Shown: positions 1 to 64,000 of the stretch, in pieces
How positions within the stretch are numbered: the first letter of the stretch is position 1
Layout of the letters: every line of letters starts with the position of its first letter
NCBI GenBank assembly: GCA_032358255.1
Contig: JAULBX010028603.1
Location: forward strand, 62,001-126,000
Direction of reading: 5' to 3'
Source of the DNA: Heterotrichella gracilis
Lineage: Eukaryota; Sar; Xanthophyceae; Tribonematales; Xanthonemataceae
Length of the DNA stretch: 64,000 nucleotides
Notes under the pieces: generated by a model
What the model saw: only the letters and a program-made list of their open reading frames with translations
What the model was told of the DNA's origin: nothing
Databases searched by the model: none
Position numbers and translations under genes: made by a program

Positions 1-1363
1 CACTGCCTCCTCGCGATCAGCCAGTGCCTGCACGCATTTGCATGGGTCCTGGGTTGAGGACTTCCAGATTTGGGCACATGAGGTCGCCAGGGTGCATGCA
101 TTGCAGACTGAGTGCTCTTATTTACCCAGTAAAGCCAGGAGTGTCATGGCACCATGCCTGTTATCATAGAGTATACTGTATGAATATCTGATTGTTGCTG
201 TCAAGGTAGAGGGGACTGTTTTGCATTTGCAAATAATGACCAAGTGACGTTGTCACCATCAGACCATCTCTGATCAGACTGCTACACTGAAGACAGATAC
301 TCCTATCAGCATTGCTGTTGAGTTAGTGCATGGCATGTCAAGCTATGCTCATCAAGATGTAGCGCTGGAGGGGCCTGCGCACTTGCGTGACATCATGTGG
401 GTATGTCAGGCACGCACGGCCATGTACATGCAAGGGGGCAGCAGTGCGTTAGCTGGCCTACCTGTACCAGTGGATCATTGGAGTAGTCGTGTCCAACTGA
501 CAGCAGCTGGTCCTGAGGGACCTCCAGCAGCGCGGTGACCACGTGCTTGGGGGCGGCTGCCTCCTTCTTCTTTGCGTCAAACACCTCCCTGACCAGCACG
601 CGGCGGTGGCGGGCATGGGGCATCACACCCCTGTGATACAATGGTGTGCACCAGTCAGCCACACCACTCATATACTTGATGGAAGGATACTGACTGGCTA
701 CTTCACCTCGTGACACCTTGAAACCTGTCAGGCCTGTGTGAAAGTCCATTTACACTATACTAGAGCTGAGAGTAGGAATAACATACGTTGTCTCAAGTAG
801 CTGCCTAAGCAGTGAAACGTCCTCGAAGTGCTTGAGGTCTTCCTCTGTGATGCAGTCATCGAGGTACTCCTCATACCTGAAACAACACAAGTGGTGATGA
901 CCCAGTGGGCACGCTGTCCCTCCACACTTTACATAACAAGATGGCAACAACAAACAAGACCTTGACAGGCAAAGGATGCTACAGTTGAGTACATCAGTGT
1001 GACTTGTGGGCTATGAGCATTACAAGAATATCTGAGTGCAATGCGCGGCCCCCAACAAAGGTACTTTTCATTCATTGCATATGCATGCATACCCAACTCG
1101 CTTTCCGGGCGCTACCAGGGACACCGGAAGAACAAAATGCCGGTGTTCTAACAACGCATATGTATCATGTTCCAACTTACGTGCTGAACCTTCCAAGGTC
1201 GTAATCAACGTCGTCTGACTGCATAACTCAACCGTTTCACCAGCTCCTATAGGAAGTCTAAAGCAGACGCAACTCACTGATGGTCGGAAGGTTTGTATGG
1301 AATGAAGGCAACCCGATTTGGGCGGTTATATCCGTACGCAGGTATTGCTGACGTCTCAGACAT
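1..1363 (-). CDS. CFAP299: CFAP299 (cilia- and flagella-associated protein 299), 5' part only
   Basis: Four exons are readable on the minus strand: 1278-1363, 787-876, 462-630 and 1-27; the gene continues beyond the left edge. All splice phases agree (2, 2, 0). The protein starts MSETSAIPAYGY and runs into the family signature YEEYLDDCITEEDL, then LLRQLLE, VREVFDAKKKEA, LLSVGHDYSNDPLVQ and ALADREEAV. This matches the order in human CFAP299/C4orf22 (YEDYLDSQIT, LARQLVE, REDFEARK, ALAMREE). The family (DUF4464) is tied to motile cilia, so its presence implies a flagellated stage. The 86-base first exon is the least certain part: it rests on an ATG, a GTGAGT donor and phase agreement, since N-termini vary in this family. 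The other exons are secure. Confidence 0.85.
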
Positions 1364-1934
1364 GTTGAACAGTTTGCTGTTGGCGAACATGTTTTGTGGG
1401 CAGGATGCCGTCACATTCCGGAACAAGACGAGGCAATACCGAGTGTCTCAAAAGCTCGCCTTCTTTCAACGCCTGGTAATACTTATGTATGTGAGCTACT
1501 GTTGGCCAATGCACTGTGGTTCGGGTGCTGTGGTGAGTGTACTAGTGAACTTGAGAATTTTAAGCAAGTAAAGCGGGGAAGGGCGGCAACTCGAGCGGTC
1601 ATTGACAAGTGAATAGTGAGTTGTAGGTTCAAGCAAACTTTTAGAGTAAGGACCCAGCAAAAGCTAAACTGGGTATTTTATTCCATAAATGGTGTGGGTT
1701 TGTGCCATGCCTGCTAGACAGGGCACACCAAAGGCACATAAAAAGGTAAACCAGGCTTGCAATTTGCAGTGCTTGATCGACGTTTTTGGGGGAGACTTGA
1801 AGAGGTTGTAGATAAGATTGGAAAAAAAGGCGCCATTTAATCAATATAAATATCCCTAGAGATTCCTACAGCTAGCTTCCTAAGCTGGTCATTTTAGGCA
1901 AAAGTCCTCACTACAATATCCAAAATGCTGCTTT
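1364..1934. other. Intergenic, CFAP299 upstream / G8 gene downstream
   Basis: About 570 bases between the candidate CFAP299 start and the stop codon of the G8-domain gene, both read on the minus strand. It should hold the CFAP299 promoter and the 3' UTR of the G8 gene. I see no convincing reading frame and no distinctive motif. Confidence 0.5.
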
Positions 1935-4900
1935 TCAATACACCACACTAGCCACCGGTGACCCATACAGCCACGGGCCCCCATTTTCATCCACCGCCCC
2001 ACTGGCACTGTCTGCCGCCACAAACGTCAGAGAGAGAGACACATTCCCAGCCCCGACCCCCTGCACGTTGTAGCACACCAGCCCGTTGCACTGCGCCCCT
2101 GGGGAGGCAACAAGGAGCGCGCTGGTGCTGTTGGCAGCGCCAGTGAGGGTGTATGCCACCTGGGAAACGCTGCTCAGCCCTTCTATGCTCAGTGTCACCT
2201 GATTTGACCACGCACCTGCCCCAACAGACACCAGCGGGCTGGTCGCTGCCACCAGGGCTGGTGTTGCAGTGAACCTGTAGCGCTGCCCCTGCACCACAAA
2301 GAAGTTCCACCACCAGCGGTTATCCACTGCATTGAGCACAGCAGTCACGTTCTTGAGCGGGGTGCCATCCGCCCGCCGCATCTGCAGCAGCCCCGGGGTT
2401 GTCACCCCCTGGGCCCTGATGCTGATGTGGCCCATAGTGAATGACGCGTTTGTGCACACCACCCCTTGCAGGTCCAGGCGGGTGCTGCAGTTGTAAGAGG
2501 GATCAGACAGCACCGGGTCGATGGCGCAGCCTGGTGTGGCGCAGGTTGCGTATGGTGTGAACACCGCCCCTGCCACCCCTGTGAGGCTGCCATCCCTGTC
2601 AGTGACCCCCTGCATGGAGTCGTTTGCAAACACCGGGCGAGGGGGGTCGGTGAAGGACAGCTGCGTCACCACCTGCAAGCACACAAGGAGGGTGGTGAGA
2701 GGTGGGGGCACATGATGCAGAAATGAGGGGCACATGCAATATTCCAGATCTTTGCACAAGGTTATGTCATAACTGCGGATTACACCAATCAACCGCGGAT
2801 CCATGGCTTGTACATTTTCCAGGCCATGCGGCAAGCCTGCAGGGTACACAATATTACCAGCACGCAGCCCAAGCTGTAAGCACGGTACCTGCTTGGTTTT
2901 GAAGTTGGCGACGTTGTTACTGATAGCTATGAAGTGGCGTGTGAGGGTGGAGTTGAGGGTGCCGGTGGTGGGTGGGAAGGAGGCAAAGTGCACGCGGCGC
3001 AGGGAGGCAGGGCCGTCGTAGAAGGCAAACCCTGTGGGTGAGACACGGAGCCAAAATGAACATGCCATGCCACACACTGTCAGTGGAAAGGACGATCCCA
3101 CAGTGGGCATGGGACATGTCTGCAGACATGATGCCACGCATGTGTGGCAAGTTCACAGGATGTACCTTTCCTTTATGGCCGCATGCAATCACCGCTGAGG
3201 CAGCAGAATCCCAACAGGCCATGCACAGCCCCGCCACCGCATTGCACACCAGATGACTTTATTTACTTCAAGTATGTTTCTCAATTTCGTATTTTCTAAA
3301 ATCATGAAACATTTTCCCCTGCCTCACCCATGTGCACTGAGTTGGACAGGCTGGCAGGGTCGGGCAGGCTCCTCCCCGCCGCCAGCTCCAGCGCACTCAT
3401 TGGCCTGCCCCGGTTTGCGCTGAGCCCCATGATCAGGGAGTCGCGCAGGGCAAGGGAGGAGGGGGCCCAGACGCCAAATCGGGCATCGGCGCACGTCATG
3501 TTGCTCACTGCCCATCGGCGTTGGACGGCGATGTTCACGCATGCGCCAAAGTTGAGCGGCCCGACCTGTACAGTAGAGGCATTATCATTTGCAGGTGGAT
3601 CTTGGGTCTTATCATGCATTGATCTAGCTTATGCATACCCCATGATCGAGGTGCCAGCGGGCTTGACAAGTGCCACCTCATATGTATTACCTAGGTGCCC
3701 CAATCACCACAATGACTATTCTGTACCCCCGATGCAATGTCTCTACCTCTGCCCTCTCTTCACTCCATCCCAAAGCCCCACCTTGTATGCCTGGAACCCC
3801 TCCACAACTGACCACGCCGCAGGCGCGACATTCCCGCTCACAATCAGCCCACTCCCCTTGACGGAATGCGCCACGTTGCCATCAAACACCCCCAGCGGCA
3901 CAGCCCGCAGGCCGTTGAGCACAGCTGCAGCCAGTCCCGCCGAGCTCATGTTGGCTACATAGCCAGGCAGACGGGTGCGGCACAGGGCCCCACTGCCACT
4001 GGTCTTGGTGATCACGGCTGATGTGACCTCCATTGCAAATCCGTGCCCTGCTGACCCTGCTGCTACGTTGCCGCGCCAGGTGTTGTTGCCGTTCAGCCAC
4101 CAGAAGGTTGCAGGCTCGGTGCCGTCGCTGGCAATGAGGTGGCCTGCACCAAGCCACATCAAGAGCTGGGCCTTAATGTGCGCAGGGTTGCAGGCACTAA
4201 AATGTCGGTATTTCTTAAATAATATGGTGATACATACATGCCAAATGTATGCAAATCCTTTTCAAGGAATGGCCAGCCCATGCAATGCACCTGCTTGATC
4301 GCCGTCAAAGCAGGTCATGCCCCAACCCCGTGTGAAAGCAAGCGCAGAGAACAGATGCCATGGCAAGACCACATGGTCTTGGGAGGGTCATCGTTCCAGC
4401 AATTGCTTAATTGTTCCAGCGCAAATTAAAGCCAATTGTACTGGTCGACTTTTAATAATAATTCACTGTTTGTTTTTAATATTTGGAAATAGAAATGGAA
4501 ATCGAATAATAATGTACCCATCGCGGCTGAGAAGAACCATGGACTACATGCTGGGACAGGGGTAGCATCCCTGCAGCGGAGGGGTGCAGAGCAATGCGCG
4601 CTCACCAGAGTAATACTTGGAACTAATAAACTGCATACCTGTCCCTGGGAGCGTGGTTATCCCCAGGTTTCCCTCCAGCGTGTTCCCCCACTCGCCCCCC
4701 TCCTCCATCACAAACCCGTGCCCTATGTGGTTGTAGCACACGTTGTCGTGCACAGCCACCCCGCTGGCGCAGTGCAGGGCCACGCAGCGGTTGAAGGAGG
4801 TGCGGATGGAGCAGCCTGTCAAGTGCTGGCCAGTGCCACCAGCTGCGGGCAGGGGGGAGAGGTGAGGGAGGTCAGTGGCTACCCTGCGCAGACCCCTGGG

Positions 4901-7608
4901 GCCCGGGTGCTCCTCTGCTGTTGTGTGACTAAGCTTGCCACATGAGGCCATTCAAAACCATATACTATTTAAGATGCACTATACAATTATCGCTCTTATA
5001 TTTCATGCCCCCATGCAGTAGTTGCCAGGCATGTGGACCCCTGGGGCCCGGGTGCTCCTCTGTTGTTGTGTGACTAAGCCAGATGAGGCCATTCAATACC
5101 ATATACTATTATAGATGCACTATTTTAGATACAACAATCGATCTGATATTTCATGCTACCTTGCAATAGTTGCCAGGCATGTAGACCATGCATGATGTGG
5201 ATGTGAATGTTTGGTGAGGTGCATTCATCCCCATGGCGGTGTGCACATGCTGCCCCTCACGCCACCCACCGTTCACCCCATGCCAGTGCATCGGGTATCG
5301 GCCCATGGTGTCGTACTGGCCCATGCGCCGCAGCTCCACCCCCTGCACCTGAGCCCGCCCTCCCCACACCACGATGATGTGGCCGCCTATCCCATAGTTG
5401 ACAGAGCTCTGGTTCAGGCAGTCCTCATCCCCCACAACCTGCACGCCGCCACACGGTGACTTAAGGTGAACCGGCACATCAGCTTTAGACATTTACTGGC
5501 ATATCCAAGTATAAGGGTAAAGGGTTTGGGGTTTAGTGTGTAAAGTGAGTGGTTTAGTGGTCGTCCACAGCTGTTGAAGCCCGCTCATGCCTCCACACTG
5601 TACCATGCTGGCCTTACATGCATACCACATGCACGGCTCTGATGGTATGTACGACATATGCCAGCAATTAGGGGCCGACCCATACCCCACCCAAACCCAC
5701 CTTGAGGCTACGCGTAAGCAGTCCCACCTCTGCCCGTGACTGCAGGGTGTGGTTCACTCCCTTGCCGGGGTGCCACAGGTCCTGGTTCTGGCCGTAGTGA
5801 TCGTATGTGAGCGGCCTGTCGAGCGTGACGTTGGGACCTGCTTGCACCAGTACAGGAGAGCGTGAGACTGCATGTCACTGGGGCCCAACCTGTCCACTTG
5901 GCAATCGGTACCCGTGCAAATGGAGACGGCCTGAGTACTTTTTTAAGAAAACAAAAACGCACAGATCTCCCTGAGGCCACCAGGACCCGCCCCTCACTGC
6001 TATAGCACACCTGCACACTTAAGAACCATCCCCACCCATCACCCACCTGCCACCGCCACCACCACCCGCTCCTCCGTATACCCACTGCTGAAATCGGTGG
6101 TTGCGATCACCACCTCATCACCTGCACCCCACTCCACCTCTGTTTCCACCATAATAACGCTATCCCCTGCTGCTGCTGACCGGGCCAGGCGGGTCCATGT
6201 GGGTGTCCTCATGGCGCCATACAGGGTGAACAGGCCGCCATACACAACCCAGACGCCGCGCTCATCCCCTGTTAGGGTGATGGTTACGCTCCCCTGGCTG
6301 ATGGGCGCATCTGCTGTGCCACAGGCAAATGTGCCTGCGGGGGCATGGCGGTGCACCTGAGGTGCCAATGGCATGATAGTGTGCACACAAGCACTGGGCA
6401 TATTGCCATTGAATGGAAATGCCCGATCAATAACATATGGGCGCTGTGCAGAAATTTGGCAGAAACGCTTGCATGGGAGTCACTCCCTTTGGCAGATTGG
6501 CGGAGTTTTGCGCTACCTAATAGATTTAATTAATACTTTTCTTTTTGTACGTATTAAAATTGATACAGAGGACATATCGGGAATTCAGATTGCTAACAAT
6601 CCACCGGGCGTCGACATGCAATGTTCAGTATCAAGGTTTCACACCCCTGAGGCTTTGCAGCAGCCTCCCAAGCCGCAGGTTAATCCAGCCGTGTGGGTTG
6701 CCCCTACACCCTCGCCCCACCCACCTTGCGCCACCACTATGACCACTGCGCTTATGTTCAACTGCATGCGCCCCGCCTCTATCCCCTCCACGTCGCATCG
6801 CAGCGTGCCCCCATCCACCACCAGCTCCTCCACCGCCACATCCATATCTAGGGTGAGGCGCAGGCCAAGGGGGATGGTCACGTTGGAGCCAGGGCAGGGG
6901 ATGACACCTGCAGGCGCACCAACGCAGGGTAGGTGTGGAACCCAAAGCACTAGCCGCATCTCACTATTGAGTGCAGGAACACAGTGCCCCATGGAGTTAC
7001 CCAACCACGATGACGTTTATAACGGCCACATGCTTGCACAGCATGATGAGCCAGGCGCTGCAGCCCTTAGAGAGGATTGGCAACGTTGTACACACCCTTT
7101 TGCATGTGTACACCCTCCTGCATGCCGGGTGCGATTGATATCCCTTCGCCTATGTCAACCCCCACCTGCGTCCCACGTCTCGGGGTCTGACCAAAAGCCA
7201 TTGAGCAGCGGCACGCGTGGGCCCCCCTGGTCGTCACTCCACGCGCAGTCCACCTCACCCCCACCCACTGTCACCCTGCCCAGGTGCAGGTTAGGCAGGA
7301 TGATGGGGGAGGGCCGGGGGGAGCGGGGGGTTGCTGCACAGAGAGTGGCAATGGTGTGAGGCCAGTGGCGGCACCTATCGCATTGCATGTGAGCACAAGT
7401 GTGGGTTTCCCATGGGGCTAATGAACACGTGTTGCCTGCTGACTGCATGTCAGACTTGCATGCAGGCTCGCAGGCCATGGGCGCAACCGTTGAAGCTACA
7501 CACACACTGCAGAATGGGATGCACAGGATGCCCAGCTGCACATGTACCTGTAGCACCTCCACCCCTTTTCAGCAGCAGCAGCAGCAGCAGTAACAAAGGG
7601 GAGCACAT
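1935..7608 (-). CDS. Secreted G8-domain / parallel beta-helix protein (CEMIP, TMEM2, PKHD1L1 relatives)
   Basis: Eleven exons join with all phases closing to about 927 residues: 7548-7608, 7166-7333, 6725-6907, 6047-6334, 5701-5837, 5160-5438, 4639-4825, 3782-4143, 3328-3565, 2889-3031 and 1935-2672. Exon 1 is a signal peptide, MCSP followed by nine Leu. Exons 2-4 form a G8 domain: WSDPETWDAG, GVIPCPGSNVTIP, LTLDMDVAVEELVVDGGTL, then the YGGLFTLYG and PTWTRLA stretch with GDEVVIATTDF. Exons 6-8 carry beta-helix repeats with family hallmarks: VQGVELRRMGQ, GRYPMHWH, SFNRCVALH, IGHGFVMEEG, ATFWWLNGNN and GSAGHGFAME. Many N-glycosylation sequons occur and no C-terminal membrane segment is seen, so secretion is inferred. 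Animal relatives bind or cut hyaluronan, or form hair-bundle coats; the substrate here is unknown. The CFAP299 gene lies just downstream in the same direction. Confidence 0.88.
4504..4605. repeat. Dispersed ~100-base repeat, copy A
   Basis: This segment, in the G8-gene intron 4144-4638, matches 27196-27296 at most positions. Shared blocks include GAATAATAATGTACCC, TCGCGGCT, GACTACA, GCTGGGACAGGGG, AGCATCCCTGCAGCGGAGG and GCAATGCGCGCTCAC. No coding potential, terminal inverted repeats or target duplications are evident. A short non-autonomous element is possible but unproven. Confidence 0.75.
4890..5187. repeat. Tandem duplication, ~145-base unit, in a G8-gene intron
   Basis: Two imperfect copies sit head to tail: about 4890-5035 and 5036-5187. 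Both contain ACCCCTGGGGCCCGGGTGCT, then GTGTGACTAAG, ATGAGGCCATTCAA, CCATATACTATT, AGATGCACTAT and AGTTGCCAGGCATGT. The right end of the second copy runs into the real exon end (donor at 5159, residues NYCK). The left copy therefore carries a relic of the exon edge. Confidence 0.85.
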
Positions 7609-7873
7609 AACCGCCACAGCCACCACCCGTCGACGCCCCCTGCACTGCTGGGCTATCCATCGTGCTGCGTCCACTGCCCGCTGCTGCAAGCTGGCGTGGG
7701 GGGCTGAGCTGGCTTGCTCCACAAACGCATCCGTGCTTGCATCTGCTTCCGGTTGGCCCACGTGGTGATGGACTAGGGTTGCAAAGGGTGCGAAGGGCTT
7801 CTCGTGCGATGCTGCTGGGATGGCTGTGGGGGTGCTGCAACCGCTGCTGGATGCGTCTGCTGTGAGGCTGTAC
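7549..7873 (-). other. Possible 5' extension exon of the G8 gene
   Basis: The exon holding the chosen ATG (7608) is open further upstream to an acceptor at 7874. A further exon with good splice sites lies at 8075-8142. The upstream frame is rich in Ala and Ser and shows no family match. The reading phase across the 8075/7873 junction does not keep the frame that leads into the signal peptide. I read these as 5' UTR exons, but a longer N-terminus that turns the Leu run into a membrane anchor cannot be excluded. Confidence 0.35.
7570..7591 (-). repeat. CAG/CTG trinucleotide run coding the signal-peptide leucines
   Basis: Seven consecutive CTG codons on the minus strand supply most of the hydrophobic core of the predicted signal peptide of the G8 protein. 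Length change here would alter the signal peptide by whole leucines. Confidence 0.8.
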
Positions 7874-8142
7874 CTGCACCAGTGGGGACGTGTAACCGGT
7901 GCCTCATGATGGTGCACTGGCATGGGAGGTGCACGCTGTCAGCTTGCAGGCATGGGTATTGCTTGATCGGAATGCCAGACTTTGAGGAGTCTTGATGTCA
8001 CAACATCAAAGCTGTGGCAGAGTGTGTACTGGGAGACGCAGACATGCACTGCAGTAGATGGAATAATGACTCACCTCAGTTGTCCCATGGTCTGCAGCCG
8101 CCTGTAGCTGCTCCCTGTCGCCCCGCCAAAGCTCAACAGAAC

Positions 8143-9710
8143 CTAGAATGAGCTGGCCGAGAGGAGCATGAAAGTGTAAAGTTCCAAAACATTGCTTCTC
8201 GAAAGAGCCCAATTGTTCTATAGAATAATATCAAACTAAGGACCAAATATGCCAACTTCCCGAATCACTGGGGCCTGTGCGTGAGTGTTTGCCAGTGCTG
8301 GCCCTGCCCTAGCCCACACCTAGGCTAGGCCCAGGCTGGTGTGTTGTCGCTAGGCCGTACTCCACATAGTAGACCCAATGCTTGAAAACCTGCAACAGAA
8401 GTGCATATTGTGATTCAAGTGCTTTGTGTTCAACCTAAAACCCTTCGTTAATACAACTCGCTGAGAGATGCCAGGAGATGGGCAGAAGACCCACCAACAA
8501 AAGGACCTTTCTAGGACTAATAAACAGTTGTAACCAACAGGTACTATCCACCAATAATACTATGTAATGCCCCTAGATCATACTTTTTGCCGTTCCAGGA
8601 TAGCTAGGCTAAGCGGGGCTGTACTGCGTAGCCTAGTTCACATGCCGCCTGGGAAACTGAAATGTCAAGCAGCAGCTAAGCATTTGGTTGCAAGTTCCTA
8701 GAGATACTGTATGCAAAACAAGCAATAAAAACTTGCCAGGCAGGCTAATTGCCTTTTGTGAAGCTGCTATACGTATACACGGCAGTCAATAACATGCCGC
8801 ATGCCGTAATTCACACACAGTCGAGTCGGGGTGTACGGCACTCTTTGCTTACTCAGAGGGAGAAACAAGCTGTAGGGTTCCTGTTGTACTTGCAACAACG
8901 TCAGTCTTGCTTTCAATCGCGCTGACTACGTTTCCCCCGATCTGCCTGCGGCCCCGCCGCGAAGCACTCGCAGCCGCCTGGCTGTATCACTCCCGTGTCC
9001 AAACTGGGCAGCTTTATGACCAAAACGTAGCCCCACAGCTTAGATTAACCAACTTCTAGTTCCCGAACACCGTACATAACGTACCACCTGCGCTTTAAAC
9101 GCTCGTCAGAAAACATTCCATTCTAGCATGCATGCATGCATATATGCGGCAGTGCCCATCAAGGTTACTTGACTGCAGCTCTAGTACAGCCCTTTATGTA
9201 GTTTCCCATGTATGTAGCAAGTATTTTACAAGCAGTGCGCGCCACTGGGACCCGACAGCTGGTTGTGGACAGCACAGTGCAACGGGAGTAGCCCACTGGT
9301 ACTCCTCGACACATCCCTCTTCAACCAGCTTTGCACACTGAAGTCAGCGCTCAAGTAGCAGGCTGCCTTCTGGATCCAGCTTGCAGGGCACGTGCCCCAC
9401 CAGCGGCTCTAGGTGCTTGCCAGGAGCAGAGCAAACTGCAGCAACATGGCCTTGCACACACCCCTTTGAAGCTGCAGCTTGTGCCTGAGGACCCTGGCCA
9501 CTAGTGTCAGGTAAGGCCCTTAAAGGTTGCCTCAGGGCATGCACGAGTGCTCAGGCAAGCGTGATTGTGGCTGTGTATCGGCTAGCAGTGTAGGATTTGG
9601 TAGGCACTGGCGGCAGCGTTTGCCCACAACACACCCTTCCCTGAGTGTATCATGATAGTATGCGCCTGTCGTTTCTCTTGCAATTCAAAGGCAGACGTTG
9701 GGCTTGCAGG
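8143..9710. other. Divergent intergenic region between the G8 gene and the DDX51 gene
   Basis: About 1.5 kb with no supported gene. It should hold both promoters, since the flanking genes point away from each other. There is a GCATGCATGCATGC-type alternating run near 9127-9146. No tRNA or repeat family was recognised. Confidence 0.5.
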
Positions 9711-12700
9711 ATGGGTGGCAAGGACAAGGACAAAGACAAGAAGCAAAAGAAGGACAAGAAGGACAAGAAAGAGAAGAAAGAGAAAAAGGAGAAAAAGGAG
9801 AAAAAGGAGAAGAAGCGTAAGGAGCGTGACACGGGACAGCATCCCACTTCGCCAGAGGATGTTGACCACCAACCAGCTGAAAAGAAGAAAAAGAAGTCCA
9901 AGCGAAAGGCAGACAAGGAGCCCAGCACCGACCCTACACTGGTACACCAGGGCACCCAGATAGGCCACACCATTGCCGAGGAGGTGCATGCGCCTCCACA
10001 AGGCACCTCAACCCCATCCCCAGACCACAAGGTGGAAGCCGCCCCAGCCCCGCCCCAGCCCTCCGATGCACCACTAACGCCCGCCAGCACCAGTGCTCAA
10101 GCCAGCGGCGATGCACCAGCCAGCGGCGAGGCGCCACCTGCCGCCCCTCCGGGTCGCGGCGCGCCTGTGCTCCAGTGGATGCGTGTGCCCCTGGAGCTGG
10201 AGGCGGGCAGCGGAGTGGCGCTGCATGCGGTGCGGGGGCTGGAGCCGCGGCTGAGGGGCGCACTGGAGCAAGGTGGGGGGAGGAGGGGGTGCCAGGTGCA
10301 TGGGCTGGTAGTAAGGAAAACGAGCAAATGAGGAAGCTGCAGTATTGGCTTGCATGCTTTTACAGGGGGTTTCTTAGAACTTGCATTCAAGCCATGCGTT
10401 TGCCACATGCAGTGCTCGACATGGCATGTGTTGCCCATGCACTGACCTTTGCACATATACATCCACCACCCATATGCATGCATCAACACAAGTGCATGAT
10501 TTCTTCGTGGTGCATTGTGATGCTACCTAGGATCCCCTCATCTGTGCTGTACCCCCCTTTTTGTACCTGAATCGCCCCCTGGACGTGTCACATGCAGTAG
10601 GCTTCTCAGAGCTGTTCCCTGTGCAAGCTGCTGTGTGGCGGCTGAGTGCGGGTGGCGGGAGCGCAGCGCATGACATGTGCATCGCGGCGCCCACAGGCAG
10701 CGGGAAAACCCTAGCCTATGCCCTACCCATCTTGCAAGGCCTGGCAGGGTGGGTACCCACTCTATGTGCTCTCTTGACACACGAAATTATGGCGCGCATC
10801 ACTGTTTGCTGCCAGCGGGTGCCAAATCAGTATGTTGCGTGAAACGTGCTCCGCTGCTTGCAAATTCTCGCAAATTCTGGATCATCTAGGGTGGAAAATG
10901 AAATTTTATGGGTGGCCCCTTCCTTGGTCCAGGGCACTGCTGCATGGGCAATCAATACTGTTCACTCTCACCACGTTGGTGTATGCCTCTCCCTTGCAGG
11001 CGCCTGGTCCCCGCCCTGCGCGCACTGGTGGTGCTCCCCACCCGCGACCTGGCCACTCAGGTGTACACAGTGTTTGCCAAGCTGGCACCAGCGCTCCAGC
11101 TGGCGGTGGGCCTCACAGCTGGCGCAGCATCAGTGGCTGCAGAGGCGGCGGCACTGGTGGCAAAATGCAGCGGGGTGCCGTCCGGCCGTCCCCGCAGCAC
11201 TGTGGACATCCTGGTGGCCACTCCTGGTCGCCTGATGGCGCACCTGCAGGGCACTGATGGCTTCACACTGGGGCTGCTCAAGTACCTGGTGAGGGGCAGA
11301 GGGGGGAGGGTGTGGGGGGGGAGGCTGAGCATGGGGTGTGATGCAATACGTATGTGAATGGAGCATACAATAATTTGCCTTGCGGGGGGTCAACAGCTTG
11401 AATTTGAGTTACCATTACTTTCTGTAATGAGGCGTGCTTGTACTTTGCATGGTTGGTAAGGCTGGCACGGATTAGCTCCAAAGCTCATGAGATGAAATCG
11501 TAAAGTGAATGACCGAACTAGCATCGGTGCAGCACAGGATTCAGCGGCTGCAGTGCTGGTGTGCCCATGCACGTGGGGCCCTATCATCCTTTGGTGTTGG
11601 TGCCCTCAATCAGTGGTTCATTGCCTCTCCTTTTTCCTTTGCAGGTAGTGGACGAGACCGACCGTCTGCTGCGACAGACCTACCAGGACTGGCTCCCCGC
11701 TGTCATGGCCAGCATCGCACCCCCTGCCGGCTACCGATCCGCACCCACAACCACCACGCACCCCTCACGGGTCCTCAAATTCGTGGTCTCCGCCACGTTG
11801 ACCAGGGACCCTGCCAAGATTGACTGGCTGCAGCTGTTCTGCCCACGCTACATTGCGCTCAGTGCCGACGAGCACAGGTACAGCCTGCCCAAGCAGCTGC
11901 AGGAGTATGATATTGTGTGCCACGGGGATGAGAAGGCGCTGCACCTGCTGCTCCTGCTGGGGGGGCTGCAAGGGGGGGGGGTCATTGTGTTCACGGCCTC
12001 GGTGGAATCCATGCACAGGTGGGTGTGGGTGGGGTGGGGTAGGCGCACATCAGTACCACATTGGCTGCCTCTGGGAGTGTTGGTGGGGATGGCCGCTTGT
12101 CAGATTTGCACCAAGGGGTGCACCCAAGGGGGGCATTGGTATGGCGGCAACCCCTTGCTGCTGTCACATGCCAGTGCAAAACACAGGTGGCGCAGGCGCT
12201 CTTGTGCTGCTGCTACCCATGATAACGGCTCCTTCAAATTCAAATGTCCTGCTGCTACCCATTGTGACGGCTGCCTCTCTGCCCTTCCACATGCCCTGCT
12301 GATGTTGCTTGCAGGCTGTTCCTCCTGCTCCAAGGGGTGGAAGCGCACAAGCACGCTGTGGTGGAGTACTCTGGCCGCCTCACATCAGCGCTGCGCAAGG
12401 CAAACCTGGATGCATTCCGCTCGGGTGCCGCATCGGTGCTGGTGGCCTCCGATGCCATCACGCGTGGCATGGACATAGAGGGTGTGTCCACTGTGGTCAA
12501 CTACGACACCCCTGTGTACGCAAAGACATACGTGCACAGGGCGGGGCGCACAGCCAGGGCGGGAAAGCATGGGTGGGTGGCATGCATCATCGCATGCATG
12601 ATGTTCCATTGCAAGAAAATGGTCTGTCATGTGTGGTGAGTGTTATGAGGCGCCCCCTCTGCCGCTGTAATGTCATATTGGCAGCAGGTAATCAGGTGGT

Positions 12701-12981
12701 TCTCACGTGCCGTGCTGATAAAATGCCTGGCGTCTCCGCTCCACCCTACCCCACCAACCCCACCCAGCTCATCCCCCTGCTCCATCTGCAGTGCCGTGTA
12801 CACGCTGCTGCGGCCCGAGGAGGTGCGCCACTTCCGTGCAATGCGGCGCAAGGCAGAGGGTGGGGCCAGTGGGGGGGTGCAGCGCCACAAGGTGGACCGC
12901 GAGGCGCTGGAGGGGCTGCGGGGGGTGGTGGGGGCGGCGCTGGAGCACATGGCGCACAGCCTGGCACAGGGTGGGCTGTGA
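9711..12981 (+). CDS. DDX51: DEAD-box RNA helicase, DDX51/Dbp6 family
   Basis: Six exons (9711-10272, 10598-10748, 11000-11288, 11645-12018, 12315-12572, 12792-12981) join in phase to 607 residues. The first ATG precedes a Lys/Glu-rich tract (KDKKEKKEKKEKK) and a Pro/Ala-rich linker. Helicase motifs follow in order: GFSELFPVQ (Q region), AAPTGSGKT (I), LPTRDLA (Ia), TPGR (Ib), VDETDR (II), SATLTRDPAK (III), VASDAITRGMDIEG (V) and HRAGRTARAG (VI). The Walker B box reads DETD where most relatives have DEAD. The SATLT..P.K stretch, VVNYD.P.Y..TYVHR and the short C-terminal tail favour DDX51/Dbp6, which acts in early 60S ribosome assembly in the nucleolus. That role is inferred from the family. 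Confidence 0.92.
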
Positions 12982-13411
12982 GAAACAGGGAATAGCTGCA
13001 GGTTCTTAAGACAGGGGGCATGGGATATGAGGGATGGCTGCACAAGCTCTTGAAACCTGCGTTTTCAAGCTTGACGCACACTGGTTAGCGACCTTTAGAC
13101 TGGTATGATTTATAGCAGAATGGGTGATGACTGGGAATGAAGTATTGCTAGCTGCTTGCCACTTGGGAGATGAAGTAGGCACCACCCCTTCGTGCCCCAC
13201 CAGAGCCATGGTGGACTTGCAGGGTTTAGGGTTTAGGGTTCAAGCGCGGTATTACTAACACCCACCTCGCCTTCACCTCCTTGATCGTAGACGCACCTGA
13301 CCCGTTCCCAAAATGGGAATGCAGCAACTGACTTTGTACTGGCAAGAGAATAACACTGGCAACAGAATAACACTACGAATGGCATTCCTCAGATGCATCT
13401 GACTTCCCCTG
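12982..13411. other. Intergenic, 3' of DDX51
   Basis: It holds the 3' UTR of the helicase gene and, at 13221-13240, a short run of TTTAGGG units. No further gene is seen. Confidence 0.5.
13221..13240. repeat. Interstitial TTTAGGG (plant/algal telomere-type) run
   Basis: Nearly three consecutive units, AGGG TTTAGGG TTTAGGG TT, lie in the 3' flank of the helicase gene. A degenerate stretch of similar units occurs at about 5515-5560. The unit type agrees with a green-lineage organism. Two or three units could arise by chance or by end-joining with telomere sequence. Confidence 0.75.
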
Positions 13412-13870
13412 TTAAGCTATTGTGCAACACCCCCCAATTTTTAGGCCAGAGTCGGACTTCACAAACGCTTCAAAACGCGGACGAACTTTTGCCCACAACA
13501 AACCGTTCAAAGTGTCCAGTACGTTGGCACATTTAAGTGGTGCGGTAGCTGTTGCCGGCGAACTGACATCAGGTTTTCTCAACCCACATGCGGGCTTCCT
13601 GTACTGTAACGCTGTAACGCCTACCGGGTCACTGGAATCAGGTGGGGATGTTGCACTGGCTACCGTGTTTGCTAGTATTACGAGCTCCATGTGGTTAAAG
13701 CACAACGAGAACCTCGCATCGATATCCACAGAAAGACCCTGTAACATGCCATATGCATGCATGTGACCAGTTGTGAAACTGCCCGGCAGCAGCCTGGGGG
13801 AAACCGTCTTAACAGTATCCAACGGAATATGTTTTCCATTTAACCCTTGTTGTATCCATTCTTGCCTCAT
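13412..13870 (-). CDS. Hypothetical protein with C-terminal CaaX-like box
   Basis: A single open frame of 152 codons from the ATG at 13870 (start MRQEWIQQG) to the stop at 13412. I do not recognise the protein. It ends in GGCCTIA; the last four residues CTIA fit a CaaX prenylation box, with a second Cys before it. There is no obvious signal peptide, membrane helix or repeat. Against it: the opposite strand is also open for 114 codons over the same stretch, GC content is lower than in neighbouring genes, and no intron is present although neighbours are intron-rich. It may be a chance frame. Confidence 0.25.
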   Translation of the reverse strand: MRQEWIQQGLNGKHIPLDTVKTVSPRLLPGSFTTGHMHAYGMLQGLSVDIDARFSLCFNHMELVILANTVASATSPPDSSDPVGVTALQYRKPACGLRKPDVSSPATATAPLKCANVLDTLNGLLWAKVRPRFEAFVKSDSGLKIGGCCTIA

Positions 13871-14222
13871 GGACCTTTTCCTTTTGTCGTTGCAAACTCC
13901 TGTCGCTTTCCATGCTGCAAGGTCGACCAAGTCCTAGCCTGTTTGCCCCACTACGCCACACTGCCCGTGTGCAACGGGGGATAGCCAGCCAAGGTTTTTG
14001 AATTTCGTCACAAACCTTGTAAACAGCCTTGCTTACAGACTAGCATCGGCCAAATCCTGGCCAGTGACCCACCCTGGTTTTGGACAGTGGCAACCTGCAA
14101 ACAACAGCCAGCACAGCCAGGTCTTCGTGAATGAGGGCGCCTACCACCCTCCGCGGTGCACCGCTGCAGCTGAGTGACCTGGGGTTGCGGTAACAGGACT
14201 GCAAGTCCCACAAGGTGCTGGG
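13871..14222. other. Intergenic, upstream of PEX2
   Basis: About 350 bases before the PEX2 start, presumably its promoter and 5' UTR. No motif or reading frame that I can support. Confidence 0.4.
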
Positions 14223-17200
14223 ATGCAGCCCCCACCACCATGTCCCCACCACCCGCCAGCCATGACCACCACAGCCACAGCCACAGCCGCAGCCAGCGAG
14301 CGCTTCAAGCGCAGCTACACGTCTGCATTAACAGCTTCTGACGCGATCAATGGCACGGCACAAGATATGCCACTAGGTGCCCTTGCCGGTGTCCCCTTTG
14401 GCCCCAGCGCTCCCAGTGCCAGCCCCAGGGATGGCACCTCCAGCAGTACTGCCACACCCAGCGGCCTGCCAGCAGCAGACAGCTGGCAGACCACGTGGCA
14501 GGCAACACAGAGCCGGTTGCAGGAGCTGCAGGAGCAGAGGTGAGACAGGGGTGGGAGGCTACGCGGTGGGGCAGTCGCGAGGATGTAGCAGGGACGCCGT
14601 GTGCTGGTGTTCTATGGTCTGCACACTATGCATCCAAGCGTGGGAGCAAATTGGGTGATTTTTTTTTCTTTAGTGTGCTGTATGCACCATGTACTCGCAA
14701 CACGACGCGCAGCCATTGGTCACTGCCCCTCTCTCCGTGTATTCTAGGCGCCAGCGCCCGCCCCCGCACGTGCCCATCATGCGCTGCAGCCAGCTTGATG
14801 CCGCGCGCCTGGACGAGGAGCTGGGGGCAATGCTGAGGGAGCAGTTTGGGAGGGTGCTGGCGCCACTCAATGTGGTGCGTGCTGGAGGACGGGTGGGTGG
14901 TGGACAGGGGGCAGCTGCTGCTGCCTGTCGGGTGCCAACTGCCAAGTGGCCGGGATCGTTGTGGGGCTGCTGGTGGGAGGAGAGGGCATGTGTGCGGCAT
15001 GCTTGAAGCAATGGGGGAATCGATGTTGATGAGATCCATGCTGTACAGCTGCATGCTGTTACGTCATTGCCATTGTGCCCATATGCTGTCAAAGTCAGCC
15101 CATGCTGCAGCCGCAACAACCTGCATGGTCACGTCAAGGCCCATGCGTGGATTATTGTCAAATTGCCCCCGGCCATTGTCATGCAATCCACGTAACCCCT
15201 GAAATTGAATTCGGTGCATCGTGTTGCAGCGCCTCACCTCTTCCCTCCAACCGGAGCTGACTGCGTTGCTGGACTGCCTGGTGAGGTTCTCCAGGGGTGG
15301 TGGGGGGTGGGGGGGTTCACTACTGCTCTCAAATACTTGCAATCCCCCATAGTGTGTCTACACGTGTGCATGCCGCCCTAAAGACGCAATGCCATGCACA
15401 CCTTGTCATGGGCTCTATGCCCTGTGACTGTACTTGGGCGGATGGTCATTCCGCAGTTCTCCTCTGTAAACACCATGGCATATCCCTGCTCCAGAATTAT
15501 GCTCCTGTGGCACACTGAGGAATCATGACCATGTCCCCTTGTGCCACACATCACCGCCTTCCCTGGTGCCATGCAGGTGTTTTACTTCACCATCTGGTGC
15601 GGCCAACCCACCCCCGGGCTGCAGCTCATGAACCTGCGGTACCGGGACGAGGGGCGGGCGGCGGCAGAGGGGCCACAGGTGAGGCCATGCATAGGGAACC
15701 GGATATCCACTGTTCTTTGTATTTGCTAATGATGCACCGCTACTGTAGGGTAGTGGGGTGGACATACAATGGGTCGCTTGAACTGTCTTGCTGCATGACA
15801 TTTCCCTGAATTGTGAGGTGCACATGCCTATGCTGCATGGGGTATATGGCAACCCTGCATGGGCAGCACTGTGCAGAAAGCGTTTGCCCATTCCAGGTTG
15901 TGCTGATGGTGTGGTGGGGTGACTCCCTGCAGGCCGGTGGCCGCACGGGTGTGGAAGGGGCAGGCCTGACCCTGCCGCAGCGCCTGGCGTATGGTGTGGG
16001 CACGTGGGGGCTGCGCTATGGACTGACGCGGCTGCAGGGGCTGGCGGCGCGCAGGCGGTGGGGGGAGAATGGGGGGACGGTTGGATGGGAGGCGCGCACA
16101 TGGCGGGCGCTGGCTGCAGCTGAGACAGGTTTCCAGCTGGCGGGTCTGGCCAACTTTGTGGTGTTCCTGCGGCAGGGGGTGTACAGGTGAGGGAGCAAGG
16201 GGTGTGGGGGCGGGTAGTCTGGTATCCGAGGGGCTATTGAGCTGGTGGCTGCCAATGAGTTTTGGTTGTGCCATATCCACACTGAGCATCTGCAATTCTT
16301 GAAGTAGGAGCACGTTCTGACAGAGGATGTGAGCACACAATACAATGGGCAAGGGTTGCAGAGTTGCTGATATCTCCTTTTGTATAACGTGCACACGCTG
16401 TGCCCTCCTGACCCCCAACCCTTCCCCCTTCCCAGGACCCTCCTTGAGCGCCTGCTGCGCGCCCGCCTGGTGTACGTGCGCCCCTCCCTTGCGCGCGCAG
16501 TGAGCTTTGAGTACCTCAACCGCCAGCTGGTGTGGCACGAGGTGTCCCAGGTGGTGCTGGCGCTGCTGCCGCTGGTGGATGTGGAGGGGGTGGCGGCGCT
16601 GGTGCGCAGGATGATGCCGGCAAGGGGGGTGGCAGGTGGGTGGGTGGGTGGGTGCGGGGGTTGGGTGCCATGGTGTTCAGTACCCTGAGGTGGGCACCAG
16701 CGTACGAGGACCATCCAGAGCCATTGTGTGTGAAGCGCCATGTGCATGTTGTGCGCCGCCTGATGCCATTCTGTGTGAAGTGTGCATCATATGGCGCAGC
16801 CCTCTCATAGACAACACAGAGTCGCGCGGACACTCTGTGCGCTGTGCATGCTCTGGACCTCCACCGCCCCCACCATGCAGCTTCAGGTGCCACATGCTGC
16901 ATCACTGCGCCACTCCACCCATCCTCACCCCCTTTTTTACCCCCGCAGGTATGGCTCGCCTCCCTGGCTCCGACCTGCCACTGGACCAGCAGCCCTGCCC
17001 TGCGTGCGGCGCCGCCGACATCACCACCCCTTTCACAGCCCTACCCTGCTCCCACCGCTTCTGCTACTACTGCCTGCGCGCACGCACACTGGCGGATGCG
17101 GCCTACGCCTGCCCCAAGTGCGGGGTCAGGGTGGAGGCGATGAAAGCGGGGACAACTGGCGGAGGGGGGCCGGCAGCGGTCGGCAGCGATGCAGCTGCCG

Positions 17201-17241
17201 TGATGCCAGCGGGCGGAGGGCGCCGGCTCGTAGACGAATGA
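14223..17241 (+). CDS. PEX2: PEX2, peroxisomal RING E3 ubiquitin ligase
   Basis: Seven exons (14223-14539, 14748-14874, 15230-15280, 15577-15678, 15897-16186, 16436-16635, 16949-17241) join in phase to 459 residues. It follows plant PEX2 closely: QLDAARLDEELGAMLREQ, FTIWCGQPTPGLQLMNLRYRDE, VEGAGLTLPQRL, ARRRWG, RARLVYVRP, VSFEYLNRQLVWHE, then a C-terminal RING finger with CPACG, LPCSHRFCYYCLR and CPKCG. The RING acts with PEX10 and PEX12 in the peroxisome membrane to ubiquitinate the import receptor PEX5. The first ~110 residues, rich in Ala, Pro and Ser, are absent from plant homologues. A second ATG at 14262 could be the true start. A TGTAA poly(A) signal follows at 17344. Confidence 0.95.
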
Positions 17242-17343
17242 GGGGGGAAGGGGGGATACGTGACCCCTTCAAGGGTTTAAAACTTAGTTGGGAGAGCTTG
17301 CATCGCCAAGGTCTGCAAGTGGCTTGGCGGGGGAGATAATCAT

Positions 17344-17348
17344 TGTAA
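17344..17348 (+). terminator. Poly(A) signal TGTAA for PEX2
   Basis: TGTAA, the usual chlorophyte poly(A) signal, lies 103 bases after the PEX2 stop codon. Confidence 0.5.
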
Positions 17349-17956
17349 AATTTGGGCACTTGTCTTGAGGCGCAGCAAGCCGTTGAAAACCAACTTGAAA
17401 CCACACGAGAAAGAACACAATCATGTCAGAATGAACACGATTTCATGTCAAGTTTTTCTGTTGGCGCTGTTATCATGCGGCATGGCTCTTTGCCTTTCAA
17501 GCCAACTTGTTTTACACACATGTTACAAGACTTTGCTTAGCGCTTTCAATTTTGACTGTCATCTAATACTGTTAGATTCACCCTCAGGAAGTTATGTTAC
17601 AGAATGAGTTTCAACCACTGCGCTCTATATTGGCCTGGGGACGTTCAAGTGCGTAATGCACTGCCAGGCCGACTCAAGAGGCGGCGGGCACAATAAATTT
17701 GGCCACCGATCATCGTGTGGTATAACGGCCTGCATCATGCTGAAGTCTCAACTCCTAGAGGCTGTGTCCGACTGAGTTTATTTGTGTGCAATGTTAGATA
17801 ACATACCATGATGGCTGCACCTTGTGATGGTTGCACCGGATTGCAATAAATGCAATTGGATTGCAAGTATTGAAACTCTAGAGGCAGCTGCAGATGGTGC
17901 CACCATCATGGTGATGATGTCGAGTACGTATATACTGACGATATTGTGATGCATTG

Positions 17957-18005
17957 CAACATTTAAACCAATTGCCAACAGTTGCCAACATTTAAACCAA
18001 TTGCC
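17957..18005. repeat. Direct repeat, two 20-base units
   Basis: CAACATTTAAACCAATTGCC occurs at 17957-17976 and again at 17986-18005, a 29-base period. No function is apparent. Confidence 0.8.
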
Positions 18006-18281
18006 GTGGTATTGCGGCCAAATACATTGAATGTATGCCATGGCTCTTTGATCATGAATTGAAAATGAGCAGCTGTAAAACATGCGCAATTGCATGCAAT
18101 ATTGACAATTGATTCTGAATCAATTGCGGTCGTTTACCAGCTGCGCCAGGCCAAGCCTTGGAAATTTTGGAAATTCTACAGCAAGTGGCCATGGATATCA
18201 TTGATTTACAAGGGGTATATAGAAAGAGAGGGCGCAGCCTTGTGGATATCATGAATTTATTTATGACAGTGTGTCAGACTG

Positions 18282-18311
18282 AGTGAATGGATCATTCATG
18301 ATCCATTCACT
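18282..18311. repeat. Perfect inverted repeat, 14-base arms and 2-base loop
   Basis: AGTGAATGGATCAT and its exact complement ATGATCCATTCACT are separated by TC. It lies about 390 bases from the UBR4 stop, in the convergent intergenic region. It could form a hairpin in DNA or RNA, or bind a dimeric protein; nothing else points to a role. Confidence 0.8.
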
Positions 18312-18698
18312 AAAGCAAATTTGGTTCACTAAAGAAACTCCGTGGTTAATGTTCTTAGCAAGCATGCCGCACGAGACATTGGAAACATGTTGTGGCTACC
18401 TATGGCTATGGGCCTGGTGACCACGTGAAATGACACTGACAGTGTCCTGGTATGAATCATCAGATCAGATACCGTATGCATCCCTCCAGGAGCCCCCTTC
18501 ACTGAAACCCATTCAAAGCCGTTGTTGAGAGCCCTTAATGAGAGGCGTTATTTGCACAAAATGCTCGCTGTCTACTAGTTTAGTGCAAAGTACTACCCAA
18601 TTCTACTACTGTGCAAAACAGCCATCTTATCATCTACCCATGTACATACTACATGGCATTGCATGCATGCGCAGAGCCTACCCAGCTGTCCCCCAGCC

Positions 18699-21600
18699 CT
18701 ACAGCACCCCCCTGACAAATCCCTCCACATCCCCCCCCTCCTCCATTGCCTCCGCCAGCATCCCCACCACATCCATTGCCTCCGCCACATCCCCAGCATC
18801 ATCCACCTCGTCCACCTCCTCAGGCAGGCCACCAGCAGCCGCCAGCACTGCATCCAGGTCAGACAGGCGGGAGCGCATAGCGGCACGCCACGTGGCATCG
18901 CCTGAGGGCAGGACAGGTGAGGGTTGGTTCAGTAGAGGGGGCAGGAAGAGGGTGTGCACCGGATACCATATAGTCCATACCACAAGTAATAGGCATGCAG
19001 TAGGCGCGCTGATGCCTGGGCGTATGAAGCAGCAGCAGAGCAAGGCGTAACCAGGCAGAAAGAACCCCGTTGCACTGGCAGGGCGTGGGAACAACATGGT
19101 GTAGGACACAGTCTTAAAGTTTACTTCCCTCACCTTCCTGCTTGCCCTTCACCATCCGGTGCAGGCGGTCCACCCAGCTGAACAGGCGCAGGGCGGGCAG
19201 GGCCAGCGCAAGCATCGCCTCCCCCCCTGCACCCGCCGCCTCCTGCTTCGTCTCTGGTGCCGTGAGGGCCGCATGGCGCAGGGTGCACAGCAGCGCGGCG
19301 CGACGGCTGGCGGCCCATAGGCTGGGTGGGAGTAGCCACAGCGACATTGCCAGCAGGAACGGAGCCTGCATAAAACAGCAACCTTCACAAAAGCGCCCTT
19401 GCTTTGCATGACAAGTGCAGTACAGCCATGGTTGACAAAATCCGCATGCACGATCACGGTTTCCAAATCCGCATGCACGGTTGCAAAGGGGCATGGGAAA
19501 TGCCTCTGCACTGTCACTTTATCCCCTTTCTCCCCACCTGCATGGCGATGTCATCCGCCCCTGTCGCGCCTACCCGCCACCCGCACAGCGCCTCCACCCT
19601 GGCAGCCACCTGCGCCAGGTCAGCGTCACTGCAACCATCCGCCAACTGGCAGCCCAGCTGCAGCAGGCAGGGGAGTAGCAGCGCATTGGACACCGGCCCG
19701 CCCCCATGCGCATCTGTAGAGAAGCTGGTGTGGTGCGCGTGGCGGTGCAGCGCGTATGCCACGTCAGCGGCCACTAGGGCCAGGCTGGCAGGGGCGCTGT
19801 CGTTGGTGGCTGCAGAACCTGCACAGGGGGGTCACGGCTTAGGACGACAGATGGCGCATGCTGAACCCAGGCACGTACAACCCACTTCCGCATGCCCAGC
19901 ACCACAATTCAGACACAGAACAGTCGGACATGCGCCACATGCGCTGACATAGCCACAATACCCACACTAATGTCGTTGAGCGGGCATTAGTCTATTGCAT
20001 TATTGCACCCCCCTGCCCCACCTGTCCGGCTGCGCGCCACCCCCCCCGCTGTTGCCTGTCGCACGTGCTCCCAATAGCCCGCTGCCGCCTCCGCCTGTCG
20101 CCCCGCCCCCACCCCCTCTCCCCCCACCACCGGCAGCAGCGCGTTGGTCAGCATCTCGCCGTTGCGCAGGGCAGCCCCGTCCCACTCGCGCTTGGGCACA
20201 CGCAGGGAGGCATCTGAGGCACACAGGGTGCATGGGGTGAAATTAAGGGGGGGCACACAGGACATGCGATGGCATGATGGCGAGATCATGATTGAGACAC
20301 ACCAGGTCAAACACTTAAGCAGCAGATTTCGTTTTTTGACAAACAATGCACGCTTGCAGACTACAGTGCAAGTGCAAGGGTCATCCAGCACATATGAACC
20401 AGAATATACTCCGCAGTGATGCCACTTAATTTGGCTAAATGTATGAACGTTGGCGCCAGCGCTGCCTCACCTGCCCTCTTTGCCGCCGCATGGCATGCCA
20501 CGTGCACCAGGTTGAAGTGGGTCACGGTGGAGTGCATGCGGGACAGAGGGGGGCCACCGCCCCAGCCCAGGTCCGCAGGCGGTGCAACCCCCTTTGGTGC
20601 CTCGCCTATCGCCACCCCCTTGACATAGCAGTATGCCCCCAGCACCTGGCCGGGGCTGTGCGAGTAGCCCTCCTTGCACACCATGCAGTGCCAGGTGTCC
20701 TCCTCCTGGGACTCAAGCTCCTGAAGGGCCTGGGCCAGGAGGGACTGGGCAGACTGCGGGGGGAAAGATTTGGGGATCAATAGGTGGTGTGGAGATAGCA
20801 GATTCTCTGGGATCATAGTAATGGAAGCCAGTCCCGAGGTGATTGGATTTTGACAAGATCCAATCACCGAATGTTTCAGCACCGAGTGGTAGCAATGCAT
20901 GATTTGGTCAACGCCACGACCAGCCATACTCTTTAAGCCTGCCACCACCTCATCCCCACTGTTCCACCCCTCACCTGGTTTAATCCCAGGGACTGCAGCA
21001 TCTGCTGCCGCTTCTTCTCCGCCATCTCACGCATCCTCCCCTTGGTGTCGGACCGCAGCTGCTCCACAGCCGCCCTCACCTCCCCCCCAGCACCCCCCAC
21101 CTCCTCCAGCACCCCCTCAGCCAGGGGCCCCACCTGCCCCCCACTGGCCGCCCCCTCCAGCTGGTGCAGCAGCTGGAGCAGGCCAGGGGTGGACCCTAGG
21201 GCAGCGGCGGTGGCCTGCACAAGGAGACACTGTGTTAGGCGATGGTGGCTGTGTCAGGTAATTTGGGTCATTGCATGGGCGTGCCCACAGTCTTCAAACC
21301 CGCACCAATCCCTGTGGGGCGGTACAGCAGGGACCAGGCAGATGGAGACGCTATTAACCACAGACACGGTGCTACATGTTATTCCTTGTGCTGTTGTCCC
21401 CCTACCTCGTGCCCCTTGGCCAGCGCTGCGAGCAGGGTGAGCGCCAGGGACACAGTGCCACGCCCGCAGGCAGCAGTCCACTCCTCGCCCCCACGCGCAA
21501 ACAGCTCCACCTCTCCTGGTACCGCTGCACCTTTCCCAGCTGCATCCCTGGGAGGAGGTTGTGAGGAGAAGGTAGCCATCAGGTAGGAGGCTGCCGCCTG

Positions 21601-24600
21601 GGGTATGCCCCTCCCCAGCAGGCTGGCCCTGAAGCGCTCCCCCTCCGCCCCCTCCATGGCCCCCACCAGGCGCGCAAAGCTGGCCACCTCCAGGGACAGC
21701 TCCTGCACGGGGGGGGGATCACCTTGGGCCAACCACAGGTGCAACGGCCATGTGACCCAACACATGTGCATGGCATCAGCGGCACGCAACTACAAGCATG
21801 GGCCGCAGGTACGCAAATGTGAGAGGCACATGCACTTTTTGTACAACCCCACTCCTGCCACACCTGTTGCTTTGCCGCTGGTGCTGCATCCAGCGCCACC
21901 CAGTCCAGCGCAGGCGCAAAGTGGTCAAGCAGCGCGGCCTACAAGAACGGGCACATGGTAATCATATTGGAGGCAGCGCCCTCGCAGCCCACGTCGACGC
22001 AACAGCCACTGCAATCCAGGGCACTGTGCTTCACGCTCGCTCACACAAAAACACGTAAACCCGTCCCAGTACCATTAAAAATTTACAAACCCCTTCCCTC
22101 TCACCTGTGCCAGCGGGTCTGCGTGTGCCAGGTGCGGCAGCAGCCTTGCCAGCACCGATGCGCACGATGACATGCCGCTTTCCACGAGGGCCTGCACATT
22201 GTGGGGTTGGTGATGGAACAGCCGGTGGGCAGGGTAGCCCAGAGACCGGGCAGAGGCGCAGAATCAATCCGCTGAGGAATGCACAGACAGCAAGCAGCAG
22301 ATCACAGACCAGGAATGTGCAGCACTGAGCCAGCCTGGAACGCAACATGGACTTACATACGCAAGCCTACATGCAAGCCCATAAGCAAAACGTGAAGGTA
22401 CCACTGTTTGCACTCACCAATTGCTTCCAATATAGCGCGCTCAATCCCACCACCCTGTACCCCCTCCCCACCCCCCTCCACCCACCTTGAGCCCATCCGC
22501 CAGCTGCCGCACATCCACATCCTGCTGCTGCTCCCCCTGCGCTCCCCCTGGCGCTGACGTGGCGGCCTCCACAGCCACCGCCTCAAGCACCTCCAGCTCC
22601 CCCTCCAGGGCACCGGGGTCAACATGGGAGGGGGAGCTGCCGGGCTGCGTGAGGCGGCTGAGTGTAGCCAGTACATGTGTGCGCAGCATGGGCAGGGCGC
22701 CCGCCTCAACTGCCGCCTTGCGACACACCTGGGGGGCACAGCAGCCACTCAGACATGTCCACCCCCCTTGTGCCACATCATGGCAGTCACATGGGTGTGC
22801 AATCCACTGATCACATGCACACTGTGCTGATCTTGTGCAAGCAAACACTTCCTTGGTGCCTATTCATGTACTCCATGTCATGTCTGGTCACTTTCCTTTT
22901 TCTATCAATGTGCAGGCAAGATTAAGAGGCAACTCGAACCCACCAATCCTGTCCTTCCCCGCACCTTGACCTGCACTGCGGCCCGAAGCAGCCGCAGTGC
23001 ATCCTCAGCTTGCACCCCACTCGACTGCCCTGTGACAGCCCGCAGCACCAGAGGCAGCGCCCCCCCTTGGGCCAGCTCCGCCGCCACTCCGTACTGCTGC
23101 TCAGGGTCAATGGGGGCGCTGGGCGGTGCCGCGAGGCTCTCAATCATTGGCTCAGTGGCCTCGCCGTCCAGACCCTGCGCAAGGCGGTGGGGGCAGTGGT
23201 TGCCCACCGGCACATGCCAGGATCATCACACAGGAACGTCCATATGGGCTTTTTAAAATTGCTTGCATGCCAATTTAGCCCATTGGTGATGTAACATCTG
23301 TCCATACTGCTGTGCCAAGCCTGCAGATTCAAGTGCACCCCCAACAGCAATCTAGGTGTCACGAACGTACGTCTGAATTACTGCGACGGTAATGCGCGGC
23401 ACAACCGTCACGCATGCTTTCACCTTGCCACACACTTGATTACACAGCGTGTGCAGCAACCTGCTCCCACCACCCCCACCCGCGCCCTACCTGCAGCCTG
23501 AACGTGACCACCATGGGCGTGTCCCCTTGCCCCGCAGCGCTAGGCCGCCACACCGCCTGGTACACCAGCGCCAGCGGCAGTGCCAGGCTGACGATGCTTC
23601 CGCCCACCAGCAGCTCCATGCCAAAGTCGTCGTCAAGCAGGCCTGCAAGCAGGAGGAGATGGTTAGGACACGGGGTGCGGAAGGGGAGCAGGGGTTGCGC
23701 GCCAGGGGGAGGGTGGGGACTAGCAATCAGCTGTTTGCCACGAAACATGGTTCGGCCCATGAACCCACCTGACACAAGTGCAACTGGTCTATTAATGTGC
23801 ACACTTGGAAAAAACGCATTTGTCAGGACTCAAATGATTGTTGCCACAACTGCTCAGTTCCTGCGCCCCACCTGCCAGGTCCAGGTGCCTGCATATGAAG
23901 TTCTTGGCGTCTCTCATCAGGGGACCAACCTCGGCGATAGGGTAGGGGTTCCCCCCCAGGCTGCCGCGAATGAACTCCTCCTGGGTGGGCGACTTCTCAA
24001 GGGACACATAATAGGAGGGCTCGGGTGGCGAGGGGCACACGCACCACACAATCTGCACAAAAACACGCAGAGGTTCACCAAGCAGGGGGCTCACAAGCCT
24101 GCTCATCCCACAGCTGTTCAATAGCCACTGTGTGCCGTATCCGGATGGATACACAGTGCAAATGAATTGGAATGGTACCTGAATATAGATAGTACGGTGA
24201 TGAACCATGCCCCCCCTCCTCACCTGGTGCAGGATGTGTGCAGCCAGCTGCTGCCCCGCGCCCCTGGCCCCCTTGGGCCCATTCTCCTCCCCGGCCGCCG
24301 CGCCCACCAGCGCCGCCGCCGCCGCCCGCGCAAATGCCCTGCGCTGTGCCTCCCCACCTTCCAAGAAGTGTGTGCGCATGAGGGACTCAAGGGAGGTGCC
24401 GGCATCACCTGCACAGGGAATGGAAAGGGGTAAGGTGCGGCTTGTCATGAGCACATTCAGGCCTCTTTTTGAGCCAAAGATTGGCAGCACACAGCTGAAA
24501 GACCAACTGATGGGCGGCCGGCATGGCCATGACACAGCTGGGCCCCTCCTCACCTGTCAGCTTGCTGTGCCCAACCACCAGGCTATGCATCCCCGCAAGG

Positions 24601-27600
24601 CACCAGATCAGCCCCGCCAGGCAGCCGCCAGGTCGACCAGCTTGCCGCACCGCACCGGGCGCCGCTATCACCCGCTCCACCGCTGCCGCCATGCGCGCCG
24701 CTGCCCACGCGCCATCCCCAGCTGCTGTGGGGGCGGGTGCGGGTGCGGCAGGCTGCGTGGCCCCAGCGGGGGGTGCCAGCATAGAGGGGAAGTGTACAGC
24801 AGCGCCTGACTCGGCCCGCAGTAGCGCTTCCATCTGCACGGGAGGGGATGTCACGTGACTTGGACATGGTTTGTACGGGGCTTGACACAGTGAATGCGGC
24901 ATGCACCACATGCCATAGTTGAGCCTAGGTGGACACAGGAAGCTGGGGTGTAGCTTCTCAGGAGCTTTGTCACCACTCCAAACCTGCATCTATCTTTTTT
25001 ACCCTATGTTGCCAGGTGGGTGCGCCTGGCATGCATTGCACGAGTACTCGAGGTGCACCCGATAATGCATGCATATACATCTGGGTTGACATGCAAAGAT
25101 TCATAACTCGGCGTTTCATAGACCAAAACCAGTTCGGAAAACGTTTCAACCTAACTTTTCGTCGATAGCCTTAACAGCCCCCAGTTTCTTGTCCGCATAT
25201 TCCCATTGACACTCCACCTGGCTGTGGGGCAACAGAACGGCACTTGCATTCGCTGCACCACACCAGGCTCCCACTAAACCAATGGTCGACAACAGCACGA
25301 AAACAGACGCGGCAGGCACCTCGTCGCCGCAGCCTGCCCCGTCCCTAACGGTGGTGAGCACCTACGACGTATCGGGCGATGCCTCGTGCAGCCTCCGCAC
25401 CACCGACAGCTTCCTCATACGGGCCCACAAGGGCGTGCTGGCAAACAGCTCGGAGGTGTTCAGGACCCTGTTCGCGGACTGCCCTGGCGACCAGGTGCCT
25501 GTTGACGAGACCCGGCAGGAGCTGGACGTGCTGCTTGAGCAGCTGTACGTGGCCTTCAGAACCCCAATTACCCTAGACAACCTGGCCACCCTCGCCCGCC
25601 TGGCTGAGAAGTATGACATGCCCTTCCTCAAGGCCAAGTGCGACCAGATAGCCTGCGACGGCAGCGTTCTGCCCCTCACAGCTGCCAACCTGGGCACCGC
25701 ACTCAAGATCGCCACCGCTGGCAACCTGCCCACCCTGTCCCAGCGGTGCGCCGCGATGGCCTCCCAGCACCCCCTGGAGGTGCTGTATGCGCAGCCCGAG
25801 CAGTGCATCGCCTCCCTGCCACGTGGCATCCCCATGCAGCTGCTGGGCGCCACTGCCACCCTGGCGGCGGAGGCGCACTACGGCTGTCAGGCCTGGTGCA
25901 CAGCCGCGCTGGAGCAGGTGGGGGCGGGATGGGGGAACACACAACACACTGGGCATGAGCACCCGGCAGTGGCAGCAGCAGAACAGCGAGACTGGCCAGC
26001 GCACAAGCATTTGTATAAGCTAACGCAGGCAACCACCTGCACATGTCCCAGCTGTGCACACCGGCCCCTCAACCGGTCCCCCGCACCACCCACACCAGCA
26101 CCCCCATGGATGCAATTGCACCCCATCTCCATCATCGCAATCATGCCCCTCGACCCCCTCCCCGCAGGTCCAGCACCTGCAGGCCCAGGTAGACGAGCGC
26201 AACCAGCGCAAGGGCCAGCTCAAGGTGTGCGTCAACATAGTCAAGCGGGCGCTCATGCTACTCAACCCAGCAGCGGCAGCAGCAGGTGGGTAGTAGGGCA
26301 GCAGCAGGGGTGTGGAACAGTAGGCCATGCAGGGCTGTATGAATATGTGTGCGCATGCACCACCTCCATCAAGGTGTCTAAGCTGTCTATTGCTGCTGCC
26401 TGGCTAGCTGTGTTGCTCGTCGCCCACTCCACCACCACCTTTCAGCCATGTTTATCATGCTGCCACCGCATTGATGCCTCTCGGGATGACTCCAAATGAC
26501 CTCCCCTCCCTTTCCCTTCCCGCAGACAACATTGCTTGGCAGCCCCCCGAGCGCGACCCCGCCTCGCTGCTGCCCGCCCCCACGGGTGCAGCGCCATACT
26601 ACACAGCCACAGCGCAGGCATTCTGGAAGCACCTGGACGAGGAGACACGCCAGGTGCACAGGGCGCAGGCGCCACCAGCGTAATGTGCGGGGAGGGGAGG
26701 GGGGGCAAGGCAGCTGGATGCATTATCTGGTGATGCTTGTGGGCAAATCTAGCAGCTTAGCAGGAGGTACAGCCCAGCCCCACCCACATTCCTGCGTGGA
26801 TGTTGCCAGATGAGCCAGGCACCGGAAGTTTCATCCAACATGTCAGTTCGTTAAGTTGAGTTGCAAAGGGTACATGTGCACACTATGGTTGTGGGTTGCA
26901 CATGTATGTTTAATTGTTCATTTTCAGTTGTTTACCACCCGGTCATGTGGCGGCCACTAGCCTGCTGTAAATGATACGCCACCAACCACCCTTATTGTCC
27001 ACAATTTCAGAAGCCCTATCCCTGTATGGGCTGCACAGCCTGCTGCAAAAGACCACGAGCTTTTACTGGCCTCCTGCCCTGATAACTTGGGCCAAAACTC
27101 AAAAGCAAGAGAATGAACGCTTGCAGGGTGTTACTAACGAACTAGCCGTCTTATATGCTGTTGCGCTGCTAAAAGGTTACTGCAGATTAGAATTAGAATA
27201 ATAATGTACCCGTCGCGGCTCAGAAAGCCATAGACTACACGCTGGGACAGGGGCAGCATCCCTGCAGCGGAGGTGTGCAGAGCAATGCGCGCTCACATGC
27301 AAAAACAACGGTTCGCAAGAAAAGAAAATGATCCCCGGAAAAAACAGTATAATGAGCCCGGGTTGGCTCCCTCATGACTGTCTACTGCATGATACCGGAA
27401 CTAAACAAACCCCTCAAGATTACCCCAGAAGACTCAGGAAAACCCTAAAGTGGGGATCCCCTGCACCCCAGGGACCGGTAGGCAGTCACTCGAGTCGAGA
27501 TGGGTACATGCATGCATGCTGAAACAAACGGTTAAAACCGCCAGGCTTTTCAAGGCGTTACTTTCTTTCCAGTACAATCTTTAGCAAGAAATAACGGGAC

Positions 27601-30600
27601 ATTCTTGTGCGTTGCGCGCGAACTGGCATCAAACTCCTGACGCCAACCCAACTTTCCCTGCGAAAGCATGGCGAGCAACCAGCAACCCACGCCAGCGGAG
27701 CAAGGGCCCCCAGGCTCCCACTGATCCCCCTGCCGATGCCATTATCGCCACTTACAACACCGTGGGCGACGCCAACTGCGTACTACAGACCGTGGATGGG
27801 TACAGCTTCCAGGTGCGCACACAGGGTTTGGGGTTGCGAGGTGTTGCTGTACACGGCTACAACTTACTTCGTTATGCCACCGCAGTCAGAATCACTTACG
27901 TGGAGCGTCCTTTGGTTGAATTGCATATAACGACGTGATGCATGCATTAACCGATGTGATGAGCTCCTTGGGTCATGGTGCCTGCCACCCACCCCCACCC
28001 AGGGGAGCGCTTGAGGTGTGTGTGTCTTCCAGGTGCACAAGGGCGTGCTGGCGCTGGACAGCCATGTGTTTGCAGAAATGTTCCAGGACTGCGCCGGTGG
28101 ATGTGTGTGTGTTGAGGAGACACGGGACGAGCTGGATCTTCTGCTGCAGCAGGTGTACCAGGGCTACAAGTACGCATTGACACTCGACAACCTGCCCACT
28201 GTTGTGCGCCTGGCCGACAAGTATGCCATGGAGTACATCAAGACAAAGTGCGACGAGGTGGCGTGCGCGCTGCTCAGCCCACTGGTACCCGCCCAGGTGG
28301 AGACAGCTGTTGGTATAGCACAGGATGGCAAGCTGCCCCGCCTCACTGCCCAGTGCAACCAGCTGGCTGGCAGTCACGAGCTGGAGATCGTTCGCTCCCA
28401 CCCCGAGGCCTTCATCACCTCCCTTGGCCGCGACACCCTGCTATCACTGGTGAAGGTCCTGGCACAGCAGGCGGCACTGGCTCCCGCCGCACAGCAGGTG
28501 GCTGGCACGTGGCAGAGGGAGCTGATGAGGGAAATTATTGCCACAAATAAACCCCCACCCCACGTCCCCCAGAACGACAGGTTCAAAGACATTTGCGAAC
28601 GCCTGCATGGCATGGTGTGGAAAGTGGTCGACGACATCCCGCAAGGTGGGCCGAGCACATTCCAAGCCTACACATGCCTGTTGGTTGCATCACAAACAAT
28701 AATGCTGCACCTAGAGACCCTGCTGGAACTGCCCTGGTACGTCCCCCACTTGCTGCTACCGCTCAGTAATGGTGTGCCCCCTTCAGGCCCTGGCCCCGCT
28801 TCCCACCCCCAGTCCATGGTCCAGCCCCGAGTCCCCAGCTTTAGCGCAACGTACATGGAGGGGCTGATGGCAAAGCTGGCATCGGCGGGGGCCATCAGGC
28901 CACCGCCACCGCCACAGGTACCGGTGCACATGGTTTGGGGACAGCCGCCGGCACAGGCACCACTACATGTACAACCAAATTGGGGCATGCTAATCGCACA
29001 GGCACAGGGCCTGGCGGCACAGGCACAGGGCCTGGCGGCACAGGCACAGGAGCCAAACCCGTAGGCATGCGACACTCAGCAACACCAGCAGTTTGTTGCA
29101 AGGCGCTGAGGAACAGTGGCTTATATTGGGTAGCCATAATCCGGATTCAGAGAATAGCTAAAGGATACATTGAGCAACACTTACAATTATGTGCCTGTTG
29201 ACTCTTTTTGTGAACTGTTGTTTGTGAGGATTGGCAAGATTTTCCTACGATGACCCATCAGGGGGTCCAGCCCTTCTACAGCTAGTTGTAGGAGCTACAC
29301 GGTATGCTGGAGGGCCAGGAATGGGTGCTATGCCTCGTATTCACTGTTTTTCTTTATAACATTTTGTCCTTTTGTTGTTGTTGTCGTTGTTGCAGTCCCC
29401 CCAGTTTTGCTGTCGTTCATATCTACACAAACATTGTGCCGTTTGGTGACAGCTTTGGTAACTTTCTTGGCCAAACTACTTCATGTCGCAACCTACTTTT
29501 GCAACACAGCAGTGCATGCATCCTTTCCTTATCTACATTCCTCCTATCACCTGCCCTTTGGCCCCGCACCCTCACCTGCCCGGCTAGGTGCCACGTCAGC
29601 GCATCCATGAACCCGCGCGATGCCAGGTGTCCCGCCGCCGCCTCGTCTGCGGCCATGATGTCATCCACCAGGCACCAGTACTGCTCAGCAGCGGGGCCTG
29701 CAGGGGGAACCCAAGTCCCATTAATTAACGCAGGTTTGCAGCCAATGCATGCCATGCAACTGGCAATGAAGGTACAAAGCACAATTCAAGGGCGACGAGT
29801 GCATTGCCAGGAGATTGGCTTTGAAATTCTTTCACTGTTGTTCACTGAAAAGTTGCTCCACAGCTACGCATGTTTCCTTTCAAATCGGTGGTTGGAGGTC
29901 TGCATGTCAGGTGCTCCCTGCGCATGCCACTCAACAAAAGCGCACAGTTTGGATACCCCACCACCTTCACCTCAGCACCCACCTGCCACCACCGCATCCG
30001 GCAGCATGTCCGCCAGCCGGTCCAGCAGCCTGCAGCGCATGTGATCACCACCACCACCGCACACAGCCTGCAGCAGCCGACCGCACGCGCTGCGCACGCG
30101 TGGGCTGCATGGGTTGAGCAGCAGGCGGGACACCAGCACAGCGGACTGCAGCAGGGGCACGCCGCCACCACCGCCCGCCCGCGCCTCCGCCACCCTGCGT
30201 CGCCAGCGCAGCCCGTACCTGCGCCACCCACCCACTTGCGCCATCAGCTGCTTGCCATGCTACCCTGCCCCCAGCAGAAGTTCACACATGCCATGCCATG
30301 CATTGCTCGGCAGTGCACTGCATGCGCGCCAGTGACCGCCAGTTGAGTGCTCAGCAGCAGTGCCATACACGCGATCATTCCTCCTATGAGGACCTATGCC
30401 CCATGGTGTGGGCATGCGTCACGCTGCACATAACCCAATCCTAGTACGCGGGGTTGCCCAAGGCCCAAAGTCCTGCCCTGCCCCTCACCTGAGCGCCGCG
30501 CGCATTGGCGGTGTGAGCGTGTGCGTGGCCACTTGTCGCGCTAGCTTCCCCTGCTGCTCCTCGTACTCCTTGTACCCCTTGGCGCCACCAGTCACCTCCT

Positions 30601-33600
30601 GCACACACATGCAGGCCAGTCAGGATGCGCAGGCATAGGCAGGATGCAGCGGCAACCAAGCCCCGCTACGACCACGTACATCTATTAGGTCATTGCCCCA
30701 CCCAACCCTGCCACTTTTTGGGCGGTTCATTTATTGCACTGCACTTGCCACTAAATTTAACTCACTAGAAGATTATGTTATAACGGAAAAAATCCATTTA
30801 TTTAAAAAAGATGGTAAAGGTTTGCTCTTCAAGAAAAAACATCACTACTTTTTCACTTTACTTCGAGAGGAGAGAACACTTTTGTCTAAGTAGTTTTACG
30901 CTTTTCCTTGAAGTTTCAGGGATGAGTTTGTGCCATTGCCGCTCCCTTTACAGCGGCACCCTCACCCTGCGCCCGCCTACCTGTATGGTGGCCAGCGCAC
31001 CCACGTCCTCCTCTGCCGCCTCGAATGGTTCTACCCCCTTGACGGCACCTGGGTGCGGCTCCAGCGCATGTGTGAGGAAGGAGAGGCAGGGCAGGCATAT
31101 GTGGTCCAACACCGCGGGGTTGGTGGGGGCAAACGCTGCACAGGGGTGGGGGGGTGGTGAGGTGAATGCAGGTGATCAATGGAGGCAGAGCTTTCACAGG
31201 TATGGGTGCATGTGGTGATTGATGATGGGGCATGGGCCAACTGCATCAGGTGTCACCAATTGCAACGCTGTGGGATGGATGCGGCTGCAGCCAGCATGCA
31301 ATCCATGCGTGCTCAAATTGGCAGTTGATGGCCAGGCGCATGTTGCTTCCCAGCCTGGCAGTTGCTGCTGCATCCGTGTGCACACGCTTCATGCAACAAC
31401 AGCTCTGCCACCATTAGTGCTGCGCATAGGAGCCATGCACGCCGGTTATCTGCCCTCACGGCCACTCACCCACTGCCTGCGTGAGCATGTCAAACACCAG
31501 CACAACCTGGCGCTGCCACGTGGCAACGGCCGCCAGCTCAGCAGCTGGGTCCTCGGCCGCCCACTCGCACATTGCCAGGTCAGACAGCAACACCAGCTCA
31601 TCGCGCACAGCAGCAGCAACATCAAGCGGCCTGCACAGCCACCGCCACATCATGCCATGTCAGCGCCACGCAATTAACTGCAGGTGATGCCTGCACCGCG
31701 CTCATGCCCAAGTGCATGTCCATCCACCTTCCACCAGGATGACAGACACCGCTGGAGGGTAGTGGTATGGGTGGATATGTGTCAGTGAAACAGGTGCAAG
31801 TTGGGACTTGGATCACAATGGGAATGCAACGCTAATCAGGTTATTGGGGAACCCCACTAAGAAGCTTGCCGCTGGAAGTATGCACGCCTGCCCCACCTGT
31901 GGTGCGCCACGCAGTAGATGACCCTTGCCCTGATGAGCTCTGCCAGCTCAGCACCAGCACCAGGACCCCCCGCCTGGCTGAGCACCACCAGCAGCTGCCT
32001 ACCCGCATCGCCCCCCGCACCCTTCAGGCCGCTCTTGAACACCTCCTCAACAGCACCCGCCTGCAAGCAATGTGGGGAAAGCATCACCCACCATCCATAC
32101 CCTTCCCCTGGGACCAGTCACAGCATGCAGTAGCGGCGCCTAACCATTGTGGAGCCACACGAGTCCCCTACCTGCTGGACACGGGCTGCAACAGGCTAGG
32201 TGCAGGAGCTCATCATGCATAGTGTACATTTGCATGGGCAGGGTACGCCTCAACTGCCTGGGTCGGAGCCACCCATGCAATAATGTGCCCCGGGTATTGA
32301 AATACCCATTAATATATGGTAGAAAAGTAATGAAAGAATAGTGAATAGCGTAAATCAGTAAATGTCTATGTGACAAGGTACCCATCCCCCACCGCAGCCC
32401 CAACACACGCACCTCTACTAGTGTGGTTGCCGCAGCCGGTGCCACCCTGCACAGCGCCAGCAGGAGCCCCAGCAGCTGGGTGGTGTACGCCTCACAGCAC
32501 CTGCGGGGGAAGGGAGACAAGGGGGTTAGATTAAACACATGCTCCTGCGCAGCCTCAGGCCACCAGACGCGTGACACACTACACTGTCCCAGGTCCTTTG
32601 ACCTTGGGTGCACTGTACAACCCAGCACGTTACTGCGTATTCTGTGCACTCTGAACAGCAGAAACAACACTGCCCTCCACGGAGACCATTGCTACATGGC
32701 AGCCATGGTGCAAGTGCGTGCGACCAGTGACATGTCAGCCGTACCCCACCCCCCTCACCTGTAGCTGTTGCCAGGCAGATCAGCCACCTCAAACACCTCC
32801 TTTGCACCCGCTTCCGCCCCTTCTGCCCGCATGTACTGCATCACTGCATGCCGGATGTTGCGCAGCAGCTGCCCATCCAGCACTGCCGCCTTGTGCGCTG
32901 ATCTGCACCTGTCTGTGTAGACCGACACCAGGGCAGCAGCAGACTGTGAGATGCCCTTGGGGGTGGCGGTGGGTGCAGGTGGTTGGCCGGGGGGGAGGGG
33001 GGCGCCGGGACCAGGGCCAGGTGCGCGGGGGAGGGCAGCTGAGTTGGTTACCATCCTGCAGTGGGGACTGTGTTCTGAGAACCATACCATGACCCACAAG
33101 AAGTGCGAGCGGATCCCTTATACTCCTTGCGTACATCAAGTCACGGCACACACTTCACCAATGCGTTCCACCCCAAACACAGAAGGACTGCTTCCATGCC
33201 CACCCCACCACCACCACCCACCCTGCCAGCGCCTCCAGTGCCTGCCGCCTGCTGTGCGCCTGCTGCGCCGCCCCGGGCAGTGCCGCCAGTGCCCTCCCCG
33301 CACCCTCCTCGTCAGCCAGGGGGGGGAAGTGTGAGGAGGGGGTGGCAACGGCCTGCACGTCAATCCTGCAAGGGGGGCCTACTTGGTGTAAAAACATCAT
33401 GGATGTGAGCTGTCAACCACACAGAGATGGCAAATGACAAGGTTAAAATTCCCCTTAAAAGTGCGCATTGGGAAACTGGCTTCAAGGATAGCCTTCCATG
33501 CACCTGTTCAGGACACCGGCAAATCCAACCCCTCCACCCACCTGACAAATCTTGAGTGTCCGCACTCGTTGCACAGCAGCGCATGCAGGTTGTCATAGTT

Positions 33601-36600
33601 GATGTTGCGGCAGTGGCGGCACTGGAAGGCGTTCTCCCCGCAGTAGCGGCACACGCCGTGCGGCTCAGGCACCGCGCCGCTGCACCTGGGGCAGCTCACA
33701 ACCTCGCAGGCGGCGGCGTGCAGGCGGGTGTGCACGCTCAGGAAGTCAACCTGGGGGGTGAGGGACGGGTGAGGTTTTGCATAGCATGGAAACGGCGGTG
33801 GTGATAATCTCACTATGCCTGCAGGCTGCCACCCCCATGAAGCATGCCAATGAGCGCTTGGTGCTGGCAGGTGGATATCTGGGGTGCGGGGGTGAGGCAC
33901 ACAAGGATATTGCAGTCCCATATTGCAACGAGTATTGCAGAGATTTGCCCTTGCGACTCTCACCATGACCGCCGTTGCTGTGACTGGCAGTGGCAGCTCC
34001 ACCTTGAGCTCGCGCTGCCCTGGGGCAAGGGACACGCGCCCAACCTGCTGCCACAGCTGTGGCCTGGCCTTGAGCTCGTTGCAGTCCGCCACCGGCAGCT
34101 GCGCCACCTGCAGTGCCACCTCCCTGGGGGCACACCAGGTGCGCAGCGGGGTGAGGGTGAGAGTGAGGGAGGTCAGGCGCTGCGGTGAGGCCAGGCGCCA
34201 AATGATGCGGCTGTCGGTGTAGCGGGTCTCAGCCTGAAGGGGTGGCGGGGGTGGCGGTGAGGTACGAGTCGGATCATGTCTATGTGTGTGTGTGGGGTGG
34301 GGGGGTGGGGGGGGCTGATGCATAGGGTGTGCACCTATGAGTGGTGCAGGTGCTGCAGGTGTTCTTTTGCATGCAGGATTATGCATGTATGGCTCTGTAT
34401 GGCTGCTGATCAACAAGGGGTTGAAGTGCCATTATAGGTGCGTCAGGAGCAGGTGTGCCATTGACAGTGTGGCCTCCACCCACCTGCAGCGCATCCAGCC
34501 TCTGCTGAGTTGCTTGTTGCACCAGTGATGCAGGTGGCGCATCCAGGTCATCATCAAGGTAGTAGCCCTCAAACTGGACAAGCGGCTGCACACAACAGGT
34601 AAACCACGTGTCAGCGGGACGCACACTCGGCCAACGATGGCAATGCTCATGTCACAGGTGCAAATGCTAATTCCAACAATTGTTCACATGGCCAATCTTG
34701 TACCACATGGCACCCACAGCCAGGCCAAATCACAACACATCCACCTCTGTGGATGTCCTGGAGTTAATTTCATCATCCACTCCTCACCTTGATCGCCGCA
34801 TACACGTGTGCGTATCGGTGGTCAGCCAGCTGCTGGCTCTGTGCACGCAGTGTGGCAAACACCTGGGCCACCAGGGCGGGGTCGGCCCCCTCACGCAGCA
34901 CCTGGGCCACACCAGCAGGCAGTGGGCGGGGAGGCTCGCCGGTCTGTGAGCCCTTCTTCTTTTTCTGTGAAGAGCCCTGCACATTGCACCATGCATGAGA
35001 CTACAGGCGACACATGTCAGTCAGCTGTGCACACGGTGATGGCCAGACTACATTGCTGCATGACTAAGCGCAGTTTTGGAAACTTTACACAGGCATGGTG
35101 ATCCACAGTTTTGGAAACGGCCACTAGCATGTGTCACGCACCCCCGCAAGTATCCAGCCCAGCACCCCAAAGTACTCCGCTGCCACCTCCCCACGACCAG
35201 CCAGGCTGGCGCTCCAGCTCAGCAGGCAGCGGAGCATCGCCACCTGGCCAGCCCTGGCCCACTCCTCCCCCTTAGGATTCCCCGCAGCCTCATCCAGCCT
35301 GCCCCACAGCAGCCGCACGCACTGCCCCGCCTCCTTGCGCGTCAGTGGGCAGGCCTCGCACAGCAGCAGGCGTGCCACTAGGCAGCCCCAGTAGTCATTG
35401 GAGGGGGTGGAGGGGCGGGCAGGGGTGGCGGACTGTGGCAGTAGCCAGCGCACATCCATCTCCGGTCTGCATGTGCAACCATAAGAATGGCATGTGAAAA
35501 GAAGGTAGATCGCATGAAATCATAAACAGTGATATTAAAGACAACAATCAGTGTCCTTAAAATTAAAGAATACCATACAAAAGCAATCGTGCTCAAGAAG
35601 CCCGCTCTGGTCGATTGTCGTGGCTCCGGCCTGTGCCCCATGTACCTCCCTGTAGAGCAAGCTCGTTACCGCATGCATCCCCCACATTCTCCCCTCTCAC
35701 CTCTTGTGCGATGAACTCCCTTCCTTCCCCTTGCCACTCCCCACCAGCCCTGCCGCCACCAGGCGCACAGCCAGCATACAACTCTCAGACCTCCACCGGG
35801 CGCCCTCCCACACCAGGCGCTGTAGCATGGCGCTGCCCCCTGTGGATGCCACGGCAGCCTGCCAGCACTTGGCCCGCTGCGCCATCAGCTCCGCCAGGCA
35901 TTTGAGTGCGGTGTGCAGCTCCACCTGTGCCATGTAGGCGCCAGGCGAGGCCGCCACCCTCCCTGATGCAGCCTCCAGGTCCTGCAGGTGGCACATGGAT
36001 AATATTGCGGGAATGATTTGTGCGCTTGTGTTTGTTTACTTGGCAGCCAGCCTGGAGCTCTTTGGATTGTGGGCTGTGCAGCACTCCAGAGAATGCGCTC
36101 CGCCAGCTAATGCCCACTGGGGCGAGGGCCCACCTCAGTGACAAGGTTGTTAAGCGAAGGCTCAGTATGGAAATTGGGGCACAATCCAACACAGTGTGCT
36201 CGCAGCAGGATGCAAAAGAGTCATTGCGAACCCCTACCTTCCATGCTTGCTGGATCCCAAACAGGATTTTTGCATCCCTGTAGCGTGAGTGGCCCCCGCA
36301 CAGCCGCAGCAGCGCGCCCCGCACCCCCCTCCTGCAACCACCCAGCGCACTGCATGCCATTACACCGCACAGCACCTCCACCCACTGCCCCAGGCCGCCT
36401 GGTGCTGCAGAGGTGGGCTTGGCACCGGGCAGAGCGGGTGCCAGTCCCGCAGCCAGCTTTGCAGCCGCCTCCGCAGCCAGTGTGTAGGGTGTGGTGAAGG
36501 TGGAGTGGCGGGTGGAGGCGGTGGGTGGGGGCTGGGAAGTGGATGGGTCCAGGGAGTTGTCATATGCGGGGTCAGATAACCTGCAGGGGAGGGAGCTCTG

Positions 36601-39600
36601 TGATAACAGGAAGTGCAGAGTTGGTGCGTAGGGCTGGTGGTGGGAATAGCAAATGAAATGGAAAACGCTATGCACACGCTGTGGGATGCGTGCCTGCCCC
36701 ACTTAGTAAAGGGATAACATGGTGGTAAATGCCGATTTTGAAAAGGAAACTGTTGACATTGTTTGTCAGTCCCATTGAAATGCTGATCGCTCATTTATGT
36801 AACTTGATCAAGACAGGCAGGGCAACCCTAGCTGTGCAATAGTACCGACACAAATCCCCCTTTACGCCAGTGAGCGCCTCACCAGTTATCCCCCTGGGTT
36901 GCCCTCAGCAGCTCCCCACACCCAGGCGCTGCGCCAGGTGGAGGGTTGGGCAGCGCGGCTGCCTGCTGTGCCTCCTTCTCCCCCTCCCTCACCAGCGGTA
37001 CCAGGCGCTGCAGCAGGGCCAGCAGGTAGGGGGCAAGTTTGGGGTGGTGCAGCAGCGCAGACTTGACGGGGTGGTCTGCGGCACACGGGAGGCATGGGTC
37101 ACATGGGGCACAGCTGCAGTAGTAAAGCCATTAGTATAATGCGTACTTCACCCCATGCCAGACACCGTGTCCAGTCCATGCAGGCCACGTGGCTTGGGAG
37201 GGGAGACACTGGCATGCAGCAAACAGCAGAAGCGTTTCATGCAGTGACACACCAGGCAAAATGCGGCATGCATGCTTCTCACCTTGACTTGATTTCCCCC
37301 CTGCAATTTCCTTGCCCTTGCCCTCATGTTTCTCCCTGCCCTTCCTCCCCTCCTTCTCCTTCTCCTTCTCTTTTTCTTTCTCCTTCCCTTTCTCCTTCTC
37401 CTTCTCCTTTTCTTTCTCCTCTTCCCCTTCCCCTCCTCCTCCCTCCCCCTTGCCCTTGCGGTCAGCCCCCGCCAAACGCGCCAGCAGCATGAGCTGCAGC
37501 ACACGCACTGAGCGAGGCTGCGCCACATCAGCGTCATACATGGCCTGCAGCGCCGCCACGTCAGCGCCAAGGGGGGCGCCATCAAACAGCGCTGCCAGCG
37601 TGGTGGTGACCAGGTGGCGCGCTAAGGGGGGATCATGAGCGAGGCCCTGCACAGGGGGGGGAATCAAATGGGAGGTACGCAGATTTAACAACAGCACTAG
37701 TGTTGCTACACTGCACAAACCTACAATGATATAACACTGACAGTAAGAGGAGCTTGAAGTCTGCTGAGACCTTGCTGACTGCATTCACTGGGGGGGATGT
37801 GGTTGTGTGGGCATGGTTTTATAATTTCATGACATAAAAGGTTTCATTAAACGCAAACAATGCTGCTGTACATTTATTACAGCATGGACTGCATTCTGAT
37901 ATGCACACCCACATCCCGCCCCACCACCTGGCCACTCACCCTGGTGCCAACGCTGAACAGCACGTGGTAGGCGGGGACCAAGTCATGCGCAGGGATAGGC
38001 ACCCCTGGACCGCCTGTCACCCCCACCACCGCCTCCACCACCGCCCAGCTCAGCGCACAGCGCACGTGGTGCAGCGCAGCACTGGTGCCCTCCCCACTGC
38101 CTGTCTGTGTCGCACTCCTCTGGGGTACACTGTCCCTCTGCAGGGACAAGCACCAGGGTCATTGGCAAAAGAAACAAAAATTACCACAAGCATTACCATG
38201 GAACAGCAGGTACTTGAGGCTGCAAATTCGTATGCCACCTGCTGGATGGAGATTATTGACTGGATTCAAGGCGACAACAACAGGCTCAACAGACTGTCCC
38301 CGGTGTGCTATGTACGGCGCATTTGCACCCTGCGCAATCACCTGCACTTGCCCCTCCTGCTGCTCTTCCTCCTCCTTCACCTGCTCCCCCCAACCCTGCG
38401 CCCCCCACCATGCCCTCATGAGGCGGGCCGCCATGTGGCGCACAGGGGTGTGTGCTGATGTCAGCAGGGTGGCAGCAGCCAGGCGGCACAGCGGGCGCAG
38501 CAAGGCGGCGGCGGCGGGAGGGGCCACGAGAGCGTCAGGGCCCATGCCAGCCTGATCAGGGGGAGCACAGGCAAGGGGGTGAAATGCACAGGGGAGGACA
38601 TGGTGCAATGATGAACCTTGTTTGATTTATAGTTCCGACATTCTGAGCGCATGTTGCTCTTTGCGCGCCCCCCTGGGATTAAGACCGCTCTATATGAGGA
38701 GTTGCCTATGGTTCTGACGGCATGGCTGTGAAACAATATTCATCTCCAACCTATTACTACATCATTCAACTGTTGAGCAGCAGGCACATTTCAGCAGCCC
38801 CCAAGGCTACATGGCATTACGATGGCATTTGCATATACTGTACCTGCATGTCAGCCCGCACACCCGTTGCGCAGCCATCACCCACCTTGGCCAACACCGC
38901 CTGCGCCGCCGCCTCCACCAGTGCCAACCCCACATGGCAGCAGTGCAGGCACACGCGCAGGTCGGCCTCAGGTGCCCCGCCCCTGGCCAGCAGCGATGTG
39001 AGGACTGTGTCCAGCGGTGTGAGCGCCAGGCCTGCCATCTCACAAGGGTCATCACAGGTAGACAGAAAGGCCGCCAGGTGCCAGGTGTGCTCGCCAGTGC
39101 GGCCATCGACAGAGAGGATCTGGGCCGATGAAGGGGGAGAAAATCAGTAGGGATCCATAATAAATACCCCAGCAAAATAGGCTCCCCACTATATACAGGC
39201 TTTGTGGCTACACGCGACAACGCGCCACTGCCCAAGGGTGATGTTGACAAGAAGGACCCAGTTATTGCTTAGTGGATGTGACACCCGCACCTGCCTCCAC
39301 ACCTTCCGAGCACCCTAGCTGGCCTCACCTCGCCCAGCGCCCGCAGGTATGTCCAGCAGCTGACGTCCTGCCACGTGGCATTTGACCCTTCAGCTGCTGC
39401 CACCTGGCGCAAGGCACGCAGCGCTCCCGCCAGGCACCGCTCATCAACCTCACGCACAACTTCCAGCGCTCCGCCCCCATGCGTGGCCACCCCCTCACCG
39501 CTGACATCAGCACTGGCCCCTGCCACGTCAGCAGCACCCCCTCTGCTGACATCAGCGCCATGCTCCACAGCACACAGCAGGGACAGCGCACCCCCCACCG

Positions 39601-42600
39601 CCGCCCCATCCACCTCGCTACTTGCACCCAGCCACGGGGGCAGGCACACCACCTCCCAACACGCCTCCCTCACATCCTCCCCCACCTCCCCACCTCCCGC
39701 CTGCCGCAGCGCGCCCGCCGCCAGCAGCGCCTGCCCCGCCACATACCCCGCCGCACCCCACTCCAGGTCAGCATGTGCCAGGTGGACAGGCAGGCGCATC
39801 GCGGCAGCAGCCACAGCACCCGCGGCTGCGATTGGCCCTGTTGCACCCCCCGCCTGCGGCGCCGCTCCCCCCTGCTGCCCCGCCTGCAGCTCTGTCTTGC
39901 GCCGCGCGTACACCTCCATCTGGTCGATGCGTGGGTGCACACCGATACCATGCGCACGCCCAACCTACAGCAGGGCCACCATTCAGTGAGGATGTGGAAA
40001 AATGGCTCACAGTTGAGACGGTCCAGCTGCTGCGCCAGGCAAACTCATACGTTTATACAGCTCTGGAGAATACAGCTCTGTTGCTCCCAGCACCATCTGT
40101 CATGTCACCCCCCTTGTGCCCATCCATGCACACCTACCAGCATGGAGCCATGGTCTTGCCCACTCCACACCCCACACCCTCCTCCCTCTCCTACCCACCT
40201 TGAGCGTGACTGTGGGGTGGTGCTGCAGCGCCTCCTCAGCAGTGAGAGGCAGGCTGTACCAGCGCTTGGCACCGCCACCCCTCAGCACCACCCTCCGCCC
40301 CGCCAGCCACACATCCCTGGGTGCCGCCTGTGGGCCGCTGCCTCCCACCAGCAGCCGCACCCCCACCACCGCCAGGTTGTCGTCAGGGGGGCGAAGGTAG
40401 ATGCGCATGCCGCCAGAGGAGGGCGCCTCAAGGTGCGAGTCAGGCGAGGACAGGGCACGGCGAGCACCATCGGCACCGCCTGCATGGAGTGGTGGTGGTC
40501 ATGGTGGTGGTGGTGAGGAGAGTTGAGGAGAGGTGGTGGTGGAACCCTCATGCGCCATGATAGGGTAGACAGGGTGGTAAGAGTGGACTGTTACCGTGAT
40601 GTATCGTTGCGCTGTCATCTAGTTTTGCACGTGCACATGCACGTGCATGCAGCAGATGATATGCACGTGGGGATACGTGTGGGGATGCAAGCAGCAGTAG
40701 AGTGCATGGGATGCCTGCCACCTCCCCACAGCATCCATCAGTGTGCATGAGCCTACCACCAGCACCCACCTGCCCCACCCAGATCACCCGACATCAGCAC
40801 GTCAGCCGTCACAGCCTGAGTAGACTCAAAGAAGTCCACTGGGAAGGTGGGCGGTGGCAAACCCCCCTGCTGCCCCTCCTCCTCCCCTACATCCTCATCA
40901 TCTTCATCCCCTTCCTCACTGTCCAGCTCCTCGTCATCATCATCATCATCATCGTAGTCAAGGTCGTCGGCATCAGCGGGGCGGGCAGGGGAGGCAAGGG
41001 CGGTGGGTGGGGAGGGGGAAGGTGCGGAGAGGACGGCGGGGGAGTGGGTGGTCGTGGGGGCGGGAGCGGTGGTGGTGGTATTATTGGTGGTGCTCCTGCG
41101 CATGCCTGTGACAGGGATGGGCCAGATCAGGGGCGTACGCAGCGACGCGGAGTTAAAAGGGGTGGCCATGCGGCAGCAGCCCAAGCAGGGTTTCACACAG
41201 GTGAACAAAGATGATGGTGCGTGAAGTATAAGTACACCAAGTACCCCAAGAACGGCACTGCTGCCCGCGATAACACGCCAGTTTCCACGGGGTTTGCAGC
41301 ACAAGCCAAGCCCCCACCCACCCACCCACCCACCTAGCAGGAATCCCTCCACCGTAAGGGGCGTCACCTTCCCCGTTGCGCCTGCAGCTTGCGCCTCCCT
41401 TGGTCCCACATGGACCTCCCCAGGCCCCGGTGTTGTAAGGAAGTGCAGGAACCCCTTTTCGCCAAGCAGGACCACCACGCTCTGCTGCGTTGCAGGCAGG
41501 GGTATGCTTGCCATCCCCTCGACACATGTCTCCCCGGTGTCCTGCACACACACATGGCCACATGCAATCAGCGACACAGGGCACATGAGTGAAGCCAACG
41601 GCATGCAGATGTCGCAGTGGGGCAGTGACTGGCAGAGCAGTATCGGCGGTGCCAATCATCACAAGTTGCTGCACAGGAGCAATGACCTTGCAAGCAGTGC
41701 CTTCCCACCCCCTGCACGTAGTAGTAGGCCAGCACCGAAGGCGGCAGTGGTGGACTGCAGCTCCAACCACCACCACGACCACCACCATCACCACCATCTG
41801 CCTTAGTGATGACAGCAGCCAGACAATGAGGGCGCCTCACCCACCTGTGACATGAGATTCTGCAGCTGCAGCGCACATGTGCCCCCTTCCCCTTCTTGCC
41901 GCTGCACACACAGTGCCGCCGCCATAGGTATGCCCCCAGGCCCCTTCTCACTCCCCGTCACGCACATCAGGGCGGGGCTGCCCAGGGTGGCGCGGGCCAG
42001 GGGCAGCAGGGGCACTTCAAACACGTGGCTCAAGCTCACGTTCCTGAAGACCTCACTGGCTGAAGATCCAGTTTGCATGTCTGCGGGCGCCCAATGGTCA
42101 AATGCGGTGCCATTCCACTGTGCCAAGATCAGCTGGGCGGACTCAGTCTCCGGGTCCCCAAAGGCTGTAAAAAGGATCCCCATTGCTGGGGAGAATGCCA
42201 GGGATTTGCCATACCAGTGGGGCCCAACCAGGGCTTCTGGTGGGCACTGGGGTGAGGCTGTGAGGCTGGCGGTTGGGGCGGCTGGCGACGAGCTAGGTGA
42301 AAGAGTGGCATCGGCAGGTGAGGGCAGCTGTGCGCTGCATATGGCCCCCTCCTGCGTGATGATGGCGCAGTGCCACTGGACCTCCTGGCTACCACATTGC
42401 TCCTGCACGACCACACCCGCACTGAAACCCATGCATTGACACAACAATGGTAAATGAAATACATGTACCGTCAACCCTGCAACTCTGCACCCACATGAAT
42501 GTACTTCCAGTCAGTATTGCCTCATACCTGCCCCCTGACCGCATGCCATTGGAACAGTGTGCTGCCCGCCACCTGCCCCCGATCCGGCGCCACCACCTCC

Positions 42601-45600
42601 AGCCGCGGCGCCCCCGCACTCCCCGCAAGGTCGTATAGCTGTACTCCCCTGGCCAATGTGACAGCCAGCCAGGTGTCGCTGCCTGGCACCCACTCCAGTG
42701 CCAGCACTGTGCCGTGGTTGGGCGGCAGGGTGATGGGCAGGCGGTCAAGCACCTTGCCAAGGGGGGTAAGCGTCCACACCTGGGCAAATAACGGGAAATG
42801 GTAACCGGTATGCAGGTGCCGGGCAGCGTGCTTGTGTTTGTGCACAAGATGTCACCATCAAGGCTGAGGCAGGTGTGCATATTAACCACTGCCAAACATG
42901 CATGAAGTGATCAAACCTGCATTATGTGACTGCTCACGTGAACCACCACAGAGTGCATGCCCCCTCCCACATGCAGCTGTACCTGCACCACTGTCATCCC
43001 TGCAACCGCCAGGTGGCTGCCGCTCCACGCAACCTGCACCACCTCAAAGCCAGCAGGGTGGCAGGCAAGCGCCATACGCTGGGGAGGAGGCGGGGAGGAG
43101 GGGGAGGAGGAGGAGGAGGGTGCCGCAGCCCCACCCCCGGCGCCACCACTCCCGTCCAGGTCCCCGACGCACGTCCCTGTGTCGATTATTGCCACGTGCG
43201 CCCCCCTTGCCACCGCCAGCGCGGCCCCTCCCGGCGCTGCCGCCACCATGCGCCGCTGCACCGTGCCGCGCTCCACCGCTGCGCGCACCTCGCGCCCAGC
43301 AGAGGTCCTGCAGCAGGAGTGAAGGCATTAGCAGAGCTTGTCAACAACTTTGGCAATGGTAAGTTCGCTGGGTAATGTGCAGGAAAAGCAATGCCACTGC
43401 AGTACCAGGTCGTACACTGGCGGTGGCGCACATGGCAATGACAAGCGCAGTGGCATGCCTGGTACAGTATGCAGCTGCCTTTTGAGGTCCAGGCATGCAG
43501 GCAATCACGTGGCTCCTCACCCTTCCCCTCCCCTTGGCTTGGCCTCAAATCCGCTTAGCTTCACGATGCGCCGCAGCTGCACCAGGTGGCGGGGGTGGGC
43601 GATGGAGACAGGCACCTGCAGGGCGGGCGGACAGGTCAAGGGAGGGGTATCAGGCGGAAGAGCAACAAGAAGGCAAAGCGTAGTCATGTTAAGGACCGTG
43701 TGGGCTAAGCAGCATTTGAGTTGTCCATGTGGTGATCCGCATGAGCTAAATTAGATGCCTATGTGGAAGCCACAATGGCACCTGCCATCCCATGCAATAC
43801 AACACACGAAAGACCCTCTCTTCCATCCCCCATTTCGCCGTCTGGTGACAGCAATGACCACCCAACGGGGGACAGGCGTGGGTGCGGTCCATGTGTTCCC
43901 ATGCCCCTCGCACCTTGGCAGGCAGTATCAATTGTCCGCCTGCCGCCTCCACAATTGTGGCCATCCGCTCCATTGCGCTGCGCCCACTGGCACACATGCG
44001 GGTGGCCAGGCTGGAGCAGTCCCGCAGTGCCTGGCACAGCACAGCCTGCAAGGGGATGGGGGACACACTGGGTCACGTGGCGCAGCAATGGGGGCAACAC
44101 AGGGCATACTTACACGGCAGGCAGCCAGGTCCGCATACAACTACAACAGGGACACAGCTGGGCATTGCACCCCTTGGCTGCTTTGTCATGACCAGTGGCA
44201 GAGGTGCTGTGTGGCAAATGCGTACCTGGCTGATGGGGGCCTCTTCCAGGCTGGCAGGGCTGTGCATAGCTCCCCTCAGCGCCGCTCCTGCCACCTGCAC
44301 CACCTGAGGATCCACCAGCATGGCACCAGCACCAGCGCCCGCCACCACACTCTGCAGCAAGGGGGCACAGCATGCATGTGGGATATGAGCACCACATGGA
44401 ACATCGCCACCAGGGCACCACACAAAAACATCAGAACCACTAGCCACCGATTTGGTAAGTTCTTACTCACTCCAAGAGATTCAGACTTTCAATTCTGTGT
44501 GACAGTACATGTTTTGCTCAATCACATCACATGCTCACCAGCCCCCCCAGTAGGACCTTGCGTGGCAATGCATGCTGTCAATCAACACACACAGCGTAAG
44601 CCAAGCCAAGGTATTGAAGGTCCGCCTGCCATCCACCCACCTGCCACATGTCTGGCCCAACATCCTCCGCCATCCATTCCAGCGTGCTGCCAAACACATC
44701 CCCCACCTCACCCGCCGCCCACTCTGGTAAGCTGCCAAGTGCATCCCCAGGCTCCCCAGTCACGTCAGCATCACCATTGCCGCCACCACCTCCACCAGTC
44801 GCTGGCGCACCCGCAGGCGCAGCCGCAGCGGCGGGTTGCCCGCCCGCCCCTGCCGGCATGCAGCGGCAGGGTATGCCCCCCGCCCCCGCTCCGCAGTCAC
44901 AGAAGAACCTGGACTTTGCTGAGTACACCACATCGTGACCCGCGTGGCACACCTGCAGGGGGTTAGGGTGCGGGGGTTGGCTCATGGGTAGGGCTTAGCA
45001 GAGGGCTTCACATAGATGCACCAAGGTCCCCTCATTGCATGCGCAGACATGCTCCAGCAACAGTGATGCACCTGCCAAGCCCCTTCCCCTCCCTCCCCTT
45101 GCCAGGGCTGCACATCGCCATTCAAGCATGGACACAGCAGCACAGCGGTGCTAAAGAGTGCTGTGCAACAACATATTGTCTGCCCTCCTCACCTTTGCGC
45201 ATGTGCTGCAGCACCCCTTGGAGTCCACAAGGCTGCACGTGTAGCAGAAGTACCAGTGCTGCTCAATGAAGGCCTGGCCACTGCGAGCAAAGCTGCACAG
45301 CTGGGAGGCGGAGGGGGCGGGGGCGGAGGAGGAGGAGGGAGCGGCAGCGCCAGGGGCTTGCGCAGGACTGAAATAAGAGGGTGAAATGGGGTGAGATGGT
45401 GGAGGAACAACCTGCGATCAGCGTGCACATTTCGTAGCATGCGTTGCTATGGCGATGAACACACTAAAATCAACACAAATTATTGAGTGATCACGGTTAT
45501 GCTGATATCCCTAGTTGAGATGGCACCAAGATGGCCACCAGCAGCCTTCACATCACATTACATCCCATGCATGCCCCCGAAGCGATGCATCCAAGATGGC

Positions 45601-48600
45601 CACCAGCAGCCTGCAGCCTGGCAATGCATGGCTCAAGAGTAGCTGTGCCCCCCTACCGCTGCCGTGCCGCCTCCCCCTCCGCCTCCTCATCAGATGCCCC
45701 ATCCCCATCCTCCACCCTCTGGAAGTCATCATCAATCTCCTCTCCTGGGGAAACAAGGGGACAGGTTGACCACACTCAGCATGGTTCGGCAGCATGCTCG
45801 CGGCATTGCAAGTTGGCCACCCTAGGCAGCCAGCTCAGCCTGCGCAACCACCTGCCTGCACCATTGGCTGCTACATGTGGCATGGTGCCAGTTGCACACC
45901 TTCACAGGCACAGTAAATAACAATGTAACACAAAATAGGTACGACAAAAATGAAAAAAAGATTCTTTTTTATTTATTTATTTATTTATTTACTATCCGTG
46001 TATATGCGAGTCTGCTGAGGTTACCTGGTCCACCAGTGACCCCACACCACGCATTCCTGTCCTTCACAAGCACCCCCCCCTACCTTCCTCACTCTCCTCA
46101 TCCAGCTGCTCCTCCTGGCCGACATCGTCATCAAAGTCCACATCATCATCAGCGGTCACGAAACCCCCATCCACATCCTCGTGCCCATGCACCCCAGGGG
46201 GCGTGCTGGCAGCGTGGTGTGCAGGCGCTGACATGGCGTGCGCTTGCGGCTGCAGTGCCGCCATGAGCGACGCTTGCAGTAGATGCATCAAGGGGGTGAA
46301 AGGAAGCAAGTGGGCAGGCTCCTGCGGGGACGAAACCAACCATTAGCAATGCCAGTTACCAGCAAGCTGGCCCAATGAGCATGTATGCAACAACACATCT
46401 GCCTAATGCAAGACTGCAAGTCGATAGACTTCTGGATGTTTGGCATTGGTCATGGATGGTTGCGAGCATGCTTACAGAACCAGCAGTGCAAGCAGCGCGG
46501 CAGGCAGCGCGCAATGTTGCACGAGCTGTTGGACATGTTCGTGTTCAAGTTCTGTGCCCCATTGATGTGCGCATCCCACCACAGGCACACATCACAGCCA
46601 CAGCCACTCACGCACCAGAGGTGCATGCGGGTCATCCAGACGCGCCACCAGTGTGCCCAGGAATGCCATGCATGTGGCCAGGCCCTGCGCACCCAGACCC
46701 GCAGCCCCCTCGCACACCAGCATAACCGCCTCACCACCACTCACGCTGTAGCCCTGGGAGGAAAGCCAAGGGGTGAGACATAGGGGCAGGAGGGGCAGGC
46801 AGCAAGGTGGAGGAATACACCCCGCAGGCCAACTTGTATAGTACCGCCATTGCGCAAGGCCACTCTGGACTCTTGCCCCTTCTGGCCAGCCAGTTGCATG
46901 GTAATGGGTGTTTTCAAACACCACATGTGCAGCACCCCTCACCCTTCTTACCACGCTATTGTTGGCTAGGGAACAGTCTACGGTGCCTGCCAGAGTTGCT
47001 TCAATCAGCTGGCAGCGCAGGGAAGCCACCTCATCATCCACTCCCACCCCTTCACCACCACTCTGCCCAGGCTGCTGTTGGCTGTCACACGAGGAGGGTG
47101 ACTCCTGTGCTGAGTCAGGCTCAAGGAGGAGCGGCGGGGAGGCGCCAGGTGGCGGCACCAGGAGTGACCTCAGCAGCTTGCCTGCCGCTCGCCTGGTACC
47201 CTCGGGGGCGCTAGCGTCCACCACCTGCGCCTTGAGCACACCCACGTACTGGTCCTGATCATCCAGGAGGTTGCGGATGACAATAGCGGTGGCATCAGAG
47301 GGCCAGGACTGGGTGATGACCAGCAGGCACTCGAATATGTGCTCATTGGCAGCCGCATCAGCGCTGCCCAGCGCCCCACACAGGCTGGCAACAACCGGCT
47401 GCAGCTGGGCGCATGAGGGGGCACCGGGCGATAGCCCTGCCTTGTCCGTCAGCCCTGCCAGTGCCGTCAGCGCCATTCGTATGACAGCCGACCTCCCCTC
47501 CACTGCCAAGCCGCATCCCTGCAACACATTCCACTGATCAAAAGGGACATCTGAATGCAGCCAGGGACAGCAGCAGCGTCATGAGAATGTCCATGCTGTT
47601 GATGGGAGCAAAACTGCATGTTGGTTATACCATCGGAGCAATCACCACAACCATGAACCAGCATGCACGCGGTCCTCCTTTTCCAACCAGCATCAACCCC
47701 CTTCCGAGCCCCTCTACCTGGTTGGCGGCCAGTTGCAGTGCTGCCTGTATGTGTGTGAGCGCCACGTCAGCACCTCCAGACCATGTGCACACAGTCCCTG
47801 GCTGCAGCTTGGACCTGCAGAAAGGAACAGGGTCTGAGACAAACGTACACACGTGCAATTCCGCACACCCATGTATCCATCACACGCACGAAACCACACC
47901 AATGCAGCATCCTTGCAAGATTGCGCACCTTGCCTGGCCCCACAGCAGTGGCTGCAACACCGCTGCAGCACACACCTCACCCAGCTCCTGCTGGCAGGCC
48001 TGCACATGCACACGCACACTCAGCAGGCTACCATCCATGCATGACCCATGGTGATCAGCACCTTGGGGCAGGGACATGGCTGACTCGCTGGCACACACGC
48101 GGCGCACTGCTGGCTGTATGCACGCCACACACCACACAGAGCCACATGCCCATCCATTCCGGGCCTCACACTACCCACTGCGCACATTCTCCTCAAACAG
48201 CAGCCACATGAGACTTGCCTGGCTTGTCTCCCCTGCCTGCTGCCGCAGCTCAGCCAGTGCCGCAGCGCCAGCTGTCAGCGCACGCACCACGCTGTGCAGG
48301 GCAGCGCTGGCGGGATGCGGGGACTGGGGCAGCCCATGGGTGACCAGGGTGGATATGGAAGGGGATGCAGAGGGGGGCAGGCGTGCCGGCGGTGAAGGAT
48401 TTTGCGGCCAGCCTGCAGAAGAATAGTTAAATAAAACTGTAGCAAGCCAGCATGGCATCCTTCCCAATAAAAGGGTGGACCACCCCAATATTGTCAGAGA
48501 TGGCTGCAAAAGTACCCCAAGGAACGATTGCTGCATAAATCTGACAGCCACTGACGTCACATGGCACACCCCTGCGCCACCCACCTTGCTCCCGCTGCCA

Positions 48601-51600
48601 CCACAGCTGCCTGCTGAGCCAGAGGGTGGCCCCTAGCGCCACCACCTCCAGCCCCCCCTCCACCTCATCCACCTCCAGTGCCAGCTGCACCACGTGGGCA
48701 ACAGCATCCCGCTGCACGCCATGAGAAACAGTGTCAGCACAGCCACGCGTATACACGCAGCGCGCATAACATTGCACCACAGCAATGGGGGTGTCATGCT
48801 CAATGTAGGTTATGCTGCAGGGTTGCGGGTTAATGTACAAGATTCTTGCATTTCAGCACACCTGGTTGCTGTTCTCCATGCGCTGCGCCAGCTCTGCCTG
48901 CAGGGCTGGCACAAGAAGGGAGGACAGCGCGCGCACAAGGCCACATGCACTGCCAACCAACTTGCTCACATCCTCGCCGCCTGGGGTTTGGTCAGGTGGT
49001 GCGTTGGCCTGCGCTTGCTGCAAGGTGGGCAGCATGGCAGCGGCAAGTGTGATCATCAGCTCCGACGAGGCGCAGCAGGTGCTGACCTGGAACCCAACTG
49101 GCAGCTGGTCGCCAGCCGCATAGGCAGCCATCTCGCCAGCAGCGCTGTCCATGAGCGCAGCCAAGCGAGGCATGATGCTGCCAACATCTGCACTGGAGCC
49201 TAGCATGTATACAGCCACAGGAAGGATGTCCAGGTTTGCTGCCAGGCTGCCAGCATTTGCCTGCGCCGCTTTCTCCAACGTTGCTTCCAATCCTGCCCCC
49301 AGCCCCTGGTCGCACCACATCCTTGCCACCGCCTCCCTCACCCAGCCCGCCCCCACCAGTGGATCGGTGCCATGTTTGTCCACCTGGCGCCACAGCCAGT
49401 CAATGGCAGCCGCTGCATGCACCGCCACCCATTGCGCTGCCTGGTCAAACGATGCCATGGTCGGCAAGCTGCTGACGTGGACAGGCGGCAGGCCGGGGTG
49501 GGCTGTCACCAGCGCGGCGCAGCTGGCCTTGATTTGGTCCACACTGGTTGCTGTGGCGAGCATGGGGTCTGCGGCTGCATCCAATCCCTGTAGATCATCC
49601 ATGGGGACCAGCAGTGGGGACATGGAGGCTGTCGACGGGCCATCCAGCATGCTGTGCCTGCTCCCCTGACCCATCTGCTGGAGCCACGCTGTTGCCACTG
49701 CACTACCCCCCCCCCCTGCAGCTGACCCCCCATGTAGCAGGTTCTGTACCCCCTGCACCACGTGCGCTGCGGGAGCCCTCCCGGGGTACTTGGCTGCATA
49801 GTGCACAATGCCCACCAAGGTGGAAAACGCCAGGGCGGTGGCCACAGGGGAGGACGCCTGCGCCCACCGCCGCTTCACCGCCGCCCCGATCTGGTCGCAG
49901 CCCACGAGGGCGCTGCAGGCGATGTGCGCTACGTGGCTTGGCCCCAGGTAGTGCAGCCCCAGCAGCAGCAGGTGCAGGCGAGGGGGGTCCACCAGCCAGG
50001 CAAGCATTGCTGGGTCGGCGGAGTGCGCGCCGGCTGAGGTGGCGGCAGCGATGAGGCGGCCAATGAGGTTGAGCCACATGTGTGTGATGGCGGCAGTGAG
50101 GGCGGATCCTGCGGGGGAATGGGCATCTAGTTGGGGGGGAGTGCCATGGTGCAGGATGGGATTGCGGCAACCTGCACCCACATGCAAGCAGGGTATGCGT
50201 CAGGGCAGTGGGGAGCCCCATGGGAAGCAGGGTGTGCGTCAGGGCAAGGGCAAAGGTACTGTGCAATGGGGTACATGTACATCACAGATTGTGCAATTAT
50301 GCAGAATATTGCTGAGTCATGATTGGACTGATTGTTGTGTGCGCTTTACTTGGAGTTGCTTCAAGTGAGCCCTGAGCTGCCTCTCGAGGCGATCACAGGC
50401 ATGGTGTGCACCCCGTCCATGCACCTCAGGGATGCATGCCCCTGGCATGAAGGGCATGTGGGGCCAACAGACAGACATGCACATCAACCGCAGCAACTAT
50501 GGCATCTGGATGCACTGTATGCTCAGGTGTGCAACATGCCAGCACCATGCAGGTGTGGAGCACCACACCTTCACCCTCTCCCTCCCCAGCTTCGTTGTCG
50601 TTCTTGCTCCCCTGGCTGAGCAGCACCCGCGCCACGCACCCCATCAGGCACGGCGGACAGGCGCAGCCATAGTCGCCAGGTGGCAGCGGCGCGCACAGCA
50701 CAAGCACCACCAGGCAGCGCACCACATCCTCCCTCCCCATGGTGCCCTGTATGATTGCCCCCACGAGGGTATCCACGGCTGCATCCAGGCCAGCAGCACT
50801 GACGTGGCTCCCATGGCTGCCAGGCAAAGAGTGCTCCTCCGCAGGGCTGCGCAGCTCCTGCGCCCAGTACATGCCCACCAGTGGAAGCAGGGGCAGGACA
50901 TGCTGCTGCACATCCATCCCAGGGAGATACTGCAGCGCGGTGGCGTAGCTGTCTATGCCTGCCAGCACCACCCCTGCCCATGCCTGCAGCACCTGGGCAG
51001 GGCTGTGCCCCTGGCCCTGGCCCTGGCCAGCTGGCTCATCAAACATGCCCCCAAAGTATGTGGTGGGGGATGAGGGGCTGGTGTCGGTGTCATCGTCAGA
51101 CTCCAGGGATGGCGCAGCAGGCAGTGGCGGCGGGGCCTCCTCCTGAGAAATCTGGCATCCGGCAACCAGCAGCAGGCGCGACAACAGGGCTACATGCTCT
51201 GGGGTGACATCTTCGGCAGCCGCATGGCCCACCACGTGCGCAAATGTTCTCGCCAGGGTTGGAGGGATGGTGGCCGCTGCCGCCACCGCAGCCTGCCTGT
51301 TGAGCGCATACGGAGGGGAGAGCAGTGCACCGCCACCCGCCGGTGTCTCCTCCCCATGACCGCTGGTCGAGGTAGGGGGTGCTGCTGCAGCAGGCTGCGA
51401 GGGGTCGCTCCATGTCTGCGGCAGGTGCCCCTCCAGGTAGGTGGCCAGTGAGGCCAGGAGCGTGGTGTGCAGCTGAGAGGCCAGGGCGCTGGAGGGCGCA
51501 AGCAGGTCCGTAAGCTGCAGGCATACCCCGGTGATGCCACCTGGCAGGCTGTGATGGGCTGGCTGGGTGGCGCTGGCGCTGGCGATGGCCACTTCAGCGC

Positions 51601-52482
51601 TGACAGCGTGCTGTGCAATTGTGAGCAGCGGGTGCGATGCGCTGCCCTCCACAGCTGGTTTTCCCAGCTGCTGGGTGATGCTGTGCCAGGCTGCGTCATA
51701 TGCGGGGTGCTGCAGGCCCTGCCAGCGCTGGAGCACCAGGTCCAACGCCTGGGTGGCCAATGACAGCGCAGCGGAGCGTTCTCCAGGTGGCGTGTCGGGT
51801 GCTGACTGGCTGGCAAGCATGTCGGCACAGCGCTGCAGGAGATATTGGCTGGCATTGAGCGCCACCTCCACCTCCTGGGCCAGGACCTGGTCCACACACT
51901 CCTGGGGGCCAACCTGCATGACATGCAGGGGGGTTAACTACCAGGGCTGAGCATGAGGCCAAGGAAACAAGTATGCAGCTGCATGGTAAACATACACGCC
52001 CTGACTCACTATGTTATTACCCGTGCATGCCAACAGGAAGCTAGAGTGCATATGCAACAAGGCCTAGCTCCGCGCAACAGGTTGCTACTTGTAGCCACTA
52101 AGGCATGCTCCTCTCACCTGCACCTCCTCATGCTGCCGCCAGGTGCCCGCCAGCAGCTGCCGCGACAGGTCATGCACGTCCCCAGGGCTGTGTGCCTGCG
52201 TCTCCCCCCTGCTGCTGCCTGCTGCCCCCTCCTGCCTGCTGCCACTGCCCGCCTCACCAGGCGTGGGTGGCACCAGCACCTGCCTCAGCACAGCCAGGGC
52301 CACGCCTGGTGCAGCAGCCGTCTCAGGCGTGGCTAGACTGCGCAGGCACTGTTCCACCTGCTCCATGGCTCGCGCCTCTTGGTCTGCGGCGCAGCAACCA
52401 ACAGGTCAGGCGGACACTGGCCGGTGGCTGGGCACACACAGGGCACCAGCTCACTTGCTGTGGAGGAGCAAGCCTGTATCAT
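18699..52482 (-). CDS. UBR4: UBR4/BIG giant E3 ubiquitin ligase (N-recognin)
   Basis: One gene of several dozen exons covers 34 kb; I did not join all exons. Long N-terminal exons (50579-51913, 48862-50108) have helical, armadillo-like composition. Then come a UBR box (45367-44641), a beta-propeller region (about 43.3-41.4 kb), an acidic stretch and the PVDFFE block (41.1-40.8 kb), a KEKE tract (37.4 kb), a zinc-finger block (33750-33542) and the C-terminal E3 module. Downstream of the large intron are CPSPPEPSYYVSLEKSPTQE, FIRGSLGGNPYPIAEVGPLM, LDDDFGMELLVGGSIVSL and GLDGEATEPMIESL, all close to Arabidopsis BIG. The stop TAG is at 18699. UBR4/BIG binds N-degrons, and in plants BIG affects auxin transport. 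The start is a candidate: a 28-base exon at 52455-52482 (MIQACSSTA) that joins in phase to the next exon (QEARAMEQVEQ, upper edge near 52387); an internal Met there is the alternative. Confidence 0.93.
20471..20753 (-). other. UBR4: UBR4 C-terminal E3 (hemiRING-type) module exon
   Basis: The exon encodes WHCMVCKEGYSHSP, LGAYCYVKGV and STVTHFNLVHVACHAAA. The C-x2-C pair followed by the His/Cys pattern THFN..H..CH is the conserved catalytic block of UBR4/BIG. The next exon carries VPKREWDGAALRNGEMLTN, also typical. Confidence 0.9.
25282..26683 (+). CDS. BTB/POZ domain protein 1, nested in a UBR4 intron
   Basis: Three exons (25282-25917, 26168-26285, 26526-26683) join in phase to 303 residues, starting MVDNSTKTDAAG. 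Residues about 25-130 form a BTB fold: GDASCSLRTTDSFLIRAHKG, VLANSSEVFRTLF, VPVDETRQELDVLLEQLY, LDNLATLARLAEKYDMPFLK and AKCDQIAC. A BACK-like helical stretch and a short charged helix (LQAQVDERNQRKGQLK) follow. BTB proteins usually dimerise and act as substrate adaptors for CUL3 ubiquitin ligases; no substrate-binding repeat (kelch, MATH) is visible here. It is the better preserved of two tandem paralogues. A TGTAA lies at 26966. Confidence 0.85.
27196..27296. repeat. Dispersed ~100-base repeat, copy B
   Basis: Second copy of the repeat at 4504-4605, here between the two nested BTB genes and in the same orientation. The copies differ by scattered substitutions and single-base gaps. Confidence 0.75.
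27668..29064 (+). CDS. BTB/POZ domain protein 2, nested in a UBR4 intron; start unclear
   Basis: The BTB frame runs through 27585-27812, then a GT-AG intron, then 28033-29064 (344 codons with the stop). Conserved blocks match BTB protein 1: NTVGDANCVLQTVDGYSF, VHKGVLALDSHVFAEMFQDC, VEETRDELDLLLQQVYQ, LDNLPTVVRLADKYAM and KCDEVAC. The C-terminal ~130 residues are Pro/Ala/Gln-rich and end in two AQGLAAQ units; they have no counterpart in paralogue 1. The oddity is the start. The BTB frame is open back to a stop at 27582 without any ATG. The natural ATG at 27668 (MASNQQPTPAEQG) is out of frame and stops after 18 codons. A one-base change near the GGGCCCCCAGG run, an unseen upstream exon, or a sequence error would each explain it. 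Confidence 0.7.
30700..30930. other. AT-rich island in a UBR4 intron
   Basis: About 230 bases of markedly AT-rich DNA (for example TTTATTTAAAAAAGATGG) interrupt otherwise GC-rich surroundings. No reading frame or repeat ends are recognised. A second small AT island with TTTA repeats lies at 45961-45990. Confidence 0.6.
33542..33750 (-). other. UBR4: UBR4 zinc-finger block exon
   Basis: The exon encodes CPRCSGAVPEPHGVCRYCGE followed by NAFQCRHCRNINYDNLHA and LLCNECGHSRF. Four C-x2-C pairs and the string CRNINY are diagnostic of UBR4/BIG proteins. Confidence 0.93.
37310..37450 (-). other. UBR4: UBR4 KEKE tract
   Basis: An exon read on the minus strand contains about 40 residues made almost only of Lys, Glu and Gly (EEEKEKEKEKEKGKEKEK). 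It follows RSVRVLQLMLLARLAGADRK. KEKE tracts are proposed proteasome- or chaperone-contact regions; a repeat-driven expansion is an equal explanation. The DNA is a CTC/CTT purine-pyrimidine run on the plus strand. Confidence 0.75.
40753..41110 (-). other. UBR4: UBR4 acidic stretch and PVDFFE block
   Basis: The exon encodes DDLDYDDDDDDDEELDSEEG and then FPVDFFESTQAVTADVLMSG, matching the PVDFFE...TPDV segment of plant BIG. The Asp run comes from an ATC/GAT trinucleotide tract at about 40933-40953. Confidence 0.85.
41350..43330 (-). other. UBR4: UBR4 beta-propeller region
   Basis: Several exons carry WD40-like blades in the same order as plant BIG: LAVARGAHVAIIDTG, FEVVQVAWSGSHLAVAG, GKVLDRLPITL, LEWVPGSDTWLAVTLARGVQ, LYDLAG, GKSLAFSPAMGILFTAFGD and VEGMASIPLPAT. 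Confidence 0.85.
44641..45367 (-). other. UBR4: UBR4 UBR box (N-degron-binding zinc finger), two exons
   Basis: Exon 45193-45367 encodes CSFARSGQAFIEQHWYFCYT and CSLVDSKGCCSTCAK. Exon 44641-44952 continues VCHAGHDVVYSAKSRFFCDC. The Cys/His spacing is that of the UBR box of UBR4/BIG, which recognises destabilising N-terminal residues. The second exon runs on into a Gly/Ala/Pro-rich linker. Confidence 0.95.
45528..45612. repeat. 19-base direct repeat in a UBR4 intron
   Basis: CAAGATGGCCACCAGCAGCC occurs near 45528 and again near 45592, about 64 bases apart. No function is inferred. Confidence 0.7.
45961..45990. repeat. TTTA tetranucleotide microsatellite
   Basis: Five or more TTTA units follow a short T run in an intron of UBR4. 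Confidence 0.85.
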
Positions 52483-53941
52483 CAAGATACTTCACACGGG
52501 CACCCATTTTGGTACTCGGACTTCAACGCTCCATCTCCACACATGTAAAAACTTTGACAGCAGTCCTAGGTCACCGCCATGATGTGTTGTCCAGTGGTCA
52601 CAGACATGTGCAGCAATAAGCCCCACAGTGATGATATTGTCCCCAGCTTCTGATGTACTACTATAGGAAAAAGTTTTCTTTACCCAAGTCACCTCACTCC
52701 CGCCCTGTCCTTAGAATGCCGTTGCAACGGCATGCCCTAGATGACACGTCCATGCCACGACAGAGTAAGTTCTATACCCACGTAGTGCGTCTCATACATA
52801 ATTTTTTGCATAAACCAGGTTACGCCAAGTACCAACTCTGTGTCGCACCACCTCGTGCGCACCTTTCAATGCCATCACCGTTTCAGGTTGCCATCTAATA
52901 CGAAGACTAAGGGTTATCCGCGCCTAGCGATTGGAGACGTCGCTGCTGAAAACGAACAGCTGCACCAGTGATCAATGGGTTTTCACTGCGCGCGTGTATA
53001 CAGTGACTGGAAGTAACACCTAAGCCAAGTGATATATGCATGCGAGTGACATATATGCATGCATGCGAAATAGTATGTCTCGAACAATCAGTGGCTAGGC
53101 GAAGATATTCACCTTCATTGCTGACAAAACGTATTATGACATGTTTGTGAACAGGATTCGCACTGTGTGGTAGCAGATAACCCTTGTCAATAATGCTGAT
53201 GTGCTGCTATTCTCCCGTATCTCTTTGACCAGTGTACCTCCCTTGCTTCAACAAGTGTCCAACTTTTGGTGCGCTTGAAGTTTGCAAACGTGCGGCACAA
53301 AGAAGCAGACGATTGGTCCACTGAGGGAACCGTTTGCCTATGCAGCCAGGCCCCGCAAGATGCAACTGGCATTTGAGCATGTGAGATGCCGTTAAATGGT
53401 CGCAAATACGATATGAACGCGAAGGCTGCTTTTGCACGTTACGAAAAAGCGTCCTTGACTCTACAATAGACCACTGGTTGCGCGCTGAGCTGTCTGCAAG
53501 CCGTTTTTTGGAGATGGCCTGGTTGAGCTACGCTAAGGTGCACCCCCTGTGTGGCAGGGAGGGGGATGGGCTGCTCACGTATGCACATTGTCCCCAGTGC
53601 CTTTTTGCACCAAAACCTTTTTCACTGCATTTGTGGGGTGGGTTTTGCGTCAGCACACTGTCACTCAACAGGAACCTTTCCAATAGGCTGCAGTGCAATT
53701 GAGGCGGCAATGCCTTGAACACAGCCCAAACACTGCCTGCACCCTGTTCCTGGTATCAACAACTTCTATATTGTCTATCAACAGTGCACCTGGATCAGGT
53801 CAATTCTGGTTTCTCAATTCCTCGTGCTTAAACCACTGGTGGCAATGTGTGGAACGCTCATCTTGCTATGTTGTGTGCGCAGGACAGCTTGCCTGGGAAG
53901 CAGTCTGAGACTGGCAGCCACCTGTGACTCCTTTTGGCCCC
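52483..53941. other. Divergent promoter region between UBR4 and the TMC gene
   Basis: The candidate starts of UBR4 (minus) and TMC (plus) lie 1.46 kb apart and point away from each other. No supported gene lies between. An alternating GCATGCATGC stretch with a near-direct repeat sits at about 53035-53070. Open frames here (for example near 53200-53430 minus) lack introns and family matches. Confidence 0.5.
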
Positions 53942-56900
53942 ATGGAGCCGCAAGTCCACGACAAGGACCCACTTAATTCCGACCTGGATAACGCACCCCC
54001 TGTTCCTGCTGAGGCCGGCCACACCACTGAGGAACCTGCTGCGCTGCCACCTGGCACCACACCCACCACTGCCCAGAAAGGGGCCCCTACCGGAGGCACA
54101 GCTGGTGCTGCAGATGAAGTGCCAATAGGTGGCCAGGGCAGCCCAGTGTTTACATCAGACCCGCCAGACAGCAGCCCCAGCGCCATTTTGGTGCTCGCTG
54201 GTGCCGGCAGCCTGTGCGCAAGTGAGCCAGTGGCAGCAGGTGAACCAGGACCCAGTGACACCACCGCCTCTCAACTACCAACACAGCTAGTGGCAGTGCA
54301 ACCTGCGTCGGACCAAGCAGCTGCTGTGGACAGCGTTGAACACCCTGCACTAACAACATCTGATGCTAGTGAGGACCTGAGGACCTCAATAGCCAGTGAT
54401 ACTCTCATGAAAGTGCAGCCTGAAGGTGTGTGAAGTGTTTGACTGCCACATGGCTGCACACCGAGTGGTGTAAGGATCCAGGCCAGGGGGCACGCTAAGA
54501 TTTTGCATAGGACTACTCCTGTATACAGACATGTGCGTGCATCACACGTGTGCTGGGATGCATAGGGTGTTCACTGCGCTGCTCATGGCATTGAAGGATT
54601 GATGGACCTGGCAATTTTCGTAGACCATATCACATATATCCAAATAATGTATCCCTGTACTTGCAGACATTTTTTCGGTCAACAACACCCCTACAAGCCC
54701 TACTGCATCAATCGCTGACACGATAACAATGGTATGGCTGCATAGTGCACATATACTTGTGCAATAATGCTGTGAGGTACAAATGCCATGCCCGCATATG
54801 CATGCAGATTTATGCATGCATTATCACAATGTTCTGGAACTTGACAGACCACTTGGTCTTTGTAAATCCTGAGCTGCACAGATTGCACGTGCCCTCACAC
54901 TTATGTCCTGAGTAATGGTTCCCTTTCGTCCAGTTACGCAGCAACGCCATCCACCCTAGCCCAGAATCCGGCCCAACATCAGACCATCAGGACTCTTTAC
55001 CAAAGGCTGCACAGCTGCCAGGCAATGAAGCAAAGGCTCAGCCTGCAGCTGGCAGTCCAAGCGGTGCACCTGGCACACAGTCAGAGCAGGCAGCCCCCAC
55101 GGAAACGCAGTCCACAGGATCTGCCACTGGCGATCAAGTCAACGGTGCTGATGATGGCGGTGCCCCAAATGCAACTGCGTCCCTGGAATTTCCACATTTG
55201 GGCGCAAGTGAAGCAGCTCCCGCAGCCAATTTGGATCTGAAATTGGCGCCAGCAACTGCAAGTGTCGACTCTGCCAAAACCGACCTCAAACAACCTTCCT
55301 CGGCAGTTGCTAGTGGAACCTGCGCCAATATTGACCTAGATGAGCCTGCTGCAGCGGCTGCTGGTGTGAGCTGCGCCAATGCTTCAGCTGGAGGTGCACA
55401 AGTTCAGCAAGGAGTGGATGGGGCCATTTCAGCCAAGGCATCAGGTGGTGTTGCAGGGGTTGAGCGGTCATTGACTAGCGGGGATGCGTCACATACATCC
55501 CCTGGTGCCAGCAGCGCACCTGACTCTGATGCTGACAGTGTACATAGTGGCGAAGAGTCTAGCTATGCGGAGTCAGACTCATTTCCAATTGATCAGAGAG
55601 CTCTGCCCCTGCAGCAGCAGCAAAACTTGTCTTCCTACCCAGCGTTCATTCCCTGGACCATGCCTCCAGGTATACTCACAATGCCCTGTGCTGCAATAAA
55701 TATGTACATATGTTGGCCAGTTGAGAGCTGGCGTGTGCGCAGAACCTGTGCTTGATTGATTCACGATGGCGTGTGTTCAGGTTCCTGGCCTTTCAGCGTC
55801 CCTCCACCTGGCTGGGAGGAGATGGGGGAAGGAGGGGGCGAGGCCAGCGCCCAGAAACCCAAGCGCAAGCTAACACGTGCGGAGCGCCTAGCAAGGACTT
55901 TTGAGCGCGCTAAAGCAAGGCTGCAGGCTATACAGGTACTGGTAATGCAGGGATTCATCATTTTCTGTTTGATGTAGGCAAATCCAAAATCAAGGTGCTG
56001 CCATCAGAGGATGTAGCGGGTGCAGTTTTGTGGTTACTCCTGACAAGTTAGAATGCGATATTTGGTACTTTTTTGCGCCAAGTAACAATGGATTGCGCCC
56101 TGGCAGGCCATGGAAAGGCAGACCACAAATTCCTGGTGGTAATGGCCTGGCAGACTGAGCTGCCACGGGTGCCGTTGCAGGAGGAGAAGGACCTCTTTGA
56201 GAGCAAGAGCTCTTGGCAAGATGTGAGCCGGTGGGCCAGGCAAGTGCACTCCAGAATCGGGAAGCGCATGCAACTCTGGGGGACGTCTATTCAAGCAGTA
56301 GAGGGCAAACACGGTGCGACAATGTTATTTCTCCATTGAATGCATTATTAAAACATGCGAACCTGTAGTCCAGCCCTTGTATCTGATTCTTCTAGCTGTG
56401 CATCTGTCATTTGCATGCTGGCAGTTTAGTGTGAAGGTGCTATGGTCTATATGATGTCAGCCAACAGATAAATAACGCCTTCTCCCCCCCACATTCATTA
56501 CTGATACACAGCTGCAGGGTCTCAGGTGTCGCAAACACTGTATTTTCTGCGTTTTGCATTTATCTTGAACGTCATCTTGCTGCTGGTCTGGCTGGGGACA
56601 GCAATTGTCCCGTTTATCTTTGTGCCACCTTTCACCTTCTCCTGGAAGATCTTTCAGCTCTTCAAGCCTGTCCAGCTGCTCCAGGGATATGGCCTCGATA
56701 ACACTTTCTTTCTATACGGTGAGCCCAGCACACCGTGGCAGCTTGCAGGTCCTGGTGTCTGCAGCCTGCGAAAAATGCTTAAAGTGCATAGCGCTGTGTT
56801 ATCCTTTTTTATTGGTGATCGCTGCAAGCAGCTGATGTCTTGTGATGGGCTTGTGGCCTGACATAATATGCACAATTGTTTGATATGTACACTTCTCCTT

Positions 56901-59900
56901 CATTGGTCCCCTGCCCACAGGTGGCTACAACTATGAGCCTGGTGTGCTCTACGCTGACTTTTACCGCCCGGACCTATACTTTCCTATTGCGATCGGGGGA
57001 ATGTACCTCATCAGCCTGGTAGCTCTGCTCATCGTGATCTACCACCGGATGAAGGTAGATTTATTTGCATGCGATATTTTGTGAACAGAAGCAACTGAAG
57101 CCACTATGAGCTTGTAGCACGCAAGCAAGAGCAGCCATGGATGTTCTCTAATCAATGAAAATTTTCATTAAAACTAGAAAAATATTGAAAGTAAAATCCA
57201 TGTTGTCTAGTCATATATTTGAATCCTATGTATGGTTGTCTTATTTGCAGGGGCGTGGTGATAGTTCTTTTGTTGGCCAAAATCATTTGTTCCCTTTCTC
57301 GACTGTCGTTTTCGCGTCCTGGGACTACCACCTGACTGATGCAGAGGCGGCGCGCAACCTGCGCACTTCCATCCGCAACCAGCTCAAGGAGATGCTGAAC
57401 GACGCAGCCCTGGCGGATGTGCGCGTGCCCTTTTCTACACTTGTATACTTTGGAATACGCCAGGTAAAGCACACTGCAATGAATGTGGTAAACCAAGCGC
57501 ATGGGAGCTGTTCACATGAAATCCTCAAAGTATTGCGCTGAATGGGATTGTCCTGACGTTCAAGGATATAAGCTCGCATTTGTGGCTGCACTGCAGATCA
57601 TTGGCCTCCTGTTGGTGTGGCCCGCCATGATGTTTGGTACCGCAGTGGCGGTGTACTTCACAATCAGCAACACAGAGACAGTGAATAAACAGATTGGCTC
57701 GCCTTTTGCTACGACCATCATTCTGTCTTGCATCACCATTGTGAGCCAATATGCTGCGTATTACACAACCATTTTCGAGCGATGGAACCCAAGGAAGGCA
57801 CCCCATGTACGTTCACAACCTTGCCACAGCCCTACCTGCCACTTACAGTAAACACATGGAATGTGCCACTTGCGAGCACAGTCAATTATCATCAGAATTG
57901 ACGTACAACACGCATTTGTCCAAACAGTTACTGCTCATGGTGCTTGGCAGCTGATCAACCGTGCAAATACTCCAGCCTTGCCTGGCTACACGTAGCTGTG
58001 TTTCGTAGCTCCTAATGTTCATATAAACATCAGGCTATGATGCAATTGTGGTAAGCTTTGTTTTATAAATTAGCACATGCCATTCCAAGTTTTGCTTGAT
58101 CTTCATGGGCAAGGAATGCGTTGCGTGATCCACATATGCCAAATTTATCTTTAAGGAATTCATCTTTAAAATTAATATTTAAAGAAATTTTAGTTTAAAG
58201 TCGATTGGTGTACTATTAACTATAGTCAGTTATAGTACTGCCCCTGGCATCAGCATGCATGCCACTAACTGTGCAGATAGTCATTTGCTGTATACAATGC
58301 ATTCCTTGGATTCAATGGGATACAATGCATCCCATTGCCAATGTATGCCTGCTGCTGAGCTGTTGTATGGCACTAGTGCCATGTGCATGTTAACTTGGTG
58401 CAGTAAAGGGGTCTCTCTTGCTTGCAGATTATGGCCTTCAAGCTGTTCACCATCATGGTCGTGAATCTTGGGACACTGGTGTACCAAGTGTACAACATAC
58501 AGAGGCTGGGGAGGGACAGGCTGGCAAACTATACATTGCCCACCACTGTGCTGAGTCTGCAGGTATGGTGACGGCTAGCTGCGCATGGGTAACGTTCAAA
58601 CTCTGATGTGACAATGTGCATCGCCATGCCATTTGCAGATGTTGTTGTCCACTTGAGTTTCTACACCGCCCGGTAGTAGCATGGGTAACCATCATGATGA
58701 CTTTTTGGGTGCTGCCTGTTTTGTTGAATCTAGTGCACCTTCCCATCAACCTTATGTTACCCTGAGGCAACCGCTGCAAGCATTCACAAATGCAATTGCC
58801 ATCCATTGCCATTCAGCAAATACTACACATTCCTGACAGCATGTGTTGCTACCCACACATCATGCTGTATAACATTGCCACTGTGACATGTGTACAATAC
58901 TCACTAGATTTAGTGTCACAGCTGTGTCTTATTATCAATAGGCCATGGTGGGAAACTTCCTCAGGTGGGCAATTTGTAAACAAAACATTAATGAAATTCC
59001 ATGCAATGGTACTGACCCCTGGCGCGCATGATCAGGTTTGCAATCTTAATGCGGGTATCAACTCAGCCGACGCAACCTGCCCCAGCGGCTTTGTCTGTTG
59101 TGACACAGCATGTGCCTCCACCTTCCAGCAGCCACTTCTGACGGTGCGTGTAACCACTTCTGACCGCGTGTACACATAGCTTTATGACTGCTAGCGTGAC
59201 TGCCTAATTGCTGCTCCACTGTGTCCGCTCCTTCCTTTCCTTCAGCCAGTGCACCCCTCTCTCTCCAGGGGCACTGCGTCCCTACATGCGAGGAGAATAC
59301 CATTGCCGTCATCTTCTACCGCATGGTGATGACCAACGGCATTGCACTCAACCTTGTAGACGTGATCACGGCTGCGTACTTCAAACTCGTGTCATTCCCA
59401 CTGGCATATGAGGCACCTAAGGTAGGGTACACATTGAGCTTTATGAATCTGACTTCAAATGTTGCCACATGCATGCGCCATGCAACAACTCCCTGATTAT
59501 ATCGCCTTCATAACAAAATGATTGACATGCATACACATACGCATGTGCATAATAACACTGTAATAACAGGCATGCCCTGTAAACATCAAGAGGCTACATG
59601 TAACAGCAGCTCTTGCATCCATTATGGTGCCCTACTAGGCGCTGGCCTGATTAGCGTTTCTGTCCGCCAGGTGTTGAATGAAAGAATTATGACCATAAAT
59701 TCCCGACTTCACAATAATGATGTATTAAATATTTTATATTACAAGATTCCCGTCTGCAGGCTGTAGTCCAAGTAATCCAGAACCAAGCATTGGTGAGTAA
59801 CTGTTGTACTGCGATTATATACTGGCGGTTGCAAAGACCAGTGCAGGACCCTTACCTGGTCCCTGTCAATCTCACCATTATGATGCACGAACATTGAGAA

Positions 59901-62077
59901 TTATATGCCCCGACACAATATCCAGGCAATTGTATGGCCATAGTGGGCTGAGTGCAATGAGATGCGTATGGACGGCGAGGGTATCATCCATTATTTGTAG
60001 GAGCATGCCTGTCCAGTAGCAGTGTTTGGCAGTGTGGTTGGGGATCATGGTGCACATAGGTTGCTTCAAGCCATTGTCTCATGCCCCTTCCTTCCCACCC
60101 CACAGGTTTGGCTGGGCACCATGATGGCTCCCGCCCTGCCGCTGTTTGGTGTGCTGGCCAACATCATCACCTTCTACACCAAGAAGCTGCTTGCGCTGTA
60201 CCTGTACAAGCCACCGGACAAGACATACAGCGCATCGCGCACAAGCAACACCGCGTATGCGCTCATGCTGGGTACGTGCATGGGCATTGGCGACCAGGCC
60301 AAAGGAGGCGCAGGCCTGTAGAAGTATAGCACCCATCTGTTTGGCTCCTGATCACGGCCCAGTGGCATTGCTGGATGGATCATATAGTAACGCATTGTAT
60401 CCTGTTCAGCTGCTTGGAATGCATGCATGTTGGTGATGCACAGGACCGCCTCTTCTTTGAAGCATCAAAAAACTGTTCTGCTTTTGTAAGCATGCATGCG
60501 CCTCATGACTGTTGACACATGCAAAAATAAGAATTGTGACAATGCAAAGTAATAAGTAATTATTGAGACATACCCAGGCATGTTAATGTGTCTTTAAAGC
60601 TGTAATGCACATACTTTGGAATTTGGAATATAAATAACTTTGCTGGTGTTGGTGTGCAGCTGCATTGGTGAGTTGCTCCGGCCCTGTGACCTACAACCTG
60701 TCCTGGAGCCGCACGCGCTGCGGCCCAAACCAGGGCACCAACATGCGCGACAGCGTGGGCAGCGCAATCGCCCTTGGCCCCCCCACCGTTGAGACCGTGC
60801 TCACCTGGATCACGCACCCAATTGTGCTGGGCAGCCTGTGCATCCTGCTGGGGTTTGGCCTGCTGCTTGCGCGTGCACACAGCATCAAGTACCGTGACCT
60901 CACTGTCAAGCTGCGCCAGGAGTTTGACCAGTACCGCAAGGAGATGCAGGCAAAGGTGGGGGCAGGGGGCACACGCAGGGCGTGGGGCTGTGGAAGGACA
61001 GGCAGCCAGTGGCCAATTGCGCAGTCGATGCACATACACCCTATATGATGGTGGCGGTGCAAGATGGTCAACCGGCTGCTCCGCCTCTGACCTGAGACCA
61101 TCCCCATTCACAGGTGTTCTTCATGCGCCACCTGTACCAGCGCAGCGTGAAGGAGGCGGAGCAGAGTGAGGAGGCAAACCGCAAGGCACACCGCCAGGAG
61201 CTGCACAGGGCAACATCGGGCGCAGCATCCCTCATATCAGCACTCAGTGGCCTACCGGAGCTGGTGCCATCGCGCCCAGCATCCTTCTCAAGCCCTCATG
61301 GGCCCGGCCTGGGGATGGGCCCAGGCTCACCAGTGGTGCTTTCCAGGGCACCCTCCATGGCTCCAGGTGGGTGCTGCACATTCAGCAGGCGGCTGCGTGC
61401 TGTGCTGGCACGCTTTCACTGGCTGTGCCGCGAGTATTGCATTTGCCGTAATTTTTACCATTGTCGGATTGTTGTTAAGGGGGCCACCGGAAGGAAGGAG
61501 TTTGCTATTGTTATGCTATTTGTGAATCTGCTTCATACACAAGAGCGCATAGGCAGGCATCCGAGCATGATTGGCGTGCTGACAGTATTGTTTGGGGTCC
61601 AGGTGGTTATGGGTTCAAGAAAAAAGCACAATGGGTTTCCCCTGCATGTACACATGTATGCGCATGCGGTTACTGGCATGGCTCCCCGCAGGTGCAGTCT
61701 CCGGGGTTGTGCCATCCTCGTCCTCCTTCTCCATTGCCCGAAGCGCTCAGAGCTCACCTGTTCTGGCAGCGCCATGGTCTCTCCCTGTCTCCCCTGCCAC
61801 CAGCCACCTGTCATGTCAGGCATCCATGCAACCACATAGCGGACGCGGGTCAGCTGCCCACACCAGCGCCCACCCATCACACTATCCAGGGTCAGGAGGC
61901 ACCGCCCAGCTGCATCCTCAGAGCAGTATAGGCACAGTGGTGTACCCAGCTATTGTGCATGCTGCCTCCCCCGCCCCTACAGGTCGGCCAAGTGGTGGAG
62001 GTGGGGCTCATAGCAGCAATGGCAGGGCACCTGCTGCGCATGTACACAGTTCCTCCCCGCTGCGTAGGGAATCGTGA
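53942..62077 (+). CDS. TMC (transmembrane channel-like) family protein
   Basis: Sixteen exons join with every phase consistent to about 1284 residues: 53942-54425, 54667-54731, 54934-55669, 55781-55935, 56154-56313, 56518-56718, 56921-57054, 57251-57463, 57597-57806, 58428-58562, 59036-59143, 59269-59421, 60106-60271, 60660-60955, 61114-61366 and 61692-62077. Residues 1 to ~450 are low-complexity (Ala, Ser, Pro, acidic). A basic block (KPKRKLTRAERLARTFERAK) and the family lead-in MQLWGTSIQAVEGKHG precede about eight membrane segments. Family landmarks are YFLRFAFILN, VFASWDYHLTDAEAARNLR, the CEENTIAVIFYR segment (cf. the CWE..GQE..Y motif) and VWLGTMMAPALPLFGVLANI. A Cys-rich loop (CPSGFVCCDTAC) is split over exons 11-12. 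The tail is Ser/Pro-rich. Animal TMC1/2 are mechanotransduction channels; the algal role is unknown. Confidence 0.9.
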
Positions 62078-62179
62078 GCATGTCAAACCACAATTGAGCT
62101 GCTGCATGCACTACCTAGCTTGGCATTGTGCCAGTGGCGGCTAATGGTCCACTAGCTTTTAAGGCTTGGACTCACCCTG

Positions 62180-62184
62180 TGTAA
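62180..62184 (+). terminator. Poly(A) signal TGTAA for the TMC gene
   Basis: TGTAA lies 102 bases after the TMC stop codon, at the same spacing as in PEX2. Confidence 0.5.
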
Positions 62185-62584
62185 AAAATACATGGAGCCT
62201 AAATGCGTCACTACACAACCCGTGTCACACATTGATTGTCGAGTGATCATAATGATTGCAATCATTTTAAATTTCGTAATATCAATACTTGGAAATGATT
62301 TCCCTCTGAGTCAGACAGTGTTGTACAGCATCTGCTTGACATGCATATTTGGCTTCAAGCAGTCACTGCACTGCACTGTGCAGGCTGATCAGGGTACGCC
62401 CCTCGAGGGCATGGCGGTACGAGGTGTTTCCTCATCCTGTACAACTGTTGCCTTAAAGGTTTGAAAGTTGCCTTTTGTTCCTCTTTTTGTAAGCAACTGC
62501 AATACCAACTGCAGTAGTACTACCTACCGGCTGTGCTGAGTATGCAAACAGGCACCTGACACCGTGACGCTGTTCAAAAACTGA

Positions 62585-62604
62585 CTGATCATGATCATGA
62601 TCAG
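62585..62604. repeat. 20-base perfect palindrome
   Basis: CTGATCATGATCATGATCAG equals its own reverse complement. It is built of TGATCA units. Confidence 0.85.
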
Positions 62605-63087
62605 ATGCATCCGATCATACGATTCGTGAGTTAATTCGAATGTTACAGTTGCAGTGCATTGTCCGTAGCATTACGGTAACCCACCCATGGGCTTAATTGA
62701 ACTTCTGAGTTCCTAGAGTATTCTGGGTGTACTGCAAAATTAGTTGCAACTGCAATGGCCACCCCTCTATAGTGGTGCATACAGAATCACCACTACTAGT
62801 GCGCTCATCTTTTCTGACAAAACACTTGAAGTGAGTTGGCACTACTTCAAGTATGCAACAACTGGTAAAAAAAATGCGCCACTAGTTCAACATGGTGGAG
62901 GTCCTGGATTCCAAACTTTGAGATGGCAACAGCAGCTCGGATTTGCAACCGTTCATAATGCACCATGATTGTCAAACAGTGACCATCCTGCGAACTGTTG
63001 GCCTACAACATCGTTTGACCGGGGTAGGATGCCATGGCTCAATGGTCTCAGAGACCTAAGGTAAGAGCTCCAGATCACATCGGCACT

Positions 63088-63112
63088 AGATTCTAGATCT
63101 GATCTAGAATCT
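63088..63112. repeat. Perfect inverted repeat, 12-base arms and 1-base centre
   Basis: AGATTCTAGATC and GATCTAGAATCT flank a single T. It is intergenic and has no partner feature. Confidence 0.85.
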
Positions 63113-63798
63113 GATGGAAAAATCGAGCAGGGCACCAATGCTGCCGCACCATGTTCATGAGATGTGTTCATCATTTCGCAACGGTTGCAATGCCCGCTAT
63201 ATAATAAGCTCACGCACACCCCTTGAATACCAGGGTGCGATGCATGGGAATTCCCCAGGTTAGCAGCAACACAAACATCTCAAGGGGAAAACCTTGCATA
63301 AAAACCGCAACAGGAAAAACTTATGAGCCAAATCTTTCCTGGCCAAACAATGCTATGCAATAAACCAAAACAGGTAAATCAGCAACCTTGAGCAACCACG
63401 ACATCGCATGGCAAGCAGCCTAACTAATTCTGTCACACACTTGTTTGTGACCCAACATACCTGGGCTACCCCTACCATCTACCTCTGTGCTGAACCCTGC
63501 ACACCCTGTTGCGTAATGCCGCAGCACTACCTAAAACGACACCCCAATGGTGGTTAATAGGGAACAGCAAAATGGTTCAGCAAAAAAGACCAGAAAAAGC
63601 TCTATAGCAAAGGTTCTACAACCACCGTGCTTCTTGACATGAGACCCTTGAGCCACAGATGAAACATGCCTCCAGGCGGCGATGGTTCTGCACTAAGCTG
63701 ACAATCACTGACCAGGCAGTGGTAACAATGGATATGAAAAGCAAAACATGAAAGGGAGGGAGAATTGCAAACAGAATGCTGCCGCACAATGGCACTAC

Positions 63799-63884
63799 CT
63801 GCCACATCCAGCGCAAGTGCCATCTGGTGCACGGAGGCGCATGGAACTGAATCATTAGCTGGATGGGTTGGCCATTTTCGGGAC
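63799..63884 (-). other. Possible exon of a minus-strand gene entering from the right edge
   Basis: An 86-base stretch between a CTACAG acceptor and a GTAGTG donor reads GPENGQPIQLMIQ and then HLRWMWQ in one frame. I recognise no family. The model rests only on splice sites and an open frame. Confidence 0.2.
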
Positions 63885-64000
63885 CTGTAGATGATCGTTG
63901 CAGGACTTGTACCACAGTGTGTTGCTGGCTGGGACCACAACTTGTGGTCTATGGAGGCTCCCAGTCAGTCAGGCGCCCCCGCACTATGCCCACGGGGAGC

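Follow-up and report, generated by a model that had tools for sequence, protein, structure and literature searches.

A UBR4/BIG-type E3 ligase gene of Heterotrichella gracilis carries, within a single intron, two tandem BTB-domain units on the opposite strand. The analysed window, a stretch of 64 kb, had been described in a first-pass annotation as holding such a nested antisense arrangement, and this is well supported by sequence, with the guests wholly contained in a single intron of a host gene that is itself continuous. The earlier count of two BTB genes holds with respect to homology, but only the first unit (BTB1) is evidently intact, whereas the second (BTB2) has no in-frame ATG; we therefore count one intact gene plus a second, doubtful one. 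Likely, a BTB gene entered a small UBR4 intron and, most simply, was duplicated there, and the host would still remove the resulting 4.7 kb as one intron.

The host gene (18699..52366, minus strand) was modelled with an HMM for codon usage and splice sites that was trained on the window. With cheap introns the HMM returned hundreds of false exons, which were discarded, whereas with a realistic intron cost it converged on a single minus-strand gene. After zero-length, shadow and over-run exons had been stripped from the output, the final model comprised 59 exons encoding 5153 aa, with the start at 52366, the stop at 18699 and no internal stop across the 5153 codons. The first exons, which encode the N-terminus, are those of the model only. 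At 33.7 kb, the gene agrees in length with the 34 kb given previously. The protein contains a zf-UBR box (PF02207, E 1.6e-07, above the cut-off) and E3_UbLigase_R4 in full length (PF13764, positions 3-809 of 809, E 1.5e-145); the nested intron separates the two, with the UBR box encoded on its upstream side and the complete E3 module entirely on its downstream side. When 728 aa surrounding this intron were compared with solved structures, they matched Arabidopsis BIG (PDB 9qt9, E 1.1e-77) and human UBR4. The product resembles Arabidopsis BIG and human UBR4 (PDB 9qt9, 9nwd) in its collinearity, in its length of about 5150 aa and in having a UBR box and a full C-terminal E3_UbLigase_R4 module; the host gene described here carries nested genes. 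A long EKEKEK/KGK-rich low-complexity insert is present in the scaffold at about residues 2910-2980. Beyond the 3′ end of UBR4, a series of plus-strand exons with a good coding score was predicted at 9710-12970; it gave no Pfam match in the ORFs tried and probably represents a separate gene.

The exon directly upstream of the nested intron (29576..29697, minus strand) ends in phase 0 at the donor CAG/GTGAGG, the slash marking the splice boundary. The exon directly downstream (24554..24833, minus strand) starts in phase 0 at CCCGTGCAG/ATGGAAGCG, the acceptor at 24833 reading CCCGTGCAG/ATGG on the minus strand. Both exon ends, 29576 and 24833, are exact, and the two exons join in phase 0 after UBR4 residue 4107. 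Ranked from the weakest among the 58 UBR4 introns, the donor at 29576 takes position 54 (fifth best) and the acceptor at 24833 position 46. Within the interval, no other minus-strand donor scores above 7.5, and no acceptor scores better than 24833. In the downstream exon, the phase-0 frame alone among the three is free of stops. Residues 3904-3997 of BIG align upstream of the join and residues 4052-4297 downstream, with about 80 UBR4 residues between the aligned blocks compared to about 55 in BIG, which places the join in a weakly conserved linker within a single collinear protein. The proposed continuity of the UBR4 frame in phase 0 across 29576/24833 is confirmed by the stop-free 5153 codons, the strong splice sites and the BIG collinearity on both sides. 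Transcription of UBR4 across the nested intron and its splicing are predicted from these features.

The enlarged intron (24834..29575, minus strand) measures 4742 bp and on a log10 scale exceeds the mean intron length by about 10.5 standard deviations; the other 57 UBR4 introns range from 114 to 460 bp with a median of about 230 bp. Within this interval the coding score was 100.8 for the plus strand compared to 1.7 for the minus strand. When the model was trained on UBR4 only, the plus-strand score was 91.2, and it was 0 in 100 of 100 second-order Markov shuffles. Minus-strand "exons" predicted inside the interval were rejected as shadows of the plus-strand BTB coding (1.7 vs. about 100). Between BTB1 and BTB2 lies a dispersed repeat with sharp ends (27190..27296, plus strand) that is 91% identical to 4498-4605; this 108-bp sequence, whose copies are about 22.6 kb apart, had no Rfam or tRNA match and may be a short mobile element. 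Searches for Rfam families and tRNAs gave no hits overall, and no direct repeat of at least 18 nt common to both intron flanks was seen, i.e., no insertion footprint. Elsewhere in the window, 4891-5039 and 5036-5187 form a local tandem duplication of about 150 bp with 84% identity.

BTB1 is encoded on the plus strand by three exons and has 303 aa. Exon 1 (25282..25917) begins with the ATG at 25282 and contains the whole BTB domain (PF00651, E 1.4e-09). It is followed by exon 2 (26168..26285), the first intron having a donor score of 8.8 and an acceptor score of 9.7, and by exon 3 (26526..26683), which ends with the stop codon TAA. The codon score of exon 1 is 0.233 per codon compared to 0.234 in UBR4. 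BTB1 is probably functional. For BTB2, also on the plus strand, a putative exon 1 (27668..27812) was delimited by three-frame translation and homology to BTB1, the conserved frame being recognizable from 27714. After an intron at 27813-28032 follows exon 2 (28033..28497), which encodes most of the BTB domain, is 47% identical to BTB1 over 137 aa and has a codon score of 0.234 per codon, equal to that of UBR4. Two further introns are probable. They separate a probable exon 3 (28573..28645), whose reading frame continues without a stop into both flanking introns, from exon 2 and from exon 4 (28787..29064), which contains a 21-bp tandem repeat and ends with the stop codon TAG. The putative introns at 28498-28572 (75 bp) and 28646-28786 (141 bp) are open in frame and score as non-coding. 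Both have a length divisible by three and lack an in-frame stop, so that spliced and unspliced forms would both be in frame.

BTB1 and BTB2 are paralogues with about 46% identity, and each gave 38.5 bits with the Pfam BTB family (PF00651, cut-off 20.5, E about 1e-9). A further BTB copy was not found within the 64-kb window. The equality of the per-codon scores of the BTB copies and UBR4 argues against a foreign or chimeric segment. The Nei-Gojobori method gave a dN of 0.484 and a dS of 0.714 for the pair, i.e., a ratio of 0.68, with dS depressed by strong codon bias. As this bias made frame-shifted controls for the simple dN/dS uninformative, a GY94 codon model with UBR4 and BTB frequencies was used. 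It rejected omega = 1 (2dlnL 18.5 with F61 codon frequencies) and estimated an omega of 0.23-0.29 in the better conserved part, that of BTB2 exon 2, which shows purifying selection along the path between BTB1 and BTB2. Synonymous sites are near saturation, indicating that the duplication is old, and if it took place within UBR4, the nest must date back at least as far.

In the explanation we favor, a BTB-domain gene would have entered an ordinary small UBR4 intron of about 200-300 bp in opposite orientation and then, most simply, been duplicated in tandem inside it. The UBR4 transcript would still be spliced across the whole 4.7-kb segment, and the BTB genes would have promoters of their own and act independently of UBR4 as passengers. 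Since none of the 57 other introns exceeds 460 bp, insertion is favored over an old large intron, and the size of the intron seems to stem from the insertion itself. Several points count against this explanation. The BTB pair could have arrived already duplicated, the exon after the intron begins with ATG, which might mean a second promoter or a split UBR4, and the Nei-Gojobori ratio of 0.68 speaks less strongly for constraint than does the maximum-likelihood estimate, which corrects for codon bias. A search for relatives of the locus in viral contigs and prokaryotic genomes found none, as expected for an alga, and hence no ancestral form of the intron lacking the insert.

Part of the doubt concerns BTB2. 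Its only suitable ATG, at 27668, reads MASNQQPTPAEQGPPGSH-stop and would give an 18-aa peptide, whereas the conserved frame (APTDPPADAIIATYNTVGDANC...) lacks an ATG back to the upstream stop; the two frames are one base apart around a CCCCC run. Moreover, the only plus-strand TGTAA of the intron is located at 26966, downstream of BTB1 exon 3, and none follows the BTB2 stop within the intron. BTB2 may therefore be a pseudogene, the intron then holding one nested gene and a relic; this reading is compatible with the main explanation and is a serious one, to which we give somewhat less than an even chance. It is opposed by 349 codons that are open from stop to stop, by the UBR4-like codon bias and by the purifying selection along the BTB1-BTB2 path. 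In addition, a one-base homopolymer difference is a common assembly error, and the start might be located in an undetected upstream exon. The start defect is thus possibly due to a sequencing error, a recent pseudogenization or frameshift, or an undetected first exon, and BTB2 appears to have long been under constraint, with its start out of frame in the present assembly. The missing start also underlies a reading in which BTB1 and BTB2 form a single gene with two BTB domains, BTB1 exon 3 being spliced from 26653 to 28033. The HMM favors this join when a second gene start is charged for, but this preference stems from BTB2 having no start in the model. We regard a single gene as unlikely: BTB1 ends at a stop of its own and is followed by a TGTAA, and the join would leave out 27714-27812, where the N-terminal part of BTB2 is homologous to BTB1.

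Other readings concern the host. If the insertion had split UBR4, the products would be an N-terminal scaffold of 4107 aa with the UBR box and a C-terminal E3-module protein of 1046 aa translated from the ATG at 24833. The in-frame ATG at the start of the downstream exon and the position of the UBR box and the E3 module on opposite sides of the intron would fit such a split, and intron retention and cryptic polyadenylation are described as possible consequences of nested units (PMC3192792). However, neither splice site is damaged, both are strong by UBR4 standards, the phase is preserved, and an ATG also opens another internal exon (20022-20213), so that such a start is nothing special. TGTAA motifs in UBR4 sense show no enrichment in the intron, occurring twice in its 4.7 kb compared to nine times in 13.5 kb of other introns, so that a programmed truncation of UBR4 gains no support. 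TGTAA is the usual green-algal poly(A) signal and may not be that of the host. On balance, a split UBR4 is distinctly improbable. Even less credence is given to an assembly artefact in which the BTB segment was misplaced in UBR4. The sequence comes from a single assembly, but such an error would need two breakpoints in one intron with splice sites and flanks left intact, the codon bias matches that of UBR4, and G+C is continuous.

With respect to function, the BTB proteins had been proposed to act as CUL3 adaptors, which would stack ubiquitin-pathway genes at this locus. In a profile search, the nearest solved BTB domains were those of Miz-1/ZBTB17 (E 4.3e-06) and SPOP (E 2.7e-05), a transcription factor and a CUL3 adaptor, respectively. 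An AlphaFold model was poor (pLDDT 53.6), and its fold matches, SPOP at the top (E 0.009) and KLHL11-CUL3 (E 0.11), were suggestive but not significant. The likeness to SPOP and Miz-1/ZBTB17 lies in the BTB domain, nearest by profile and, for SPOP, also the top fold match of the low-confidence model, but the copies described here lack a MATH or zinc-finger domain. Neither MATH, Kelch nor another substrate-binding domain was found above the Pfam cut-off in the BTB proteins, and their C-terminal regions had no match above a curated cut-off, a match to FERM_C_FAK1 reaching 21.5 bits, below its cut-off of 27.7. The proposal gains from SPOP being among the nearest BTB domains and loses from the proximity of Miz-1 and the missing substrate domain; a CUL3-adaptor role is no more than a possibility.

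The first-pass annotation had also called nesting of a tandem pair rare. Nesting as such is common in the animals surveyed: nested genes make up 4.3-8.7% of the protein-coding genes in seven vertebrates (PMC8467205), and in Drosophila about 6% of the genes lie in introns (PMC3786989). In human and mouse, host and guest are on opposite strands in 74-78% of the simple nests (PMC8467205), so the BTB nest is oriented in the common way. Two tandem genes sharing an intron are less usual; our literature search turned up neither a UBR4 nest in algae nor a base rate for tandem nests or for algae. Like the animal cases (PMC8467205, PMC3786989), the BTB nest consists of complete opposite-strand genes in one intron, apparently derived from duplicated or inserted genes. 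It differs in that two paralogues share one intron and that the organism is an alga. In addition, animal nested genes are explained by large introns, as discussed in PMC8467205, whereas the other introns of UBR4 are all below 0.5 kb, and the insert would have made a large intron rather than exploited one. Nested intronic genes are therefore a known kind of arrangement, of which the UBR4-BTB case is a further example.

The first-pass annotation had also suggested that antisense transcription could make the two units interfere with or regulate each other. A regulatory reading of this kind would treat the nested pair as a switch, BTB transcription hindering removal of the enlarged intron and thereby setting the balance of active and catalytically dead UBR4. 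With the intron retained, UBR4 would keep the UBR box and the substrate arena but lack the E3 module. The hemi-RING of human UBR4 forms a catalytic unit at the C-terminus that is attached flexibly and sits on the substrate arena (PMC7618180); with the UBR box encoded upstream and the E3 module downstream, an unspliced intron would yield an arena without catalysis. We consider such a switch very improbable; if it existed, expression of the BTB genes would be tied to the catalytic half of a giant ligase of protein quality control. Provided that the ancestral intron was like the 57 others (<0.5 kb), the locus would be a clean case of a nest that was not favored by a large pre-existing intron, and as such the UBR4 nest bears on the origin of nested genes in compact genomes.
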